DNA of 63,380 nucleotides from a virus (IMGVR_UViG_3300032046_000023:1-63380); one strand, 5' to 3'; positions 1-63,380 are shown, counted from the first letter of the stretch. Program-made: numbers and translations. The notes: generated from the sequence alone by a model not told the origin.

Positions 1-96
1 GGCAACTTTTCCGTTTTTTTTAATGATACAAATAAAAACATTTCAAATAAAATGGATAAAACAAAAATGATCTGGGAAGTCAAATACGAAAAATAG
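1..96 (+). CDS. C-terminal end of lipoprotein gene (continues from right edge)
   Basis: Frame 1 is open from the first base and stops with TAG at 94-96, encoding 31 residues that include NFSVFFND and end MIWEVKYEK. This looks like the last strands of an FxLYD-type beta domain. The lipoprotein that starts at 63110 and is truncated at 63380 lacks exactly this part, so the two pieces are probably one gene split by linearising a circular sequence. The codon phases do not match at a direct join (two more bases, or 3n+2, would be needed), so the join is inferred. The next gene starts directly after the stop. Confidence 0.6.
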   Translation, partial: GNFSVFFNDTNKNISNKMDKTKMIWEVKYEK

Positions 97-282
97 ATGG
101 TCTTCGTCTTCCTCGCCGCCCTAATCTGTCCGAATTGCGGCGCCGTCCTTCACGGCTATGACCTGAGCACGGATGCGACCGTGCTGGCCGTCATCAAATG
201 CCGGAATTGCGGCGAAGAATATGAAATGACCTATGACAAAATCACGCAAAAATCGGAGCTGAGAAAAAAGAGGGTGCATTGA
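97..282 (+). CDS. small zinc-ribbon protein
   Basis: This 61-residue protein has two CxxC knuckles, CPNC near residue 11 and CRNC near residue 35, spaced as in a zinc ribbon, followed by a basic tail. It starts immediately after the preceding TAG and its TGA overlaps the TTG start of the integrase as TTGA, so the two are translationally coupled. Such small zinc proteins often modulate phage lysogeny functions, but no specific role can be read here. Confidence 0.7.
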   Translation: MVFVFLAALICPNCGAVLHGYDLSTDATVLAVIKCRNCGEEYEMTYDKITQKSELRKKRVH

Positions 283-1385
283 CTCCCCGCCGACGCGAAG
301 GTCCGGTATTCAATCCCAAAAATCACGCCTACTATCTGGACTCCTATATTGGTTTTCCCCCAAACCACAAGCGCGTTCGGCTCTCACTCCGCACCCGCGA
401 TCCGGTCAAGGCACGTTGGCTGTGGGAACAAGAGTACCGGCGGCAATGGGAAAAGTATTACGGCATTCCGGGCGGCACCCCGCCGTCACCAGCGCCGATA
501 TTCGAGGATATTGCCCGCGAATTCATAGCCTACGAGCGCAACGTCAAACGTATCTCAGAATGGAAAATGTACGAGCGGCGATTGAATATTGTCGGCTCGT
601 TCTGGAAAGACAAGACGTTGGATGAAATTGGGAGCGTCGAGATCCAGGAGATTGATACCTGGCTCGCCGATCACGGCCGAGAGAAATATACCCGGAATCA
701 TTACATGGCGTTACTCAAGGCACTATTCAATTTCGCTATCCGAGAAAAATATTTCAGCGGCCGCAACCCGGTCAAGGAATTCCGGCCGTATATTGTGGAC
801 TCAAATCGTCGGGAATACACCGAGGACGAACTCAGGCGGATTCTCGAAGCGGCCGGCCGAATCGAAACCGAGACTCAGGCCAACGCGCGCGCACCCAAAT
901 ATGCGCGGCGGATCATTCTCATGCTCCTGCTTACCGGGATGCGTCTGGGCGAGCTCCTCAACCTCAAATGGGACAACGTGCGCGGGGACCGGATCGTCTT
1001 GCGCCGGACCGAAACAAAGCAGAAACGAGAGAAGACGATCCCATTGACCCCGGGTATCGAAGAAATCCTGGCAAGTCTCAAACTCGACTCGTGCGGTGAC
1101 GGTTATGTCCTGCCGATTGAAAATAGGAAAACGCGAGTAGAGGTCAAGTGGCTTATCCGGCGGGTGCGCGAAATCTCGGGCGTTTCGGATTTTATTTTGC
1201 ATGGCCTTCGGCATACGGCAGCCTCGATCATGGTCAGTGAAAGTTTAGGCCGGGGGGTCGGGTTGCAGGATATTATGAATATTTTGGGACATAATAGGAC
1301 AGAGACCCTTATGAAATATCAACACGATGATTTTTCTCGCATGAAAAAGGCAATGGAAACGCTTGAAAGCCGGATAAAGAAATGA
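279..1385 (+). CDS. int: tyrosine recombinase integrase
   Basis: At 368 residues this is full length for a phage tyrosine integrase catalysing attP x attB recombination. An N-terminal arm-binding region (about 1-65) precedes a SAM-like core-binding domain (about 75-170) and a catalytic domain (about 180-360). The catalytic set is visible: R222 in TGMRLGELL, H308 and R311 in HGLRHT, H338 in LGH, and nucleophile Y347 in MKYQH. The start is TTG inside the TTGA overlap with the upstream zinc gene, preceded by a GAGGG ribosome site. It faces away from the lytic genes and belongs to the plus-strand lysogeny block. attP probably lies in the non-coding stretch just downstream. Confidence 0.96.
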   Translation: MTPRRREGPVFNPKNHAYYLDSYIGFPPNHKRVRLSLRTRDPVKARWLWEQEYRRQWEKYYGIPGGTPPSPAPIFEDIAREFIAYERNVKRISEWKMYERRLNIVGSFWKDKTLDEIGSVEIQEIDTWLADHGREKYTRNHYMALLKALFNFAIREKYFSGRNPVKEFRPYIVDSNRREYTEDELRRILEAAGRIETETQANARAPKYARRIILMLLLTGMRLGELLNLKWDNVRGDRIVLRRTETKQKREKTIPLTPGIEEILASLKLDSCGDGYVLPIENRKTRVEVKWLIRRVREISGVSDFILHGLRHTAASIMVSESLGRGVGLQDIMNILGHNRTETLMKYQHDDFSRMKKAMETLESRIKK

Positions 1386-1738
1386 TATGCTCCCCGTCGG
1401 GCTACCGGGATGGAAATGCGATCTATGGTCAATATTTTGAAATCGGATTTATTATCGCATTGATATCATTAAGAATAAGAGATATCAAAATAGGGCCTAT
1501 AGTCCTTTGACGGCCTGCCTTATAAACCCTATCCCCTCATATGAAGCATAGCAAGGATATGTATATATAAGCATGAATTGTCAACTTTTCGTCCAGGGAT
1601 GGTCAAGGACGATCTTATTTTTGGGGGCGTGGAAATTCACGGAGAGGCAAAGGATCGTTGATCCTAGGGCCGATTCCGCCCCGAATTCGGCCTATCTAAT
1701 GGACGACGCAGGCGGAAGTCGGCAAGATTATCCCGGCT
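1386..1738. other. non-coding stretch after integrase, probable attP region
   Basis: No convincing gene lies in these 353 bases. The stretch is AT-rich in the middle and carries an 8-bp inverted repeat (1460-1488) and an 11-bp palindrome ATAGGGCCTAT (1490-1500). Its position directly after int and before a decayed integrase fragment makes it the best candidate for the phage attachment site. The core cannot be fixed without a bacterial junction. Confidence 0.4.
1460..1488. repeat. inverted repeat near putative attP
   Basis: TTGATATC at 1460-1467 and GATATCAA at 1481-1488 are perfect 8-base arms around 13 bases. The element could be an integrase arm or core-type site, or a weak bidirectional terminator between int and the converging lytic operon. 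Confidence 0.4.
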
Positions 1739-2068
1739 GTGTCGGAAATAAGCAAAAACGGCAAGATTCCCCGGCAAAGGAATTTTGGAGATTTGGTTTT
1801 GTTTGGATTGAATACGGGAATGAGAAAGTCCGAGATTTTGAATTTGCGGTGGGAGGACATAAAAGCGGAGGGAGCCAGAGTAGCGGGAAAGGACGGGAAA
1901 GTTAGGATCGTTCCGTTGAATACGTCGGCTATGGCGATATATAAAAAGCGACAATCAATGACTCAATTTGCATATAAGTTTACGGCACAAATTACGACAC
2001 AACTTAGACAAGTAAATCCAGGAATTTTTGCCAAGGGAATTTTGAGCCCGGACAATCGGTTTGATTGA
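1739..2068 (+). pseudogene. decayed fragment of a second tyrosine integrase
   Basis: The frame encodes LFGLNTGMRKSEILNLRWED then RIVPLNTSAMAIYKKR, the box I region (catalytic Arg) of a tyrosine recombinase plus the following strand. It stops making sense as an integrase after about residue 70, lacks the HxxR and Tyr boxes, and has no N-terminal domain. The wording differs from the intact integrase, so it is not a simple duplication. Its 3' part overlaps the end of the endolysin gene on the other strand. It is best read as a relic of an earlier integration module. Confidence 0.7.
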
Positions 2069-2420
2069 CCGCACTATGCGGTTTAATATTCGTTATCGGA
2101 ATTTGGAAAAGACGCATCCACATTTTGATTAATTTGGCGGCGGCGGCAAGTTGCGCATCGAGCGGAACGGTTTTATTGAAATCGCCGACGAGGCAGAGGC
2201 CGAGAGATTTATCATTATATCTCAATGTGTGAGCCCCATTTATATCCCAATCCCGACCGATTAAGATTTCGTAACTACCTTCAATATTTTCCACGCAAGC
2301 GTTATAACCTATATCCAAGTAATGTAGATTTTTGACGTGCCAATCCCGGATTTCATTCCAGGACAAGTCCGATCTGTCTTCACCCGCCGAATGATGGATG
2401 ATGACATAGGAAGGTTTCAA
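2004..2420 (-). CDS. endolysin, N-acetylmuramoyl-L-alanine amidase
   Basis: At 138 residues this matches the size of T7 lysozyme-type amidases (Amidase_2), zinc enzymes that cut the lactyl-amide bond of peptidoglycan. The hallmarks are VIIHHSA at residues 6-12, GYNACVE, the GAHT loop, LGLCLVGDF, and the C-terminal H...DCPGSKFPW, giving zinc ligands of the H/H/C type. The start is TTG with GGGG a few bases upstream. It is the last gene of the lytic operon, about 43 kb from the lysis-like membrane genes at 45-46 kb. Confidence 0.93.
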   Translation of the reverse strand: MKPSYVIIHHSAGEDRSDLSWNEIRDWHVKNLHYLDIGYNACVENIEGSYEILIGRDWDINGAHTLRYNDKSLGLCLVGDFNKTVPLDAQLAAAAKLIKMWMRLFQIPITNIKPHSAVNQTDCPGSKFPWQKFLDLLV

Positions 2421-2424
2421 CGGA

Positions 2425-2547
2425 TTACCCCATCATATGCCCGGCGCATCGTCCTCCGTTCCTATCCCGGCCCCGGCCATTCCTTTCTCCTATGCCGCCA
2501 AGTTCGCCGTCGCCTTCCATCTCTTTCTTTTTGAAAATACACATCAT
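2425..2547 (-). CDS. 40-residue hypothetical protein
   Basis: This small ORF begins with ATG overlapping the stop of the upstream gene as ATGA, the coupling used throughout this genome. It encodes a basic start (MMCIFKKKEMEGDG) and a Gly/Arg-rich remainder. There is no recognisable domain. Its placement between the metallopeptidase-like gene and the endolysin fills an otherwise empty gap. Confidence 0.4.
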   Translation of the reverse strand: MMCIFKKKEMEGDGELGGIGERNGRGRDRNGGRCAGHMMG

Positions 2548-3077
2548 TTTATTTCTTCTACCATCTCACCGGCTAAACCGGAATATACCGGATTATTATT
2601 TCGATAAGATAACAATTCTATCTCTAATTTTCGAGCAAATTCGTGGGCATCGGCATAGGATAAATTCATTTCCACCCGTTCATAATTCTCAACAATCTCA
2701 TGGAACAAAATAGATTCATGGCTCACCGGAACGCCATTCATATTTTGATATTTTCTGCTTAGATTCACAACAATATAACCGTCGAATCCAAATGGCGGAC
2801 ATGATAATTTCAGTTTTTCCCCCCGGCGATAATTAAGTCTAATATCGGGTTTATTGTCTTGATTAAAAACACCACTTTGTTTAGGATCGTCAATAATTTC
2901 TATCCCAAAGATGTTCGTAGATACTATCATTTTAACCAGCACCCAAACAACGGGATCGTTTTTAACCATATCGATAAAAGAATCAAAGCGAACATCAATA
3001 TATTGAATTAAATTTTGTCCTATCGGGAGAAGTCTGTTCAGAAAATCCAAGGACTGTTTATTTTTTGTTTTGATCAT
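2544..3077 (-). CDS. metallopeptidase-like protein with HEIVE motif
   Basis: The protein has 177 residues. The C-terminal third contains SILFHEIVENYERV followed about 10 residues later by DAHEFA, an arrangement resembling HExxE/HExxH zinc metallopeptidase cores with a downstream His or Glu ligand, as in some phage-borne effector-like peptidases. The first 60 residues are helical and hydrophobic in places. It lies between a collagen-like fibre and the endolysin. A role in cell-wall entry or release is possible, but the enzymatic activity is inferred only from the motif. Confidence 0.5.
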   Translation of the reverse strand: MIKTKNKQSLDFLNRLLPIGQNLIQYIDVRFDSFIDMVKNDPVVWVLVKMIVSTNIFGIEIIDDPKQSGVFNQDNKPDIRLNYRRGEKLKLSCPPFGFDGYIVVNLSRKYQNMNGVPVSHESILFHEIVENYERVEMNLSYADAHEFARKLEIELLSYRNNNPVYSGLAGEMVEEIK

Positions 3078-3086
3078 ATTTTTATT

Positions 3087-4118
3087 CTATACGGGCCATA
3101 TTGATTGAATATAACCATGTAAAATTTCTCCCGCCCAACCGCCTTCTCCACCCCACGTTCCATAACATCCGCCCCAAATACCCGTTTCTCCCTTTGGGCC
3201 TATTTCTCCCTCCGGACCCGTATATCCTTGTGGCCCCGTAGGTCCGGTTGGACCCGTTGCCCCGGTAGCGCCGGTCGGGCCTCCGGGACCCCATGTTCCC
3301 CTTTCACCGGCAGCACCCCCAACTCCCGTTATGCCTTGCGGTCCCTGTGGTCCGATTATTCCGTTATTGCCTTGTTCTCCTTGAACTCCGGTAATCCCCT
3401 GTGTCCCCTGATCTCCTTGAGTACCCGTATATCCCTGCGGACCTTGAACCCCCGTTATGCCCACCTCTCCTTGAGAACCTTGGATTCCGGTATTACCCTG
3501 TTCTCCTTGAACTCCGGTAATCCCCTGTGTCCCCTGAGTACCCTGGACGCCTGTATTTCCTTGAGAACCTTGAACCCCCGTTATACCTTGTGCTCCTGCC
3601 GGACCCTGTTCTCCCGTCGAACCTTGCGTTCCCATTGGACCGCCGGTTCCCGTAGGCCCGCTTTGGCCGATACTTCCTTGCGCTCCGGTTACCCCGGTCG
3701 GGCCGACAACCCCCGTCGGGCCGGAAGGTCCTATTTCTCCTTGAGGACCCGTTACCCCGGTCGGGCCGACAACCCCCGTCGGGCCGGAAGGCCCTATCTC
3801 TCCTTGAGGACCCGTTATTCCAGTCGGTCCCGCAACTCCCGTTACCCCGGTTGGGCCAATAGAACCCTGCGGACCCGTTACTCCGGTCGGGCCGACAACC
3901 CCCGTCGGGCCGGAAGGCCCTATCTCTCCTTGAGGACCCGTTATTCCAGTCGGTCCCGTGATGCCAACCGGCCCGGTTGCCCCTTGAATAAAACACGGTT
4001 CACCGGATGATCCAATAGGACCAATTGGTCCTATTGTTCCTTCAAAACCCAAGGCGCCCCCTGAAATGGGAGGATGGAAATCCTTCCAAATGCCGTCTAC
4101 TTTGCCAAAAACACCCAT
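3087..4118 (-). CDS. collagen-like tail fibre protein
   Basis: A 40-residue head ([14 protein letters not shown]) is followed by roughly 85 Gly-X-Y triplets rich in GPTG, GPQG, GVQG and GITG, then a short glycine/tryptophan-rich tip. Gly-X-Y runs fold as a collagen triple helix and form shafts of phage fibres. Thr- and Pro-rich triplets are also possible glycosylation targets, notable next to the glycosyltransferase fusion upstream. Long DNA blocks are shared with the second collagen-like gene at 6211-7101, suggesting gene conversion. Confidence 0.88.
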
Positions 4119-4126
4119 TGATTATC

Positions 4127-4420
4127 TCAAGACAAATCACCCGAAGGCGGAATAAATTCTACTCCAAGAATGGTAGGTCTATCTTTCATGGCTAAAATAG
4201 ATGTTTTAACGGCAACCTTCACCATTTGCCAAGCTATTTCAACTACTTGAATATCGGTTTTTCCTATCGTGCCCGCCATAGGAACAAAAGCCTCTTTATA
4301 GAATCCTCCTTTCATTACTCCGGCATCTGTTTTAATGCCGATCAAAAATCCTACAATTTTCCCCGTAGGATTAAGTTGCGGATATAACTCAAATCGTGTG
4401 ATGATTACTTTTATTATCAT
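4127..4420 (-). CDS. hypothetical protein between fibre genes
   Basis: This 97-residue protein is predicted to be mostly beta then alpha (MIIKVIITRFELYPQL, then VVEIAWQMVKVAVKTS). It resembles no family I recognise. It sits between the collagen-like fibre and the methyltransferase-glycosyltransferase fusion on the same strand, so it may be a fibre chaperone or small virion protein. Confidence 0.6.
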   Translation of the reverse strand: MIIKVIITRFELYPQLNPTGKIVGFLIGIKTDAGVMKGGFYKEAFVPMAGTIGKTDIQVVEIAWQMVKVAVKTSILAMKDRPTILGVEFIPPSGDLS

Positions 4421-4432
4421 ACTCGTTCTCCA

Positions 4433-6208
4433 TCAAATATATTCTCGATTAAGCCAATCCAAATTTGTTCTACCGGGATTCGGCTGATACCAGCCTTTGT
4501 CATAGAGTGTCATCAACATATCAAAATATTCATCATACATTTTTGCTACACGCTCCAAAGTAAAATTCTTCATGGCAAACTCCCGACAATTATGGGACTT
4601 GATTTTGTCGATATTCATGGCTGCCCAAATAAATTGTTCCAAAGTTCTACACCTATAACCCGTAACTCCATGGATCACATTTTCAGCAAAGCACCCCCAG
4701 TCCGTCGTGATAACCGGAGTTCCCGAAAATCCCGCTTCAATGGATACGCCCTCGAACGGCCCAATGTATGTCGTTGGAACAAAAAGGGCTTTGGCTTCAC
4801 TCAAAAGTATCCGGCGTTTCTCCAAGTCGGCAAATCCGGCATATTCTATATAGGGGGCATCCGTATCGATGTGATCCACCGGAACGCCCTCGCGTCTCTG
4901 TCCGGCAATAATAAGTTTTCCGCCGACGGCCGAAACTACTTCCTTGGCTATATCGACGCCCTTTCTTTTAATCAATCGTCCTAGATAGAGAAAGTAATCT
5001 TTCTTCTCGGCCGAATAGGTAAAGTCGGCCGGATCAAAATAATTGGGAATGACGCAATCATAAAATAAACCATCCTCCACCGCCGTCTTCCCATAGGAAT
5101 AATGCATGAATGCATAACTCTCAAAAACTTTAAATTTAGCAAAGGTCGATGGATAACCAATTCCGGATTCAACTGTCAGACCTATATTAACCGCATCTGC
5201 GACAGCCTTCTGTCCCCACCCAAACGTGATGAGTAAGTAATCGGTATTCTGCTTTCTCTTGTTTATCTCTTGAATGGCCTTGTTGTTAAACATGGTGTAA
5301 GCAAAATCCTTACTGTCATGTTTATATTGGAATTTCTTCCAATCATAATTTCCATACGTCTTAAGAAGTATGTTTTTTGTGGAAACAGGAATAAATTCAT
5401 CGCACTCAACCGTCGATCCTTCCACACCGTAAAAATAGACTTTATGACCTGAATCCTTAAGCATTTTTCCCATCTTAAGAACTTTCTGCGAGAAGGCGCA
5501 CGCCACGGCCTCATCCTTGTTTGTCGGTAAATGGGCCAATCCCAAAAGATGAAATACTTTCTGTTTTGATCTAACTACATTTTTATTTTCCTTCACATTA
5601 TGCACGGCAATATAAGCATCGCCATAAAGGCCTTCTTCGTTATTCATATTTTTAACCGTTCCACTGAAATATTTATCCAGCCATTCTTTTGTTAATGAAA
5701 ACGGGTGCCCATCCGATATTCCGGTATTAAGCCACTCGAAAATTCTAATAATTTTTCCAATCTTCTTCGCCTTTCTCAGAATCTCGTCGGGATCAACAAC
5801 GTGTTGGAGAACGTTGTAAATCCAGACCTCGTCAAACTCCTCCAGACAAATCTCTTCGGCAAATTCAATTTTAAGTTCGACATTATGAGTCTCATATCTC
5901 TTTTTAATCCAAGCCGGGAAATTTCCCGGATCAATTACAACAGCTTTGTTAAAGTTCGTGCATTTGAGAAGTAAAGAAGTCGGACCGCCGCCGATGTCCA
6001 AAACGGATTTTCCTTTCAAATCAAATTCAAATCCCTGATTTCTATTGGGAATGACCTGCTTGAACTGATCCAGGCCCATGAACGACGCATATTTCAATTG
6101 TTTCCTTTCCTCATCATGGGTATTCACGCAATCTCCCCACCACCGTCGCTCCCATTCATTCTCTTTAACCCAATTTTCTTTGTTCACTACGAGAGACTCC
6201 TTTCTCAT
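4433..6208 (-). CDS. fused SAM methyltransferase and GT4 glycosyltransferase
   Basis: The protein has 591 residues. The N-terminal half carries a class I methyltransferase motif I (VLDIGGGPTSLL, about 69-80), an acidic end of strand 2 (VVIDPGNF) and motif-IV-like VWIYNVLQHV. From about residue 215 a GT-B fold follows, with FLYLGRLIKRKGVD and the GT4 donor-site segment FEGVSIEAGFSGTPVIT (EX7E-type). It would methylate and transfer sugars, with unknown acceptor. It lies between two collagen-like fibre genes, so fibre modification is an attractive inference. Confidence 0.88.
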   Translation of the reverse strand: MRKESLVVNKENWVKENEWERRWWGDCVNTHDEERKQLKYASFMGLDQFKQVIPNRNQGFEFDLKGKSVLDIGGGPTSLLLKCTNFNKAVVIDPGNFPAWIKKRYETHNVELKIEFAEEICLEEFDEVWIYNVLQHVVDPDEILRKAKKIGKIIRIFEWLNTGISDGHPFSLTKEWLDKYFSGTVKNMNNEEGLYGDAYIAVHNVKENKNVVRSKQKVFHLLGLAHLPTNKDEAVACAFSQKVLKMGKMLKDSGHKVYFYGVEGSTVECDEFIPVSTKNILLKTYGNYDWKKFQYKHDSKDFAYTMFNNKAIQEINKRKQNTDYLLITFGWGQKAVADAVNIGLTVESGIGYPSTFAKFKVFESYAFMHYSYGKTAVEDGLFYDCVIPNYFDPADFTYSAEKKDYFLYLGRLIKRKGVDIAKEVVSAVGGKLIIAGQRREGVPVDHIDTDAPYIEYAGFADLEKRRILLSEAKALFVPTTYIGPFEGVSIEAGFSGTPVITTDWGCFAENVIHGVTGYRCRTLEQFIWAAMNIDKIKSHNCREFAMKNFTLERVAKMYDEYFDMLMTLYDKGWYQPNPGRTNLDWLNREYI

Positions 6209-6210
6209 TC

Positions 6211-7101
6211 TTAACTGATATACGTAACAAGCCCGTTGTTTATTTCTATATAGGAGAAATAACCGGAAAAGTATCCAACACCGCCCAGTTCTCCGGGGTC
6301 TCCCGTATATCCCTGTAATCCTTGTGTTCCCATTTCACCCTCTTCACCCTGTAAACCCGTAGGTCCTTGCGGACCTTGCGCTCCTGTTTCACCGGGATCC
6401 CCTCCAAAACCAGTTGCACCCTGTGCCCCTTGCGGACCTTGTACGCCTTGAATTCCAGTTATTCCTTGAGCACCTTGAACTCCCGTATTTCCTTGCGGAC
6501 CTTGCGCTCCCTGAATACCCGTATATCCCTGCGGACCTTGAACCCCCGTTATGCCTTGTATTCCCTGTATACCCGTGTTTCCCTGTGTCCCCTGAGTGCC
6601 CTGGACGCCCGTATTGCCCTGTGGACCCTGTGGTCCCTGAATACCCGTATTCCCCTGCGATCCGGTAACTCCCGTTATACCCTGTGGTCCTTGGACACCT
6701 TGAATTCCAGTATTACCCTGCGGACCTTGAACCCCCGTTATACCTTGCGGGCCTCCGGGACCGGTCACGCCTGTTGCCCCGGTAGTTCCCACCGCTCCTT
6801 GAGGACCCGTTATTCCAGTCGGTCCCGCAACTCCCGTTACCCCGGTTGGGCCAATAGAACCCTGCGGACCCGTTACCCCGGTCGGGCCGACAACCCCCGT
6901 CGGGCCGGAAGGCCCTATTTCTCCCTGCGCCCCGGTGATTCCGGTCGGCCCCGTGATGCCAACCGGCCCGGTTGCCCCCTGTATTCCAGATTCCCCTTGC
7001 GGACCTATGGTACCCGTAATCCCCTGCGGTCCAGTAGGACCTTGAAGCCCCCCAATTGTCAAGGGTACCCAATCTTCACCGGTTTTAACGTAAATAGGCA
7101 T
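6211..7101 (-). CDS. second collagen-like tail fibre protein
   Basis: It encodes 296 residues. A short head ([18 protein letters not shown]) leads into about 80 Gly-X-Y triplets and ends with a non-collagen tip ([17 protein letters not shown]). The head and tip differ from the first collagen-like gene while the shaft shares near-identical DNA blocks, as expected for fibres whose tips diversify and shafts recombine. Confidence 0.88.
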
Positions 7102-7122
7102 TTAAATTCTCAATTAATTTCC

Positions 7123-8280
7123 TTATGTCAAACTCATCAAATGGATTTCCATCCTGGTACGAGATATATGACCACCATAAACATCGACGGTATTTGCTCC
7201 GGTATCAACATATGCCCAAAGTCCTATCGTATCGTTTTCCGCACATTTGAAAATTCCAGCGATTGGCAAAATAATATTTTGAGCAAGGACTGTCTGCGAT
7301 ATCGTACTCGATACGGGGACGCCATTAATATAAATATGAGCACGGTATTCCTTAGATGCTATAACGTCCTTAAAGGCAACCGATGCTGTCACGGCATAGT
7401 ATCCGGCCACGGGGCAAGTAAAGAGATGCGTTACCGTGCTAAAATTGTTACCCGGATCATCCGTCTTCGTATCTAAAAGTATAAGGGTAGGTGTGATATC
7501 GGTCAGATTATCCATCGTTGTATACAGATACACTGAACATTTTGATAGTGTTGGCAAATCTATATCATACTGAAACCAAATATCTCCACTGTCTCCACCC
7601 GAAGGTGCATTAGCAGATATGGTCATTCTAGCCCCAAACTCTAAGGCGGACATCCCGTTGTTTATGCGAACATATTTGAGATTGGCGCTCGAATATGAAC
7701 TAGGAGTATCAGTAAGACTCAAAAAGGCGCCTACTCCCGCCGCCTCAGCTCCAGGCAATCCTTCCCGATGGATCGACATGAATATTTTCGATTCCCCGCC
7801 CTGAAAAGTTGCGTCCCATCCGGTAGCATAATATTTCAATGCAATAACATCACCCACGGCACAACTCAAAACATCCCCTCCGGTAATACCCCAATATTGA
7901 TCACCGTTTGCAAAAAAGGAATTTATCTTTCCAATCTTAGTTTTTTCCGTGGCTCCGAGATAAATAGACGCCGCGACGGTTGCATTCTGATCCGCACTAT
8001 TATGACGAAAATACAATCCTGCCTGAACCACATATTTCCCGGCAACCGGACAGGTATAAACATTAGAAGCAAAGTTTCCGTTAGGATCATAACTTTCAGT
8101 GTCGAGCGTCATCGTCGTCCAGGCATCATAAGTCGGCGTAAGATCGGTCGCACGATACGCCCGCGCCGAATACTTGGAGATAACCTGCGAAACATTTTTC
8201 CAAATCGCATGAGCCTCTTTCCAGTCTTGATTGCTATGACTTTGGAGATCGGTATTTTTAGCGAATGTATTTTGACCCAT
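7123..8280 (-). CDS. tail fibre with two C1q-like domains
   Basis: There are about 385 residues if started at the ATG that overlaps the upstream stop (TAATG); an extended start at 8307 is less likely. Two repeated beta-sandwich units are visible, each with FTCPVAGYYAV or YTCPVAGKYVV followed by an AxIYINGV-type strand, typical of C1q/TNF-like trimeric jelly rolls found at fibre tips. A linker with GLPGAEAAGVGAFLSLTDTP separates them. It is probably a receptor-binding fibre attached after the FN3 tail hub. Confidence 0.82.
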   Translation of the reverse strand: MGQNTFAKNTDLQSHSNQDWKEAHAIWKNVSQVISKYSARAYRATDLTPTYDAWTTMTLDTESYDPNGNFASNVYTCPVAGKYVVQAGLYFRHNSADQNATVAASIYLGATEKTKIGKINSFFANGDQYWGITGGDVLSCAVGDVIALKYYATGWDATFQGGESKIFMSIHREGLPGAEAAGVGAFLSLTDTPSSYSSANLKYVRINNGMSALEFGARMTISANAPSGGDSGDIWFQYDIDLPTLSKCSVYLYTTMDNLTDITPTLILLDTKTDDPGNNFSTVTHLFTCPVAGYYAVTASVAFKDVIASKEYRAHIYINGVPVSSTISQTVLAQNIILPIAGIFKCAENDTIGLWAYVDTGANTVDVYGGHISRTRMEIHLMSLT

Positions 8281-11200
8281 TAGACTTCCTCGACCGTTAC
8301 CGAGCATTGACCGTGCCCGATCATTTTCGAGATTCGGATTATCCGCATCAGTAAGTTTGTCACCGCTCCGGATATGTTCGGGAATTTTTCGCGGCTAAGG
8401 TAAATCAAATCTCCGGCCTGACAGGGGAATAGAACACGGGAGGATGTGAAGGAATAATAGGTTTTGTTCAGGAGCGGAATGATGGCATCGCCGAGTGTTC
8501 CCGCGTCGGTCTCTGAGGGAATGGCGGTATAGATATCCAACCTATTAAAATGGCGTGAACGGTATTGGGCGTTTGGTACCGTTTTCTTAATCCATTGATA
8601 GCGTTCCGTACCCGGATCTTCGTTGTAATGAACATGGATTTCATAATAGATATTGGCCTGGTCTCGTATACCGGTGAAGTCCTTGATGTGCTGATCCATA
8701 ACATACCGGATATCGGAAGGGGCGGCGGTCAAGGCAATCTTGATTCCGATCTTGCCGTCCACGCCCTGGTAGGTCCATCCGCGAACGCTGTGTTCGAGAA
8801 GTACGAATATCTCCTCCATCGACCGTTCTTTATAACAAGGTAAGGCAAGCGTCGTTGTCCGGGCATATTTCGTTCGGTAGATATTATCCCAATCGAGTTC
8901 GCCATCCGTGAGACCGTACCAATTCTGGCAGGCATAGGCGAAAATCTCCGCGCCGTTGGTGATTGCCGTATCGATTTCATCGACTAGGCCGTCAAAGGTC
9001 ACTGTGATCCTGTCCGATGTAGTCCATAAAAACGTTGAAGCCAGGGTAAGACGTCCCCGCCAGTAATCGATCCAATAATCGGTGTTGGCTATTAGGGGGG
9101 TGCCGTTTAGTTTGACCGCCGAAACGCTTTTGACTCGACCGTTATTGAACTCGAAAATATAACTTGCGGTATCGATGCAGTTGACGGGGATATCTATCTG
9201 CGTCCCAAAATAATACGGTCTCCATTTGTCGGTTAGATTCGTTGTATCCATGTTTGGGAAATCGGTCACCGTATATTTCATCCAGGGAACGGATCGTCCG
9301 AGTCCCTCCCGGAAATCGAGTGTATTAATAACCATTGAGGCATCGTTTATCTCGCAGGAGTCGATGATCCCGGTATAAATGGGAGGATCAAATTCGGCAT
9401 AGGTGAAACTTGCAAGTCCGGCCTTAAGGATTATTTTGCGATTCTCCCAGTAATATTTGGCGAACGGGATAAAAAAGAACGGCGCATTGTTTATCGGGCC
9501 TTGACTTACCGTGAATGATCCGCCCTGCAAGGTCAATCCGCCTTCAAAATAAGGTTTGATCTCCTGGCTCATATCGGGGATTCCCTCAGAGTTGAGAAGC
9601 GGAAGATAATAATTACCGTTGTAAACCACTTCCGAACCCGCTGCCTGTTTGTTGGTAATATAAATCCAAATCGAGGCCGTCATAGTAAAGACGGCGGGGC
9701 TGGCATCCGTCGAGGTATGGACATAAAGTTTTCGGGCATAGTAATCGAAATAGAAGGTCGAAGGCGTTAGGGCCGTCGTCGTCAATTCCGTATAAGCCGT
9801 ACCGTTCTCATAGACCAAATCAATATCCGTTCCTCGTTCTTCAACGGTAGTTTCATAGACATGACCGGCCGTCTGTGTCCATCCGGTCAAGAATAACAAG
9901 GGATTGATTTCCAACAGATAGATAAGTTCGGCTTTTTGCTTGAGCATCAACTTTTCAAACCTGGAGGGAAGATATACGGCGGATGTAGTATGATTGACGG
10001 ATGCCGTAAGTGTTCCTTCGCCCGCACCGTTTATTGCCGAAACTTTGAAATAATATTTCGTATCGGCTGTCAAATCCCATACTTTATAGGATTGGAGAGT
10101 TCCTTTAATATCGGCAATTTCGGAAAAACCCGAATTGACGGGCGATTTATAAATCTTATTCCTCAATGTTCCGGCCGGATTCGTCCAGGTCAGTCTCATC
10201 CAGGTATCTTGATGAACATCGGAGACGGCCAGATCGGTTGGCGCGGCTAAGGCAATGGGGGTAGTGACTTCGACTTCGGCTGAATAAGCTGAATAGGCCG
10301 GACCGGCATCTTGCTGAGCACAAATTTTATAGGTATAGAGCGTGCCGGGCGTAAGACCGGTATTTCGATAATGGGTGACATTCTTTTCGGTAACGGCGGT
10401 GGGACTTGCCTGCGCCGGATATGCCCCGCCGTTCTTGCGATATAGGAAGTGATGATCTTCGGCTACGGAGTTGTCGTCGAAGGTGATATCAACGGTAGTG
10501 CCGTTGACGGCCGCGGCCGCGACATTGGACGGCGTTGAAATATTCGCCATCGTCCAGACTTGGCAGACATTGGAATGATCGGAGTTTCCGCTGTAATTAT
10601 AGGCATAAACCCTAAACCAGTAGTGCGTACCTTGGACAAGATCAGCAACCTCGAAGGTTTGCGTATTCGGCACGGCTATCGTGTCATGTAAAGAAAAGTC
10701 TGTTCCATTAGTGCTGATATAGATTTTGAATCCTGTTTCATTATTGGAATTATCCTGCCAGTTCAATCGGATTGTAGTCAGACCCGTGGCATAACCGGTA
10801 ACATCCGTTACGGCGTTGGGGACATCGCCCGTCCAAATTAAAAACCATTGGTAGCCGCTTTCCGTAAGGGCATTGTAGGCATAAATCTGATAATAATATT
10901 GCGTACCCGTATTGAGTCCGGGATCCGTGTATGATTCCTCATTCGGGCCGGTTGTATGGACGAGAACAAAATCACGGTAAATTTTGAATCCGCTTTCATT
11001 CTGTGAGTTGTCGTTCCAGAACATATGTACGTCGTCGTTATGGGCCGATCCGTAGAATCCGGTTGTCATCGGCAAATAGGTTACCGCACTTGCCGCGTCG
11101 GAATAATCCGTATAGAGTGATCCATAGGGATATTCGAGATTCGGGTATTCAAATCGAATCTGGTAATAATATTTCGTACCGTCGGCGAGTGATTCATCCC

Positions 11201-11399
11201 GGAAAAGGCACTCCATGCCATTCGAATATGCGATATGAGCGACTTGCGCATACGATCCACCGTCCGGTTTACGTTCAACGTCCAACCAGCCGGGTTGGTT
11301 TTGACTATAGTATGAACCGTTCGTCCAGCGAACGTCGATATGGCTCGCATCGATGACGATGAGGATGATGCTTTCCGGGGGAGTCGGTATTCCGCTCAT
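8280..11399 (-). CDS. tail hub/tip protein with five fibronectin type III modules
   Basis: At 1039 residues this is the largest tail gene after the modular glycosyltransferase. Five FN3-like repeats fill the first about 475 residues, each ending in a TKYYYQIRFEY, TQYYYQIYAY or THYWFRVYAY strand. The remaining about 560 residues resemble a tail hub or tail-associated protein, with VYENGTAYTELTTT and DYYARKLYVHTS. It starts within an ATGA overlap with the Dit-like gene. FN3 modules probably give weak carbohydrate contact with the cell surface. Confidence 0.82.
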   Translation of the reverse strand: MSGIPTPPESIILIVIDASHIDVRWTNGSYYSQNQPGWLDVERKPDGGSYAQVAHIAYSNGMECLFRDESLADGTKYYYQIRFEYPNLEYPYGSLYTDYSDAASAVTYLPMTTGFYGSAHNDDVHMFWNDNSQNESGFKIYRDFVLVHTTGPNEESYTDPGLNTGTQYYYQIYAYNALTESGYQWFLIWTGDVPNAVTDVTGYATGLTTIRLNWQDNSNNETGFKIYISTNGTDFSLHDTIAVPNTQTFEVADLVQGTHYWFRVYAYNYSGNSDHSNVCQVWTMANISTPSNVAAAAVNGTTVDITFDDNSVAEDHHFLYRKNGGAYPAQASPTAVTEKNVTHYRNTGLTPGTLYTYKICAQQDAGPAYSAYSAEVEVTTPIALAAPTDLAVSDVHQDTWMRLTWTNPAGTLRNKIYKSPVNSGFSEIADIKGTLQSYKVWDLTADTKYYFKVSAINGAGEGTLTASVNHTTSAVYLPSRFEKLMLKQKAELIYLLEINPLLFLTGWTQTAGHVYETTVEERGTDIDLVYENGTAYTELTTTALTPSTFYFDYYARKLYVHTSTDASPAVFTMTASIWIYITNKQAAGSEVVYNGNYYLPLLNSEGIPDMSQEIKPYFEGGLTLQGGSFTVSQGPINNAPFFFIPFAKYYWENRKIILKAGLASFTYAEFDPPIYTGIIDSCEINDASMVINTLDFREGLGRSVPWMKYTVTDFPNMDTTNLTDKWRPYYFGTQIDIPVNCIDTASYIFEFNNGRVKSVSAVKLNGTPLIANTDYWIDYWRGRLTLASTFLWTTSDRITVTFDGLVDEIDTAITNGAEIFAYACQNWYGLTDGELDWDNIYRTKYARTTTLALPCYKERSMEEIFVLLEHSVRGWTYQGVDGKIGIKIALTAAPSDIRYVMDQHIKDFTGIRDQANIYYEIHVHYNEDPGTERYQWIKKTVPNAQYRSRHFNRLDIYTAIPSETDAGTLGDAIIPLLNKTYYSFTSSRVLFPCQAGDLIYLSREKFPNISGAVTNLLMRIIRISKMIGHGQCSVTVEEV

Positions 11400-12487
11400 G
11401 TATGTTCCCTAAACGACATATCCCAAGTCCAGATAGTTTCTCCGGCTTCGGCCTGCGGGCCGGTTGTATCGGTCATATTGACCCAGTAGCTATTGGTATT
11501 GGGGGCCGTCGAATCCAGACAAAGAACGACGGCTTTATGGATTCCCGCCTCGGCAATCATACCGTCGATACTGCCGGCATCGGTATCGGACAGACCGCGA
11601 AAGTTATACGGCCGGACATCCAGTCGCGTTTTCTCAACTGCCCAAAGATTGCCGCCGTCCGATTGATCGATAATGGAACCGTCCTCCTGATTCTTAGCCG
11701 TTGTTCCATAATACTGAGAAAGCTGCAAATATGATCCCACTACCACCGTTCCGATCTGGATATAGCCGGAAGGATTAGTGGTATCGACGACATATATTCT
11801 GAGATAACGTTCCGACCGGGCCGCCATCAAAAACTTGAAAAGATTATTGCCGTTGTAGGTCAAGGTATCATCAACCGGACTCGTAAATGTCGAATTATCA
11901 TCACCATAGAAAGTTATGGTTGCCCCGCTTTGAAGATTGTGATTGAGTAAGGCCACGGTGTCATAAGCCGTTGCCGTGATCAGGTCTACATCAATGCATT
12001 CGCTGGTATGAATCCGGCGATAATCGCCGGTAAACGTCTCGGCCGGACCGTCGTCCGATGTAATGATGAATCCCAAAAGTGAACCGGCCGTATGGGCCGT
12101 ATTAGCTCCCGATTGCCAAAGTAAGGTAAAATTGCCGGTTCTGGCGATGGTAAATTTCCCCGTTGATTCCGAATAACTAACGGTATAAGTTCCACCGGCC
12201 GCATCCATCCGAGTTTTGATTTCCGTAACAAGTGTCTGAGCCGTATAGGTTGCGGGAGTAATCGTGGCTAAGAGGTCTCCCGCATCTTCCTTAAAATCAA
12301 TATCATTATTGGCGGTCGTTACAACAAACCGCCCATTGCCGCTTCCCGTACCGTAACGTGAACGCCAAGGTAGACTGGTATCATCATCCTGAGTATTCTC
12401 GGCGGGGAATTGAGGATGTTCGCTCGATGTAGCGATAACCGAACCGCTGCGCCATAGGTTTTTGTATAGAAATCTTACGGTTGACAT
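11396..12487 (-). CDS. distal tail (Dit-like) protein
   Basis: It has 363 residues, beta-rich, beginning MSTVRFLYKNLWRSGSVIAT. Position between the tape measure and the tail hub, ATGA coupling to the hub gene and a C-terminus ending ETIWTWDMSFREHT fit a distal tail or baseplate protein. An internal segment (DLLATITPATYTAQTLVTEI) resembles small beta modules in other structural proteins here. No diagnostic motif is present, so the assignment rests mainly on gene order. Confidence 0.65.
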   Translation of the reverse strand: MSTVRFLYKNLWRSGSVIATSSEHPQFPAENTQDDDTSLPWRSRYGTGSGNGRFVVTTANNDIDFKEDAGDLLATITPATYTAQTLVTEIKTRMDAAGGTYTVSYSESTGKFTIARTGNFTLLWQSGANTAHTAGSLLGFIITSDDGPAETFTGDYRRIHTSECIDVDLITATAYDTVALLNHNLQSGATITFYGDDNSTFTSPVDDTLTYNGNNLFKFLMAARSERYLRIYVVDTTNPSGYIQIGTVVVGSYLQLSQYYGTTAKNQEDGSIIDQSDGGNLWAVEKTRLDVRPYNFRGLSDTDAGSIDGMIAEAGIHKAVVLCLDSTAPNTNSYWVNMTDTTGPQAEAGETIWTWDMSFREHT

Positions 12488-12497
12488 ATTTGCCTCG

Positions 12498-14648
12498 TTA
12501 CCTTACCGACGCTCCGGCGATAGTCAGTTCCCGCCGCCTGGATTTGCTTTCCACGATTCTAATGATCTTATCGTCGATTTCCTTGCCGCCGATATAATTA
12601 TGGACGTGTAGATTAATGGGCCTTCTTGATTCACCCCTTCCGGTAAAATCGCCAAAGGGGACAATCGCTTCCGGGCCTGCCTCACCCGCGATGTAGTGTC
12701 CACTCTTCGTCCAAAATTCGGTAGGTTTGGCAAATACCGCGCCTTCGGCCAGCGGAAGAGGTTGGGCCTGGATTGTTGCAATTTGGACCGCCCCCAGTGC
12801 CGCTACCAAAGCAGACTGAACCCAATTCCAGGGACCAAACGGTTTCGCCGTCATCGCATTGATGACGGCTGCCGCCGTACTAATTATAGCCTGAAAAACA
12901 CTGTATGCCTTCTCATCTTTTGCGGCTTTTCGCGCTATATTTTTTCTAGCTATTTCCTGTTTTTCGTCCAACACTTTCAATTTGTCGGCCTTTTCCTGAT
13001 CGGTTAAAAGAGAATTTGCAACCTGTTTCTTTTGAGCTTCATAATATCGATCCAAATCATCAATTTGCCTGTCTGTTGAAGCCCTGCTCAAACCGGCAAG
13101 GCCCCCGAAAAGATTACTAAAGGCGGCAGCCAAATCATTAATTCTCTTCAACATCAGCAATCGAATTTTCTCGGCCGCCTCCGTCCAATCATAGGGTACC
13201 CGGTCGGATGTTTCCTTGGATATGTGTTCCAATTCTTTTAATTGGTTTTCTGTTTCAATAATCCATCCCTTCCACGGAACGGAGATTTTTTTTATTAATG
13301 GATCACCTAATAAGGCCAAATTCAATGCAACCATCCCGACATCGGCAGACAACTCGGCCGCATTCATGGCCGCAACTTTTAATCGATGGCCAAGTTTAGT
13401 TATGGCATCTTCATCTAAACTTCCTTTGAATGAATATTTTAAATTTCTGGCATTCGTATCCAGATTCAACGCCGATCTTGCCATGTTTATCAACTGTTGA
13501 TCCATCGACTCCCACTGCGGGCTAACCTTTGCCTGTGTTATCCAAAGTGCTTTTAATGCTTCATCGGTAAGTCTGACTGATCCCGCCGAAGCGATTGCCG
13601 CCCTTCCGAAGTCGCCAAAAATCGTAGTTGATATCCTGAATTGTGCAATGTAATCCTGAAAAGACGCCTTGCCTTCATCTATGCGTTTATTAAATTCCTC
13701 CACCCCGCCTCGAAGTTGCTCTATAATCTTTCTACCAATAACATTTTGCGTAAAATAACTACCCGTATTTTCCTGTAATTCTCCGAGTGCCTTTTTTAAT
13801 TGAGTCTGTGCGCCGGTAAATGTATTCGTGGCATCCGTAGCCAACCGATACATTCCCTCCAATTTACTCAATAGTTGGGTCTGCTTTTCCGTTGCCGACA
13901 AATTTTCATCAACTCTTATCCCATATCGACCGAGGGCTCCATAATTCCCTTCCATCGCCTTGGCTACCAGCATGGTTGCCGAATGAAGGTCAATCCCCAA
14001 AGCCGAGGCTAGGCCGATAGAACCGCGAGTCGCCTGGTCTATTCCATCACTATTAAGTTTCGTAAGTTGCAAAAGTAATGTTTGAGCACCTTGCACTTGT
14101 TCATGAGTGAACATCGTGGCGTTATGCATACTCATGGCATAATTTTTGAAATGTTCGGTATTAAGACTGACTTCGCGGCCGGTAATTGCTAATGTCGATT
14201 TAAGGGCCGTATTGATCCGCTCCTCTTCCTTTGCTCCGGCAATTGCACCTTTGATATATCCCGTAAAATCTGCCCATGCCTTATGAGCTAATTTTGTAAT
14301 GCTGACAGCACCGATCATGGCTATTCCAAGTTGACCAAGTTGGCCGGAAAATAGTCCGGTTTCCTTAATAGCCCCGCCAAGTTCAGCCTTCATGGATCCA
14401 ATGCGGTCCTGGAGAACCTTCAACTGCTGTGGGGTTAATTCGCCCGCCTTGTTTAAAGCAAGTAAGCCAATCTCGGCTTCCTTCAGTTGTTTCTGTAAAT
14501 CAGTTTTGAGCGTAACGCCTAAACCTTTGGCAACGGTCTGCATGGCCGTACTGATTTTTTCAAAGGCTATTTCAGCATCATATAGACCACCAAGTAGACC
14601 CTTGGTGTTTAATCCGAGTTCTACGTACAGTTCGCCGACTTTGCCCAT
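12498..14648 (-). CDS. tail tape measure protein
   Basis: The protein has 716 residues and is helical and Ala-rich, with hydrophobic segments near residues 90-110 and 580-625. The C-terminus has AEGAVFAKPTEFW and HYIAGEAGPEAIVPFG, characteristic of tape measure proteins. It follows the frameshifting chaperone gene, as in nearly all siphoviruses. Using the usual rule of about 0.15 nm per residue, the tail would be near 105 nm. Confidence 0.92.
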   Translation of the reverse strand: MGKVGELYVELGLNTKGLLGGLYDAEIAFEKISTAMQTVAKGLGVTLKTDLQKQLKEAEIGLLALNKAGELTPQQLKVLQDRIGSMKAELGGAIKETGLFSGQLGQLGIAMIGAVSITKLAHKAWADFTGYIKGAIAGAKEEERINTALKSTLAITGREVSLNTEHFKNYAMSMHNATMFTHEQVQGAQTLLLQLTKLNSDGIDQATRGSIGLASALGIDLHSATMLVAKAMEGNYGALGRYGIRVDENLSATEKQTQLLSKLEGMYRLATDATNTFTGAQTQLKKALGELQENTGSYFTQNVIGRKIIEQLRGGVEEFNKRIDEGKASFQDYIAQFRISTTIFGDFGRAAIASAGSVRLTDEALKALWITQAKVSPQWESMDQQLINMARSALNLDTNARNLKYSFKGSLDEDAITKLGHRLKVAAMNAAELSADVGMVALNLALLGDPLIKKISVPWKGWIIETENQLKELEHISKETSDRVPYDWTEAAEKIRLLMLKRINDLAAAFSNLFGGLAGLSRASTDRQIDDLDRYYEAQKKQVANSLLTDQEKADKLKVLDEKQEIARKNIARKAAKDEKAYSVFQAIISTAAAVINAMTAKPFGPWNWVQSALVAALGAVQIATIQAQPLPLAEGAVFAKPTEFWTKSGHYIAGEAGPEAIVPFGDFTGRGESRRPINLHVHNYIGGKEIDDKIIRIVESKSRRRELTIAGASVR

Positions 14649-14649
14649 T

Positions 14650-15087
14650 CTATTCTCCGTAGACTTTTATTTTGTCCAAACTATCGCCGTCGAGTTTCGT
14701 CCAGAATTTTGACTTGAAAAACTTCAATCGTTCCCTCATCTGCCGTTGCCGTTCCTCATCACTTAACTCCGCTTCCTTTTCCTGTTTTTCCCGCTTTTCC
14801 TCATCGAGAAAACTGATAAGGTCTTCCGGCTTAACCGATTTTTTTGAAAAAGGAAAAGATAGGTTTATAAAGATTGCACCGAGAAAGGCCGCCCGCCGCC
14901 ATGATTCCTCTTCCTCGTTTCGTCGCCTTCGGGCAAATCCGTCCACTATCCCGGAAAATTCAGCGGGCGTGAGCGTCCAAAATTCGGCGGGCCGGAGTCC
15001 CATGTAATCGGCTTGATCCCGGCAGTCGTTAAAAAACTTCCGCCAGGTCCAGTCCTTTACTTCCGCTCCGGCTCGTTTTCGTTTTTT
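14650..15087 (-). CDS. tail assembly chaperone, -1 frame extension (T part)
   Basis: The frame is open from the slippery site to 14650 and encodes about 143 residues joined to the upstream chaperone by a -1 frameshift, giving a 253-residue fusion. A conventional start at the ATG at 15003 would cut through a conserved-looking stretch, WRKFFNDCRDQADYMGLRPAEFW, whose first half lies upstream of that ATG. This supports frameshift expression as in lambda G-T. The end of the frame is highly charged (KREKQEKEAELSDEE). Confidence 0.82.
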   Translation of the reverse strand, partial: KKRKRAGAEVKDWTWRKFFNDCRDQADYMGLRPAEFWTLTPAEFSGIVDGFARRRRNEEEESWRRAAFLGAIFINLSFPFSKKSVKPEDLISFLDEEKREKQEKEAELSDEERQRQMRERLKFFKSKFWTKLDGDSLDKIKVYGE

Positions 15088-15410
15088 AGTTCTCCGGTCT
15101 CGTCTGTCCCGAATGAATTGTTAAAGGCTTCCGTGATGGCCGCCCCGACTTTCTCCATCTGCCCTTTTTCGATTGCCCCCTCAAGAAGTTCCCCCGCTTC
15201 CTTCAGCGTCAACTCCGGCTCCTCATGGATCAACCCGGCATAGAGGACGGCCCGCAATTCCTTGAGGGCCATCCTCTTTCCGAGTTTTTTTCCGAAGTTG
15301 ACGATGGGGAGATTCAAAATTTCCTCAAGCGTACAAAAGGCGTTGAAGTCATATCGGAGATGCCTGGTCCGGCCGTCCGCAAAGACAACCGGAATTGATT
15401 TGATAGGCAT
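15057..15410 (-). CDS. tail assembly chaperone (G part)
   Basis: This 117-residue protein includes HLRYDFNAFCTLEEI near the start and ALRAVLYAGL-type helices (KELRAVLYAGLIHEEPELTL), the pattern of siphovirus tail tube chaperones. It lies directly before the tape measure and after the tail tube gene. Codons 108-110 form the frameshift heptamer, so most ribosomes would end here while a minority read on into the -1 frame. Confidence 0.85.
   Translation of the reverse strand: MPIKSIPVVFADGRTRHLRYDFNAFCTLEEILNLPIVNFGKKLGKRMALKELRAVLYAGLIHEEPELTLKEAGELLEGAIEKGQMEKVGAAITEAFNNSFGTDETGELKNENEPERK
15081..15087 (-). promoter_or_regulatory. programmed -1 frameshift slippery heptamer
   Basis: Read on the minus strand the heptamer is A AAA AAC, in phase with the chaperone codons CTA AAA AAC. 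It is one of the strongest known bacterial -1 slip sites. The zero-frame stop follows 22 bases later, and the -1 frame continues open for 143 codons to 14650. Confidence 0.85.
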
Positions 15411-15436
15411 ATCCCTTTCCCCCTATGATTGATTTC

Positions 15437-15838
15437 TTAACTGACCGTCTGTGTGAGCGTAGAAGTACCCTGGATCGATCCGCTGAATTTGATCGCTTCC
15501 TCGAATCCGCCCGCGACTTTGATTGAGCTGAGATAACCCGATCCGGTAAAGGTTCCGCTGGAACCGGGCAGGGTCAACAAAACCGTCAGGGGAGTTGGTG
15601 TAAGTTCGGCAATATGATGTACCAGCATTTTCTGGGCGATATTGGTATAGGCAAAAAGTCCGTCAAAGTCGATGGACCATTCACGCGTTGAGGGCAGGAC
15701 TTCCCGCCATGTGTTGGAATCCCTGGAGGTTATGTCGCCTAATTTCTGGCTCATGTTCACCGTGAATGATTGACTTTCAGCAAGGGCCGAACCGTTTATG
15801 GTCAGGATCATTGTTTTTCCGAGAGCAGCAACACTCAT
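15437..15838 (-). CDS. major tail tube protein
   Basis: This 133-residue beta protein includes ILTINGSALAESQSFTVNMS, REWSIDFDGLFAY and a C-terminal IKFSGSIQGTSTLT strand, resembling TP901-1-type (Phage_tail_2) tail tube subunits that hexamerise around the tape measure. It directly precedes the chaperone pair. A small hairpin with a T run stands upstream of it at 15911-15933. Confidence 0.88.
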   Translation of the reverse strand: MSVAALGKTMILTINGSALAESQSFTVNMSQKLGDITSRDSNTWREVLPSTREWSIDFDGLFAYTNIAQKMLVHHIAELTPTPLTVLLTLPGSSGTFTGSGYLSSIKVAGGFEEAIKFSGSIQGTSTLTQTVS

Positions 15839-15910
15839 GTAGTTTTCTCCTTTTTAAAATAGAAGGGGGCCTGAGTTGTAAAAACAGGAATTATCCCCCC
15901 TCCTGTATGC

Positions 15911-15933
15911 AAAAATCAGCCCGACAAACGGGC
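15911..15933 (-). terminator. probable intrinsic terminator before tail tube gene
   Basis: On the minus strand GCCCG TTTGT CGGGC forms a hairpin followed by TGATTTTTGC. It lies between the tail completion gene and the tail tube gene. It may partly terminate upstream transcription, setting tail tube expression separately. Confidence 0.5.
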
Positions 15934-15943
15934 CGACACTAAC

Positions 15944-16360
15944 TTATGACGAAATAATAAATCTGAATCTTATAATTCCATGCCAGACTGAGACGGCCCC
16001 GGTATCATCCCTCACCAAGTCCGATCCTTCGAAGAAAACGGCGCTGGGCGTACCATAACCATCGAGCGTGAGCGTGGTTCCCGTTATCGCCTTAATAACT
16101 TTTTTCATCATGCCGTCGCACTCATGTTGCCAAGTGGAATCACTGAAAATATGAACGGTCAGGACATTTTCTTCAACATCATAATCCCGGTTTCCCCAGT
16201 CTGCCGAACGCCTGCCGACAAATTCACCTACATAGATATAGGGATATTCGGTAGGGGCCGTCGGGGTATAGTTATAAATGTCATATGTGTTTGTATAGGT
16301 AGACGTTGTTAGTCGGGCATAGACCGCCTTTAATATTTCCGCAAATCCAAGTTGTCTCAT
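15944..16360 (-). CDS. tail completion protein, DUF3168-like
   Basis: The 138-residue protein reads FAEILKAVYARLTTSTYTNT..YDIYNYTPT.. PTEYPYIYVGEF then a VLTVHIFSDST strand, the pattern of DUF3168 (gp17-like) tail terminators that cap the tail and join it to the head. It is the first tail gene after the 8-kb glycan island, which therefore separates it from its usual HK97-gp10 neighbour. Confidence 0.85.
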   Translation of the reverse strand: MRQLGFAEILKAVYARLTTSTYTNTYDIYNYTPTAPTEYPYIYVGEFVGRRSADWGNRDYDVEENVLTVHIFSDSTWQHECDGMMKKVIKAITGTTLTLDGYGTPSAVFFEGSDLVRDDTGAVSVWHGIIRFRFIISS

Positions 16361-16379
16361 TAGCGTGTTCCGTATTGTC

Positions 16380-19300
16380 CTAAAACTTATTGATGATATT
16401 TACCAAGCCGTGTTTGCTCATAAAGTAATCACGGGGGGCCGAATGGCGATACTCGTTATATTCCGGATCGTTTATCGTGATCTGATGTACGGCCTTGGCC
16501 TCTAAACAAACCGCCGCCCGCCATTTCGTCTTTTTGAGGTTTAGGAAAAAATCCATATGTTCATATTCGATCCGAATCCGGGGATCCCAATGAATGTCCC
16601 CGAAGACTTCCCGCCGCGCCAGGAAAAAATTGACCACCTGATCCGCATAGACAAACAATATACCGTCTGCCGATTTCAGGGTCTGTTTAGCCGCATAGCG
16701 AAACAGAACCCCGTTTTCCCTTACGAGTTCCAGACCTCGGGCATAACCCTCATTGGCGAAGTATTCTCCGTTCGGTTTATAAAGCACCCCCGCCGTAATC
16801 CCTACGTCGGATGTTTTTTCCAAGACTTCCTTCATATGCCGCATGGAATCCTTATCCATGAGTTCAATATCATCATCCATAAGCAGGAGATAATCCTCCT
16901 CGACTTGCTTGACCATCGTATTTCTTCCAATCGAGATTCCACAATTGAACGGTAGACGGAATATCATATGTCCGGCTTTTTCCAACTGCTGATATATATG
17001 TTCTTTTTTATCCGATATCCGACCGTCGTCGGCGATATAGAGACGGTAAGGAAAGGGGCAAAATTTCTCGACGGCGGCAATTGTCTTCTGGAGCGGCGCA
17101 TCGCGCATGAAGGTCTTGATACAGACGGCAACCGTCTTTCCCGTCCGTCCCATTCCCTTGCCCGTCAAGTCGATTGTCTCCCGACCTAGAATCATATTTT
17201 TGATTCTCGACGTACTGATGCCGTCCGTGTAGGGCAGGAAAACCACCTTGCCGCCGCCGGTCCGCACGTAATTCTCACCGGGACAGATTTTCCAGTCTGT
17301 CCCATGCACTAAATAGGCAGGAATAATTTTGTGTTTTTCCAAATCCTTGGTCGGGTCGGTATCGTTCTGTTCTATAACCAGGTCGGCAATCTTGAGCGAT
17401 TCGATGATCCGCCGACGTTGCTCAAAGGGAATTATCGGTTTGGGCTTATACCGTTCGGCCGCATCGTCGGTTAGGACTCCCACGATTAATTTTGTCCCCA
17501 GTTTCCGACAACGTTCCAAGATATTCAAATGGCCGATATGGAACAGATCCCATACCCCGCCGATGAATACGGGTTTCGACCGTTTGAACAGATTGTAATC
17601 GACGGCCCGACAATCCGTCCAATACCGATAAATCGGATTTCGCCTTTCCCATTCCGGCCCATATCGTTCAAATAGATATTGCTCCGGCGGACTGGGAACA
17701 AAACAACGATGGTCGTGAAAGAAAAATTCTTGCAGGTTTGTAAAAAGCGATTTGGTAAAAGCATGGGGCAAAAAGTTCGTATATAGGCGGGTCGTCTTAT
17801 CCGGACCGAACGCGCCGTGCCAATACCAGTCCCCTTTTTCGTAAAAGAAAAACAGGTCGATCTTGATATCACCGGCCTTGAAAGAAAGTTCGATTCGTTT
17901 TCCTTTCCAAGTCCATTCCTTATAAAGTATGAATCCGGCCTCGATGAAATCTTTCTCCAAATCATCCCATGCCGACAAGTTTTCCGGTGCGATTCCGATA
18001 TCTATGTCCGGGTCGCCTTCAATGAAATCATTTTCCCGGATTGCCCCCAGGCACGTTCCGGCCTCCAGCCACCATTTAACTTTGTTATGTTCGAGAATGA
18101 TGACGGCCTTATCCAACACAGTGTCTTTTTCCAAATTGTCCAGAGACATTTCTCCCTTCATTTTAACCGGATTGATCGGATTCCAATCGGACCAACTCCA
18201 ATCGACTTTCCATTTTTGGCCGAACAAGTGCCAACCGACTTTCCGGTTTCTATATTTTTTAAACTCCGCATTTTCTTCGTCTCCGGCATGAATCATCCAG
18301 ACATCCGGATAATAGGCAACCTTCCAATGGGTCTTCATTTTCAGACTTAAAAAGAAATCCGAATGTTCAAAAACCGCCTTAAACCGGCCGTCCCAAGGGC
18401 AATCGAACCAAACTTTGCGGCGCATCATAAAGATATTCAGCACCATATCGCACAGGAAAAATCGTTTGCCCGATTTCGTTTTTTCCCATACCGGTTCCGT
18501 CACCCGCCGGATATAATGAGTATCGCCCTCGATGGAAACATCGGCTTCATAATGCTGTTCTTTACCCGTCTCCAGCCTCAACAATCCGCCGATGATTCCT
18601 ATATCGGGTTGGTCATCTAAAATCTGCCGCCATGTCTCCAATGCGGTTCCATCGGTGAAAATGATATCGTCCTCGATGACGGCAACGTATTTATAATCCG
18701 GGGAAATCTGTTTGAAACTTTTATTGCGGGTTTCACTTACCCCGCAGTCAAAGGGCAGTTCCAGGTATTCGCAGTTATGGTGACGGCAAAATATTCGCTT
18801 TTTGTCGGTCGGTCTGCCGTTGTCGCCGACATAGATTTTGATATCGGGATAATATCGCCGGATACTTTCTATACAACGGATGAGACAATCATCGCGCAGG
18901 AACGTCGTAATGAGGATGCAGGTATCGGAAAACAGAATCGGCAATCCCTGCCGAAGTTGTTGTTCATCCGGATTTCGCTTGATGGGCAATACCCCCGTTT
19001 TAGTCTTTTCCAATCGTTCCCGGTTTTTCCGGAGCTGTACTATATTCTCCCGCCGGTTGCCCTGACTGTGCCATTGATGGAAATAGGCCGTTTGGTCTTC
19101 GATCCAGACGGGCACTTTGCCGGAATGAACGGCGCGGATATAAAAATCCGTATCCTCGGCTCCCCAAAGTTCATACTGTTCATCGTATCCGCGCACTTCT
19201 CGCGCCCATGCGCGAGAAACGACCTGACAGGTTCCATATCCGTGGGCGGGCCGGAGCGTTGAGACCTTTTTCATGGCCTCGTAATCGTCCAACCTTCCTG

Positions 19301-19718
19301 CATATCTCTCGGGTAGTTCCCATACCCGGCAATGCAAGATCCGAAACTCGCCCGCATTGGCGATAATCTTCTCCACGAAATCCGGCGTAAATACGCAATC
19401 GATATCGACCATCATCACATATTGGCCGACGGCATATTTGATCCCGATATTCCGGGCTCGGCTGACATTCCAAGGTTTGCCGGTCAAGGTGTAAATATAT
19501 TTACAGTTCAGTTCGGAATGCCGCTCTACTGCTGCCCGATGAATATTCCTATACTCGGGTTCGCTGTCGATATCCGAAACGATAACCTCGAAACTGCCCA
19601 GTGCGGTTTGCCGGTCGAGACTGTCGAGAAAATCATCCACCCGTTTCAATTCACGGTGATAGGCCGATGTATTTTTGAGCGTAACGACAATACTCAATAT
19701 CGGATCGGCCCGGCTCAC
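16380..19718 (-). CDS. five-domain glycan enzyme: GT2-GT2-LicD-cytidylyltransferase-GT2
   Basis: Of 1112 residues, domain 1 (about 1-255) is a GT2 glycosyltransferase with acid motif MVDIDC at 103 and WGAEDTDF near 185. Domain 2 (about 262-505) is a second GT2 with VIEDD at about 347. Domain 3 (about 525-705) is LicD/fukutin-like with EAGTCLGAIR and GDPDIDIG. Domain 4 (about 715-850) is a cytidylyltransferase-like nucleotidyl transferase with HIGH at 727-730 and ISTSR at 834. Domain 5 (about 860-1112) is a third GT2 with LMDDD at 946. One polypeptide may activate a sugar or alcohol phosphate and add several residues. The acceptor is unknown. It is in series with the tail genes on the same strand. 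Confidence 0.88.
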   Translation of the reverse strand: MSRADPILSIVVTLKNTSAYHRELKRVDDFLDSLDRQTALGSFEVIVSDIDSEPEYRNIHRAAVERHSELNCKYIYTLTGKPWNVSRARNIGIKYAVGQYVMMVDIDCVFTPDFVEKIIANAGEFRILHCRVWELPERYAGRLDDYEAMKKVSTLRPAHGYGTCQVVSRAWAREVRGYDEQYELWGAEDTDFYIRAVHSGKVPVWIEDQTAYFHQWHSQGNRRENIVQLRKNRERLEKTKTGVLPIKRNPDEQQLRQGLPILFSDTCILITTFLRDDCLIRCIESIRRYYPDIKIYVGDNGRPTDKKRIFCRHHNCEYLELPFDCGVSETRNKSFKQISPDYKYVAVIEDDIIFTDGTALETWRQILDDQPDIGIIGGLLRLETGKEQHYEADVSIEGDTHYIRRVTEPVWEKTKSGKRFFLCDMVLNIFMMRRKVWFDCPWDGRFKAVFEHSDFFLSLKMKTHWKVAYYPDVWMIHAGDEENAEFKKYRNRKVGWHLFGQKWKVDWSWSDWNPINPVKMKGEMSLDNLEKDTVLDKAVIILEHNKVKWWLEAGTCLGAIRENDFIEGDPDIDIGIAPENLSAWDDLEKDFIEAGFILYKEWTWKGKRIELSFKAGDIKIDLFFFYEKGDWYWHGAFGPDKTTRLYTNFLPHAFTKSLFTNLQEFFFHDHRCFVPSPPEQYLFERYGPEWERRNPIYRYWTDCRAVDYNLFKRSKPVFIGGVWDLFHIGHLNILERCRKLGTKLIVGVLTDDAAERYKPKPIIPFEQRRRIIESLKIADLVIEQNDTDPTKDLEKHKIIPAYLVHGTDWKICPGENYVRTGGGKVVFLPYTDGISTSRIKNMILGRETIDLTGKGMGRTGKTVAVCIKTFMRDAPLQKTIAAVEKFCPFPYRLYIADDGRISDKKEHIYQQLEKAGHMIFRLPFNCGISIGRNTMVKQVEEDYLLLMDDDIELMDKDSMRHMKEVLEKTSDVGITAGVLYKPNGEYFANEGYARGLELVRENGVLFRYAAKQTLKSADGILFVYADQVVNFFLARREVFGDIHWDPRIRIEYEHMDFFLNLKKTKWRAAVCLEAKAVHQITINDPEYNEYRHSAPRDYFMSKHGLVNIINKF

Positions 19719-20495
19719 TTAACTTTCCGCGAGAATTTCTTTGATGAACGGCTCATTAAAAAGTGCCGCCGTCCTGTTTATATGTATCGTCTTTCGATCA
19801 TCGGGGATATCATAATAGCATTCCCATTTCCATTCGTTGTCCCCGCATAATCGGAGCCGGGAGCCGTAGTTGTGATGATAGATCGTCGGCTTATCGTTTA
19901 TCCAAAGTTCACAGGCATAATCCCCTTGCCGAACGGCCATATCATAAATAAGTTGGCCTCGGTTTAATTTTTCAACATCATATCCCAGGTCGATAATATC
20001 CCAATATGTTTTTTGCGCCGTATCGGTTGATCGTGGAATACCCTTGAGATACCGAAAAGACAACCCGTGTTCTAAAATAAACGCCTTCTCATAAAAGAAT
20101 ATCGGGGGATGAACGGGCCGCCCCATGCCGATAGGTCCGGCCTTACAGAGCAGACGCGTCTTGGGATTTCGGCAATAGAGACTAATAATGTCTTTCTCCC
20201 ATCCCGTTCGTTGAAAATGGGCGTCCGAATCCATGAAACAAATATACTTCCCCAGTGCCGATTCCGTCCCTTGATCCATAGACCTGCCGTGTGAATCCGG
20301 GGTATGCGGATTTTCGATGAGACGGATATCTTTTTGCTCTCGTAACCAAGTAAGACATTCCGGTTCGGATCCGTTATCAATTACTATAAGTTCATACCGT
20401 ATGGCGGTAAACCGCCGAACGGATTTAATAAACAATTCGGCCCACGGAAGTGAGTTATACATTGCCGTGATGACGCTAAGGACGGGAACGGTCAT
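19719..20495 (-). CDS. GT2 family glycosyltransferase
   Basis: The 258-residue single-domain GT2 has the start VLSVITAMYNSLPWAEL, nucleotide-binding VIDNGS and metal-binding FMDSDAHFQR (a DxD-like DSD). It abuts the five-domain enzyme (stop and start separated by no bases) and overlaps the next paralogue by ATGA, so the set is one translational unit. It is clearly paralogous to 20492-21247. Confidence 0.9.
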   Translation of the reverse strand: MTVPVLSVITAMYNSLPWAELFIKSVRRFTAIRYELIVIDNGSEPECLTWLREQKDIRLIENPHTPDSHGRSMDQGTESALGKYICFMDSDAHFQRTGWEKDIISLYCRNPKTRLLCKAGPIGMGRPVHPPIFFYEKAFILEHGLSFRYLKGIPRSTDTAQKTYWDIIDLGYDVEKLNRGQLIYDMAVRQGDYACELWINDKPTIYHHNYGSRLRLCGDNEWKWECYYDIPDDRKTIHINRTAALFNEPFIKEILAES

Positions 20496-21247
20496 CCTTT
20501 CTCCAGAATTTCTTTAATCAACGGTTCGGAGAAAAATAGAGACTTGCGTTTTAAATGTTCATCAAGTGTTTTCCCATCCAACATTAACTTTGTTTGCGCG
20601 GGATTATTTTCTTGAAATCGCGTCCCCCACCAGAAATGCGCAATTGTAGGTTTTCCACCTATCCAAATTTCCTCATGGTAAGCGGCGCATTGATAAATCC
20701 GGGTTCCTTTATTAAGCCGGACAACCTCATAACCAAGTGCCAGGATATCCCAGTAGGCCTGTTGCGCGGTATCGGTCTGAGTCGGAACGGCGGGGCTCGG
20801 TTGATACCGCCACGAGATATTGTGTTCGAGAATGAAATCCCGTTCGAAAAACCACAGGGGCGGGTGGAGCGGTTTTTCCACCGGGCCGACGCAGCCGATA
20901 AGTCGCGTCCGATCATTTTCATGATATAACGCAATCAGGTCTTGCGCCCACCCGGGTCGTTGAACATGAGCATCGCTGTCTAAGATACAAACATGGCGAC
21001 TCTTCGCCGTCTTCGTTCCCAAGTCCATTGCGCCGCCGTGATGAAGATCGCCCGTCGGCAATTCAATCAGATTAATATCTCGTTGATCCTTGATCCATTT
21101 TTTATTAACTTCAAGTGAATCGTTGTCGATGATGATAATTTCATAGGCGATATCCGTCGTGAACCGCCGGATACTTTTGACGAATAGTTCTATCCAATCC
21201 GGCGTATTCCGATGTGCCGTAACGATAGTAATAATAGGATTATCCAT
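20492..21247 (-). CDS. GT2 family glycosyltransferase (paralogue)
   Basis: The 251-residue protein carries ITIVTAHRNTPDWIELFVKS, IIDNDS and ILDSDAHVQRPGW motifs. Similar length and shared phrases (SDAHxQRxGW, DTAQxxYWDI, FFSEPLIKEIL) mark a tandem duplication with the neighbouring gene. Divergence along the whole length suggests different donor or acceptor specificity. Confidence 0.9.
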   Translation of the reverse strand: MDNPIITIVTAHRNTPDWIELFVKSIRRFTTDIAYEIIIIDNDSLEVNKKWIKDQRDINLIELPTGDLHHGGAMDLGTKTAKSRHVCILDSDAHVQRPGWAQDLIALYHENDRTRLIGCVGPVEKPLHPPLWFFERDFILEHNISWRYQPSPAVPTQTDTAQQAYWDILALGYEVVRLNKGTRIYQCAAYHEEIWIGGKPTIAHFWWGTRFQENNPAQTKLMLDGKTLDEHLKRKSLFFSEPLIKEILEKG

Positions 21248-22004
21248 TTTCCGTTCTCAATATCGCTAAATGACGACGGACTTCCTCCCATCTGGGTTGT
21301 ATTTCGGGGTTCTTCCCGCGCGTGGAGATTCCCCCAAAATGTTTTACCTTTGTCCAAAAGTAATCCTTGGGAAGCGGTTTAACCATAAATCCCCATTTGT
21401 TCTCGAATAACATTTTTTCCGTGAACCGCCAGCATGTATCCAGGTTCACCGTACCGTTGAATCCTTCGGGCGGTTTGAATTCGTTAAAAATGTGTCGATA
21501 CTTATACTGCTCGACCGGTATTGATTTTTGTTGCCAGTCGTGCGGCTCCTCGATTTGTCGGTAGAGCGGCATATTAAGCAGGATAACTTCCGGTCCCCAT
21601 ATCGGAGCATACCAGGTATTGCAATGCGGCTTAGGTCCGAAATAACGGGCTGCGGCGATATCCTTGGTCTTGTCCTGAATCAATCGGAGCACGGCAGTAA
21701 GCCAATCCGGGCATATTATTTCAATGTCGCTTTCGATATGGACGACGAATTCCGTTTCTACGCGGTTTAAAAGTTGGCTCATGCTCAAGCCGGGAGCGCG
21801 TGTATAACCGTCATTCTCGATCAACTTGATATGGCCCGCGTCTCTTTGCTTTCGAAGATATTCCCGGTCCCGTCCGTCACCCAAATTATCATAGACCAGG
21901 ATTTCATAATCCACTCCGGTCGTTCTAGCCCGGACGGATTCTATGCAGAGCTGGATAGCTTCATGGCCTTGGAAGTTGGGTATCACGATTGATATTGGAT
22001 TCAT
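21240..22004 (-). CDS. GT2 family glycosyltransferase
   Basis: The 254-residue protein has SIVIPNFQGHEAIQLCIESV, VYDNLGDG and the acid motif VHIESDIEI, the classic GT2 fold signature. It is more distant from the two neighbouring GT2 genes than they are from each other. It overlaps genes on both sides by a few bases. Confidence 0.9.
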   Translation of the reverse strand: MNPISIVIPNFQGHEAIQLCIESVRARTTGVDYEILVYDNLGDGRDREYLRKQRDAGHIKLIENDGYTRAPGLSMSQLLNRVETEFVVHIESDIEIICPDWLTAVLRLIQDKTKDIAAARYFGPKPHCNTWYAPIWGPEVILLNMPLYRQIEEPHDWQQKSIPVEQYKYRHIFNEFKPPEGFNGTVNLDTCWRFTEKMLFENKWGFMVKPLPKDYFWTKVKHFGGISTRGKNPEIQPRWEEVRRHLAILRTENG

Positions 22005-22561
22005 CGTTTAATCAATAATCCCGTTCCGTATTGATAACGAAAGCAGGGATCTTCCGGGCCGACATGAGAATAGAAAGTTATGAATTCGTATTTCTCTTTT
22101 TCCTTATCAAATAAGTTCTGCCAAAATAATTTAGTTCCATCCGGGTGGGCCGGAGTGGTCAGGATGGGATGAAGGATAATGATATCTTTGACCAATGGTT
22201 CATAGATTTTAAAATAACTTGAGACCGCGCCGTAACTTTGCCCTGCGTCGAGAAACAGGAGATTAATTCCTCCGTCTGCCAACCTTTCGCAAAGCGCATT
22301 GAAAGCCTCTATTCGCAAAGCATCGCCCAAAATATCCGGCCGACTGTACTTATCGGCGATATCAATCCCGATATGTTCCGCTCCCAAATAGTCCCGATAA
22401 AACCGTTTTTGCAGATTCGACTGGATTCCGATTTCGACGACGACGGGATGATCTATTCCCCGGTTGCCGAAATAACTTTGTAAGAATTCAAACAGGTGAA
22501 GCCATTCCCCCCGCGACTGGACGGGCCAAGGCAGGCGAAAGAATTTGTCGATATCTATCAT
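22001..22561 (-). CDS. class I methyltransferase-like protein (degenerate copy)
   Basis: Started at the ATG in the ATGA overlap, it has 186 residues. The motif I region is VVVEIGIQSNLQKRFY and the later strand is INLLFLDAGQSYGAVSSYF, corresponding to LLFIDGDHSYEGV of its upstream paralogue. The loss of the GDH triad in favour of AGQ suggests altered or lost chemistry. The family resembles CmcI/Methyltransf_24 small-molecule or sugar methyltransferases. Confidence 0.8.
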   Translation of the reverse strand: MIDIDKFFRLPWPVQSRGEWLHLFEFLQSYFGNRGIDHPVVVEIGIQSNLQKRFYRDYLGAEHIGIDIADKYSRPDILGDALRIEAFNALCERLADGGINLLFLDAGQSYGAVSSYFKIYEPLVKDIIILHPILTTPAHPDGTKLFWQNLFDKEKEKYEFITFYSHVGPEDPCFRYQYGTGLLIKR

Positions 22562-23142
22562 TTGGTATATTCCCATGCCTGTTTGAAACAAAATACGGAT
22601 CGTCCGTCGGGATCATATTTAACCATAACGCCGATCCCGCACAAGAATTGTGATTTCTCGGTAGCCTCGAAGTCCATAAACTCATAATTAGGGTTGGCCG
22701 GCCGGAGTTCCGCCCAAAACTGTTTCACGTCGGGTACTACAAAAATATCATGGAAGGCTATGATATGTTTGGTCATTTGACCAAAGATTTCATAATCCTG
22801 TTTGACGCCCTCATAAGAATGGTCCCCGTCGATGAATAACAGGTCTATCGGTCTGCCCTTGAGCATTTCTACAAGTTTATTTATCGTAGTCGGAGAATAA
22901 CTATCTCCCAAGATATCCGGCTCACTAAATTGATTGCGATTATCGATTCCAATATGAGTCGCGCTTAGAAACTGCTCGTAAAATTTCTTTTGGGCATTGG
23001 TATTCACGCCGATTTCCACAACTAATGGATTTTGGATACCGTAACCGCTAAAATACGCCTGACAGAAATTAAGAAAAGTCAACCATTCATAATATGCCTG
23101 GACGGGTTGGGGCATTGCCGCAAATTGTGTTGGGTCGATCAT
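22558..23142 (-). CDS. class I SAM methyltransferase, CmcI/Methyltransf_24-like
   Basis: The 194-residue protein includes LVVEIGVNTNAQKKFYEQ (SAM-binding motif I) and LLFIDGDHSYEGVKQDYEIF, the hallmark of the family, with FHDIF downstream. It is probably a sugar O-methyltransferase given the glycosyltransferase neighbours. It overlaps both adjacent genes by ATGA. Confidence 0.86.
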   Translation of the reverse strand: MIDPTQFAAMPQPVQAYYEWLTFLNFCQAYFSGYGIQNPLVVEIGVNTNAQKKFYEQFLSATHIGIDNRNQFSEPDILGDSYSPTTINKLVEMLKGRPIDLLFIDGDHSYEGVKQDYEIFGQMTKHIIAFHDIFVVPDVKQFWAELRPANPNYEFMDFEATEKSQFLCGIGVMVKYDPDGRSVFCFKQAWEYTK

Positions 23143-23375
23143 AAAATTATCAGTCCTAAAAATGTGCCGACGCCCGTCCCGACAGCATAGGCAATCACCA
23201 GCCGTTTATTCCAGTTCACGATTATGCGATTGAAGATGATGAAGCTGACTAAAGTAATGACCGCGCCGAGGATGGAAGCCGGGAATACAAGCCTGGATGA
23301 AATGCAGCGATAGTAGAGGGTGATGATCAAATCTATCACCATTCCCAGACTTAGATAGAGTGCCGCCCTTTTCAT
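23139..23375 (-). CDS. small polytopic membrane protein
   Basis: This 78-residue protein has three hydrophobic stretches (about 4-22, 30-50 and 58-78). There is no recognised family. Its place between the aminotransferase and the methyltransferases suggests a membrane accessory to the glycan pathway, possibly for a lipid-linked step. Confidence 0.7.
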   Translation of the reverse strand: MKRAALYLSLGMVIDLIITLYYRCISSRLVFPASILGAVITLVSFIIFNRIIVNWNKRLVIAYAVGTGVGTFLGLIIL

Positions 23376-23398
23376 GCTTGCCCCTCAATGGAGGATCG

Positions 23399-24523
23399 TC
23401 ATTGTCCATGCTTATTTTCCCATTCCCCAATCTTGTCCATAATATATTGCCTGTCTTCCCTACTTAACCACCAGCCGACCGGCAGGGCGCACTGACGGGA
23501 AGAAAATTCATCGACTCCCCTTAACGGCTCCTCCGGTTTGTATGCGGCAAAGCAGGAATGGACATCGTTTCGTTTATGAACCTGGCTCACCTGGATTCCC
23601 CGCTCGTTCATAAAGGCAACGAAGCCGTCTCTGTTATCGCATTTCACGACGTAAAGCCAATACGAACTCCAGCGCGAATCATCATACTCAAGCGGCTTAA
23701 CCGATTTAATCTCTCTTTCTTTAAATTGGGTATCGTAATAGACGGCATTTTCTCTACTACGCTGGATTAGGCCGTCAACGTATTTGAGTTGTTCAATGCC
23801 GATGCAGGCTGAGACATCGTGCATATTAAATTTATATCCCCAGGATTCAATGTCATTCTCGCAACGGAAGTCCTTGCGGTTTTTGTCCTCACGCGAAATT
23901 CCATACCACCTAAGCAACTTGCCCCGCCTGTAATCCTCTTCGTTGGAACAGCAAAGTAAACCGCCGTCGACGGTCGTTAAATGTTTAATGGCCTGGAATG
24001 AGAAGCAAGTGAAGTCTCCGCCCTGCCCAATGGGTATTCCCCGGTACTCTGCTCCGAAAGCATGCGCCGCGTCTTCAATTACCCGAAGATTGAAAGCCCC
24101 GGCGATGTGTCGGATTTCATCCATGTCGCATGGATAACCGCCGTAGTGAACCGGTATAATAACCTTTGTATCCGTACTCATATTGCTGATGATACTATCC
24201 GGGTCGATATTGCCCGTCTTGGGATTAATGTCCGCCCATACGATTTTAGCCCCGGTTGCTAGGACCGGCATATTCGAGGCCGTGCAAGTCATGGCGGTGC
24301 ACATCACCTCATCCCCCGGTCCCACGTCGGCCAACCGCAAAGCGAGCTGGATTGCCGAAGTGCCTGAATTTGTAGTTAAAATATATGGATTAGCAAGTTT
24401 AACTTTAAGTTGTGCCTCAAATTCCTCGACCTTCGGACCCTGACCGATGAATCCGCCGTGGAGAACATCGAGGAGCGGCTTGTCTACGGATTCGGGAAGG
24501 TGGACCTTGAAAAGTGGAATCAT
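23399..24523 (-). CDS. DegT/DnrJ/EryC1-type sugar aminotransferase
   Basis: The full-length 374-residue PLP enzyme has NSGTSAIQLALR (phosphate-binding), VIEDAAHAFGAEYRG and the lysine in SFQAIKHLTTVDGG (about K180) that forms the internal aldimine. Members convert keto sugars on nucleotides to amino sugars. It gives the island a sugar-synthesis step in addition to transfer. Its start overlaps the head-tail gene downstream of the connectors by ATGA, physically tying the island to the structural operon. Confidence 0.95.
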   Translation of the reverse strand: MIPLFKVHLPESVDKPLLDVLHGGFIGQGPKVEEFEAQLKVKLANPYILTTNSGTSAIQLALRLADVGPGDEVMCTAMTCTASNMPVLATGAKIVWADINPKTGNIDPDSIISNMSTDTKVIIPVHYGGYPCDMDEIRHIAGAFNLRVIEDAAHAFGAEYRGIPIGQGGDFTCFSFQAIKHLTTVDGGLLCCSNEEDYRRGKLLRWYGISREDKNRKDFRCENDIESWGYKFNMHDVSACIGIEQLKYVDGLIQRSRENAVYYDTQFKEREIKSVKPLEYDDSRWSSYWLYVVKCDNRDGFVAFMNERGIQVSQVHKRNDVHSCFAAYKPEEPLRGVDEFSSRQCALPVGWWLSREDRQYIMDKIGEWENKHGQ

Positions 24524-24990
24524 TTAAAACCAAGTGCCTCATATTCACCCAAACATTTGGCAATCTCTTTCTCAATCTCACCTTCGTATGAAAAATAACT
24601 ATTGAAAAGATAATGCCTAGCCATTTGATGATATTTGCGGCCAAGTTTATCAGTACCGATGAATCCGAATTCTATACGAGGACCATATTTTACATTTGTA
24701 CCGACGACTACTGTTAAACCATCTTTTCCTTCCGGTTGACTAAGGCCATCTCCCGGTTTAGCCGGAGAATTAATTTTGCCTTCAGACATACCACTTCCAG
24801 ACCAGTTGGTATTAATACTTCCTTTTAATCGACCACTTTTGACAGGACAAACTAACTTAGCCTGTGTTTCAATTTTGAATCCACCGCGTTTTAATATATC
24901 GGAACAGGCTTTTATTTTTATAGTTTGCCACTTTTTTAGTTTGGCCAATAATTCTGGAATGCCAACAACCTTTGCTTCTACGTCTCCCAT
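24520..24990 (-). CDS. HK97 gp10-like head-tail connector protein
   Basis: Started at the ATG overlapping the upstream stop (24990), it has 156 residues. It reads KVVGIPELLAKLKKW then AKLVCPVKSGRLKGSI and VVGTNVKYGPRIEFG, the pattern of HK97-gp10 family proteins at the head-tail interface. The longer ORF upstream of this ATG is a shadow of the preceding gene. Confidence 0.88.
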   Translation of the reverse strand: MGDVEAKVVGIPELLAKLKKWQTIKIKACSDILKRGGFKIETQAKLVCPVKSGRLKGSINTNWSGSGMSEGKINSPAKPGDGLSQPEGKDGLTVVVGTNVKYGPRIEFGFIGTDKLGRKYHQMARHYLFNSYFSYEGEIEKEIAKCLGEYEALGFK

Positions 24991-25325
24991 TATGGTCTTC
25001 CTATCTCGACCACGGCAAGTTTCTGATAATTGTTCTGCCTGTCCCAGTCCTGTATCATCTTGATTTCGTAGGCCGTCGTGCCGGAATAGACCCGATCCCC
25101 TTCTCGGATATCGGACAGGTATTCGATGAAAACATAGAAGTTGGCCCATACGCTGAGTTTGTCATGTAAATAATTCGCCTCCCTTGAAGACAAGGCATTG
25201 AATCTGCATTTAACCCCGCTATGCAACGCGGCCCATGTCGTCGTACCGGCCGCGCCGGAGGCCGGGGCGGTATCCGTCCGCCGTTTTATATCTATCGTCG
25301 TGTTAAGCAAATTACGCAGGCTCAT
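24990..25325 (-). CDS. head closure (head-tail adaptor) protein
   Basis: The 111-residue small beta-barrel pattern runs LNTTIDIKRRTDT..GTTTWAALHSGVKCRFNALS, matching SPP1 gp16/HK97 gp9-like stoppers, which plug the portal after packaging. It is immediately followed by the gp10-like gene, the usual order. Confidence 0.88.
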   Translation of the reverse strand: MSLRNLLNTTIDIKRRTDTAPASGAAGTTTWAALHSGVKCRFNALSSREANYLHDKLSVWANFYVFIEYLSDIREGDRVYSGTTAYEIKMIQDWDRQNNYQKLAVVEIGRP

Positions 25326-25575
25326 TATTCTTGTCCGTTCTAATCCAGGTATTATTTGACGGCAATTTGTCCCCGCAATAGGGACAATGTTCTAAAATAT
25401 CGATCATGCCGCATAATCTTTTAAGCCGCCGCCGCCCTTTCCCTTCGTTACAAATTACAATTACATAGGCATCATAAAAATCGTCATATGCGATATAGCC
25501 GTTTAAAATTGCATCCAAAAATGGGGTATAAATTTCATCGTCCTCGGGGTCTTTAAATTGACAATTATGTTTCAT
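25312..25575 (-). CDS. zinc-ribbon-like hypothetical protein
   Basis: Using the ATG with an AAAGGA site (25575), it has 87 residues. The C-terminal CPYCGDKLP knuckle and an earlier LKRLCGMI cysteine suggest a metal-binding or degenerate ribbon. It is wedged between connector genes and overlaps both. Confidence 0.65.
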   Translation of the reverse strand: MKHNCQFKDPEDDEIYTPFLDAILNGYIAYDDFYDAYVIVICNEGKGRRRLKRLCGMIDILEHCPYCGDKLPSNNTWIRTDKNNEPA

Positions 25576-25759
25576 CAGTTTCCTTTGCTTCACGGACTTC
25601 ATAATCCTTGCAATCGATGACGCACCCGCTGTCCCGATTTTCTGCTTTTGCCTTCTCTACAATCGCCGTCATCCATTTTGAACACGCTACCAGGTCTTCC
25701 AGAAAACACCAACTCACATATTTAGGATCGTTTCCGCTCCGGTATTCGACGATGACCAT
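25565..25759 (-). CDS. 64-residue hypothetical protein
   Basis: The sequence MVIVEYRSGNDPKYVSWCFLEDLVACSKW is an alpha-beta mix with no known domain. It overlaps the connector gene upstream by one base and the zinc-like gene downstream. Confidence 0.6.
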   Translation of the reverse strand: MVIVEYRSGNDPKYVSWCFLEDLVACSKWMTAIVEKAKAENRDSGCVIDCKDYEVREAKETDET

Positions 25760-26613
25760 TAGATTAGAATCCTACGGAAGAGGTTGATCTCCTCGATTAG
25801 ATCGGGGGGTAAGGCGTTTTTAAAATCGGCGGTTGTATATCCATAGTCGCCCAAATTCTCCGAGCGCAAAGTAGGATCTTGTTTTGATTTATGGTATTTA
25901 TAGGCCGCCAAGGTTAGGCAGGCATCCTCTAGGGCATATGGAACGCTTGTCACTCCGCCGGTATAATCGACAAATATTTCCGTTCCCGTCGGGAATCCCG
26001 CCGAGTAATAAATTATCCCCGCATTCCTGGCTTCGCTGGGATTCAAAAGGTGGTAATCGTTTAATTCATCATCAGGCATTTCCGCGTAGGCGAGCTCGGG
26101 CGATTTGCAGGATAGACCGGGTCGGATTAAAAGCTCGCTGGATTTCTTCGCCCCTATGGTTGAGTCCGAAATCGTGGCCGTCCATCCTAAACCCGCCACG
26201 GCATTGATGGCATTTTTAAGTAAAGTGATCGTGGCATAACCGGCAAAGGTAAGTGCCGGTGTCGTCACTTCTGTTCCATCGGCATTCAGCGTCACCCCGG
26301 TAGCCGTGACTTCAAACGTGGCCCAAGTTGTCGCCCCCGTATTCGTAACGGAAAAGGCATTTGTCCGGCCTATTGAGATTCGACTTACTTTGGTGACGGG
26401 GTACTGGTCCAACTCAAGATACTGAGAACCGTTGCCCCAGTAAATTTCCTTCGTATAACTTCGCGTTTTGAGTTTGCGATTGCAGTATCGCTCGATATAA
26501 TCCGTTGCCCTATCCAGGTATCGTTCAAGCAGGTTGTCTTCATCGTCACCCGTTATGACTAGGTATTCCTTCAGGGCCGCCCTGGTCGCCAAAGCATAAG
26601 TATCAAGACTCAT
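25759..26613 (-). CDS. head-tail connector, gp6-like, with an inserted domain
   Basis: The 284-residue protein has N-terminal ALKEYLVITGDDEDNLLERYLDRATDYIERYCNR and a C-terminal ALEDACLTLAAYKYHKSKQDP helix, which are the two halves of a gp6/gp15-type connector ring subunit (usually about 100-200 residues). Between them a beta segment of about 80 residues (FEVTATGVTLNADGTEV...LLKNAINAVAGLGWTAT) appears to be an insertion and resembles modules elsewhere in this virion. Confidence 0.84.
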   Translation of the reverse strand: MSLDTYALATRAALKEYLVITGDDEDNLLERYLDRATDYIERYCNRKLKTRSYTKEIYWGNGSQYLELDQYPVTKVSRISIGRTNAFSVTNTGATTWATFEVTATGVTLNADGTEVTTPALTFAGYATITLLKNAINAVAGLGWTATISDSTIGAKKSSELLIRPGLSCKSPELAYAEMPDDELNDYHLLNPSEARNAGIIYYSAGFPTGTEIFVDYTGGVTSVPYALEDACLTLAAYKYHKSKQDPTLRSENLGDYGYTTADFKNALPPDLIEEINLFRRILI

Positions 26614-26896
26614 CTTGCACCACCTTTACACAGTAGACATCCTCGAAAATATAAAGTGCCGAAGTCGTGACCTTGAAAACAACGTGATATTCCGAACCTG
26701 CCGTTCCCCCGCTCACGACCTGAGAGACGGTATCCGTTCCTATCACGGCGGCACTGCCTTCCGGAGTTAAGCCGGTATCGACCGTCGCCGTGACGGAATC
26801 GATATGCTCACCGGTTGCGATGTCCGGCGTGGTATATTTAAATCCGATGGCAAATTTCTCATTCGGACGTTTTTCGATAATTGCAGTTGTAGACAT
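26603..26896 (-). CDS. beta-sandwich structural protein
   Basis: The 97-residue protein (EKFAIGFKYTTPDIATGEHI...EYHVVFKVTTSALYIFEDVYCVKV) resembles small immunoglobulin-like virion proteins found next to head connectors. It overlaps the connector gene by 11 bases. Confidence 0.65.
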   Translation of the reverse strand: MSTTAIIEKRPNEKFAIGFKYTTPDIATGEHIDSVTATVDTGLTPEGSAAVIGTDTVSQVVSGGTAGSEYHVVFKVTTSALYIFEDVYCVKVVQDES

Positions 26897-26926
26897 TTTT
26901 ACCCCGATTTGATAAGCCGCGAAAAT

Positions 26927-28438
26927 TTAGGTACGGCCCGAAGATTGGATTCGATCCCTAGCCGTGGTCGCCTGAATTCGGTCCCTGGCATTAGCCGATT
27001 GGATACGGGTCCGGCCTATGGCACTATGAATGACCGGCCAAGTCGCCTGGATCATCCCGAGTACGGCGGCGTCGGAAAATTGTCCTTGATATCCTTCGGC
27101 GGCTATAAGCGAATGAGCCTGCGTTAAAACCGGCGAATCGGACGCCTGATCTTGAACGTTCTCTGCGGCAACGAGAAATATTCCGGTTATAGTTATAGTC
27201 GTTTCATCGGATACCTGTTCCTGGACTCCCTCGGCTGGTGCGAGTACATGAATTTGAGTCAGGGCAGGCACATCGGACGTCTGATCCTGGACGCCCTCCG
27301 CCGCCTCCAGGTTAATTCCGCCCACAACTAAAACAGGTTCATCGGATACTTGATCCTGTGCGCCTTCTTGAGCCGCCAGAACATGAGTTTGGGTCAGCGC
27401 CGGTGTATCCGATATTTGTTCCTGGTAATCTTCGGCGGGTACTAAAACATGGACCTGAGTGAGCGCGGGAGAGTCGGATACCTGTTCCTGAGCCCCTTCC
27501 TGGACGGCAAGTGCATGGGCTTGGGTGAGCGCGGGCGTATCGGATACTTGGACTTGTGCGCCTTCATCCGCCGTGAGTATATGGGCCTGTGTCAAAGCCG
27601 GGGAATCGGATACCTGGACTTGTACGTCTTCATCTACGGCTAAGACATGGACTTGGGTCAAGGCGGGGACATCTGAAATCTGTTCTTGAACACCCTCGGC
27701 TGGTGTGAGTATATGGAGTTGGGTTAAAGTCGGGGAGTCGGATAATTCCGTCTGCATCCCTTCTTCGGCGGCAAGAATATGCGCCTGCGTCAATACGGGA
27801 GAATCGCTGGCTTGCTCTTGCACCCCCTCTGCCGAAACTAAGGTATGGACTTGAGTCAATGCCGGGGCATCAGAGCCTTGAGTTTGTACTCCCTCGGCAG
27901 TGACAAGATTATGGACTTGGGTCAGCGCCGGGGTGTCCGCCGCCTGTTCCTGCATCCCCTCCGCCGGAACGAGATCAATGGCGCCGCCCGACTCCACATA
28001 GGCCCGTATCTGATATTGATTATTATTCGTCCCGTCCGGTGTCCCGTAGGGATTCGGCATTGAAGCATGAGATACGGCTTTCCAAGCATGGGAATCTGCC
28101 GCCTGACCGCTTAGATAATAATAAACATCACCGGAATCGGAGTTAAATGCCAACCAATAATAAAGGTCGGCAGTTACCGCCAAACTCAAACCTTGAATAA
28201 CGCACCATCCGGCGTCGACGGCAACCTCTCCGGCATCCAACAGCAATGCGCCCGGACTTCCCGAACTATCCGCATAAACTCCGAGCCGGACGTTCCCATA
28301 GCCGCTTTCTTGGCAATTTACTTCGAGTTTTGTAAGCGTTCCCGTTCCAACAGTATTTTGAAGCCTAAGCCCTTGGTTTACATTCGCGGAAGAACCGGCT
28401 TGGTTGTTATTTGTGAGAACGCCAAAATAGCCGCTCAT
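26927..28438 (-). CDS. virion protein with fourteen 22-residue repeats
   Basis: It encodes 503 residues. Residues 1-155 form a beta domain (GNVRLGVYADSSGSPGALL...YYWLAF) resembling carbohydrate-binding jelly rolls. Residues about 158-465 hold about 14 tandem copies of a 22-residue unit close to AEGVQEQVSDSPALTQVHVL, with the hydrophobic TQxH strand degenerate in copies 10, 12 and 14. The C-terminus has a second repeat, ARDRIQATTARDRIQ. The coding DNA has 66-base periodicity. It may be a long surface or whisker-like protein. Confidence 0.82.
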   Translation of the reverse strand: MSGYFGVLTNNNQAGSSANVNQGLRLQNTVGTGTLTKLEVNCQESGYGNVRLGVYADSSGSPGALLLDAGEVAVDAGWCVIQGLSLAVTADLYYWLAFNSDSGDVYYYLSGQAADSHAWKAVSHASMPNPYGTPDGTNNNQYQIRAYVESGGAIDLVPAEGMQEQAADTPALTQVHNLVTAEGVQTQGSDAPALTQVHTLVSAEGVQEQASDSPVLTQAHILAAEEGMQTELSDSPTLTQLHILTPAEGVQEQISDVPALTQVHVLAVDEDVQVQVSDSPALTQAHILTADEGAQVQVSDTPALTQAHALAVQEGAQEQVSDSPALTQVHVLVPAEDYQEQISDTPALTQTHVLAAQEGAQDQVSDEPVLVVGGINLEAAEGVQDQTSDVPALTQIHVLAPAEGVQEQVSDETTITITGIFLVAAENVQDQASDSPVLTQAHSLIAAEGYQGQFSDAAVLGMIQATWPVIHSAIGRTRIQSANARDRIQATTARDRIQSSGRT

Positions 28439-28453
28439 TCCAAATAAATCCTT

Positions 28454-28852
28454 TTACTCGATCATCCCGTCTTTTGCGATGAGTTGGCAGACGTAAACCC
28501 TATTCGATTCGAGTGCCGCCGTGTTGATCGTCAGCGTCGCCGTCTCGCCGGGATTTACCGGATTCTTTGAGAACGAATATGACCCCACAGGCAGACCGCT
28601 CACTTCGTACACGATCAGTGCATCAAATCCACCGCTCACCGTATTCATCAGCGTGATCGTCCCCGTCTCGCCCTTGTTCAATGTGAGCGTCGCGGGTGTG
28701 AGTGTCACCGCGAAATCGCCGGTCACGTTGACCGTCACCGTGAACTGGTACTGGTGTTCAATCGACGGCTTATGGGCGATGATCCGGGCAAGGGCGAATC
28801 CCAAGCCTACGAACAGCACCGCCGCCAGAATCCAGACCCAAAGTTTCTTCAT
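28454..28852 (-). CDS. membrane-anchored Ig-like protein
   Basis: One N-terminal transmembrane segment (about 5-25, WVWILAAVLFVGLGFALA) is followed by a beta domain with TPATLTLNKGETGTITL and PVNPGETATLTINT, the pattern of bacterial Ig-like repeats. It may be secreted or virion-exposed. Confidence 0.72.
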   Translation of the reverse strand: MKKLWVWILAAVLFVGLGFALARIIAHKPSIEHQYQFTVTVNVTGDFAVTLTPATLTLNKGETGTITLMNTVSGGFDALIVYEVSGLPVGSYSFSKNPVNPGETATLTINTAALESNRVYVCQLIAKDGMIE

Positions 28853-28876
28853 CGTCCCTCTCCTATTCTCGCGTCC

Positions 28877-29263
28877 TTACGCAACGGCTCTGATTTCGAG
28901 TACATCGGTAGCCGGGAAGTTGACCGTATTGCCCGCCGTCAGCGTTTGCAACGTCAATGTCCCGATTAAAAGGATGGTCGTCGTCGCTGAAATCGCAAGA
29001 ACATAATACGTTGCGTCCCCGCTGTGATCGACGGTGATTCCGTTCTGCGCCGCGAGAGTAAGCTTGCGCCCCGAGGTATCTCCGGCGGCAGCCGTGAAAT
29101 CTCCGCCTCCGATTGTAGGCGTCAAGATATGTGTCGCCAGATCATAGGTCGCCGACGCATTCGCATAGGTCGTGGGCGTGTCCTTACAAATGAATAAAAT
29201 TGTGGCCGCCGCAATCGGGCCGAGTTCCAAATCGATGATCGCATCCGGAATAGATTTTGCCAT
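28877..29263 (-). CDS. small structural protein
   Basis: The ATG preceded by GGGGGA (29263) gives 128 residues beginning MAKSIPDAIIDLELGPIAAAT. It is beta-rich with GRKLTLAAQNGITVDHSG. It looks like a virion decoration or neck protein, with no firm family. Confidence 0.68.
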   Translation of the reverse strand: MAKSIPDAIIDLELGPIAAATILFICKDTPTTYANASATYDLATHILTPTIGGGDFTAAAGDTSGRKLTLAAQNGITVDHSGDATYYVLAISATTTILLIGTLTLQTLTAGNTVNFPATDVLEIRAVA

Positions 29264-29461
29264 GTTTAGTTCCCCCAATAGAATTCGGCCCCCATCCCCC
29301 CTTTTGCCGATGGAAGGTGAAGCCGCCTAGACTTGATCGCCTAATGCCTCACAATCGCGCCAGAATCGCTCAGGACGGGCGATCATCGCTTTAACGTCCT
29401 TTGCACGCTTGAAAAATCTCGTAAAATTGCCGCTTTGCTTATAAATGCTTATATATATTAA

Positions 29462-29635
29462 CTATTTGTTCACAGAATCCGTTACCATCTTATTTTTCGT
29501 CGGCGCGTCTACGGCCTTGCCGGCGATTTTCGCCTTTCCTTCCTCGATCATTATTTGGGCAAACCCGTCCGTGGCCGTCATTCTTTGTCCCTTCCGACAA
29601 CAACAGAAGTCCATGATGAATTCGATTTCAATCAT
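29462..29635 (-). CDS. 57-residue hypothetical protein
   Basis: It starts MIEIEFIMDFCCCRKGQRMTA inside the end of the GT4 gene. The triple-Cys CCCRKG is unusual. Downstream, 29279-29461 has no start-bearing gene, though an open frame ending in ARPERFWRDCEALGDQV runs through it. Confidence 0.6.
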   Translation of the reverse strand: MIEIEFIMDFCCCRKGQRMTATDGFAQIMIEEGKAKIAGKAVDAPTKNKMVTDSVNK

Positions 29636-30785
29636 TGCCCTGCCTGCCGAACCTTTCCTCCAACTGTTTAAATATCGGAATCCAATGCTCTTCCCAAATC
29701 TTTTCCCATTCGTATTCCCGGCCCAATTCCAAAGCCTGTACTTTCCTTGCCGTCCATTCCGCGCCTTTCCAATAGGCATAGGCAATCTCCAACTGTTTTA
29801 AAATCTCGCTCGGCCTAGCCTCCAGCCGCCATGCTTGGTTAAACATCCAAAATAAATCATCGAGCGGATCAACATGGATCAACCAGCCGGATGCGCATAG
29901 TTGACGACTTGTAGTATTATCGGTCACGACGGCCGGGACCCCGCACGCCTGAGCCTCTACGGTCGGGATGCCGAACCCTTCGCCCTTGGTGGCTAAACAA
30001 AAAACGTCCATCGCATTATAGATATCGGCCATCCGGTCGGGACTAATTCTTCCGGTATCATACTTGGCCTGATCGGGTACGAGAATATAATCCGAAACTC
30101 CTACTCCTTGGGCGATCTGAGCATAATTGATCGTGCCGCTTATGATCCCCGGCCAATGCGTATGGATATACAGTCTCGCCTCCGGTCGGCGCTCATGGAA
30201 AACTCGAAAAGCTTGCATGAGAGGGAAAAACCCTTTCCGATCATCGGAATAGTTTAGCCCGACCGATCCGATAAGAAAGTTATCGTCGGTCAACCCCCAT
30301 GCGTCTCTCAATACTTTTCGCCTATCCGGTTTAGGATGGAAGGTCGAGGTCGAGATACCGGGGGGGCCGTATAACGGCGTTAATCCCAATTTCTCAAGCT
30401 CCGCCTTTCCGTGTAGGCTCATGGCGATTTGAACGCCCGTCTTGACGGCCACGTTTGCCAATTTCGCAGGGATGGATTGGGCATCGACCGGAATATAAGC
30501 AACCCATTTATCGACGGGAAAAACCGCTTTGCCGTCCAACTGCCAAATATCCCAAAGCGTGAAAATGAGGTCGAAGTCTTCATCTTTGAGCATGAGATTT
30601 ACATGATCAAGGTTGATTCCCTCGACTATCTCGAAGCCTTCCCAATTCGTCCATTGGTGGTCGATATGCCGGGTTGCGACTCGGACGAAGTGACCCATGT
30701 CTCGCAGTTTCCGAATCATATAACGGGTCAGGATTCCATAGCCCGTCTGGGCCAGGGGGGAGACGCTATGCCAGAGGATTCTCAT
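29628..30785 (-). CDS. GT4 family glycosyltransferase B
   Basis: The 385-residue GT-B enzyme has MRILWHSVSPLAQTGYGILT, the SVGLNYSDDRKG region between the lobes, and the donor-site segment GEGFGIPTVEAQACGVPAV with the EX7E glutamates. It is homologous to the gene at 31238-32389, from which it is separated by two microgenes and an 81-codon gene. Confidence 0.93.
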   Translation of the reverse strand: MRILWHSVSPLAQTGYGILTRYMIRKLRDMGHFVRVATRHIDHQWTNWEGFEIVEGINLDHVNLMLKDEDFDLIFTLWDIWQLDGKAVFPVDKWVAYIPVDAQSIPAKLANVAVKTGVQIAMSLHGKAELEKLGLTPLYGPPGISTSTFHPKPDRRKVLRDAWGLTDDNFLIGSVGLNYSDDRKGFFPLMQAFRVFHERRPEARLYIHTHWPGIISGTINYAQIAQGVGVSDYILVPDQAKYDTGRISPDRMADIYNAMDVFCLATKGEGFGIPTVEAQACGVPAVVTDNTTSRQLCASGWLIHVDPLDDLFWMFNQAWRLEARPSEILKQLEIAYAYWKGAEWTARKVQALELGREYEWEKIWEEHWIPIFKQLEERFGRQGND

Positions 30786-30787
30786 GG

Positions 30788-31033
30788 TTAATCATCGACT
30801 ATTTCACAATGTTCCCAATCCAGGTCTTTGACATGTTCTTCGCCGAATTGTTTTGCTATGAACTCTTTTGCCCATTCTAATTTTGCCGCTTCGGAAATCA
30901 TGTCTTCTCCGCGTGGGTGTTTAAATTCAAATCTTTCTTCGACAAGTTTTCCGAGATCATCTTGAAGTTTCACATAATGGCCGCAACATCCCGTATCGCA
31001 TCCGTATAAACCATGATAAACAATGATTTTCAT
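30788..31033 (-). CDS. 81-residue hypothetical protein
   Basis: The sequence MKIIVYHGLYGCDTGCCGHYV is followed by an acidic helix region ending VKDLDWEHCEIVDD. The clustered Cys and His may bind metal. Its ATG overlaps the stop of the 30-residue gene upstream (TAATG). Confidence 0.65.
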   Translation of the reverse strand: MKIIVYHGLYGCDTGCCGHYVKLQDDLGKLVEERFEFKHPRGEDMISEAAKLEWAKEFIAKQFGEEHVKDLDWEHCEIVDD

Positions 31034-31125
31034 TATCGTTTTTTGGATAATTTATATATGATCCAATTGATCCCATAAATTATTTTCACGATTGGAATGA
31101 ATAAAATTTCCAGGAATCTTTGCAT
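31033..31125 (-). CDS. 30-residue hydrophobic microprotein, copy 1
   Basis: It encodes MQRFLEILFIPIVKIIYGIN plus a ten-residue tail ending YKLSKKR. AAGGGA stands at suitable spacing upstream and the stop overlaps the next start. It is paralogous to 31139-31231 at about 17 of 30 positions, including MQR, LIPI-type core and KLSKKR tail. It is probably an amphipathic membrane peptide. Confidence 0.68.
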   Translation of the reverse strand: MQRFLEILFIPIVKIIYGINWIIYKLSKKR

Positions 31126-31138
31126 AGTCATCTTTCCC

Positions 31139-31231
31139 TTATCTCTTTTTTGATAATTTTGATATTAACCAATTATAACCACGCCACAATAAATAGATCG
31201 GAATTAATAGAATTCTTAAAAGTCTTTGCAT
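31139..31231 (-). CDS. 30-residue hydrophobic microprotein, copy 2
   Basis: It encodes MQRLLRILLIPIYLLWRGYN plus a tail ending SKLSKKR. The ribosome site AGGAAG lies inside the 3' end of the GT4 gene upstream. Equal length and conserved ends with copy 1 argue that both are translated. Confidence 0.68.
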   Translation of the reverse strand: MQRLLRILLIPIYLLWRGYNWLISKLSKKR

Positions 31232-31237
31232 GGTTTT

Positions 31238-32389
31238 TTACTTCCTGAGTCTTCTCTCCAGGTTTTCCATTATCGGTATCCAATACTTAGGCCATACCGT
31301 ATCCCAATCGTATTCAAGTACACCCTGCCTAGCCTCGGCTTTCATCTCCGCATAATCCGGCTCGTTCCAGGCCAGCCAAGCCTCCTCGAGTTTCGAGGCT
31401 ATATCAATCGGGCTGGGGTTCGCATACCACGTGCTCGTTATCGTCCCCCATTGCAGATTGTCTTCACCCGCCGGAATAAGCCAACCCGTTTTAACCAACT
31501 CGGGACATGATGTGCAATTCGTCGCTATCACGGGAACGCTGCAAGCTTGGGCTTCCAATATCGGCAAACAGAAACTCTCCCCTTTCGTCGGCAAACAGAA
31601 AATATCAAAAGCATTATAAATCCTTCGCAAATCATCAACCGGAAGTCTGCCTAAAAAGTAATCCATCTGGTTCGGCCAGCCGATCAAGCCGTCCAATTCC
31701 AGCGAGTGAGCGATAAGCGCGTAGTTGTGCCGGGGATATATCCCCCGCTCGTTGGCAAAGGTGCAAATGAAAAGCCGAGCCTCGTTATGTTCGGCATGGA
31801 ACCGCTTGAACGCCTGCATGAGCGGGATGAATCCTTTAACGTCGTCCGGGTAGTTGACCCCCAGCGAACCTATAACGAAATTTTCGGAAGTCCAACCCGT
31901 ATCCGTCCGCAATTCCAACCCGGCACTTTCATCCGGCCTGAAATTATGAGTGTTCAAACCATGCGGAGCATACAGACAATCGTAACCTTCCCGCCGTATC
32001 TGTTCACAACCGAAGGCGGTCATGGCAATTTGGATCCCCGTATTCTTCATTACTTTCTTCATCGCATAGGGCATCTCATTCGTATTCGTCGGGGCATAGG
32101 CAACCCATTTCTTTTTAGGAAACGGGGTTTTGCCCCATAAATCCCACAACTCGCAGAAGGTTATGACATAATCGAAATCTTCATCCTCGATCATCCGATT
32201 GAGGAAATGGAGGTCCGTACCGAGTACGATTTCGAGTCCGTCCGGCGTAACCTCATGCTTTAAATATTCGTGTTTCGTGGCGACTCGAACGAAATGTCCG
32301 GCTTGTTGCAACCGCTTGACGATTTCCTTGGTAACGATTCCATAAGCGGTCCGTACTTCGGGCGATGAACTATACCAGAGGATTCTCAT
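31238..32389 (-). CDS. GT4 family glycosyltransferase A
   Basis: The 383-residue paralogue of the 29628 gene has MRILWYSSSPEVRTAYGIVT, SLGVNYPDDVKGF and GESFCLPILEAQACSVPVI. It would transfer sugar from a nucleotide donor in the cytoplasm. Its last 20 bases before divergence recur just upstream of its own start, a sign that a third copy has been deleted. Confidence 0.93.
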   Translation of the reverse strand: MRILWYSSSPEVRTAYGIVTKEIVKRLQQAGHFVRVATKHEYLKHEVTPDGLEIVLGTDLHFLNRMIEDEDFDYVITFCELWDLWGKTPFPKKKWVAYAPTNTNEMPYAMKKVMKNTGIQIAMTAFGCEQIRREGYDCLYAPHGLNTHNFRPDESAGLELRTDTGWTSENFVIGSLGVNYPDDVKGFIPLMQAFKRFHAEHNEARLFICTFANERGIYPRHNYALIAHSLELDGLIGWPNQMDYFLGRLPVDDLRRIYNAFDIFCLPTKGESFCLPILEAQACSVPVIATNCTSCPELVKTGWLIPAGEDNLQWGTITSTWYANPSPIDIASKLEEAWLAWNEPDYAEMKAEARQGVLEYDWDTVWPKYWIPIMENLERRLRK

Positions 32390-32427
32390 TTCTTTAATCG
32401 CCTTTCCAGGTTTTCCATTATCGGCGG
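32386..32427 (-). pseudogene. 3' remnant of a third GT4 gene
   Basis: The frame reads PPIMENLERRLKK then stop, against WIPIMENLERRLRK at the end of the intact GT4 gene. Twenty bases (32405-32424 versus 31257-31276) are identical. The stop overlaps the next GT4 start as ATGA. This is the scar of a lost tandem copy. Confidence 0.72.
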
Positions 32428-32643
32428 TTAATATGGTTTTCTTGTATGTGGAATAGATATAAAATATCGTATGTCTAATAAGACTTCTAAAATGAGTCGG
32501 AGATTGTCATTCAATATACTTAAATCCTGTACCTGAATTAAACTTGTTGAATTGAGACTGCCAAAAGAACGAAAAGAAGATAAGAGATTTCTCCCATCTC
32601 GCTCTATGCCTTCCGAAGATAAAATATCCTTTTCATATTTCAT
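32428..32643 (-). CDS. 71-residue coiled hypothetical protein
   Basis: A perfect AGGAGG lies five bases before ATG. The protein has a helical segment LSILNDNLRLILEVLLDIRYFI. The final residues (IPHTRKPY) run into the GT4 remnant in the same frame, so its natural C-terminus may have been altered by the deletion. Confidence 0.65.
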   Translation of the reverse strand: MKYEKDILSSEGIERDGRNLLSSFRSFGSLNSTSLIQVQDLSILNDNLRLILEVLLDIRYFISIPHTRKPY

Positions 32644-32674
32644 CCAGACCTCCTGAGATTAGGATAGGAATAGA

Positions 32675-32698
32675 GGGAGCGACCTTTCGGCCGCCCCC
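32675..32698 (-). terminator. hairpin with GAAA loop after capsid genes
   Basis: On the minus strand a 10-bp stem, GGGGGCGGCC with GGTCGCTCCC (two G-U pairs), closes a GAAA tetraloop. The following bases are only moderately T-rich. It probably limits or stabilises transcript 3' of the decoration gene. Confidence 0.6.
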
Positions 32699-32737
32699 TT
32701 CCCCTATTTGCTTAAACAGCCGGTTCACGCCCGCGTA

Positions 32738-33169
32738 TTATGCGGGCAGAGAGGCTTGCTTGTATCTTGCCCTCATCTGGAGTTGAATCAGACCGCCAAT
32801 TCCGGCACTTGTGGAATCGGCAGCGTATAACTTGAACCCAACATACTGATAACCGGCAGAAAGATCCTCACCGCGAACCTGGCAAACCAGAGTATCGGTA
32901 TCACTGGTAGCCGCAGCCGTGAAGTGATCGTGGGCCGCAAGCGAGGCCGAACCGCCTCCGCCCGTGGCCGTAGCTTCATAGGCCGTCAACGTAATAACCA
33001 CCCCGGATGCGACATTGGTAATGTGAGCGATCCCGACCACGAGATCATAGTTTGCCGTATCAACAAAGGCCGCAGAAGAGATCGTGTCGGCCGTTTCCCC
33101 GCCGAGCGATGTAGTCTTGGCCCCGTATGAGGTGCGAACATTATCTGTGAATTTGTGAATGTTTCCCAT
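32738..33169 (-). CDS. probable capsid decoration protein
   Basis: The 143-residue protein starts MGNIHKFTDNVRTSYGAKTTSLGGETADTISS and continues with alternating beta strands. Its place directly after the capsid genes and its lack of enzymatic motifs suggest a head decoration or cement protein. Confidence 0.68.
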   Translation of the reverse strand: MGNIHKFTDNVRTSYGAKTTSLGGETADTISSAAFVDTANYDLVVGIAHITNVASGVVITLTAYEATATGGGGSASLAAHDHFTAAATSDTDTLVCQVRGEDLSAGYQYVGFKLYAADSTSAGIGGLIQLQMRARYKQASLPA

Positions 33170-33187
33170 TCTTTATCTCCCTTAAAC

Positions 33188-34213
33188 TTAGCTCGCCGCC
33201 GTCAGACAGACAAACGAGCTTAACGTATTTGTTCCAAGTTTCGGCGTAACGGGATTGACCATTAAAGGTTGCCCGTCCGTCCTGAGAATCACCCGCCAGA
33301 AGGTCTCATCCGTTAAAAAACCATAACTGCCGGGTACGTCTCTCGACGCCGAGATTTCAATACTTCTATCGGCTATGACATAGTGACTAAAGTCGGCCAG
33401 GATGACATCCCCGGTCGCACCGAGAACGGCGCATTTTTCAGTAGCAATGATCGGCCTGCCGAAACAAGCGAAATCGGCTAAGTTCATAATCCCGGCCGTA
33501 CCGGCAGCCGCAGCGTTGGCAATCCCGTTTAATACCATAGGATTGAACAGCCAAACCGCATTCTGCCAAGAACCGGGAAGTAATCTGCAACCCAAGTTTC
33601 CTATATCTGCAATATCGAAATAGCCTATCGATCTTCTGGCCGTCGAAATCATCGCCCCGGAAGGCATTATCCCCAAAGGTTGGTTGCCGCCCGTGCCCCA
33701 AATGAAGTAGTAATCTTCCTCGAATGCCAACGCCCGACCGAATGAAAGCTTCATAAAGTTACCAAAGTTCTCATAGTCGGCCGTCAGTTCATTCGAAACC
33801 CACATACTACCGATTAATTTATGGGGCGTGAGTTCCAATTCTCCCAATGCGGGTTTAGTAACTCCCGAGGTTTTGCTTGCCGCCTCAGCCGCCCAGGTGA
33901 AAGTGATGCCGCCGAAATAACTTGTGGCCCGCGTTGATTCCACGAGCCTCCGTATTTTCAGCGAATCTCCATTGCACTTGAGGACGATCGCCCTTGGACG
34001 GACTATCGCATTTTCCATCACTACCGATAGAATCTCGTCGGCCCATTCCTCCGGGCAAAGAAAGCCCCCTTGTGCATCATCGCCTATCTCCATATGCCCC
34101 GTAGTCTTCTGTCTAACCAACCGATTATCCGGTACACCCGCGAGACAAGCCAGACGGACATGATGCAGGAATTCCTCAAACGACTTGAATCCGCCTTTTC
34201 TATCTGTTTCCAT
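33188..34213 (-). CDS. second major capsid-like protein (HK97 fold, no delta domain)
   Basis: It has 341 residues. It shares TGHMEIGDDAQGGFL, LELTPHKLIG and GNQPLGIM with the upstream capsid gene, along the whole HK97 core. Unlike its neighbour it has only about 48 residues before the conserved core, so it lacks the about 100-residue helical delta/scaffolding domain. It could form minor capsomers, pentamers or a specialised vertex, or be a non-essential duplicate. Confidence 0.85.
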   Translation of the reverse strand: METDRKGGFKSFEEFLHHVRLACLAGVPDNRLVRQKTTGHMEIGDDAQGGFLCPEEWADEILSVVMENAIVRPRAIVLKCNGDSLKIRRLVESTRATSYFGGITFTWAAEAASKTSGVTKPALGELELTPHKLIGSMWVSNELTADYENFGNFMKLSFGRALAFEEDYYFIWGTGGNQPLGIMPSGAMISTARRSIGYFDIADIGNLGCRLLPGSWQNAVWLFNPMVLNGIANAAAAGTAGIMNLADFACFGRPIIATEKCAVLGATGDVILADFSHYVIADRSIEISASRDVPGSYGFLTDETFWRVILRTDGQPLMVNPVTPKLGTNTLSSFVCLTAAS

Positions 34214-34225
34214 TATCTACCTCAA

Positions 34226-35485
34226 TTAGCTTGTTGCCGCTTCCAAAACCACGAACGGCGAATAGGTATGTGTGCCGGAATGAGCCGTCAGCGTGTTTGC
34301 GGGCCAACATTGACCGGCTACGCGAAGGACAAACCGCCAACAGGTCTCATCAGACGTGAAAGCAACGTGCGTCGAAGCATCGATTGTAATCGGTTGTCTG
34401 TCGCCGATCAGATAATAGCGAAAATCAAAAAAGCCGATATCACCCTGTACTCCCAATTCAGACAACTTTTCCGTGATAAGAACGGGTCGTCCGAAGATCG
34501 TCCAGGTAGGCCCAATCTTTGCATCGGGTTGCCAATTCAGGATTTTTCCGCTTGCAGCCGCAGCATTGCCTGTCCCCATTTGCAGCAATTCGGTCATAGC
34601 CGTCGGGTTAATGACCCAATAGGCATAACCGAGCGAAGACGGAAGCATCCCCTGATACATCTCAGTCAGGTCTTCATAGTAAATGTGGAGCAACGTGTGG
34701 CGGTGAATCGTCTTCAAGCCGGGGCAATTAAGAATCCCCAACGGCTGTCCGCCGCCTACTCCGGCCAGGAACGCATGATCCTCGAACCAACCCCAAGCCG
34801 AACCAAACTGCCGCCGAATCAACGGTTCCAGCGCGACGGCCGAATCCGCAAGTAATTCATTGGACGTATAAGTCAGACCTGCGAGTTTGTGAGGCGTGAG
34901 TTCCATCTGTCCGAAAGTGGCCTTGGAGGGCGTTTTTGTGGCAGCCTCGGCCGTCCAATAAGCAATGACCCCGCCGTAAACCGAAGTGACGTGGCTGGTA
35001 TCGTTGACAAACGGGATCTTGAGCGAATCGCTTATCATGGGCAGGACCGTCGCATAAGGCCGGACGATGGAATTTTCCAGGGCGATCTCATAGAGTTCGG
35101 CTCTATATACTTCAGGCACTAAAAACCCACCCTGGGCGTCGTCCCCGATTTCCATATGGCCCGTTGTCTTTTCAACAGTACCGGGTAGCCAGGTAAGCCG
35201 CTCATCTTTGTAGCCGGGAACCGTCCGCGTTCTGCGAACACTGAGCAGAAATTCTCCACCGCTTTTGAATTCCTTGGCCTTTCTTTCGGCCTCCATAATT
35301 TCAGGTGCAACGCCCAACTGATCTTTGATTCCCTTGATAGCGGTATCGAGCTGTTCTTTGAGCTGGTCTTTAATGTAAGGATCGGCAACGCTTTTGATAA
35401 TGGCAGCTGTTTTAGCTTCCAATGAAGCATCGACTTCCACTGCGACTTTATTTTTAACGAGTTCTTGTAACTCTTTCTCTGTCAT
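34226..35485 (-). CDS. major capsid protein, HK97-like
   Basis: The ATG with a GGAG site at 35485 gives 419 residues. Residues 1-100 are a charged helical delta domain (MTEKELQELVKNKVAVEVDA) expected to be removed by the protease. The HK97 core follows with TGHMEIGDDAQGGFL, LTPHKLAGLTYTSNEL and GQPLGILNCPG. The gene order protease then capsid is canonical. Confidence 0.92.
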   Translation of the reverse strand: MTEKELQELVKNKVAVEVDASLEAKTAAIIKSVADPYIKDQLKEQLDTAIKGIKDQLGVAPEIMEAERKAKEFKSGGEFLLSVRRTRTVPGYKDERLTWLPGTVEKTTGHMEIGDDAQGGFLVPEVYRAELYEIALENSIVRPYATVLPMISDSLKIPFVNDTSHVTSVYGGVIAYWTAEAATKTPSKATFGQMELTPHKLAGLTYTSNELLADSAVALEPLIRRQFGSAWGWFEDHAFLAGVGGGQPLGILNCPGLKTIHRHTLLHIYYEDLTEMYQGMLPSSLGYAYWVINPTAMTELLQMGTGNAAAASGKILNWQPDAKIGPTWTIFGRPVLITEKLSELGVQGDIGFFDFRYYLIGDRQPITIDASTHVAFTSDETCWRFVLRVAGQCWPANTLTAHSGTHTYSPFVVLEAATS

Positions 35486-35883
35486 CAGAATTATCTCCAA
35501 ACTGCCGACGTTTGAGATTTCGGATATAGGACTATCCATTGCCTAGGTTTGCTTGGATATCTCCGGCGATGTTCGGCCCGGCTAACGGCTCAAGAATGGC
35601 TCATGGCCATTTCCGTGCCATTTCCACCGGGATTAGATATCGCCTAATATCTCCCCGCCCCCCGACGGGGATAGTTGTTGACCGATGTCGGCAGGATTAG
35701 CTAATCTCGCTTAGGTTATAAGTGAGAAAGGCTGATCAGATTATAAAGGGAAATAAACAGGACTTACTTGACCATCGCATTCCATTGATTCTCCCGGCCA
35801 ACGCCTAATACCAGAGGGTTTGTGGTTATTTATTTCCCTTAAAATTCCTTATCTGTAAAACTCATTATTATATCTTATCCTCC
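35486..35883. other. non-coding leader between protease and capsid genes
   Basis: About 400 bases hold no convincing gene but many inverted repeats: a 12-base pair (35746-35757 with 35829-35840), the palindrome GATTAGCTAATC at 35695-35706, AGATAT/ATATCT arms around 35635-35652 and a GC-rich CCCCG/CGGGG hairpin near 35655. It is probably a structured 5' leader or promoter region controlling capsid expression. Confidence 0.5.
35746..35840. repeat. 12-bp inverted repeat in capsid leader
   Basis: AAGGGAAATAAA (35746-35757) and TTTATTTCCCTT (35829-35840) are perfectly complementary, enclosing 71 bases. They would close a long stem in the capsid mRNA leader. Confidence 0.65.
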
Positions 35884-37488
35884 CTATTCCACCTTGCCCC
35901 GGAGTCTAGCCAACTCGTGCCGGATAGACTCGTTGACATGGGTTTTAAAATCTTCGCTGTTTAGGTATGCCTTAACGATATCGCCTTCCTTTTTAACGGG
36001 TTCGGGCTCTAAGACAATCTCGATTGGCTTAACCGGCGGTTCTGCGTCTAAGACAACTTCAATGGGCTTATCGGGCTCAATTACAATCTCCGTCTCTTTC
36101 GTTTTCTCTACGGGGTTCAATGCGTCAAGTTTATCCATAATCTGAGTCATCAGGGCAATTTCAACTTCTCGATCTTCGGCCGACTTTTCACTATAAGATA
36201 TGATGACTTCCGTGGGTTCGCCCTCGAAAGTTATCTTACTATCCGCATAAGTATAATCCTGCATATAGACCCGTGTTTGATCTTCTACGTTTTCCCCGAA
36301 TGTGAAATGTCCGCTAGGATAATCTGTCACATAAACATCGAGAAGCCAGGGATATTGAGTATCCGGTTCCCACTTCGGCACTAGGGCCATACTAATGGCC
36401 ACGCGGATATCATCAATAGAAGGATTACCTTCCATATCGGCAATTTTTTGAATACTATCTAAAAAACCTTTGCTTTCGTGATTTTCTTTGACCCATTTTT
36501 TAGCTTCGGCCATTGTCCACTTGTTCACGTCAAAAAGGAATTTCTGCGTTTTAGTGGAACCCCTAGGATCACTTGTCAATTTCCCGATCACGGCTTTAAT
36601 CCCTTTCTTTTTGGAAATGGTAATGGTGCGAAATGATGTCTGGACAAAACTTTCCTTATCCCTGACTGGGATATGATGATAATTATCTGTGGTCTCCGGC
36701 TTTAATACGATTTCCATTTTTTCCTCAATCTCGTCCGCCATCTTAGCCAAATCATACGCCCCCTGATCAAGGGCAATAACGTCACCCTCGTCTGTACCAT
36801 CCGGCAAATCTAGCCAAGCCTTGTCTTCCTCGTCTAATTCAACTTGGAAGTCCTCGATCTTGATGTCCAACTCCTCGGCCATATCAATAGCTACACTTTT
36901 CGGGATTATGCCTTTCTCCACCGCCAAGGTTAAGGCCTCCGGGCAAGACGGAATAGGCACACATGAATATTCCAAAAGTTCCCACTTCTTGTATATCCGG
37001 CGGGGATCACCGGGCGATTTGATTTCCATGTCTTCATACTCTATGGGAATGAAACCGACGCTGAACGCCTTGCAAAGCGGACCCGTCCCCGCTATGTCTT
37101 CACTATAGGCCCTGTAAATCTGGTCTGCAAATTCGGAATTGCCGAAAGCGGTCTTGGCAATCAATCCCTGATCATCCGGCTTGATCCAGATGTTTTTGGC
37201 AATCGGCACACTTTTGTAATCATGTCCGTAAAGCACGACGGGGTTTTTTTTGTAGTTGTCCAGTACTACCCCTTCCGGCAGGAGTTGTTCACCGTCCCTG
37301 TCCACGATCTTTGTCGAGATATAGGAAACGACCGATCTTTCGCTTTTGTTTATATCGGCCTTTTCCGATGTATAGAATTTCCTGACAAATTGAATTTCAT
37401 CCTTCTTTTGATGAAGACGCTTCGCCAACTTAGCGGCCTCGGCAGGAAAGAGGTCCGCATATTTCAATACTTGAGTAGTGACTTTCAT
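35884..37488 (-). CDS. prohead protease fused to scaffold-like domain
   Basis: At 534 residues it is much longer than the usual 200-residue HK97 protease (peptidase S78). The protease part shows VVLYGHD (H89), CKAFSVGF (S143) and ELLEYSCVPIPSCPEAL (acid near 170-173). From about residue 215 an acidic, Pro/Val-rich and helical region follows, ending NESIRHELARLRG, resembling an internal scaffold. An embedded section (TISKKKGIKAVIGKLTSDP) looks like an additional domain. It would process the capsid delta domain during maturation. Confidence 0.9.
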   Translation of the reverse strand: MKVTTQVLKYADLFPAEAAKLAKRLHQKKDEIQFVRKFYTSEKADINKSERSVVSYISTKIVDRDGEQLLPEGVVLDNYKKNPVVLYGHDYKSVPIAKNIWIKPDDQGLIAKTAFGNSEFADQIYRAYSEDIAGTGPLCKAFSVGFIPIEYEDMEIKSPGDPRRIYKKWELLEYSCVPIPSCPEALTLAVEKGIIPKSVAIDMAEELDIKIEDFQVELDEEDKAWLDLPDGTDEGDVIALDQGAYDLAKMADEIEEKMEIVLKPETTDNYHHIPVRDKESFVQTSFRTITISKKKGIKAVIGKLTSDPRGSTKTQKFLFDVNKWTMAEAKKWVKENHESKGFLDSIQKIADMEGNPSIDDIRVAISMALVPKWEPDTQYPWLLDVYVTDYPSGHFTFGENVEDQTRVYMQDYTYADSKITFEGEPTEVIISYSEKSAEDREVEIALMTQIMDKLDALNPVEKTKETEIVIEPDKPIEVVLDAEPPVKPIEIVLEPEPVKKEGDIVKAYLNSEDFKTHVNESIRHELARLRGKVE

Positions 37489-37513
37489 ACTTAAACCCCC
37501 TTTGGGTTATGTG

Positions 37514-37686
37514 ATAAATTATTGCTGTCCCGGGGGCTCTAGCCGCCCGGGGGCCGTAAGCTATGCCTACGGGGAAGATGATGGGCTATGGTGTCCACAT
37601 CATAACCTTGGCTCTGCTCGTCGATCTTTCAGGCCCTAGTGAATGCCTTGGTCTAATGGTCACCAATCTGCCCATAAATTATTGCT
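37514..37686. repeat. structured intergenic element bounded by 13-base direct repeats
   Basis: ATAAATTATTGCT occurs at 37514-37526 and 37674-37686. Between them are a strong hairpin (CCCGGGGGC TCTA GCC-G-CCCGGG, 37529-37551) and weaker stems CCGTA/TACGG, ATGATG/CATCAT and TTGGT/ACCAA. It lies upstream of the protease gene in its direction of transcription and could be an inserted element or a structured leader. Confidence 0.5.
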
Positions 37687-37801
37687 TTTCCTTCCTGGCC
37701 TTGTGATACATCTTTTCTAACACGTCCTGCATCTGCCAGAATTGCTTGCTTATTTTTATGATTTCGTTATTATAACGAATTCCAGGCTTATTCGTCTTCA
37801 T
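37679..37801 (-). CDS. 40-residue paralogue of the next gene
   Basis: It reads MKTNKPGIRYNNEIIKISKQ and then FWQMQDVLEKMYHKARKEKQ, matching the C-terminal half of the 64-residue protein upstream (KYNAIIKIEKQFWRIQNMLE). There is no clear ribosome site. It may be a truncated duplicate or a functional short form. Two palindromes overlap its start region. Confidence 0.5.
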   Translation of the reverse strand: MKTNKPGIRYNNEIIKISKQFWQMQDVLEKMYHKARKEKQ

Positions 37802-37817
37802 TTCGTTATTGTAACGA
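37763..37817. promoter_or_regulatory. pair of operator-like palindromes
   Basis: TTCGTTATTATAACGAA at 37763-37779 is a perfect 17-base palindrome. TCGTTATTGTAACGA at 37803-37817 repeats the same CGTTA...TAACG arms with centres 39 bases apart. Such paired sites suit a dimeric regulator upstream of the head operon. Further downstream 37864-37883 forms an AACACTT/AAGTGTT hairpin at the end of the next gene. Confidence 0.5.
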
Positions 37818-37881
37818 TTGCATTAATTCTACAATTTTGGCTTATTGATTGTTACAAAGTATCAACACTTACAAAGAAGTG

Positions 37882-38076
37882 TTAACCTTTTGATACGGCC
37901 CGCGCCTTATAATACATCTTCTCCAACATGTTCTGTATCCGCCAAAACTGTTTCTCTATCTTTATGATTGCGTTATATTTCTCAACGGATATCTCGAAAG
38001 CATAGTCGACGTATTTATCAACCTTGCCCGTGACGGCATAGGTTAGGCACTCGTCGCGTATGATACCGATTTTCAT
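37882..38076 (-). CDS. 64-residue hypothetical protein
   Basis: The sequence MKIGIIRDECLTYAVTGKVDKYVDYAFEIS is followed by a basic helix KYNAIIKIEKQFWRIQNMLEKMYYKAR. It is conserved at its C-terminus with the 40-residue gene next door. It overlaps the upstream gene by ATGA. Confidence 0.6.
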   Translation of the reverse strand: MKIGIIRDECLTYAVTGKVDKYVDYAFEISVEKYNAIIKIEKQFWRIQNMLEKMYYKARAVSKG

Positions 38077-38270
38077 TTTAGATTTGGCCTACGCTCAAAA
38101 ACCATGATTCCCTTTTTCGGGGGCTTATAAGATGTAGTCAGAAAATAGACTAGTTTCGCCACTAGGTTTATAATCACAAAAGTCTTTACAAAAGAATTTG
38201 GCCCTTTTTTTATTTGCTCAATCTCGGCCATCATCTTCTTAATTACCTTTCTTTTATTGCGTTTGGTCAT
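38073..38270 (-). CDS. 65-residue basic membrane protein
   Basis: A very basic N-terminus (MTKRNKRKVIKKM) is followed by one hydrophobic segment (VIINLVAKLVYFLTT). It has no known family. Confidence 0.55.
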   Translation of the reverse strand: MTKRNKRKVIKKMMAEIEQIKKGPNSFVKTFVIINLVAKLVYFLTTSYKPPKKGIMVFERRPNLK

Positions 38271-38271
38271 A

Positions 38272-38625
38272 TTATTTTATTAGTTCGGGATTCTCGTAGA
38301 TGTTGCCGATAATATTCCCCCCGCCCATCCCTAATCGCAAAATATAACCTTTAAGTTTAATATACCAGCCATCGCTACACCATAAAATCTCCCCTATATT
38401 ATTTTCCCCAAAATCAACCACGTCCCCCTCGTATATCTCCCTGCCGTGTTTATCAAATAACCCCGTAAATTGCATGAGGTTTGCATTTTCTATATTGAGA
38501 GTATAAGTCGGGATCATATCATCCCCCCTTGGTCTAACGCCAATGGTTTTAGTTCCATAATCTATCCATGTTACACAACACATCCCCAAAACATCATCCC
38601 ATACCCGAAATCTAATCTCTCTCAT
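38272..38625 (-). CDS. YopX-family phage protein
   Basis: The 117-residue protein has the family's signature start MREIRFRVWD, then LMQFTGLFDKHGREIYEGDVV and the ending IIGNIYENPELIK. The function of YopX proteins is unknown. They are common in phages of many hosts. Confidence 0.9.
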   Translation of the reverse strand: MREIRFRVWDDVLGMCCVTWIDYGTKTIGVRPRGDDMIPTYTLNIENANLMQFTGLFDKHGREIYEGDVVDFGENNIGEILWCSDGWYIKLKGYILRLGMGGGNIIGNIYENPELIK

Positions 38626-38629
38626 GTTT

Positions 38630-39328
38630 TCATTTATTCAACTCGGGACTTTCGTAGATATTGCCGATGACCTCACATTCTTTATCGGTCTCCAGCGGGT
38701 GATTATCGTCATTTTCTGCATAATAAATATTAGGAATTTCTACGACAAAAATATCCGTAAAATGTTTTTCAAACCAATCATAATCTTCTCTAACAATATC
38801 CCCCTCATATATCTCCTTGCCGTTCTTGTCCTTGAGGCCGGTATGCCTTCCCCTAAATTCAAATTGCCCATTTCTAAATGTAGTGCCGATAAGAGTGGCT
38901 AATGAATAATGATAAATAGTCTGCGTATTTTTATTAAAAAGGCGGAATTTTATTTCTGAAAATATTGGTTGTTCTGATATAAATTGCCCATGCGGATTTC
39001 TTTTTCCACGAAGATGATTTCCGGCATGCTGATGCTGATTGCCGAATAACTCTAAATTATCTAAGTTATTATTTTCTCGATCTTGATCGCGATGATGAAT
39101 TTTTTCCGCTGGTATTAAGAACCGTTTAAGATATGCCTCCATCACCAATCGATGCTCTGGAACATATCCTCTTTTATTGGCAAAGGGATGTTCCGTAATA
39201 AGTCGCATAATATATCCCTGAATTTTATAAAAACCTTTATAACGTGGATGTCGAATAATTTTTGGAAGTCGAGTTTCTACATTGTATTCCCTTCCGTTAT
39301 ATGTTGCCCGAAACTTAATCTCTCTCAT
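38630..39328 (-). CDS. YopX-family protein interrupted by HNH endonuclease
   Basis: The 232-residue protein begins MREIKFRATYNGREY and ends GLKDKNGKEIYEGDIV...EVIGNIYESPELNK, the two ends of a YopX protein. Inserted at about residues 53-108 is an HNH_3-type nuclease core: PEHRLVMEAYL, IHHRDQDRENNNLDNLEL and HQHAGNH. A second IKFRLFN start-like phrase follows the insert. The reading frame remains intact, so the nuclease either moved in as an in-frame homing element or is a stable fusion. Confidence 0.88.
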   Translation of the reverse strand: MREIKFRATYNGREYNVETRLPKIIRHPRYKGFYKIQGYIMRLITEHPFANKRGYVPEHRLVMEAYLKRFLIPAEKIHHRDQDRENNNLDNLELFGNQHQHAGNHLRGKRNPHGQFISEQPIFSEIKFRLFNKNTQTIYHYSLATLIGTTFRNGQFEFRGRHTGLKDKNGKEIYEGDIVREDYDWFEKHFTDIFVVEIPNIYYAENDDNHPLETDKECEVIGNIYESPELNK

Positions 39329-39335
39329 GTGACTC

Positions 39336-39521
39336 CTATTTTTGACGACATTTTATATCTATAAACTTAAATCCGGGATATGCCTTAGAGAGATACTTTT
39401 TGGCCGCCGGTGTTTTATGTCTTACCTTCGTCGACTTAGGATGTTTAAAATTATATCTAATCCGTTTAGGTTGATCTTTCTTTGATGACTTTTTATTTCC
39501 GCCGGTTGTTCTTGCACTCAT
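39336..39521 (-). CDS. 61-residue basic hypothetical protein
   Basis: A highly basic protein (GGNKKSSKKDQPKRIRYNFKHP, KTPAAKKYLSKAYPGFKF) that could bind nucleic acid. It has no family recognised. Confidence 0.55.
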   Translation of the reverse strand: MSARTTGGNKKSSKKDQPKRIRYNFKHPKSTKVRHKTPAAKKYLSKAYPGFKFIDIKCRQK

Positions 39522-39566
39522 ATTAATCCCAAAGATTAAAAAAATTTGCGCGGATGCGGTAGAAGA

Positions 39567-39815
39567 TCATCCCTCGTCCTCAAAAATTTCCACGTCTTTT
39601 TCAGTGGCATCCCTTGCCCCATAATTTTTTATGAGCCATGTTGAAAAACAGAAATAGTCCGCGCTCTGTTTTGATTTACAATATATTTGCCGATACCATT
39701 TATCCCATGCTTTCTTTGCTTCATTAAGGTCAACTTTTTCGGGCATAACCAAATGAGTCACGCTGGCATCATACCAATCTCCCCCGCTTAAAATAGCAAC
39801 CAACTTATCCTTCAT
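39567..39815 (-). CDS. 82-residue hypothetical phage protein
   Basis: It begins MKDKLVAILSGGDWYDASVTHLVMP, a phrase typical of small phage proteins near structural genes, and ends acidic. The start overlaps the stop of the MuF gene by one base. Confidence 0.7.
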   Translation of the reverse strand: MKDKLVAILSGGDWYDASVTHLVMPEKVDLNEAKKAWDKWYRQIYCKSKQSADYFCFSTWLIKNYGARDATEKDVEIFEDEG

Positions 39816-40633
39816 TACTCCTCCTCAAAGTAGGCGGCCGCCGCGCACCGGCAGTTCGGATGCAAGGGCGGGCAATCTATCTCGCCATAGGGACTTGTGC
39901 AAAATATAGCGTCTAAATCAATCGGCCCTTCATCGCCCAATGCCATACAAGCCGCACAGGCATCTTCGGCCACTATCCAAATCTTCTTCTCTACTACCCC
40001 GCTCTGTCTGTATGCCTCAAGTGCCGATTCATTACTTGCCCTGATTGTCTCGCTTCTGGCTATCATCTCGCTTCGCCAGCGCGTCCAATTCTCGTAAGTG
40101 GTATTAACCCGTTTCATCAGATCGGGGATACTCTCTCCTGCATTTAACCCCTCGGTTAATGTCGCCCTTAACTTCTCGACGTTTATGTCCTCAAGCCGTT
40201 GGCTAAACTTGAAGCAATACTTGTCCAGCCATGTCTTGAGCCGTGGATTATCGAGGTCGAAGACGGCATGCAAATCCAGGGCGCCCAGCGCGATTTGTCC
40301 CTCCTGTTTGAGTAGTTTGGGGAACATCTTCTTCATCTCTGCGGCTAGGAGTTTCGTATATTTGTTTACCGGATATAGAATCTCATCCGGGCCTGCCTTG
40401 GCCGTATAACCTTTGCCGAGTTTTCTAAGATTGGCAATGATGATTCGCCGTTCCTCGTCCCATATATCATTGATTAACTTTGTTATCTTCCTGTCCCAAG
40501 GTTCAAGCCGTTGGTCACGTGACCAAAAATTTGCCTTCTCCCTAATCTCGGCGGGCGATAATGTGGCTGCCTTCAACGCATAGTGATAGATCAACTCGTC
40601 TGCTATGCGGTCAACGGCGGAATCGGGGTTCAT
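39815..40633 (-). CDS. MuF-like minor head protein
   Basis: The 272-residue protein ends with the MuF (SPP1 gp7) signature: ARSETIRASNESALEAYRQ, VAEDACAACMALGDEGPI and CPPLHPNCRCAAA, whose Cys/His residues probably bind zinc. MuF proteins sit at the portal and travel with DNA. It follows the portal, separated by two small coupled genes. Confidence 0.9.
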   Translation of the reverse strand: MNPDSAVDRIADELIYHYALKAATLSPAEIREKANFWSRDQRLEPWDRKITKLINDIWDEERRIIIANLRKLGKGYTAKAGPDEILYPVNKYTKLLAAEMKKMFPKLLKQEGQIALGALDLHAVFDLDNPRLKTWLDKYCFKFSQRLEDINVEKLRATLTEGLNAGESIPDLMKRVNTTYENWTRWRSEMIARSETIRASNESALEAYRQSGVVEKKIWIVAEDACAACMALGDEGPIDLDAIFCTSPYGEIDCPPLHPNCRCAAAAYFEEE

Positions 40634-40773
40634 TCTGATTTATCTTCCTGGGTTATCGTAGTGTCGGCAATATTTGTATAATATTGCCAATTATTGGTAG
40701 AATCCGTTGAACCAGGATCATTGGTGGGTCGTTCATATCGCCAAAAAAAACAACGCCAAAAGAAATATTTCAT
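40630..40773 (-). CDS. 47-residue small protein between portal and MuF genes
   Basis: It starts MKYFFWRCFFWRYERPTNDP and ends TITQEDKSE. Its ATG overlaps the upstream stop and its stop overlaps the MuF start, each as ATGA, which strongly supports translation. The aromatic, cysteine-containing head is unusual. Confidence 0.65.
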   Translation of the reverse strand: MKYFFWRCFFWRYERPTNDPGSTDSTNNWQYYTNIADTTITQEDKSE

Positions 40774-40979
40774 GCCAGCTTCCTCTTTATCGCTTCCAAG
40801 GCAGCAAAATCATCAACCGAAATATTGATTTCTATTGGCCCAATTAAATAAGTCTGCCATAGAAACCGTCCTTCATAATTGGTTGTGTGGAAATGACCGA
40901 ACCATTGGGGAACCCAATGTAGGCAATTAAACCCTTTCCAAGTAACAAGAATCTTCTGAGTTAAATTAAATTTTTTCAT
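40770..40979 (-). CDS. 69-residue small protein with portal-like tail
   Basis: The sequence MKKFNLTQKILVTWKGFNCLHW ends ALEAIKRKLA, repeating the last eight residues of the portal protein. The 3' DNA matches the portal's 3' end over 28-29 bases with one difference. It is coupled by ATGA on both sides. Confidence 0.65.
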   Translation of the reverse strand: MKKFNLTQKILVTWKGFNCLHWVPQWFGHFHTTNYEGRFLWQTYLIGPIEINISVDDFAALEAIKRKLA

Positions 40980-42466
40980 GCCAGTTTCCTCTTTATCGCT
41001 TCCAATACCTTTCCGGCAAGCTCCTCGGCATCGGCTTCCTCGTCTTCCTTGCCCGGCTTCTCCTCATCCCCATTTCCATTCCCGCCATTCGGCCCAAACT
41101 GCATAGGCGGCTGTGGAGGCTCACCCGCCACATCAATCGGTTTGGTCATGGTGTTTACCCATTGCACGTCCGATAATCCACCCCGGACATCCTGACCGAT
41201 CTCCTGCCTCACCTCATCCCGCGTTACTATGCCCGTATCAACATAAATCTGATTCTGTTTCAGTAAGAATTCCTTATCCTCCGGCACGGGATTGTCAAAT
41301 GCCACGAATAGTCGAGTATCGTAAAGCGGAATAAGCCGCTCGTTCAACTTCTGCTCAATCTTCCGCAACCTGGGAAGTATCCCATTTTTAGCATGGCGAT
41401 AATCGGCAGTCTCGGCATTGGCCCGGTTCACGTCGGTAGCTACCAGGGCAGAGATCGGCACGTCGAATCCGGCGCAGATTTCCTCTCTTATCAATTTCCT
41501 GCCTTCAATATAACTCAACTCTTGGGGTGACATGGTATCCGGGTTAAACTTCGCCCCGCCCGTCAATACGATAGTCTTTCCCGCTTTCTTGGCCCCGACA
41601 TATTTATCATCAAATGTTCGTTGAAATCTATCTCGCGCCTGTTCACTGACATTTCCTTCTATGGTGACAACGCCGCTCACCCTAGCCTTGTTCTCAAACA
41701 GACTCTTCTCAAACTCGTACATCTTGCTGTTGATATAGACGGCATCCGATATGCCCTGCACACATGCCCAACCTTGAATCTGGTTTTTCGGGTTGGGGAA
41801 ACTGAACATGATTACATCCTCAATCGGCAAATCCACTTTGACCCGCCCGCGTTCGTATCGATAACCTTTGATGAAATTGTCCAAGCTCTCACCCGGAACC
41901 GGATTAATGAAGGGCGATGGAATAACCCAAATCTCGCCCGGTATGCCCAATTTCGGTTTCTTCGGCGTATACCAATATGCCTCACCCGTCAGATCCTGAA
42001 AAAGTGAGGTCGTTTCCCATAGGTCATTGGCATTGGCAAACGGGTTGACATTGTTCATCAAGTCAAGGAAGGGATGCTCGGTCACTTCCTCAACATCCTC
42101 CGCCTTACGGAGATAGCGATCCAACCCCGCATTTGCCTCAAGCCATTTCTTGCCCTTGCCGTCTACGCTTTTCGTGCTTATCGTGGTAAACTTTTCCGCC
42201 TTGCCGGTCTTCGTGACGTAGAGTCTAATCGGCACGGCGGCGATAGTTTTGGCGTTGAGGTTCGCACAGGTATAAACCCATGACTGAAACTGGTCAACGA
42301 ATTCAGCCTTATTCATAGGCTTGCGCCCGCCCGCGATGCCCTCTCCCCAGTATCGACCGTCCATCCATGCCGAGGGATCGTTGACGCTGGGCAAGGCTCC
42401 CTTGAGTCCTGCATGATATTGGCCGACGATGCGGCCCAATTTATTTACAATCTTTTCAATGTTCAT
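40976..42466 (-). CDS. portal protein, HK97-like
   Basis: At 496 residues it has the usual length for HK97-type portals. It shows QSWVYTCANLNAKTIAAVPIRLYV, EHPFLDLMNNVNPFANAND and the core PLPIEDVIMFSFPNP-type region, then EEICAGFDVPISALV and NGILPRLRKIEQKLNERLIP. It forms the dodecameric DNA gate of the head. It follows the terminase as usual. Confidence 0.92.
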   Translation of the reverse strand: MNIEKIVNKLGRIVGQYHAGLKGALPSVNDPSAWMDGRYWGEGIAGGRKPMNKAEFVDQFQSWVYTCANLNAKTIAAVPIRLYVTKTGKAEKFTTISTKSVDGKGKKWLEANAGLDRYLRKAEDVEEVTEHPFLDLMNNVNPFANANDLWETTSLFQDLTGEAYWYTPKKPKLGIPGEIWVIPSPFINPVPGESLDNFIKGYRYERGRVKVDLPIEDVIMFSFPNPKNQIQGWACVQGISDAVYINSKMYEFEKSLFENKARVSGVVTIEGNVSEQARDRFQRTFDDKYVGAKKAGKTIVLTGGAKFNPDTMSPQELSYIEGRKLIREEICAGFDVPISALVATDVNRANAETADYRHAKNGILPRLRKIEQKLNERLIPLYDTRLFVAFDNPVPEDKEFLLKQNQIYVDTGIVTRDEVRQEIGQDVRGGLSDVQWVNTMTKPIDVAGEPPQPPMQFGPNGGNGNGDEEKPGKEDEEADAEELAGKVLEAIKRKLA

Positions 42467-42493
42467 ATTTGAGATTCCTGATAAGGAATAAAG

Positions 42494-42558
42494 CCACCGG
42501 AGATTATCTAGATTGCGTCCACGTAACCTGGAAGGCTATTGGATTTAACCCCCGGTGG
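42494..42558. repeat. inverted repeat before portal gene
   Basis: CCACCGG at 42494-42500 pairs with CCGGTGG at 42552-42558. An ATTCCT/AGGAAT hairpin lies nearer the portal start. The 140 bases between the small gene and the portal gene (42467-42607) contain no other feature. Confidence 0.45.
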
Positions 42559-42607
42559 TAAGTATCATTCAGTTTAATTGCTGATTTGACAGACGGTATC
42601 TGCGATA

Positions 42608-42799
42608 TTACCAGAGCCAAATGCCCTCATAGTCATGTTGGATATATGCCTTTTCTGCATCATAATAACTACGTCCACAGAATTCAAATTCCGACATTTC
42701 TTCTATCGGCTTAAATAGCCAATTTAGGCCGTCGATAGATTCAAAGGCTATGGAATCCACAAAATCCAACGGTATTAAATAACCGCCTTCACTATTCAT
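42608..42799 (-). CDS. 63-residue acidic hypothetical protein
   Basis: The acidic sequence MNSEGGYLIPLDFVDSIAFESIDGLNW has its start embedded in the last codons of the terminase gene and a GGAGAAGG site upstream. It has no known family. Confidence 0.6.
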   Translation of the reverse strand: MNSEGGYLIPLDFVDSIAFESIDGLNWLFKPIEEMSEFEFCGRSYYDAEKAYIQHDYEGIWLW

Positions 42800-44303
42800 T
42801 AATTACCTTCTCCACTTGCCCCGCCCTACTCTGCCTCATCATGTTTAACCATGCCTGATTCACCCCGGACCACATCCGCAATTTGGTTTGATCCACCCCC
42901 AACCGCTTAGCCGCACCTACCATACCGCCCATTTGCATATAGGCCAGAAAGCGAACGGCAAATGCCTCCGTCGTCCATTCCTTCCATTCGGGCGGATCCT
43001 GGTCGGTAGGTTGGGCCCGCTTGCTCTCCCGTTCAAATCGTTCCTCAAGACTCGGCTCCTCGTCCAGGCCGCCCAAGACGAAGACTTGGGGAGTAATCTT
43101 AGCCGCGTTCTCCCTGGCCCAATTAGCCAAGGCCAACCCGATCACACAATCATCATGTTTCCCTTCGGGAGCAGAATAACTTATCCCGCTTGCCTTCATC
43201 TCGTATCCGAAATTCTTTAATTCGTTTAACTGGACCTGTTCATTGAGTATCTTTATCTTTGCCTGTTCAAAACTAATCATCAGGCTTTCTATAAGAGCTC
43301 GCTTACTTTGCGCCGTGAATTTGTAACCCTCAATCATCAACCCGCTCCGTTGCAAATCATCGAATATCGGATCACCCACCCCGGTCGAGTCAATGAATAA
43401 TCTGGCATCATATTCCTGCATAACTTCGGTAATCAGTTTTTTCTGATAAACCCAGTCCAACTTATTCAATCTGTTCCAATAAACTTGATTGCCCAAATCA
43501 TCCAGGACCGTTATGACCGTAAAATCGACGTGCTTGGCCAAATCCACCCCGGCATAGTATTGACGATCCGGACTGGGCTTGGCTAACTCCGCTCCCTTGC
43601 AAGCCTCGATATTTCGGAAGACACCGTATGCATCCTCTAAAAATTCAGCAAATATCTCTTGTTCCCTCACGTGGGCGGGCAGATCGGCCACCAGGGCATC
43701 TATCTCTTTCCGGTCCAGGTATGGGTTATCATAGCTGGTAAATTTGAAGAATGCCCAGTTGGTATATCGAGGATCCTGTCTGTCTTCGGCTTTCTGTTTG
43801 AGGTCAAAGAATAGGTTCTTTCCTTTGGGCGTCCCCCCGATAAGTTGGTCCGGGTTATATTCAATCGTCATCGGCCGGATGACATTCTCCCATAGATAGG
43901 GATCGTTCAAAATGATTCCGGCCTCGTTTAGGATGATGAGTTTATAGGCAAATCCTTCAATCCGTTCCGGCTGATCCGCGCTCCTGAAATCGCACTTACG
44001 ATCCAAGATGGTCAACTCTTTTTTCTGTTGCCGCCATGTCCAATGTTGACTAGGCAGTTTCATTAGGACGGGAATGAAATAGCGATCTACATAACGGTCG
44101 ATGTTTCCGTTGACGGTATCGACCCAGAGGACGGGCGATATGCCCTCTACCATTTTCTCAATGACGTGATTCGCACAGCCCTTCGTATATCCCCACCTGC
44201 GTCCCTTTGCCACGATTTTAACTTTAGCGGGGTCGCTGAACAGTTTGTACTGGCCGCTATGGTAGGCAATGGGGAGTTTAATCTCGGTCGCCGTCGTCAT
44301 CAA
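42792..44303 (-). CDS. terminase large subunit
   Basis: The 503-residue protein has a Walker A-like VAKGRRWGYTKG and Walker B-like LIILNEAG in the ATPase half, followed by IIGGTPKGKN (coupling). The nuclease half shows the RNase H-like acids in AGVDLAKHVDF, LFIDSTGVGD and KHDDCVIGL. Both ATP motifs deviate from textbook forms (GRRWGYTKG; NE for DE). A C-terminal extension of about 70 residues includes a helix-turn-helix-like MVGAAKRLGVDQTKLRMW. Confidence 0.92.
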   Translation of the reverse strand: MMTTATEIKLPIAYHSGQYKLFSDPAKVKIVAKGRRWGYTKGCANHVIEKMVEGISPVLWVDTVNGNIDRYVDRYFIPVLMKLPSQHWTWRQQKKELTILDRKCDFRSADQPERIEGFAYKLIILNEAGIILNDPYLWENVIRPMTIEYNPDQLIGGTPKGKNLFFDLKQKAEDRQDPRYTNWAFFKFTSYDNPYLDRKEIDALVADLPAHVREQEIFAEFLEDAYGVFRNIEACKGAELAKPSPDRQYYAGVDLAKHVDFTVITVLDDLGNQVYWNRLNKLDWVYQKKLITEVMQEYDARLFIDSTGVGDPIFDDLQRSGLMIEGYKFTAQSKRALIESLMISFEQAKIKILNEQVQLNELKNFGYEMKASGISYSAPEGKHDDCVIGLALANWARENAAKITPQVFVLGGLDEEPSLEERFERESKRAQPTDQDPPEWKEWTTEAFAVRFLAYMQMGGMVGAAKRLGVDQTKLRMWSGVNQAWLNMMRQSRAGQVEKVINE

Positions 44304-44598
44304 GACTTTCCCTCACCTCTCCGGCAATCTTATCCGTTATCGTCTTTTTGATATGGACGATAATCTCGTTTGCGTCCTCATCGATCCCTACATTTGCCGG
44401 CAACAGCTTCGTCAACCAGTTATAGAACATGGCCCGGTTATGTTTGCTTTCGAGTAGCCAGGTAATCAAGCCCTCTACCCCTCCTACGCGGGGGTCATTA
44501 TAGGCAGAGAGAAAATCCTGCTTGAGGGAGGTAAACTTATTGACAGTCCCCCTCTTTCTGCCTTTTGGATTTCCTGAATGACCCTTTGGAAATTTCAT
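44278..44598 (-). CDS. probable small terminase-like protein (DUF5681-like)
   Basis: With the internal ATG at 44598 it has 106 residues: MKFPKGHSGNPKGRKRGTVN at the start, typical of DUF5681, then helices NKFTSLKQDFLSAY and FYNWLTKLLPANV. It precedes and overlaps the large terminase gene, the expected site of the DNA-recognition subunit. Confidence 0.75.
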   Translation of the reverse strand: MKFPKGHSGNPKGRKRGTVNKFTSLKQDFLSAYNDPRVGGVEGLITWLLESKHNRAMFYNWLTKLLPANVGIDEDANEIIVHIKKTITDKIAGEVRESLDDDGDRD

Positions 44599-44815
44599 TT
44601 TGATTTCTCTGTTGAATTTCTGTACTTGGCAGATCATCATAAACTTCGGATAGGTGAACGACTATTTCGCTGTCTGCCCTATGAAGTCCATTGATACCGT
44701 TAAGAATGCCGTCCGATGGTCTAAACCTTAAAACCATCTCCGCTTCTTTATCTCCGGTTACGAGGCTTTTGATAGAAATTTGTTTTATAAGTGCGGGAAA
44801 TGTTACGATGCTCAT
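44537..44815 (-). CDS. 92-residue conserved phage protein
   Basis: The start in the ATGA overlap (44815) gives MSIVTFPALIKQISIKSLVT and RLHRADSEIVVHL-like beta strands (LNGLHRADSEIVVHLSE). I believe similar proteins are common beside phage terminases and DNA-modification genes. The function is unknown. Confidence 0.65.
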   Translation of the reverse strand: MSIVTFPALIKQISIKSLVTGDKEAEMVLRFRPSDGILNGINGLHRADSEIVVHLSEVYDDLPSTEIQQRNQNEISKGSFRKSKRQKEGDCQ

Positions 44816-44997
44816 TGACCTATCTCTTTCGGGCAAACTATCCTTCCCGTCCTTACCTTCTTTCCCGTTCCGGAATTGGTAATCCACCTATTTGTCATCG
44901 GGAAGTGATGCTCCATTAGAACATGGCCGCATAGCCTACACTTCTTGATATTCGTCCAAGGGCAGGCGGCTATGGCATAATAATTAGGGTCGTTCAT
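44812..44997 (-). CDS. 61-residue zinc-finger-like protein
   Basis: CRLCGHVLMEHHF and a later IVCPKE give a Cys/His-rich fold probably binding one zinc ion. The adjacent intergenic 44998-45078 has short inverted repeats but no gene. Confidence 0.65.
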   Translation of the reverse strand: MNDPNYYAIAACPWTNIKKCRLCGHVLMEHHFPMTNRWITNSGTGKKVRTGRIVCPKEIGQ

Positions 44998-45078
44998 TTA
45001 GGTTCGTAAAAGGGGCATGAACATTATCCGTGAACAGGAGCCGTTCTTATTCGAAACCGAACCTCTGCCCCAGCACAC

Positions 45079-45270
45079 CTAATTCTCTCTCCCCTGAAAA
45101 CCAAGTAATGCAGGATCGACCGTCGGCTTCGGCTTCTTCGGCTTTCTATACAACGCCTTAAATACTCCCGGTATGCTCACGATGTAAATGACGATGCTCA
45201 GGCCGACGATAAACAGCAGGCCGAATATCAAGTAGAATAGACCGGCGAGAAGGGATTTGATTAACCTCAT
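45079..45270 (-). CDS. 63-residue membrane protein
   Basis: Two hydrophobic stretches (AGLFYLIFGLLFIVGLSIVIYIV merge into one long membrane region) precede a basic Pro-rich tail. It overlaps the spanin-like gene by ATGA and could be a holin or holin modulator. Confidence 0.6.
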   Translation of the reverse strand: MRLIKSLLAGLFYLIFGLLFIVGLSIVIYIVSIPGVFKALYRKPKKPKPTVDPALLGFQGREN

Positions 45271-45536
45271 TTGCCGTTCATCTTCTTGGTCAGGTAATCC
45301 ATATCCTTGGTCAGGTTATCGACCTTTGTTTCCAGGGTCGCCAATTTCTCGCCATGTTGCCCCAACTTATCATTGATCTCTTTAATGGCCAGGGCATGAT
45401 CTTCACAACGTTGCGGGTTGCCGAGCAGCCCCGCTTCCTTAGTCAGCTTTTTCTCTCTATATTTACTCCAAGCTATAACGGCCGCGACTATCAATACGGC
45501 CAAGGCATTTATAATCTCCATCAAGTTCAGTTTCAT
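45267..45536 (-). CDS. inner-membrane spanin-like protein
   Basis: It has 89 residues: an N-terminal membrane segment (INALAVLIVAAVIAW) followed by a periplasmic coiled coil (DKLGQHGEKLATLETKVDNL). This architecture matches i-spanins and XhlA-like lysis proteins. It is ATGA-coupled to a lipoprotein gene, the expected o-spanin partner. Confidence 0.65.
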   Translation of the reverse strand: MKLNLMEIINALAVLIVAAVIAWSKYREKKLTKEAGLLGNPQRCEDHALAIKEINDKLGQHGEKLATLETKVDNLTKDMDYLTKKMNGK

Positions 45537-45811
45537 TTGACCTGTTTCCTTAGTTTGGTTATCTCGGCTTTAAGTTCATAAATCCAGATGACCATCGCCT
45601 GATTTATGACGATTCCATCCGTGAGCAATTGCCCCTTATCGTCCAATGCCTTCCCGTCCGGCGTGACATAGCCAAGTATTTGGACTTCCGGGCCCGGGCG
45701 CAAAACATCGTAGCTCGGGAAAAGTGAAGGATTGAATTTACAACTAGTTATCCCTACCAAGAATAAGCTTGCGAAGAGCAACCAGATCGTGATTTTTATA
45801 GGCTTTCTCAA
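45533..45811 (-). CDS. lipoprotein, candidate outer-membrane spanin
   Basis: The start is TTG with GGAG upstream. The signal peptide ends in a lipobox-like ITSC, the lipidated Cys being about residue 24. The mature part (PSYDVLRPGPEVQILGYVTP) ends in a helix IYELKAEITKLRKQVK that could pair with the coiled coil of the neighbour. A two-gene spanin would disrupt the outer membrane at lysis and implies a diderm host. Confidence 0.6.
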   Translation of the reverse strand: MRKPIKITIWLLFASLFLVGITSCKFNPSLFPSYDVLRPGPEVQILGYVTPDGKALDDKGQLLTDGIVINQAMVIWIYELKAEITKLRKQVK

Positions 45812-45926
45812 TTTTCTCCCTCATCGCCGTGTCCGTAATAGACGCTATTGCCGTCTCAATTTTCTTTTCGAGCTGGACCAGCACATCCACCATTTTCAAG
45901 ATTTCAGAGAGTGATGGTAACGGCAT
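45744..45926 (-). CDS. 60-residue helical protein
   Basis: The ATG with GGGAG upstream (45926) gives MPLPSLSEILKMVDVLVQLE then a helix-rich acidic/basic alternating sequence. It overlaps the lipoprotein gene by 68 bases. The function is unknown. Confidence 0.55.
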   Translation of the reverse strand: MPLPSLSEILKMVDVLVQLEKKIETAIASITDTAMREKIEKAYKNHDLVALRKLILGRDN

Positions 45927-46152
45927 GATCGGTCTCCCTCTTTTTCCACTTAATGAATCCATAAATATTCAGAATCATAAAAACTGCTTGAGCTATGATG
46001 GCAATGTATAAATGCTTCAGCATATAAAGACTTATCCAACATACTCCGCCGAATTCATACACGATCCAACACGCCCGTTTTTTATTGGCCGTCAAGTATA
46101 TACCGCCCAATGTACATGAAACTCCGATTATCTGAAGTACGGTAATAATCAA
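45904..46152 (-). CDS. small three-helix membrane protein, PnuC-like or holin
   Basis: The 82-residue protein starts with TTG. Three membrane segments are seen: VLQIIGVSCTLGGIYLTA, CWIVYEFGGVCWISLYML and YIAIIAQAVFMILNIYGF, resembling one half of PnuC-type transporters and many phage holin candidates. The basic tail (KWKKRETDH) would face the cytoplasm. Confidence 0.6.
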   Translation of the reverse strand: MIITVLQIIGVSCTLGGIYLTANKKRACWIVYEFGGVCWISLYMLKHLYIAIIAQAVFMILNIYGFIKWKKRETDHAVTITL

Positions 46153-46159
46153 AGACTCA

Positions 46160-47065
46160 CTATTTTAGCCAGAAATTCCAATCCGTATTTTTGTCAAAGA
46201 AGTAAAAGTGGCCATCCTTAATCAGGCCAAATCCGGTATTCCACTCGGGATGAGTGGTAGTTTTTATGCACTTGTACTCAATCTTTTCGACATCAAACAT
46301 CCCGCCCATATCGACGGCCAAATATTTCCCGCTTACATCGTATCCATAACTTAGGAAATGGCCGTGGGCATTGATGATATTCTTATGAAACTTCGAGGCC
46401 AGCTTTTTGGCGACCTGTCCGCTGATTTGGCTGTAACTTTTGGGGTGAATAAGCAACCATTCATCCCCAATATAGAGTTTGTCATAAATCGAATATTTGA
46501 ATTTTGTCTGCCAGGATTCCTTCGTCCAAAGTTCCAGAAGGATCCGGGCCTGGAGTTTAGCATCCGTCAACCTGCCCAGTCTGTCCTCATGGTTCCCCTT
46601 GAGGAGATAGATTTCGTCGAAAGTCTGAATAAGCGATTGAATAAGCCGGATATTTTCATCCTTCTCCTGATCCAGGCTGGGTTTATTGTCGCTGTAGAAA
46701 AACGAAGCGAATCCGAAATCCAGCAAGTCTCCGATAACAATCAGTTTTTTGATGTTGAATTTCTCGGCAACGGCAAGGGAGCGGTTGTGCCATTCGATAC
46801 TGAAATAAGGGGAATGATAATCGCAAGTGATTAGATAATCATCCAGCGGCAGTCGAATCTCCCGGTTATATTTGGGGGCACTATTATTGAAATCTTGAGT
46901 TTTGACCCGGACGAGTCCCAGAGTCCTGATTTTGGAATCAATGCTGTTATAGGTAAAGGTCGTTTCGAAAATTGATGATAATTCATCGACAATTTGTAGC
47001 CTAGTTTGCCCCGCCAAAAATAGTTCCTGGAGTTTCCCCAGTTTTTCATCCGTCCAAATAGTCAT
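46160..47065 (-). CDS. calcineurin-like phosphoesterase with N-terminal HTH
   Basis: The 301-residue protein has an N-terminal 50-residue helix-turn-helix of GcrA-type (WTDEKLGKLQELFLAGQTRLQI). A metallophosphoesterase follows: CDYHSPY, GDLLDFG, LKGNHEDRLG and INAHGHFLSYG provide the metal ligands. Such proteins act on nucleotides or nucleic acids. The DNA-binding domain suggests action at DNA. Confidence 0.9.
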   Translation of the reverse strand: MTIWTDEKLGKLQELFLAGQTRLQIVDELSSIFETTFTYNSIDSKIRTLGLVRVKTQDFNNSAPKYNREIRLPLDDYLITCDYHSPYFSIEWHNRSLAVAEKFNIKKLIVIGDLLDFGFASFFYSDNKPSLDQEKDENIRLIQSLIQTFDEIYLLKGNHEDRLGRLTDAKLQARILLELWTKESWQTKFKYSIYDKLYIGDEWLLIHPKSYSQISGQVAKKLASKFHKNIINAHGHFLSYGYDVSGKYLAVDMGGMFDVEKIEYKCIKTTTHPEWNTGFGLIKDGHFYFFDKNTDWNFWLK

Positions 47066-47266
47066 TTAGTCTTTATTCTTTTCATTCATTGGTGATTCTT
47101 CAGCAGCCCATTGTTCCAAATCTTCTTCTGAATAATTATCTCCGGTATAAATACCTTCTCCGCACCATTCGCATTGTGCGGCCTCTCGACCATCTAGTCC
47201 ATGATAGGTTTTCCAGTCGGCCCAACAGGTACCACATACCCATTTTCCCCATCGCCGAATTCTCAT
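47066..47266 (-). CDS. zinc-ribbon protein
   Basis: CGTCWADW and CEWCGEGIY give two CxxC knuckles about 20 residues apart. The C-terminus is acidic. It has GGAGG upstream in the preceding 58-residue gene. Confidence 0.75.
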   Translation of the reverse strand: MRIRRWGKWVCGTCWADWKTYHGLDGREAAQCEWCGEGIYTGDNYSEEDLEQWAAEESPMNEKNKD

Positions 47267-47443
47267 CTATCGATCATACCTCCGTATAAATGATTTAATT
47301 TTTGGCTTGCTTTTAATTTGCCGTAACCACTTAGCATCTGGCTCACCAAAAAGTACCTCTTGGCAATATGGACAATATCGGATCTTTGATCTATTGGCCG
47401 CATTAAATTTTCCATGACAATGAAAGCATGTTAGTTGTTTCAT
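47267..47443 (-). CDS. 58-residue zinc-ribbon protein
   Basis: The frame MKQLTCFHCHGKFNAANRSK then YCPYCQEVLFGEPDA encodes CFHC and CPYC knuckles. It ends directly before the next ATG. It is too short for many gene callers but strongly supported by its motif and position after the iteron region. Confidence 0.72.
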   Translation of the reverse strand: MKQLTCFHCHGKFNAANRSKIRYCPYCQEVLFGEPDAKWLRQIKSKPKIKSFIRRYDR

Positions 47444-47484
47444 TTTCCGACTCTTTTATACCATGTAGATTTTTAGTGATTTCG

Positions 47485-47568
47485 GAAGTTGGTATAAATC
47501 GCCCCGAAGTTGGTAAAAAAATGGGGGAAGTTGAATGAAAAGAGTTAGAAGTTGAAGGATAAATTACT
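47485..47568. promoter_or_regulatory. four 21-base iterons (GAAGTTG)
   Basis: GAAGTTG starts at 47485, 47506, 47527 and 47548, exactly 21 bases apart, two helical turns, so all copies face the same side of the DNA. The intervening 14 bases vary but stay A-rich. The array lies upstream of the minus-strand genes from 47443 leftward and fits a binding array for a late-gene activator or other regulator. Confidence 0.75.
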
Positions 47569-47926
47569 TGACAAGATTCTTGATAGAGTCGGGAATCTTC
47601 TGATCGGGATGATTAAACATCAATTTAGGTGAGGCTATGGGTTTATGCGAATATTCATCCCAAACGATGAATTGGATATGCACAACTGCCCATGATTGGC
47701 AGGGACAATAATCATAGGAGAGCAGTCTTTCATAGGTTTCTTTCGGTATCTGCTTAAAAAAGTTTTTGACGTATTTCCAACCGCTATAATCCACGCAAAC
47801 AAAATCCCAGCTTTTCGCTAGTTTTCCCTTGGCTACGGCTACGGAATAGTTCTGATTTTCTAGCCATGCAAAAGCTTTGTCAAAATAACGTCGATCGGTT
47901 TGTTTAGAGGAGCTGACATCGGGCAT
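47564..47926 (-). CDS. 120-residue hypothetical protein
   Basis: It has an N-terminal Ser/Gln region then an alpha-beta core (KAFAWLENQNYSVAVAKG, WDFVCVDYSGWKYVKNFF, WAVVHIQFIVWDEY). Weak resemblance to small restriction-endonuclease-like folds is possible but not demonstrable here. Confidence 0.6.
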   Translation of the reverse strand: MPDVSSSKQTDRRYFDKAFAWLENQNYSVAVAKGKLAKSWDFVCVDYSGWKYVKNFFKQIPKETYERLLSYDYCPCQSWAVVHIQFIVWDEYSHKPIASPKLMFNHPDQKIPDSIKNLVK

Positions 47927-48245
47927 AACTTAATATTCTCCTAATGAATCTAGAAAACTTACATTGCTTGCGTACTTTATCAACAAGTTCTTTAAATTCA
48001 TCTGGGGTGGAATTTGGATGACCATATTTTTTCATAAAATATTTACGACTATTAATCACCGAGTTATTTATCCATCGGGCGGCTCTTTCTGGATGTTTTG
48101 GATTAATTCTATAACACATATCATCCCACCCATTTTTAAATATCGGATCAATGTTTACATTGGGCAGAATTTTAACTTTGGGCATTGAGACGACAACCAA
48201 TTCTTTCGCTCTAGCCTGCCGTTTCTTTATTGCTTCGTCTGACAT
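47904..48245 (-). CDS. 113-residue basic hypothetical protein
   Basis: A helical, basic protein (KKRQARAKELVVVSMPKVKI, HPERAARWINNSVINSRKYF). It overlaps the next gene by 23 bases. No family was recognised. Confidence 0.55.
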   Translation of the reverse strand: MSDEAIKKRQARAKELVVVSMPKVKILPNVNIDPIFKNGWDDMCYRINPKHPERAARWINNSVINSRKYFMKKYGHPNSTPDEFKELVDKVRKQCKFSRFIRRILSYARCQLL

Positions 48246-48247
48246 CG

Positions 48248-48487
48248 TTATTCCTCTTTATTCCAACCACGAAAAAGGTTATGGATGCTTTCATGGATAG
48301 ACCAATAAATACGCGCTTTCAAAATAATAAGGATTTCTTTAACTTGATGGCCAGTATAATAATATAAGGGCCTTTCTGATTTTATAATTGCATCTATTGC
48401 CTTTATTAGTACTTTACTACCTTTCCGAAAATCCTCCAACATTTTTTCATTTTCTATTTCATATTTCGTTAATTGTCTAGTTAACAT
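48248..48487 (-). CDS. 79-residue helical hypothetical protein
   Basis: The sequence MLTRQLTKYEIENEKMLEDF is followed by GSKVLIKAIDAIIKSERPLY. It is largely helical, of unknown function. Confidence 0.55.
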   Translation of the reverse strand: MLTRQLTKYEIENEKMLEDFRKGSKVLIKAIDAIIKSERPLYYYTGHQVKEILIILKARIYWSIHESIHNLFRGWNKEE

Positions 48488-48490
48488 ATC

Positions 48491-48655
48491 CTACTCCTTC
48501 CTCCCGATGACGTAATCGTGCGAGTAGAGCCAAATGATGAAATAATATTCATCCTTGGGAAGTCCCACAAATTCGGTTACCGCCTCCTCCAGTCTCAACA
48601 ACTTAATCATCAAATCCTTCTCTTCCGGTTTAATTTCCTTAGTATCGTTTTTCAT
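48491..48655 (-). CDS. 54-residue hypothetical protein
   Basis: The ATG after GAGGTAG gives MKNDTKEIKPEEKDLMIKLL, helical, ending HDYVIGRKE. The stop of the upstream zinc gene overlaps the ribosome site. Confidence 0.55.
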   Translation of the reverse strand: MKNDTKEIKPEEKDLMIKLLRLEEAVTEFVGLPKDEYYFIIWLYSHDYVIGRKE

Positions 48656-48657
48656 GT

Positions 48658-48933
48658 CTACCTCACCATTTCGGCATTCGCAGTTCGTGGACAATAAATA
48701 ATCTCCGAATGTGGAGCGTTATAACTTTTGCAGTCTCGCCGACAGTACCGGCATTGCGGATGAGTCCCAAAGGTTTTCATGTTCGCATTGATCTCCGCTC
48801 TCAATTCATTCACGGCCCGTTTCTTATCTCTGAATTTCCAGGCGTAGAATTGACCGCACTTCGGACACCGCCTGGATTTCGAAGACACTCGTTTTCCACA
48901 ATCCATACAATACGTTTCAGCCTGTCTACTCAT
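48658..48933 (-). CDS. double zinc-ribbon protein
   Basis: CMDCGKRV..RRCPKCGQF forms one ribbon (about 9-27) and CRYCRRDC..IIYCPR a second (about 62-82). It is probably a nucleic-acid-binding or adaptor protein. It overlaps the upstream gene by ATGA. Confidence 0.72.
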   Translation of the reverse strand: MSRQAETYCMDCGKRVSSKSRRCPKCGQFYAWKFRDKKRAVNELRAEINANMKTFGTHPQCRYCRRDCKSYNAPHSEIIYCPRTANAEMVR

Positions 48934-49163
48934 CCCTCCTTCTCCTTCCCATCCAGGTATTTATCCCCCGATTCCATTACTATCCTCAATCGCTTCGCAT
49001 CATGCCGATTTCCTATTTGGCCGAAATATTCCAGAATTGCCCACAGGAGTTTTTCCGTAGATTCCAACTCTCCGAATTCGTCTTCCCCGTCCTCAAAGAC
49101 CTCTTTGACTTCATCCCCGTGGATGCTGTATCCATTATCTAGGCGATGAATGATTAACTTCAT
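48930..49163 (-). CDS. 77-residue conserved phage protein
   Basis: The protein is acidic (GDEVKEVFEDGEDEFGELE) with a helix STEKLLWAILEYFGQIG. The 3' end GGGAAGGAGAAGGAGGGA encodes GKEKEG and also provides the ribosome site for the next gene. Confidence 0.6.
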   Translation of the reverse strand: MKLIIHRLDNGYSIHGDEVKEVFEDGEDEFGELESTEKLLWAILEYFGQIGNRHDAKRLRIVMESGDKYLDGKEKEG

Positions 49164-49483
49164 TGGAAAAGTTCCCCTTGTTTCGTTTCTCGAAATTGAT
49201 CAAGGATTGCCCTCTCTCGTCGATAGAATGCCTTCTGATATTGCCTTAGATAATCGACGACCTTCCCGGCCTCTATCGGTGATGAGGCTAGAAAATATCC
49301 ATTTGGACATGAGCAGATATGCGGCAATCTCTCTTGGATGGCCTCCCTCAACTTCCTTTCCCCTACATGCTCAGGATAAATCTCGCGGTTGATCTGATAG
49401 AGCAGCGCATGGCCTTTTATCGCGTTCTCCCGTCCCCGATGATGTTCAAGGATCGAGAGGATGATGGATTCTAATTCAGGCAT
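49160..49483 (-). CDS. winged-helix-like DNA-binding protein
   Basis: The ATG with GGAGG close by gives 107 residues starting MPELESIILSILEHHRGREN. Segments GHALLYQINREI and GERKLREAIQERLPHICSCPNGYFLA resemble the helix-wing-helix of phage replication or regulatory proteins. The DNA target is unknown. Confidence 0.6.
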   Translation of the reverse strand: MPELESIILSILEHHRGRENAIKGHALLYQINREIYPEHVGERKLREAIQERLPHICSCPNGYFLASSPIEAGKVVDYLRQYQKAFYRRERAILDQFRETKQGELFQ

Positions 49484-49529
49484 GCTTCCTCCATGCGGAG
49501 CTTGCGATGGATTAGGTCGGCGAGCATGG

Positions 49530-49703
49530 TTAGGCTTTTCGGACTTCAATTTTTACGCAAGATTCATAAATGGGAAGGCTGATCCAAGCTCGCATTGCAC
49601 AACGATCCGATATTGCCTGTTTCCTTGTTGATCGTGCTGTATATGGTAACCAAATCTTGCCAGATTGAATAATCCACCATGTTTCGTTTTTATGATCACT
49701 CAT
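49530..49703 (-). CDS. 57-residue hypothetical protein
   Basis: A strong site GGAGG seven bases before ATG supports MSDHKNETWWIIQSGKIWLP and a basic helix TARSTRKQAISDRCAM. It is short but well supported by initiation signals. Confidence 0.6.
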   Translation of the reverse strand: MSDHKNETWWIIQSGKIWLPYTARSTRKQAISDRCAMRAWISLPIYESCVKIEVRKA

Positions 49704-49769
49704 AATATTCCTCCTCTTGCCCTCCCCCTGACTACCTCCGCCTCGTTTCCGGTGAGGTCAGCCGTCCGG

Positions 49770-50051
49770 TCAAGCCGGTTTCTTGAGAACGCCCAAGGCT
49801 TCGAGGATCTTCTTGAGAAACAGGAAAGTGCCGTTGCCGCCGACTAAGACTTCGAGGAAAACGACAATGAGCGCGAAGTTAAAGGGGGTTGCTGTTTCCA
49901 CGGCTTTGAAGGAAACGGCAAAAAGCACAACGAGGAAAGAAATGATCCAGGCGAACGTGGAGGAAATTTCATGTTTCAGAAGTGCCTCAATACCTTTCTT
50001 GATCGTCTGCGTTGCCGCCAAAACGATCGCAATTAATCCTGGAATGTCCAT
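49770..50051 (-). CDS. holin-like membrane protein
   Basis: The ATG with AAAGGAG upstream gives 93 residues. Three hydrophobic segments (IPGLIAIVLAATQT, FAWIISFLVVLFAVSF, FALIVVFLEVLVGGNGTF) and a charged tail suit a class I holin or membrane scaffold. Confidence 0.65.
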   Translation of the reverse strand: MDIPGLIAIVLAATQTIKKGIEALLKHEISSTFAWIISFLVVLFAVSFKAVETATPFNFALIVVFLEVLVGGNGTFLFLKKILEALGVLKKPA

Positions 50052-50053
50052 GA

Positions 50054-50173
50054 TCAATCTCCTTTACTTTGGAATCGAACTCGCGCAAGAGCATCCATAA
50101 GATAGACGATTACAAATATAAGGCCGACAATTACGGCCAATAAAAATATTATGACGTAGAATAGTGCATCCAT
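50054..50173 (-). CDS. 39-residue membrane peptide
   Basis: GGAGG precedes ATG. The sequence has one long hydrophobic helix (YVIIFLLAVIVGLIFVIV) then ALARVRFQSKGD. It abuts the holin-like gene's ribosome site. It may be an antiholin or pinholin-type peptide. Confidence 0.6.
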   Translation of the reverse strand: MDALFYVIIFLLAVIVGLIFVIVYLMDALARVRFQSKGD

Positions 50174-50174
50174 C

Positions 50175-50387
50175 TCAATCCTCCGTCCCGACTTTCTCGC
50201 CCTTCTCTATCAGTTTTTCCCTGATTTGATCATAAGAATCCATCAAAACTTTACTATGGGGTTTTCCGTCTTTCCCTAGTAGAATAAAAACCTCCCCGGC
50301 TCTCAATCCATCCATTTGTGCCGGCCTTAAATCTTTGCCCCATTCAAAGAATCGCCCATTATGGAAATATCTTTTTGGATTATACAT
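50175..50387 (-). CDS. 70-residue hypothetical protein
   Basis: The sequence MYNPKRYFHNGRFFEWGKDL runs through AQMDGLRAGEVFILLGKDGK to IEKGEKVGTED. No known fold was recognised. It ends in the same GTED motif as its upstream neighbour, again reflecting a shared coupling sequence. Confidence 0.55.
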   Translation of the reverse strand: MYNPKRYFHNGRFFEWGKDLRPAQMDGLRAGEVFILLGKDGKPHSKVLMDSYDQIREKLIEKGEKVGTED

Positions 50388-50388
50388 T

Positions 50389-50640
50389 TCAATCCTCCGT
50401 TCCCGACCTCAGTATCGGAATCGCTTCCGTCGGCTTCTTGAGCCCAAGCGCATTTCTTAGTGCAATCTCTAAGTTCTCAGCACGTTCCAGCACCCTTAAA
50501 TTTTCCTCTGTCATGGCCTCGATCTTCTGCCGATCAATTTCTCGCTGTGCTTTTGCGGCTATCGTGGCTCCGATGAATATGCCGGAGAGAAAAACGCATA
50601 GAAGGATCACGCCGACGATGAAAAACGTTTTGCCGTTCAT
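50389..50640 (-). CDS. membrane protein with coiled coil, spanin-like
   Basis: An N-terminal segment (TFFIVGVILLCVFLSGIFIG) is followed by a charged coiled coil (AQREIDRQKIEAMTEENLRV). The layout is that of an i-spanin or membrane-tethered coiled coil, making a second lysis-like cluster with the holin-like genes. Confidence 0.6.
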   Translation of the reverse strand: MNGKTFFIVGVILLCVFLSGIFIGATIAAKAQREIDRQKIEAMTEENLRVLERAENLEIALRNALGLKKPTEAIPILRSGTED

Positions 50641-50707
50641 TTCGTAGCCTCTTCTCCCGCCCTTCTCATGGAATGAGGGGTTTGCTGCATAAAGAATTGG
50701 GGGCGAG

Positions 50708-51478
50708 TCATTTGTAAAAATCCTTTGTTATATCCATACAAAGATTATTTACAAAATCATATTCAACTTTGGCGGGCAAAGTAGATTTAACCAGAGAATC
50801 TTCCATAAGGCGAAATAGAGAATCCGCATAATCCAAAACCTTTTGAAGTGACCATTCTCCGCGCTTGATTTCTAAAAGCATATTGTTATCGGGTCTTTCC
50901 ACTACTAATTCCCCAGTATTCAATGCCTCGATTCCCATTTTTAAAAGTCGGATAAGATGTCCAGCATTTTTAGTGTCATATCCAAATTTATCCACCAATT
51001 CTTTTCTTTTTGCCCCCATCTGACCCGTTGGAATATGATGGGTCATTCGGTGTAATTGTCCATACGCATAACCAGAGAATGAATGATAGGATTGTTTAGA
51101 TAAAAGCCTTGATCTGTTTTCGATAAGAAGATTTCCCCAGCGGGTTCTTTTGATATAGTATTTTTCATCCAACCAAAGTAACATGATGACATTGGGATTT
51201 TGTTTCAATAAAAGATTCAGGTATTTACGGAGACTATAATAAACGATGTCCCAAACAACGGTTCTTTTCTCCGACAATTTCTCCGGAATTGCCCGTTCGA
51301 TGGTTTCCATGTTGGCTATTCCATAAATAACGTCCGGCGGGGAAACAAAAATTCCCATAATATCTTTATCATCATGCGTTACGTTTTCTTCATATGTCCC
51401 GTGTGCAATGCTTCCACGATAACCCTTGAGGATTACTTGGTTTTCGAGATTATCTAGGAGATTATCCTTGGGGATCAT
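50708..51478 (-). CDS. predicted nucleotidyltransferase, RlaP/PF10127-like
   Basis: The 256-residue protein opens with the polymerase-beta-type nucleotidyltransferase core GYRGSIAHGTY..DDKDIMGIFV, with Gly-Ser and the acid pair DxD-like DDKD. The rest resembles PF10127 proteins linked to RNA 3'-end repair or terminal nucleotide addition. It neighbours the radical SAM gene and shares its orientation. Confidence 0.8.
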   Translation of the reverse strand: MIPKDNLLDNLENQVILKGYRGSIAHGTYEENVTHDDKDIMGIFVSPPDVIYGIANMETIERAIPEKLSEKRTVVWDIVYYSLRKYLNLLLKQNPNVIMLLWLDEKYYIKRTRWGNLLIENRSRLLSKQSYHSFSGYAYGQLHRMTHHIPTGQMGAKRKELVDKFGYDTKNAGHLIRLLKMGIEALNTGELVVERPDNNMLLEIKRGEWSLQKVLDYADSLFRLMEDSLVKSTLPAKVEYDFVNNLCMDITKDFYK

Positions 51479-51514
51479 TTGTTCGTTTCCTCCCGCTAAA
51501 GAATTGTGTTCTGG

Positions 51515-52447
51515 TCATGCCGTTGCCTCCTCTAATTCCCGATGAATCATTCGATTAAATTTATTAAACCGATAATTACATCCGGTTATACAATGTTCGT
51601 CATGGCCAGGACGCCCAGGCGGCCTAACTTTATCTCTATACAAATGAGAGCAATAATATTCATCTCCAAATTCATCATAAAGGCGTTCGGTCATAGATAG
51701 GTAACATGGAATTTTCATGTTGTCTGGAAAATAATTTCCTTGACGAGAATGGGTTTCGTCGAAAACTTTTTTAGATATCGGATCAAGTTCTCGTGAAAAT
51801 TCAAAAAGCAGAGAAATGTCTTCGGCCGTTAAAGCGAGAGTTGTGTTTTGTCCTTTATAGAAAGAAACGGAAATAGAATATAGATTCGGAAATTCGGTCT
51901 TACAAAATCTTATAAAACTATCCAAGCGATGAGAATTTTGATGTGTCGCCGTATAACAAATAGAGGTATATTTAACTTTTATCGTGCTTCTTTTTATGTT
52001 TTCAACCACTCGATCAAAATGATTTCCGCCCGTTGTTTCATTCCATCTATCTGCATGATAATCGTCGAGCGAAGTTTTTAGGCGGAATATTGATGTTAAT
52101 AATTTATCGCTCGGCATTATTAGAAGATTGCTATTCCACGCAAATCTAGTTATTTCCCGTTGATTATAAATTTCGTCCTGCAACCAAGGAACAAGAGAAG
52201 GTTCGCCGCCAGTAATATGAACAATTCCGCTTTTTCCCGCACGACGGCAGATATCAATAAATAATTGTCTGTCAATCATTGCTGATTTTCTCTTGGCCTC
52301 AGAACAATATTCACATCTCATATTACACAAGGAAGTAACATGAACAGCAAAGCGAATAACCCGAGGAATGCGACCAAATTTCAATGAGACAATAGTTTCT
52401 TGGGCGCGCTCAGCTATTCTGTCCCAAAAAACATTGTCAGAAATCAA
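51515..52447 (-). CDS. radical SAM enzyme
   Basis: The 310-residue protein has CNMRCEYC (CX3CX2C, [4Fe-4S]-AdoMet cluster, about residues 41-48) and HITGGEPSLVPWL, the GGE SAM-binding turn. C-terminal cysteines (YYCSHLYR, HCITGCNYR) may bind an auxiliary cluster. The start is TTG preceded by GGAGGT and overlapping the micro-ORF stop. The substrate is unknown. Confidence 0.88.
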   Translation of the reverse strand: MISDNVFWDRIAERAQETIVSLKFGRIPRVIRFAVHVTSLCNMRCEYCSEAKRKSAMIDRQLFIDICRRAGKSGIVHITGGEPSLVPWLQDEIYNQREITRFAWNSNLLIMPSDKLLTSIFRLKTSLDDYHADRWNETTGGNHFDRVVENIKRSTIKVKYTSICYTATHQNSHRLDSFIRFCKTEFPNLYSISVSFYKGQNTTLALTAEDISLLFEFSRELDPISKKVFDETHSRQGNYFPDNMKIPCYLSMTERLYDEFGDEYYCSHLYRDKVRPPGRPGHDEHCITGCNYRFNKFNRMIHRELEEATA

Positions 52448-52515
52448 CGAATGACCTCCAAATACGCATTCCTCATCGCCTTCCGCTCCTCCCGGCCAAG
52501 GTCAATCAATATCAT
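52444..52515 (-). pseudogene. 23-residue echo of the glycoside-hydrolase-like C-terminus
   Basis: It reads MILIDLGREERKAMRNAYLE then VIR, against LGREERLAMRRAYNEVIH at the end of the upstream 399-residue protein. It is ATGA-coupled to the 101-residue gene. It is probably a recombination remnant left when that gene entered, though it could be translated. Confidence 0.6.
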
Positions 52516-52817
52516 TTCTTTATTTTCTTTTCCCTAATATCTGCTAATTTTATCCAGCCTTCGGATGGGCTTTCGGCGTCGTTTCCTTCCATCCAATTAA
52601 AGGCAGCCATCGCAGACGAAAGAAGATAATCATCGTCTTCTTCTGCACACGCATCATCTATTTCTGCTTCATTCATCCTTTCATCCAACACCCTGATTTG
52701 GATTTCGATGGAGGCCACATTGTCATCCCCGAAAATTGAGAATGCCGCAAACTTGGCGATTCTTGGCTTAACTCCTTTCAGGGCTTGGATTTCTTTCAGA
52801 ATTTCTTTTTCTTTCAT
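52512..52817 (-). CDS. 101-residue acidic hypothetical protein
   Basis: It has a beta-alpha start (KPRIAKFAAFSIFGDDNVAS), an acidic middle (EAEIDDACAEEDDDYLL) and a basic tail. It sits between two copies of the same C-terminal sequence, which suggests insertion. Confidence 0.6.
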   Translation of the reverse strand: MKEKEILKEIQALKGVKPRIAKFAAFSIFGDDNVASIEIQIRVLDERMNEAEIDDACAEEDDDYLLSSAMAAFNWMEGNDAESPSEGWIKLADIREKKIKK

Positions 52818-52827
52818 TATTTTCTCC

Positions 52828-54027
52828 TTAATGAATTACTTCGTTATAGGCCCGTCTCATAGCTAAGCGCTCCTCTCTCCCCAACTCAATCGCCGCCTTG
52901 AGGTTCGGACGGCCCCCGGATTGGAAGGCGGCGGCAGAGAGTTGCTCATACCCCCGGCCATTCTGTAAGGACCATTTTGTAATCTCATATATTTGGTCCA
53001 CAGACGGCCTTCGGCCCGGACCGGGTGGGGGAAGCCAGAACCAATATAAGCCTTGCGCCGAATGAGCAGCGTCCTCTCCGTCCGAGCTGGGGAATAAGCC
53101 ATATTTCATCAAGGCCAATGTGCCGGAGCTGGTCGACCAACCATTCGGCCACGGGGCGTCGATTGTTTGCATTGATCCTACTCCGTGTCCACAGGCCAAC
53201 CCTTCGCCGTTCAATTCATTCTGGAGACAGTCGGCGAAATCGCCTGAGTCATTGAAATTTATTAGCAATGCTGAATTTGGAATCCCCTTCGCTTTGCATC
53301 GGGCGATAAGTCTCCTCTGTTCGCTCATAGATGACGATTCGTTTTGCATTTCAAATATGACCAAGGGCATAAACGGCCTTGCCAAATCAACAATGTAATC
53401 GATCTCCGAGTCCGTTGACCCCCCGCCGTAGGCCCAAAGGGAGACGATGGTAGTAATCTTCCGGTCCGCCATGAGTTTTAATCGGCGTTGAAATACCGAC
53501 TGATATTCTTCATCGACGGGCTTCCAGCTTATCCAGTACGGCTTTCCGTCTTTATAAACGTCATCGAGGAAAAAGCCGAAGCCTCTGATACAATTTATGC
53601 CGTCTTCGGTTATGGCATCGGCATAGGCCGTTTCATCCTCGATGGTAAATTCCTCATTGTTCACCGAGCTGGGCCAACCTAAAAGACAAGCATCATAAAT
53701 GAGATATTGGTGAGTCAGCCAACAGGGGATATCGCATTGAGGAATCGGCGGTTCGGGCTTGACGTGGAGGACGCAGATAACGACGGGCTCTGTCCCCTTC
53801 ACATATTGGGCAGGGTGAGAGGGGCAGTATTTATTCGCTACCCGCGCTTCGGTTGCCGGTATATCAGGGAATGAGTTGCAGACATTGACCCACACCTTCT
53901 CAGGCGGCGGCTTCGGCGGACAGGTCGCGGAGGTGAAAATAAAGGCGAATAAAATTGCTAACGGTAGAAATTTCTTGTACGTACTATGTCCATGTTTGGC
54001 CGACATACCGGGTCTATTTCGTTTCAT
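52828..54027 (-). CDS. glycoside-hydrolase-like lipoprotein
   Basis: With the ATG after GGAGAAGGA it has 399 residues. A signal peptide ends with the lipobox-like TSATC. The mature domain is TIM-barrel-like: ITTIVSLWAYGGG, FEMQNESSS (NE acid/base-like pair as in GH5/clan A), and HGVGSMQTIDAPWP. It would be a surface-anchored cell-wall or polysaccharide hydrolase on infected or lysogenic cells. It is in the lytic strand, so late expression is expected. Confidence 0.72.
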   Translation of the reverse strand: MKRNRPGMSAKHGHSTYKKFLPLAILFAFIFTSATCPPKPPPEKVWVNVCNSFPDIPATEARVANKYCPSHPAQYVKGTEPVVICVLHVKPEPPIPQCDIPCWLTHQYLIYDACLLGWPSSVNNEEFTIEDETAYADAITEDGINCIRGFGFFLDDVYKDGKPYWISWKPVDEEYQSVFQRRLKLMADRKITTIVSLWAYGGGSTDSEIDYIVDLARPFMPLVIFEMQNESSSMSEQRRLIARCKAKGIPNSALLINFNDSGDFADCLQNELNGEGLACGHGVGSMQTIDAPWPNGWSTSSGTLALMKYGLFPSSDGEDAAHSAQGLYWFWLPPPGPGRRPSVDQIYEITKWSLQNGRGYEQLSAAAFQSGGRPNLKAAIELGREERLAMRRAYNEVIH

Positions 54028-54061
54028 TCCTTCTCCTTCTCCCATTCCTGGTCGGAATCCT

Positions 54062-54448
54062 CTAATCCTTCGACCCTAAAACATCTAGCCATCGTTTGAT
54101 TTTCTTTCTGATTGTTCTACGATCTACAATCTTTATATCCTCATGCTCCCACCAAGAGTACTGCTCATCGTCCCGATCAAGAAAACCCAATGTGGGAAAA
54201 ATATTGTGCGTCCCTTCTTTCTTTTTTTCATCCACGATGACTGCAAGTCTATCTCCAATGTCGTGAAGATGCACAATGATGACCATGCCCTTTTTCCAAT
54301 TATCAATGAGTTTATGAGAAACACTGTCACGTATTTTCACCTTGGAAAAAGGAATCGCCTCACATTCCAATGCCCCCTTTTCCGTTTGATGATAAGTCCT
54401 ACAAATACTACAAACCCAATATGTCGTTGTTGTTTCTACTTTTTCCAT
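54062..54448 (-). CDS. 128-residue hypothetical protein with CxxC
   Basis: The N-terminal CSICRTYHQTEKGALEC suggests a zinc finger (Cys-X2-Cys, then His/Cys). The following part (KGMVIIVHLHDIGDRLAVIV) is beta-rich. The function is unknown. Confidence 0.65.
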   Translation of the reverse strand: MEKVETTTTYWVCSICRTYHQTEKGALECEAIPFSKVKIRDSVSHKLIDNWKKGMVIIVHLHDIGDRLAVIVDEKKKEGTHNIFPTLGFLDRDDEQYSWWEHEDIKIVDRRTIRKKIKRWLDVLGSKD

Positions 54449-54453
54449 TTTCC

Positions 54454-54627
54454 TTACTCCTTTTCTCCTTGCCTCACAAGTCGCCGAAGTTCGGCTAATT
54501 CAATTGAACATTTATTTCTTATCGCACAAGTAGCGCATGAACCGAAGGCTAATTTATTATTGAAACAATTTTTCTTTAGCATTTCAATTTTCCACAATAA
54601 TTCTTCTTTCCCCGGCCTATTTTTCAT
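54454..54627 (-). CDS. 57-residue Cys-rich protein
   Basis: The start lies in the junction sequence AGAGGTATCCGATG. The residues CFNNKLAFGSCATCAIRNKC show four Cys. It ends RQGEKE, encoded by the ribosome site of the next gene. Confidence 0.6.
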   Translation of the reverse strand: MKNRPGKEELLWKIEMLKKNCFNNKLAFGSCATCAIRNKCSIELAELRRLVRQGEKE

Positions 54628-54817
54628 CGGATACCTCTGCTTCGGCTTCAATTTTCTTTAAAAATTCTATAACTACCGCAATAGCATTCCCTTCCGTTAA
54701 ATGCGAATGCTCATATCCGCCCGGAGGGATATCGCCCGGTTGCCCATTAGCATAAAAAATAAAATCCTTTGCCATTGCAGTAATTACACTTGGACGAATT
54801 TTTAATTTACAACTCAT
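54617..54817 (-). CDS. 66-residue hypothetical protein
   Basis: The residues KDFIFYANGQPGDIPPGGYE precede a helix GNAIAVVIEFLKKIEAEAEV. The last codons (EVSDEK) double as ribosome site and start of the next gene. Confidence 0.6.
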   Translation of the reverse strand: MSCKLKIRPSVITAMAKDFIFYANGQPGDIPPGGYEHSHLTEGNAIAVVIEFLKKIEAEAEVSDEK

Positions 54818-54956
54818 CTTCCCCTCCCGCCGAGGTCGGCTTATTCCAATATCTCTTTGCCCAAATTTGTTTGCATGAAGTCCAACAAAACCAATGGGGA
54901 TTTTTGATGTTAAAAAAACGACAAGTTAAACAACAATATGGAATCGGATTGCTCAT
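54807..54956 (-). CDS. 49-residue Cys-rich protein
   Basis: The ATG overlaps the upstream stop (54956). CCLTCRFFNIKNPHWFCWTSC suggests a metal-binding knuckle. The longer upstream ORF is a shadow. Confidence 0.6.
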   Translation of the reverse strand: MSNPIPYCCLTCRFFNIKNPHWFCWTSCKQIWAKRYWNKPTSAGGEDEL

Positions 54957-55165
54957 TCTTCCTCCTTCTCCCCTTCCTGGACAACATCGGATACCTCCGC
55001 TTCGGCCATCAGCCGCTTGGGGCAACTTTCAAAAGTGCAATATTCTTCGCCATTCTGCTGTAACCTACATCCATGATAATTGGCGGGAAAACACAGAAAA
55101 GGACAATGGTTATTATCTAAGGTCAAATTCACCCTCCATTCCCGTGGGTCACGTATTATTTTCAT
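54953..55165 (-). CDS. 70-residue Cys-containing protein
   Basis: GGAGG lies before the ATG at 55165. The core is NHCPFLCFPANYHGCRLQQN..CTFESCPKRL, five or six Cys that could bind metal. The C-terminus AEAEVSDVVQEGEKEEE merges both junction sequences described for this array. Confidence 0.6.
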   Translation of the reverse strand: MKIIRDPREWRVNLTLDNNHCPFLCFPANYHGCRLQQNGEEYCTFESCPKRLMAEAEVSDVVQEGEKEEE

Positions 55166-55178
55166 CTTCTCCTCCCGC

Positions 55179-55355
55179 CTACCGTCGATATAATTCAATC
55201 AATCCTTGTAACCGTCCTTGAACATTCTGAAATTCTTTTTCCGTATAGGCCATAGACTGCCCCAGATGAAGACGCTGTTGATTTTCGGCCACCATACCCT
55301 CCATCTCGATTCGGATGCTGAGTAACTCCGCGTGGAATCTCATTAAGTCGTCCAT
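55179..55355 (-). CDS. 58-residue coiled-coil protein
   Basis: GGAGG precedes ATG. The sequence MDDLMRFHAELLSIRIEMEG continues with QQRLHLGQSMAYTEKEFQNV, an all-helical pattern. No family was recognised. Confidence 0.65.
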   Translation of the reverse strand: MDDLMRFHAELLSIRIEMEGMVAENQQRLHLGQSMAYTEKEFQNVQGRLQGLIELYRR

Positions 55356-55484
55356 TTAATCCTCCTTCTCCCCTTCCTCATACGGACAAAACCTAAACCT
55401 AACTATCCTGGAGATTAATCTAGTACTCTCCGGAGATATATGATGCCCCGTGGTCTGCCGCTTCTCGACAATGCCGATGGTCAT
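55356..55484 (-). CDS. 42-residue basic protein
   Basis: The start ATG overlaps the end of the readthrough frame from the preceding gene (ATGA). The sequence MTIGIVEKRQTTGHHISPES ends EEGEKED, part of the shared junction. An alternative TTG at 55562 would give a 68-residue product overlapping the same region. Confidence 0.5.
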   Translation of the reverse strand: MTIGIVEKRQTTGHHISPESTRLISRIVRFRFCPYEEGEKED

Positions 55485-55558
55485 AGTAGTCCCCCGGGTA
55501 CGGAATCGTCTAGGGTCACAACGTATCCGAGGTATTGAGGACGGCGGACGAGGGAATC

Positions 55559-55735
55559 TCAATTCTGCCCCGCCTTCATTGCGTTCAGTATGTTTTTGAT
55601 CTTCGCCAGCTCCGATCGACCCAAATCTATCGCTTTAAGAAATACGTCCAGCTTTGCTTCGCCTTCACGGATGATCGCAAGCAACGTTTCCCGTTGTTCC
55701 AATAGGCGCGCAATTAGTTCGTCGTATTCGCTCAT
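55559..55735 (-). CDS. 58-residue coiled-coil protein with possible readthrough
   Basis: The sequence MSEYDELIARLLEQRETLLA is a regular coiled coil ending AGQN then TGA. The same frame continues 25 codons (VRRPQYLGYVVTLDDSVPGG) to a second TGA that overlaps the next ATG as ATGA. The overlap is typical of real gene ends here, so TGA readthrough or a recent nonsense mutation is plausible. Confidence 0.6.
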   Translation of the reverse strand: MSEYDELIARLLEQRETLLAIIREGEAKLDVFLKAIDLGRSELAKIKNILNAMKAGQN

Positions 55736-55935
55736 TTTTTTTCTCCCCCTTCCTGGGCGGCGCGATCCAATTTGATTTCCTCGGCCTCACGACGTTTCAT
55801 GAACGCCTTGAACTCCTCAAGGTTGGCGGCCGACAATCCTTCCGGATGCGCCGCCCTCCACTCTCCGCCGATACGAATTCGGCGATTGACGAAATCTTCC
55901 CGGCGCTTGACACCCTCATCGTAGGATTCTTTCAT
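55732..55935 (-). CDS. 67-residue hypothetical protein
   Basis: A helical, highly charged protein (KRREDFVNRRIRIGGEW, FKAFMKRREAEEIKLDRAA). It ends AQEGGEKK, encoded by the coupling sequence. Confidence 0.6.
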   Translation of the reverse strand: MKESYDEGVKRREDFVNRRIRIGGEWRAAHPEGLSAANLEEFKAFMKRREAEEIKLDRAAQEGGEKK

Positions 55936-56267
55936 TGTTTCTTCTCCCCCTCCCCCTCCCGGGCGGCATTATCATTTAGAACACTCTCGACAATCGGGCC
56001 ATGTTCGGGTCCTAAGTAAACATCGGCCATCTTTCCATCTTTTCCCGTAAGGTGTAGCCACCATCCATCCGGCATTTTTGATATGGTCGGCTTTTTCCGC
56101 TCAAGCGCGGCAAGGATGGAGTTGATCATAATATTTCTCCGCTCCCCCTTTTCATTGGCCTTTTTCATCCAGAATGGGAGATCAGGATTCTCCCTCCATT
56201 TTGGACCTCCAAAAAATTCATATTTCTCCCCTTCCAGCCACGCCCTCATTTTGTCGTTAGTCGCCAT
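55932..56267 (-). CDS. 111-residue hypothetical protein
   Basis: The sequence MATNDKMRAWLEGEKYEFFG ends with NAAREGEGEKKQ. A beta section (MPDGWWLHLTGKDGKMADVYLG) suggests a small globular fold. It overlaps upstream by GAGGTCAGCGATG. Confidence 0.6.
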   Translation of the reverse strand: MATNDKMRAWLEGEKYEFFGGPKWRENPDLPFWMKKANEKGERRNIMINSILAALERKKPTISKMPDGWWLHLTGKDGKMADVYLGPEHGPIVESVLNDNAAREGEGEKKQ

Positions 56268-56481
56268 CGCTGACCTCCTCTCTAATTGTTACCCCGACTT
56301 TCTCAAATAACCATTTTAAATAATCTTCTTCCTGTCGTCTTTGCAGACTTCCCTTTGTGGCCTTGTGGGTCAATAAGGTTTCCATTTCTTCGCAAAAATA
56401 ATCAATATCATTTCTCGTTACAGAAAAAGTCATCCCTAGGGCATCATAGACAGCCCGCCTACTTTCATTTGGGTTCGGCAT
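56257..56481 (-). CDS. 74-residue helical protein
   Basis: NDIDYFCEEMETLLTHKATK and RRQEEDYLKWLFEKVGV form two helices. The start sits in the previous gene's EVSD-like end. Confidence 0.6.
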   Translation of the reverse strand: MPNPNESRRAVYDALGMTFSVTRNDIDYFCEEMETLLTHKATKGSLQRRQEEDYLKWLFEKVGVTIREEVSDGD

Positions 56482-56788
56482 CGGACACTTCCTTTATCTC
56501 TACCCCTATTTCATGAAGAATAGTATCAAGTTTAGCCATCGCAAGAATTACTCCCGTTTCTTTCTCAGATACAGCTAATAGAATATTTTGAATCTGGATA
56601 ATTTTATTTTTGTTTAAGAACGGCAACTTGGGCAGGGGGCAGGAGTCGGGAATTTCGGGGTAATTGTTTAATAACTTTCTCTCGCCCCTATTGCACCAAT
56701 ATCCCTCTTGTTCACCGATATCCTCGTAAGAAAAAAAAGAACATCTTACGCACGATTCAATAAACCTATCGACTCGTTTATCACTCAT
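56465..56788 (-). CDS. 107-residue Cys-rich protein
   Basis: SCVRCSFFSYEDIGEQEGYWC and PDSCPLP hold four Cys in a zinc-binding-like spacing. The helical C-terminus ends KEVSDAEPK, encoding the next start region. Confidence 0.62.
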   Translation of the reverse strand: MSDKRVDRFIESCVRCSFFSYEDIGEQEGYWCNRGERKLLNNYPEIPDSCPLPKLPFLNKNKIIQIQNILLAVSEKETGVILAMAKLDTILHEIGVEIKEVSDAEPK

Positions 56789-57138
56789 GTTATCTCCACC
56801 TCCGTCCTCGGGTTCTTCCCGTCCACGACCTGCCTATCCTCCAGGTCAAGCCATTTCTCCGAGTCGTCCCAAATTAAACCGGCCTTTTTCAATGCATCGG
56901 TCAATGGGGCGGTTCCTCCATATAATCGTTCTTTGTCAAGTAGTCGCTTGCGGTAACTGGTAATGACAACCCTTTTCTTTTTCCTATCGCGCAAGGGATG
57001 TAAACAATTCGGATTATCACAACCGAGCTCTTTCATAATTGCCCAATAATAATCCTGCTGTATCTTCGCCCTTTTAGCCCAATGCATACGCAAAAGTTTG
57101 TTTGCGCTTATGATCGGGAGGTCGATGGTGAGCTTCAT
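56785..57138 (-). CDS. rusA: RusA-like Holliday junction resolvase
   Basis: With the ATG in the ATGA overlap it has 117 residues. It reads MHWAKRAKIQQDYYWAIMKE, KRVVITSYRKRLLDKERLYGGTA, then LTDALKKAGLIWDDSEKWLDL, matching RusA's KxxxDxxN/DAL..GxxxDD pattern, in which Asp residues hold Mg2+. It would resolve branched DNA during recombination or packaging. Confidence 0.86.
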   Translation of the reverse strand: MKLTIDLPIISANKLLRMHWAKRAKIQQDYYWAIMKELGCDNPNCLHPLRDRKKKRVVITSYRKRLLDKERLYGGTAPLTDALKKAGLIWDDSEKWLDLEDRQVVDGKNPRTEVEIT

Positions 57139-57377
57139 TTTGCCGCCTTTGGCAATAGAGTAATTTGAACATGAACGGCACGATAACCGCTTGACATTGC
57201 TCCTTTCCATTCTTTATCGCGTTCTTCTGGGGATAATCCCTTTCCGACAAAATCATTTATGGCCTCTTTTTTTGTCATAAATGTTCCGTAGAGTAATATG
57301 GGATGATTTTTCCCCGGATAATCCCAATAAAATAAAATGGCCCACATCTTCGTGCTATATGGTTTATTCTTTTTCAT
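57135..57377 (-). CDS. 80-residue hypothetical protein
   Basis: GGAAGGAG precedes two candidate ATGs. The sequence KPYSTKMWAILFYWDYPGKN leads into AINDFVGKGLSPEERDKEWK and a VHVQITLL strand. No family was recognised. Confidence 0.62.
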   Translation of the reverse strand: MKKNKPYSTKMWAILFYWDYPGKNHPILLYGTFMTKKEAINDFVGKGLSPEERDKEWKGAMSSGYRAVHVQITLLPKAAK

Positions 57378-57417
57378 CTTCATTCTCCTTCCCCCGGCGG
57401 GATGATAGATTGATGTT

Positions 57418-58110
57418 TCATAACGGAGCCTCGTATTTGAACCCGACATATTCCTTCCATCGCCCATTCAGGAACGTCTTGGCATACATCGCCGTCTGCT
57501 CAAAATGCTCGACGATTCGCTTATGTTTCAAGAAGTCGCCATAGCCCTGGCAGCCTTTTTTAAATTCCTCAAGCTCCCCCCGTTTGCAGAGAGCGATAAA
57601 CTTCGTCCGCGTTTCCTTCTTAGCGAGTCTTCCCTCTTTTGGGTATTGAGCCCAGAATTCCTCAAAGTGTGGGTCGAATTCGCTTGGCGTTCGACCAATA
57701 TATAAATCTCTTGATTTATTCTTATTTGAAGATGAAGATGAAGAGGCATTTTTCGCCAATGGCGAATTATGGCCGTGCCATCTGCTGTCGGCCCCGGCTA
57801 AACCCGCTATTTGCTTTGCTTTACGAAAGTCTTCTAGTTTCTTTCTTTCCTTTTCGAGCCTTTTATTGATTAATCGGCCCGGATTTCGTGACAGTTGTTG
57901 GAAGTGTGCCAATGCCTCATCTATGGCAGAGCCATCGTTTGCCTTGCATAACAGAGCTATGGCAGACCTGTCGGCAGGAATTGAACCTTCGCGCCATTGA
58001 TAAGCGAGAAGCCGAATATAACAACCTTCTCCGGCCATGCTCATCATTTGAACCTTCTCATCGGCTAGCCAATCGGCGGCATAAAAAGGAAAAGAAGGGA
58101 AGTCGTTCAT
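57418..58110 (-). CDS. DUF1376-type replication protein
   Basis: The 230-residue protein starts with the DUF1376 (YdaU) signature FPFYAADWLADEKVQMMS and GEGCYIRLLAYQWREGSIP. A basic, Ser/Asn-rich linker and a C-terminal FEEFWAQYPKEGR domain resemble phage replication initiators or helicase loaders. Confidence 0.88.
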   Translation of the reverse strand: MNDFPSFPFYAADWLADEKVQMMSMAGEGCYIRLLAYQWREGSIPADRSAIALLCKANDGSAIDEALAHFQQLSRNPGRLINKRLEKERKKLEDFRKAKQIAGLAGADSRWHGHNSPLAKNASSSSSSNKNKSRDLYIGRTPSEFDPHFEEFWAQYPKEGRLAKKETRTKFIALCKRGELEEFKKGCQGYGDFLKHKRIVEHFEQTAMYAKTFLNGRWKEYVGFKYEAPL

Positions 58111-58379
58111 TTCTTCATTCTTTTGATGTAGCCCTTGAGCCCGGCGATTCGATGATGAAATATTTTAATTTTATCATCTTGGTATTGAATATCTTTTTTT
58201 AATCTATCCCTTTCCCTTATCAACACACCATAATTCTCGGCCATCTTCTCGGTAGCGTCGGCAATGCGAAGAATCGCTCCGAGTTGAATTTGTTCTCGGC
58301 ATATCGGCGTTTTTTCATCAAGGTAAACTCCCCAGTTTGTTTTTGATTCTTGTCTATAGGGTTTGAATATTTCAGCCAT
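58107..58379 (-). CDS. 90-residue coiled-coil protein
   Basis: The ATG at 58379 has AAAGGAG seven bases upstream. Helices IADATEKMAENYGVLIRERD and KKDIQYQDDKIKIFHHRI indicate a coiled coil. It follows the candidate structured RNA, whose last stem ends 24 bases before the ATG. Confidence 0.62.
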   Translation of the reverse strand: MAEIFKPYRQESKTNWGVYLDEKTPICREQIQLGAILRIADATEKMAENYGVLIRERDRLKKDIQYQDDKIKIFHHRIAGLKGYIKRMKK

Positions 58380-58401
58380 CTTCAATCTCCTTTAGAAAAA
58401 T

Positions 58402-58601
58402 AGCCGGGGAGGGAAGCCGTCCAATACTCCGATCTTCCGACGCGGCGGATGCTTCCTGTCGAGAAACGCCGGCCGGTCAAGACCAATTTCATTTCTCGTG
58501 GACTCCCCGGCTCCAAAAAATGATGGCCGGAAGGGAAGGCGCAAAAAGGAGGGTTGAGTGCGATTAAACACCAGCATCTTCCTTGACGTGGACTTCCGGC
58601 C
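58402..58601 (-). ncRNA. candidate structured RNA, two related three-way-junction-like units
   Basis: This intergenic stretch has no convincing gene. Downstream unit: AGCCGGGGAG (58402-58411) pairs with CTCCCCGGCT (58503-58512). Inside are GGAAGC (58412-58417) with GCTTCC (58451-58456) and CGAGAAA (58460-58466) with TTTCTCG (58492-58498), a three-way junction with linkers of 0, 3 and 4 bases. Upstream unit: GGCCGGAAG (58525-58533) pairs with CTTCCGGCC (58593-58601), again stacked on GGAAG/CTTCC. Both share GTCCACG on the minus strand. The downstream unit is followed by ATTTTTCT, as in a terminator. Confidence 0.6.
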
Positions 58602-58619
58602 GGAGTTGGTCATATTGCT

Positions 58620-59000
58620 TCAGAAAGGGATGTCTATCCCATCATCCTTGTCGGGGATATCGACTTGAATCACGATATTGGCAATCCGCGCATAAGTTTT
58701 ACCCTTGATTTCCTCATGTTTGATATCACCCTCAAATATTCCGCCTGCCATGAAGATATCTTTGCCATGCTCAACACCCAATGCTTTACATAAGTCGGTA
58801 TAACGTGGATCCCAGGGGACAAAACTATCAACTACACGATAATTCCCCTCTGTTCCAAGAGCCGTAGCATAGAGGACAATTCGAACATATCCCCTTCCTT
58901 CTTTTTCTTCTTTTTTGAAATCTGGCTCTTTATTCAGTTTGAAGGAATAGTGACCTTCGGGGGCCAATTCATTTCCAGGGACAGGCCAAAATGGACTCAT
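58620..59000 (-). CDS. SSB-like protein
   Basis: The 126-residue OB-fold-like protein has YVRIVLYATALG, RVVDSFVPWDP and IKGKTYARIANIVIQVDI, and ends DDGIDIPF, which matches the acidic C-terminal tip of single-stranded DNA-binding proteins. It is ATGA-coupled to the RecA-like ATPase, a pairing known from Sak4-SSB recombination systems. Confidence 0.82.
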   Translation of the reverse strand: MSPFWPVPGNELAPEGHYSFKLNKEPDFKKEEKEGRGYVRIVLYATALGTEGNYRVVDSFVPWDPRYTDLCKALGVEHGKDIFMAGGIFEGDIKHEEIKGKTYARIANIVIQVDIPDKDDGIDIPF

Positions 59001-60097
59001 GCTTTTGCTCCTTTCTTTTTAGATTTGCCGTCGCCGGGATCAATCGTTGCAAGTAGGACTGCAGCTTTCGGCACGGACTTAGAGACATCAAAAACTTTGG
59101 CCCGAATTACGTTGAGGCCGTCGGCTAGAACATCATTCTTGGTGAGCGTTGAAATCTTCGTCCACGAATTCGTGTTGAAAACTTCCTCAAAGAGTGCGAT
59201 TCTTTTGAGTTTGTCACCTTCGGTTTGACCGGGGTAAAGTTTCCTGACCTCATTCTGAATCTCTTCACAGAGGATTTCCTTATTGAGTGCCCGTTTCTCG
59301 CCGGTTTCTTCGGACTTGATATATGTCGTAGAATCCGGCCGATCTAACTCAAGGGCTCGATGTTCACCGCCAATATTGAGCCGTTCAATATGCGGTACGA
59401 AGGTTTCAAAGGTGGGATTGTCAAAAAGTTTTCCATCCATGATGCTGAATCGGTCTTTTTTGATGAAGCTTCGATGGACAAGTTTGCTTCCGAATTGCGG
59501 GGATAATTGAATGGCAGACATTTCAGCAAGGAGTGAGGGTTCATATCCCATTTCATTTTCTGTCTTCATCTTAGTCCCGGTTTTCTTTGCCTCTTTAGAT
59601 CCATCTTCGGGATCAATGACATCTTCAAAGATCACCGTTGACCGTCCGCACATGATGACGTGGAGTTTTCCGTTGATATAGCGGTCGCTAAAATCACGCC
59701 ATATCGCTTTGATGGGAGCACTGTGTTTCATCCAATTAATCTTCGTCAGATTATTTTTCTTCATCCAGGCTTCTTGGAGTTCAACCCAATAGTGTGTGAT
59801 GCTGTCGATGATAAGGATGGAACATTCTTTTTCGGCTTCATCATGAATGGTTAAGAGGTCCGAAAAGACTCGGCTCTTTTTGGTGACGAGTTTTATTCCT
59901 GCGTCTTTGAAAAGATGAAGAACATAATCCACGCCGGGTTCAGTTGCAGCGAAAGCAATCGGTTTCTCGGCATGAATAAATTTATGGAGACCTATGGCAA
60001 TCAAAGAAGCCGTATAGGTCTTCCCTGATCCTGCCTCTCCATACAGCCCGAATTTTGCGAAGGCCGCTTCGGGTTTGGCCTCTTCTAAAATGCTCAT
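58997..60097 (-). CDS. RecA-like ATPase, Sak4-type recombinase
   Basis: The 366-residue protein has Walker A GEAGSGKT at 20-27 and Walker B-like SILIIDSITHYW. The following HVIMCGRSTVIFED region resembles phage AAA_24/Sak4 single-strand annealing ATPases. The C-terminal 80 residues are helical and basic. It probably pairs with the SSB-like product for homologous recombination, which also fits the recombination scars seen elsewhere in the genome. Confidence 0.85.
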   Translation of the reverse strand: MSILEEAKPEAAFAKFGLYGEAGSGKTYTASLIAIGLHKFIHAEKPIAFAATEPGVDYVLHLFKDAGIKLVTKKSRVFSDLLTIHDEAEKECSILIIDSITHYWVELQEAWMKKNNLTKINWMKHSAPIKAIWRDFSDRYINGKLHVIMCGRSTVIFEDVIDPEDGSKEAKKTGTKMKTENEMGYEPSLLAEMSAIQLSPQFGSKLVHRSFIKKDRFSIMDGKLFDNPTFETFVPHIERLNIGGEHRALELDRPDSTTYIKSEETGEKRALNKEILCEEIQNEVRKLYPGQTEGDKLKRIALFEEVFNTNSWTKISTLTKNDVLADGLNVIRAKVFDVSKSVPKAAVLLATIDPGDGKSKKKGAKA

Positions 60098-60168
60098 CTT
60101 GAGCTACTCCTTAAAACTCATACCGCGTCCCGGTATATTGGGATCGTCGGTTGCTGAGTTATAGTTGC

Positions 60169-60384
60169 TCATGAATCATATTCCTTAGCTGCCCTTGCCT
60201 TCTCATCGGCCTCTAGAAGCTCTTGTCCCTTCGGGCATTTGCAGAACATCGTCCGCGAGTTGCCGCCGCCGGTATCGATATCGATGAATCCGGTTCCATT
60301 ACAATCGGGGCAATCATAGTTCTCAAGGTTATCGGCCATTCGCTTGTAGAGGTTTATGGGATAAATAGAGTTGCGATCAATCAT
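60169..60384 (-). CDS. zinc-finger protein, DnaJ-type CxxCxGxG
   Basis: CPDCNGTGFIDIDTG with a second FCKCPKG forms a zinc hook like that of DnaJ. It has AGGA upstream of ATG. It is probably an adaptor or nucleic acid binder. Confidence 0.72.
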   Translation of the reverse strand: MIDRNSIYPINLYKRMADNLENYDCPDCNGTGFIDIDTGGGNSRTMFCKCPKGQELLEADEKARAAKEYDS

Positions 60385-60537
60385 TCAATCCTCTTTCTCT
60401 AATTCTTTAATGGCGGACTCGATTTGTTCTATTGCCAAATCCAATAAAATAGAAATACTGAATGGATTCATTTTTTCAAAATTCTTGATATTGATTCTGG
60501 CGTTTTCTGAATATTCGATTGCCTTAGTAATACTCAT
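60385..60537 (-). CDS. 50-residue helical protein
   Basis: AGGAG precedes ATG. MSITKAIEYSENARINIKNF then LLDLAIEQIESAIKELEKED forms two helices. Its stop directly precedes the next ATG region. Confidence 0.65.
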   Translation of the reverse strand: MSITKAIEYSENARINIKNFEKMNPFSISILLDLAIEQIESAIKELEKED

Positions 60538-60546
60538 ATTCATCTC

Positions 60547-60966
60547 CTAAAAAAGTTTTAATTGACTTGATTGAATATCCGGGCCTGGCCGCCCAGACGT
60601 AATTAGAGGTACGGGATGCAATGGAACGTCATCCCCTTGCACCATTACCGCAGGCCTCTCCGTATCGTCATCGTTGAAATGACATTGATAGCAGATATCC
60701 GGCGCAATCATCTCCGTCGATGGCTTGGCCGTCTTGCAGATTTTGCAGAACCAGGTTTCCTTTCCATGGAGTACATTGCGCATTGAGAAATCGCCATTGG
60801 CCTTGATTCGCAGGTTCGCGCCCTGGGCCAGTTCATGCCGCCGTTTCCGCTCTGCCCGATCCGCGGCCTTCGCCCCTCGCTCTTTCCGCTTCAATTCTCG
60901 ACGATGTTTGCGGACGGCCCGTTCCTGCTCTTTGGCAATCGTCTCGGCTGATTTGGGACGGCTCAT
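60547..60966 (-). CDS. 139-residue basic zinc-finger protein
   Basis: The basic N-terminus (KHRRELKRKERGAKAADRAE) may bind nucleic acid. CKICKTAKPSTEMI..DICYQCHF is a four-Cys zinc knuckle. It ends SSQLKLF. It is ATGA-coupled to the 56-residue membrane gene. Confidence 0.68.
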   Translation of the reverse strand: MSRPKSAETIAKEQERAVRKHRRELKRKERGAKAADRAERKRRHELAQGANLRIKANGDFSMRNVLHGKETWFCKICKTAKPSTEMIAPDICYQCHFNDDDTERPAVMVQGDDVPLHPVPLITSGRPGPDIQSSQLKLF

Positions 60967-61133
60967 GCTGCCCCTATTTTGTAATCTTTTTCCACGCTGT
61001 CGGGATAATCCCGTTGAATCCTTTGCCGCTCTTTCCGCATCCTTTCAATCCGCCGCGCCTCCTTGCGAAGGCCGACGATGATCCCGGCGGCGAATGCCGC
61101 GAATGATAAAAAAACGATGAGCCAGGATTTCAT
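60963..61133 (-). CDS. 56-residue membrane protein with charged tail
   Basis: GGAGAAG precedes ATG. The sequence MKSWLIVFLSFAAFAAGIIV is a membrane segment followed by a basic coiled tail (RRIERMRKERQRIQRD). Both ends overlap neighbouring genes as ATGA. Confidence 0.68.
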   Translation of the reverse strand: MKSWLIVFLSFAAFAAGIIVGLRKEARRIERMRKERQRIQRDYPDSVEKDYKIGAA

Positions 61134-61321
61134 CTTCTCCGGCCTCCCTCCTTATTTAATTTCGGAACCGCCCCGGTCCCAGCCTCTACGAGTAATGCAA
61201 TCCATATGCCCAATGCAATTCCTGAAAGGGCAATAAAAAATATATCTTTATGAACTATTACTATAATCATCGCCGCTAAAGTTAGGATTACCATAAAGAG
61301 GGAATAGGCAATTTTCCTCAC
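61130..61321 (-). CDS. 63-residue membrane protein
   Basis: Two transmembrane segments (SLFMVILTLAAMIIVIV and FIALSGIALGIWIALLV) and a basic C-terminus. The function is unknown. It is in the early operon. Confidence 0.65.
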   Translation of the reverse strand: MRKIAYSLFMVILTLAAMIIVIVHKDIFFIALSGIALGIWIALLVEAGTGAVPKLNKEGGRRR

Positions 61322-61608
61322 TTCACTTCCCCTTTTATATCCGCGTTTAATTTCTGTTCAATCTCCCAAAGCTCACTTTGCGCGGCATGATACTCGCAGT
61401 GGATGGCTTTCCGTTCGCAATTGCACCATTCCATTTGCCGCACTTTTTCAACAGAAATTCGATCAACTTTATATCCGTCTCGAATAAGTTCCATTACCTC
61501 TTTATTTCGTTCTCTTTTCTCGCCCTTGCCGTCCATTCCGGCATAAACCAATTTTCCGCAAGAACAGATTCCGACAAATGCCATTTCGGGAATTTTCATA
61601 TCAATCAT
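61318..61608 (-). CDS. 96-residue Cys-containing protein
   Basis: CSCGKLVYAG and CNCERKAIHC give two CxC motifs possibly binding metal. Helices flank them. It is coupled on both sides. Confidence 0.62.
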   Translation of the reverse strand: MIDMKIPEMAFVGICSCGKLVYAGMDGKGEKRERNKEVMELIRDGYKVDRISVEKVRQMEWCNCERKAIHCEYHAAQSELWEIEQKLNADIKGEVK

Positions 61609-62057
61609 TTTGCTTTCCTCTCATCGATAGCCGAATGTACATGCTCGATCTCTTTCTCCAGCACGTCCAGCGCCTTGTGTATTGCGCCATGCTCTGCCGA
61701 TGATAACCGGCCGTCGATAAGCGCGTCCCTCACGATCTTCTGAGCCGCACCGACTGCAATGCTCAAATCGTATGCTTCACGTATCGGGTCATTCGTTTCC
61801 TTTGCCGAGAAAGGTTTCCGCCGAAGATAGAATCCGCAGGCCGTCGTAAAAAACTCGATGATTCTTCTATCCCGCGTCAGCGAATAGAGCGGCGGAATGA
61901 GGTCGGGCGGGAATGAAATGAATCCGAGAACATATTTCTCATAAGTGTGATACGGCAGGCCGAGCGCGAACGCGATTTCCTTGCGCGGCGTCTCAAGCTG
62001 AGAGAGGAGCGCGGAAAAATTCTCCGTGTGGTTTCCTTGCCAGCATCCGTTATTCAC
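61605..62057 (-). CDS. CII-like regulator
   Basis: The GTG with AGGAAA upstream gives 150 residues. The N-terminal TPRKEIAFALGLPYHTYEKYVLG is a helix-turn-helix of Phage_CII_2 type. The C-terminal helices (AVGAAQKIVRDALIDGRLSS) may oligomerise. It is probably a regulator of the lysis-lysogeny choice or early genes. An upstream start inside the excisionase gene (62087) is less likely. Confidence 0.75.
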   Translation of the reverse strand: MNNGCWQGNHTENFSALLSQLETPRKEIAFALGLPYHTYEKYVLGFISFPPDLIPPLYSLTRDRRIIEFFTTACGFYLRRKPFSAKETNDPIREAYDLSIAVGAAQKIVRDALIDGRLSSAEHGAIHKALDVLEKEIEHVHSAIDERKAK

Positions 62058-62058
62058 G

Positions 62059-62292
62059 TTATATTTCCTTTTGAAAATGAGATACAAAAAGCGGCGGACG
62101 GCGAGAACGACGGCGATTAATAAACTCTTGAATGTCCTTCATATCAAACCGTACCAACTCGCCAATCTTCACGCTCCGCAAATCATGGGCTTTGCGCAAG
62201 AGGTCGAGTTTCCTCACGGAGATTTGGAGAACGTAGGCCGCTTCACATTTAGAAAGGAGTCTCGGCAAAGAAGAAAAATCGGCGGGTTTCAT
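62059..62292 (-). CDS. excisionase/AlpA-like DNA-binding protein
   Basis: The 77-residue winged helix (LLSKCEAAYVLQISVRKLDL, then RSVKIGELVRFDMKDIQEFI) is the HTH_17/MerR-type fold of excisionases. Transcribed from the same promoter as the Cro-like gene. It probably bends attachment DNA or regulates. Confidence 0.78.
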   Translation of the reverse strand: MKPADFSSLPRLLSKCEAAYVLQISVRKLDLLRKAHDLRSVKIGELVRFDMKDIQEFINRRRSRRPPLFVSHFQKEI

Positions 62293-62477
62293 TCTTGGAT
62301 TCCCATCAATTTTTTATATCGGTATAAATTTCTTGGATGTGGTTTTACCAAACCGCGAAGAAACAGACTGAGGGTAGCAACGGAAACACCGAAATATGGC
62401 GCTCCTTGGATAAGTGTCCAATTCCGCTCATATAGGAATTCTTCCAATTTCTTCCTAGTTTCTTCGGAGGTCATCAT
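62289..62477 (-). CDS. Cro-like helix-turn-helix regulator, leaderless
   Basis: Using the ATG at 62477 it has 62 residues, with WTLIQGAPYFGVSVATLSLF as the helix-turn-helix. The ATG falls on the predicted transcription start of its promoter (TATATA seven bases before), so the mRNA would begin with AUG. No ribosome site is visible, consistent with leaderless initiation. Confidence 0.75.
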   Translation of the reverse strand: MMTSEETRKKLEEFLYERNWTLIQGAPYFGVSVATLSLFLRGLVKPHPRNLYRYKKLMGIQE

Positions 62478-62483
62478 GATTAA

Positions 62484-62512
62484 TATATAAATCATTTTTA
62501 ATGCGTTGTCAA
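62484..62512 (-). promoter_or_regulatory. early leftward promoter, consensus
   Basis: On the minus strand TTGACA (62512-62507), a 17-base spacer and TATATA (62489-62484). It drives the lytic early operon, divergent from the repressor. Confidence 0.85.
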
Positions 62513-62540
62513 GGAATTTGTTAAATTATTTTATTTTCTA

Positions 62541-62569
62541 TTGATCTTCCAAAAAAGTTGATATATAAA
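62541..62569 (+). promoter_or_regulatory. repressor maintenance-type promoter
   Basis: TTGATC (62541-62546), a 17-base spacer and TATAAA (62564-62569), followed by GGAGGAG and the TTG start of the repressor at 62591. It is divergent from the early promoter, with -35 boxes about 30 bases apart. No clear operator repeats are visible between them. Confidence 0.72.
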
Positions 62570-62590
62570 GCACATTTGGAGGAGTTTAAT

Positions 62591-62911
62591 TTGGATATTA
62601 AAGAACAGAAGAAAATAATCGGCAGGAATATCCGGCGATATCGAGATTTCAAGGGATGGAATCAGGAAGAACTTGGAGCGCAAGTCGGCATCAGAAAAGC
62701 TACGATGTCTCGGATTGAAACGGGCGTGGAAAATGTCTCGCTTAATACGCTTCTAAAGATAGTCGATGCTTTAGATGTGGAAGTTGAGGAGATTTGCCTA
62801 AAAGATATGAAAGCAGTATCATTTAAATTAATTCTTTCTGAAAATAATGTTCAGACGCTATGTGCCGTTCTTGAAATGATAAAGGATATTTTAGAGAAAA
62901 AAGAGAAATAA
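62591..62911 (+). CDS. XRE-family prophage repressor
   Basis: The start is TTG after GGAGGAG, giving 106 residues. The XRE helix-turn-helix is NQEELGAQVGIRKATMSRIE, followed by the dimerisation helix SLNTLLKIVDALDVEVEEIC. A C-terminal 30 residues form an extra helix. There is no RecA-cleavable peptidase domain, so induction must work by another route. It heads the lysogeny operon that runs on into imm, the lipoprotein and, across the join, the integrase. Confidence 0.88.
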   Translation: MDIKEQKKIIGRNIRRYRDFKGWNQEELGAQVGIRKATMSRIETGVENVSLNTLLKIVDALDVEVEEICLKDMKAVSFKLILSENNVQTLCAVLEMIKDILEKKEK

Positions 62912-62927
62912 AAAACAGAAGATTCAT

Positions 62928-63113
62928 ATGACAACCTTTATTTTGGTTTTTGGTGGTTTAATTATTTATTTCTTACCATCAATCGTATCCTTAAAAAGAA
63001 AACATCGTCAACAAAATGCGATATTAACTTTGAATCTTTTTTTAGGTTGGACATTCATCGGTTGGGTTATCGCACTTGTTTGGGCAATGACAAAAACAAG
63101 GGGAATAAAATGA
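62928..63113 (+). CDS. superinfection immunity protein, Imm-like
   Basis: The 61-residue protein matches the T4 Imm-like family: LPSIVSLKRKHRQQNAILTL and LNLFLGWTFIGWVIALVWAM, two membrane segments. Imm blocks DNA injection by superinfecting phages at the membrane. It lies in the lysogeny block and its stop overlaps the lipoprotein start as ATGA. Confidence 0.86.
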   Translation: MTTFILVFGGLIIYFLPSIVSLKRKHRQQNAILTLNLFLGWTFIGWVIALVWAMTKTRGIK

Positions 63114-63380
63114 AAAATCTGATTATTATTTTCATCTTATTGTTTATCTTTGCCTATTGCAAAAGCCCCGAAGCAAACATCCTTGTAAATTTCACAATGA
63201 TCTCCGGGCCTAAATATAATTTTTATTTAGATTTTTTTACTTGTGAGGGAACCATTAAAAACGGCGGAAATTTCGATGCTAGATTATGTCGAATCTACAT
63301 CACTATAAAAGATTTGAACTCTAAAGTATTAATCACAAATTGGAATTTACTTGATCCAACCGATATTCCAGCACTAGGCC
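63110..63380 (+). CDS. FxLYD-domain lipoprotein (truncated by window edge)
   Basis: The first 17 residues are a signal peptide (MKNLIIIFILLFIFAYC) with a lipobox-like FAYC. The domain reads CEGTIKNGGNFDARLCRIYI and KDLNSKVLI, typical of FxLYD surface domains. The remainder appears at positions 1-96, assuming circular linkage, for a total of about 122 residues. As a lysogenic conversion protein at the cell surface it may complement Imm in blocking adsorption. Confidence 0.72.
   Translation, partial: MKNLIIIFILLFIFAYCKSPEANILVNFTMISGPKYNFYLDFFTCEGTIKNGGNFDARLCRIYITIKDLNSKVLITNWNLLDPTDIPALG

Follow-up and report, generated by a model that had tools for sequence, protein, structure and literature searches.

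Virion glycosylation by phage glycosyltransferases (GTs) is already known, as is the occurrence of LicD in phages (PMC8008677). In mycobacteriophages, glycans are reported to sit on the major capsid and tail-tube proteins, at the C-terminus of each (Freeman et al. 2023, cited by PMC12619734), and the Che8 capsid is reported to be glycosylated (Freeman et al. 2023, as related in PMC12619734, PMC12363180 and PMC11256854). Gut “Flandersviridae” phages carry LicD and IspD genes, which in some members lie within the replication module (PMC8008677). Virion glycosylation is documented for few phages, and the usual assumption about a GT in a phage genome is that it modifies the host surface or DNA.

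Here we describe a set of glycan genes in the window, by which we mean the whole stretch of DNA that was analysed, an IMG/VR virus record of 63,380 bases (G000; the relatives used are records G001-G038). We consider it likely that these genes are the main part of a phage-encoded pathway, predicted to be cytoplasmic, for glycosylating the virion, housed in a fixed but gene-swapping slot of the late operon.

The window is a siphophage-type genome encoding a terminase, portal, protease, two HK97-fold major capsid proteins, neck genes and a tail tube, together with a tape-measure-like gene, fibres and an integrase; its structural genes lie on the minus strand. An earlier note had placed a glycan island, wedged between the HK97-gp10 and DUF3168 (now PF11367) genes, and its coordinates, strand and most gene identities agree with Pfam, PHROGs and the sequence itself (Table 1). 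The GTs, DegT aminotransferase and membrane protein that it listed are present, as are two GT4 genes and a methyltransferase-GT fusion elsewhere in the window, but the LicD and cytidylyltransferase domains of the gene next to the tail terminator had been overlooked. Only one of its two methyltransferase-like genes keeps the DGDHS motif intact; in the second, LDAGQS and HP stand where its neighbour has DGDHS and HD, and with LDAGQS it is probably not a standard methyltransferase. The likely ATG start of this second gene, at 22561, gives an ATGA overlap. The same overlap, claimed for both island borders, holds on the gp10 side, where the gp10 stop overlaps the DegT start (gp10 itself begins at 24990, not 25149), but not on the terminator side, where a 19-bp gap stands (16361-16379).

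Table 1. Coordinates of the island, its borders and other features of the window, with the evidence for each
Feature	Coordinates	Strand	Evidence or remark
Methyltransferase + GT4-type fusion between two collagen-like genes	4433..6208	-	phrog_3603 + phrog_3408, PF13692
Major tail (tube) protein, ends ...TQTVS, candidate acceptor	15437..15838	-	phrog_1407, tail-tube fold
Terminator-like hairpin between tail terminator and tail-tube genes	15915..15937	-	best in region; overall hairpin number at chance level
Tail terminator (DUF3168 / Tail_completion_gp17), downstream slot border	15944..16360	-	PF11367 2.5e-9, phrog_176
Fusion protein, 1112 aa, GT2/GT7C-GT2-LicD-cytidylyltransferase-GT2 (five domains)	16380-19718	-	Pfam
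Fusion domain 5, C-terminal GT2	16380..17132	-	encoded just ahead of tail terminator in 65 relatives
Fusion domain 4, cytidylyltransferase, TagD/ethanolamine-phosphate type, HxGH motif	17184..17573	-	PF01467 1.7e-16
Fusion domain 3, LicD-type phosphotransferase	17598..18131	-	PF04991 above cut-off (3.9e-8)
Fusion domain 2, GT2	18129..18920	-	PF13641 1.2e-14; conserved in relatives
Fusion domain 1, GT2/GT7C-type GT	18999..19658	-	PF00535, PF02709
GT2 glycosyltransferase, family F3, tandem paralogue of 20492-21247	19719..20495	-	PF00535 6.6e-15
GT2 glycosyltransferase, family F3	20492..21247	-	PF00535 3.9e-12
GT2 glycosyltransferase	21240..22004	-	PF00535 5.5e-9
Diverged methyltransferase paralogue	22001..22561 (called as 22001-22591)	-	sequence; same relatives matched by both paralogues
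Methyltransf_24 methyltransferase, DGDHS motif intact	22558..23142	-	PF13578; family F2, 17 members in slots
Small membrane protein, 78 aa	23139..23375	-	DUF5698-like below cut-off, 3 hydrophobic segments
DegT/DnrJ sugar aminotransferase	23399..24523	-	PF01041 4.9e-89
HK97-gp10 / Neck1 protein, upstream slot border	24520..24990	-	PF04883, phrog_5, sequence
GT4 glycosyltransferase, second slot, downstream of capsid genes	29628..30785	-	PF13692, PF00534, phrog_2170
GT4 paralogue	31238..32389	-	domain search
Second HK97-fold major capsid protein, ends ...TAAS, candidate acceptor	33188..34213	-	phrog_10
First HK97-fold major capsid protein, ends ...AATS, candidate acceptor	34226..35539	-	phrog_10

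The best PDB matches of the DegT protein are 4zwv/4xau (“putative aminotransferase”) and 4zas (CalS13), a closeness that points to a putative enzyme of the 4-amino sugar type. The genes scanned include no recognisable dehydratase, so the 4-keto sugar precursor would be supplied by the host. Relatives of this gene, 52-62% identical, open the slot in other phages. Around the nearest DegT genes in cellular genomes (25-51% identical) no phage gene of the island type was found, and these neighbourhoods therefore gave no clue to the sugar or the host. Homologues of the small membrane protein in G001 and G015 sit elsewhere in the phage genome, placing it probably outside the glycan pathway. Promoter and terminator scans of the island gave counts at chance level, which speak neither for nor against a separate transcription unit.

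Within the fusion protein, the LicD domain was assigned from a sequence match and a conserved nucleotidyltransferase-type Asp motif (DPDIDIG type), and its sole PDB match is fukutin-related protein (6kaj, 3e-6). The cytidylyltransferase domain has the marks of the TagD/ECT type, namely PF01467, HxGH (HIGH in the window) and a C-terminal S-T/S motif (GISTS). Its PDB matches, 5x3d, 3elb, 2b7l and 1coz, are labelled phosphoenolpyruvate phosphomutase (5x3d), ethanolamine-phosphate cytidylyltransferase and glycerol-3-phosphate cytidylyltransferase; 5x3d we take to be the cytidylyltransferase domain of the fosfomycin pathway. Alignment arranges the fusion family in a nested series: GT2-GT2 in G003, GT2-LicD-GT2 in G027, GT2-LicD-degenerate cytidylyltransferase-GT2 in G013, where HxGH is lost, and the full GT2-LicD-cytidylyltransferase-GT2 in G011, G015, G023 and the window; the window and G025 have one more GT domain at the N-terminus. 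Asp motifs are retained in the GT cores of the family. The fusion has a median dN/dS of about 0.10 and DegT one of about 0.095, both rough figures given that many synonymous distances are near saturation; at dN/dS ~0.1, the island genes are under purifying selection.

Relatives were recovered by a capsid-based search of viral contigs, followed by retrieval of long records. Capsid and fusion alignments succeeded as queries; single-protein searches of viral contigs with gp10, terminator or terminase returned no close relatives, and the tail-terminator alignment was too diverse to be used for searching. The capsid-found relatives (48-72% capsid identity) carry the window’s pair of capsid paralogues in every case where the sequence spans the two positions. 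The slot is filled in every two-capsid relative with adequate coverage, including those found by capsid alone, and in every relative with sequence beyond gp10 the glycan genes start at once or nearly so, in most slots with the ATGA overlap. A search with the fusion core yielded 66 loci; the tail terminator comes next in 65/65 of those in which the contig continues, at a distance of 30 bp or less in 62. These loci contain the fusion by the design of the search, so the evidence for an invariably filled slot comes from the records found by capsid. The arrangement is more than chance, since the fusion-terminator order recurs in 65 contigs, some of them near-duplicates. A host search with a capsid model, run against ~800 genomes spread evenly over the phyla of the L045 (Anaerolineae) and L031 (Syntrophaceae) genomes, found distant relatives only.

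This lineage of sediment and wetland phages keeps differing sets of sugar-attaching genes in one slot of its particle-building operon. The 28 complete slots, several from near-duplicate contigs, comprise 17 gene line-ups and 34 protein families, with 2-11 genes over 3.2-9.9 kb; the families include LicD, cytidylyltransferase, aminotransferase, methyltransferases and sulfotransferase-like genes. The slot of G003 holds a rhamnosyltransferase-like gene, a GT2, a methyltransferase, several unassigned genes and the GT2-GT2 fusion; in G027 a radical SAM gene occurs along with a LicD-like gene that stands by itself, G004 also has LicD as a separate gene, and G023 has a methyltransferase and the fusion only. 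DegT-GNAT opens the slot in G002, G011, G015 and G025. A DNA methylase gene occurs in the slot of G015 and its relatives.

Variable content, with one DNA methylase among it, is what a moron hotspot collecting unrelated cargo without a common function would also produce. Nearly all recognisable slot families are glycan-related, however, a member of the one modular GT2-GT2 fusion family stands directly before the tail terminator in 27 of the 28 complete slots, the DegT-GNAT-GT2 order is mostly conserved, and the dN/dS values point the same way, so that we find a hotspot of this kind barely credible.

The earlier note had called gp10 and DUF3168 normally adjacent and had proposed comparing genomes for the island’s presence or absence between them. 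The two genes do touch in both cultured relatives and environmental outgroups, and the slot, filled in the two-capsid clade, is empty in single-capsid relatives. In single-capsid G035, G032 and G033 (37-45% capsid identity), gp10 touches the tail terminator, both genes being confirmed by Pfam or PHROGs; the cultured phages Dagobah, TMCBR2 and Terrisporobacter TPDSL_ph1 have the same adjacency (for Dagobah, from gene order only). G032 and G033 have a methyltransferase-GT2 fusion and another gene after the capsid gene, the latter being a radical SAM gene in G033 (by Pfam) and in G032 (by reading). Because these two phages carry such genes though their gp10 slot is empty, glycan-type genes at the capsid position probably predate the gp10 slot. 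In the two-capsid clade, the GT4 of the second slot has counterparts of 41-53% identity in most relatives, and in G013 and G025 a GT4 lies between the two capsid genes, overlapping the second.

The customary reading of phage GTs is that they modify LPS, capsule or teichoic acid on the surface of the host cell, as a late superinfection block or in lysogenic conversion. Many GTs together with LicD would suit such a role, LicD being known for phosphocholine on teichoic acids. The gene content also varies as in surface-polysaccharide loci, the window’s integrase makes lysogeny possible, a GT cassette could work on the cell surface during late infection, and published phages with GT clusters have been so interpreted (PMC7029224, PMC8008677). 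A surface pathway of this type is nonetheless hard to match with the clade. Searches of seven long records for Wzx (PF13440), the initiating Bac_transf (PF02397) and Wzy_C (PF04932) gave 0/7 with controls detected, leaving the cassette with no flippase, polymerase/ligase or polyprenyl-phosphate initiating transferase there. No membrane-anchored, GtrB-type enzyme was found among the slot proteins, 171 of 178 of which have no predicted membrane segment in a simple hydropathy scan; the sole multi-segment one is the 78-aa protein. The clade-wide placement in a translationally coupled neck-tail operon and the overlap of GT4 with a capsid gene also argue against a surface role, which would leave the C-terminal Ser pattern described below unexplained; we judge it unlikely. 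Expression restricted to lysogeny is likewise unlikely, judging from the position of the island.

Capsid and tail tube are unrelated proteins that share an invariant final Ser. Counted on clusters at 80% identity, the last residue is Ser in 47/47 clade clusters of capsid proteins 1 and 2 and in 24/24 of the tail-tube protein, against 7/160 for the control families together (portal, protease, decoration, gp10, connector and GT4) and 2/11 for the capsids of single-capsid relatives. A final Ser is fairly frequent too in terminator (11/29) and tail-chaperone (8/25) proteins. The Fisher value of 3e-24 ignores phylogeny, the clade being of one origin, and is not a probability; because all two-capsid phages share that origin, filled slot and final Ser form one historical association, not many. 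The penultimate residues are variable and Ser/Thr-rich, and the tail-tube alignment (mean identity 40%; fold assigned by structure comparison) has just two invariant columns besides the final Ser. The capsid structure model is middling (mean pLDDT 70), and the placement of the C-terminus was not drawn from it. The Che8 capsid ends ...KTGS and its tail protein ...SDGS; the GT4-bearing phage Mae-JY09 has a capsid ending SLPA. In capsid relatives with enzymes at the capsid position (slot A) but not between gp10 and terminator (slot B), the final Ser is mostly missing. That the C-terminal Ser of the capsid and tail-tube proteins is the glycan acceptor has, in our estimate, roughly even chances.

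Two other targets were weighed. The window’s two collagen-like proteins have Thr at the third triplet position in 34/91 and 31/86 triplets, Gly-X-Thr repeats that resemble glycosylated bacterial collagens (BclA), and their genes flank the methyltransferase-GT fusion, which would fit a glycan placed mainly on tail fibres. Among the records scanned these proteins occur in the window alone, as opposed to a gp10-terminator slot found clade-wide; they were accordingly rejected as a general acceptor, and we regard fibres as the main target as quite improbable, although for this fusion by itself collagen-like fibre glycosylation may apply. Glycosylation of hypermodified phage DNA has a precedent in phage GTs (cited in PMC12619734), but no base-hypermodification enzyme was recognised among the ten larger non-structural genes scanned, LicD, DegT and cytidylyltransferase fit such a role poorly, and the operon is shared with virion genes; DNA as the substrate is thus extremely improbable.

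A virion glycosylation pathway co-expressed with virion genes, as the earlier note suggested, is the best explanation after these comparisons, given the specific slot, the coupling, purifying selection, near-complete solubility, the lack of lipid-linked export genes and the invariant C-terminal Ser; the glycan itself is predicted. On this model the island genes would be translated together with the neck and tail genes, and glycosylation would proceed sequentially in the cytoplasm, on virion proteins during or after their assembly. The first sugar would go onto Ser/Thr at the extreme C-termini of both major capsid proteins and the tail-tube protein, added by a priming transferase that may, as a guess, be the capsid-linked GT4; the modified residue may well be the C-terminal Ser, and versions with LicD would add phosphodiester decoration. 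The island GT2 enzymes would lengthen the glycan with host nucleotide sugars, one aminated by DegT and some O-methylated. The cytidylyltransferase domain would make a CDP-activated alcohol, glycerol- or ethanolamine-like, from which the LicD domain would move the phospho-group onto the glycan, and the GT2 domains of the fusion would extend the chain. Virions would then exit with a lineage-specific glycan coat, diversified through gene swapping in the slot; as its possible purposes the earlier note proposed protection from defences and receptor mimicry.

More tentatively, and with odds somewhat short of even, the slot may be a clade-wide “glycan serotype” locus: its exchangeable enzymes would put together glycans that bear phosphodiesters and differ between lineages, on the C-terminal Ser of capsid and tail tube, changing the particle surface without changing the structural proteins. 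If so, exchanging genes within a single slot would vary particle surfaces much as serotypes do, and a C-terminal Ser could serve to recognise glycosylated virions from their sequence.

Several described systems share parts of this arrangement. The gtr O-antigen conversion cassettes have in common with it the GT2 domain and a weak phrog_841 match, but differ in their setting, as the present genes lie in a virion operon and include no recognisable GtrA flippase or membrane-anchored GtrB. Microcystis phage Mae-JY09 (32%) and Pontimonas phage phiPsal1 (29%) have full-length GT4 relatives in the same place, directly after the capsid gene, and phiPsal1 also has a methyltransferase and a GT2 there; both are without the gp10-terminator cassette and have a single annotated capsid gene. 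Mae-JY09 has a complete genome and a named host, and phiPsal1 is lost according to PMC6106888.

In the FKRP/fukutin pair with PCYT2, CDP-alcohol synthesis is combined with a LicD-family phosphotransferase. The phage LicD domain matches FKRP and the cytidylyltransferase matches ethanolamine- and glycerol-phosphate enzymes, a likeness of working only; the phage differs in having both predicted activities in one polypeptide with GT2 domains. “Flandersviridae” likewise have LicD beside a nucleotidyltransferase in a phage; here, by contrast, LicD has been joined to a GT, and the gene belongs to a virion operon that a whole clade shares.

Searches of the open-access literature turned up no earlier description of a glycan slot in the neck region that is fixed, always filled and swaps its genes, nor of the C-terminal Ser pattern or a fusion of GT, LicD and cytidylyltransferase. 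Among the closest systems are the mycobacteriophages Che8, Corndog and Myrna, tailed phages which, according to PMC12619734, PMC12363180 and PMC11256854, have phage-encoded GTs and C-terminal capsid and tail-tube acceptors, as proposed here. Unlike the present clade, Che8 has no GT genes between its gp10-like and terminator genes; the clade, known from its genes, has instead a fixed slot of 2-11 genes with LicD, cytidylyltransferase, aminotransferase, methyltransferases and sulfotransferase-like genes. It offers a clear-cut example of a predicted glycan pathway that has a fixed place in a morphogenesis operon: the outgroups have the slot empty, a single fusion gene has gained and lost domains as modules, and there is a specific candidate for the acceptor residue.

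The glycan slot, the place between HK97-gp10 and the tail terminator, is not the only one of its kind: the viral record G003 has a further insertion slot, in which a cluster flanked by a Mu-F-like gene and a protease gene contains GT2-like, methyltransferase-like, radical SAM-like and polysaccharide deacetylase-like genes. Within the glycan slot itself, the only clearly non-glycan enzyme seen is a DNA methylase, in record G015 and its near-duplicates.

Features discussed, with coordinates in the window unless a record is named
Feature	Location	Remark
Collagen-like protein	3087-4118	
Collagen-like protein	6211-7101	
Terminator-like hairpin	15915-15937	between tail terminator and tail-tube genes
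Methyltransferase paralogue, motifs lost	22001-22591	
Ser/Thr-rich repeat protein	26927-28438	503 aa
HK97-fold major capsid proteins, tandem pair	33188-34213 and 34226-35539	
RlaP-type nucleotidyltransferase	50708-51478	RNA repair family
Radical SAM protein	51515-52447	
Extra cluster	G003 (L074, L075), 37656-41910	gene identities mostly by reading
Radical SAM protein	G032 (L129), 12865-13659	by reading
Radical SAM protein with SPASM domain	G033 (L171), 5880-6668	
DNA methylase (N6_N4_Mtase)	G015 (L151), 3783-4436	

One slot gene in the window is paralogous to the adjoining methyltransferase but no longer encodes its DGDHS and HD motifs; the product is possibly an altered-function enzyme or a structural partner. 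The region's strongest terminator-like hairpin, preceding the tail-tube gene, might determine how much the cassette is expressed relative to the tail tube.

The methyltransferase-GT fusion is bracketed by two collagen-like genes, whose products contain 91 and 86 Gly-X-Y triplets, with Thr in the third position of about one-third of triplets in both. No collagen-like proteins were seen in relatives among the records scanned. The repeat protein, built of QEQVSDSPALTQVHVL-type units, is encoded between the neck and capsid genes; the equivalent position in record G004 (8105-9664) encodes a protein with different repeats.

The tandem capsid proteins share about 40% identity, and the second one (33188-34213) has no N-terminal scaffold-like region. 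The pair is present throughout the clade, to which relatives with one capsid gene form the outgroup.

In the window's non-structural region, a radical SAM gene adjoins the RlaP-type gene. In the single-capsid relatives G032 and G033, the capsid gene is followed by a methyltransferase-GT2 fusion and then directly by a radical SAM gene, whose product could be a modifier of a virion peptide.
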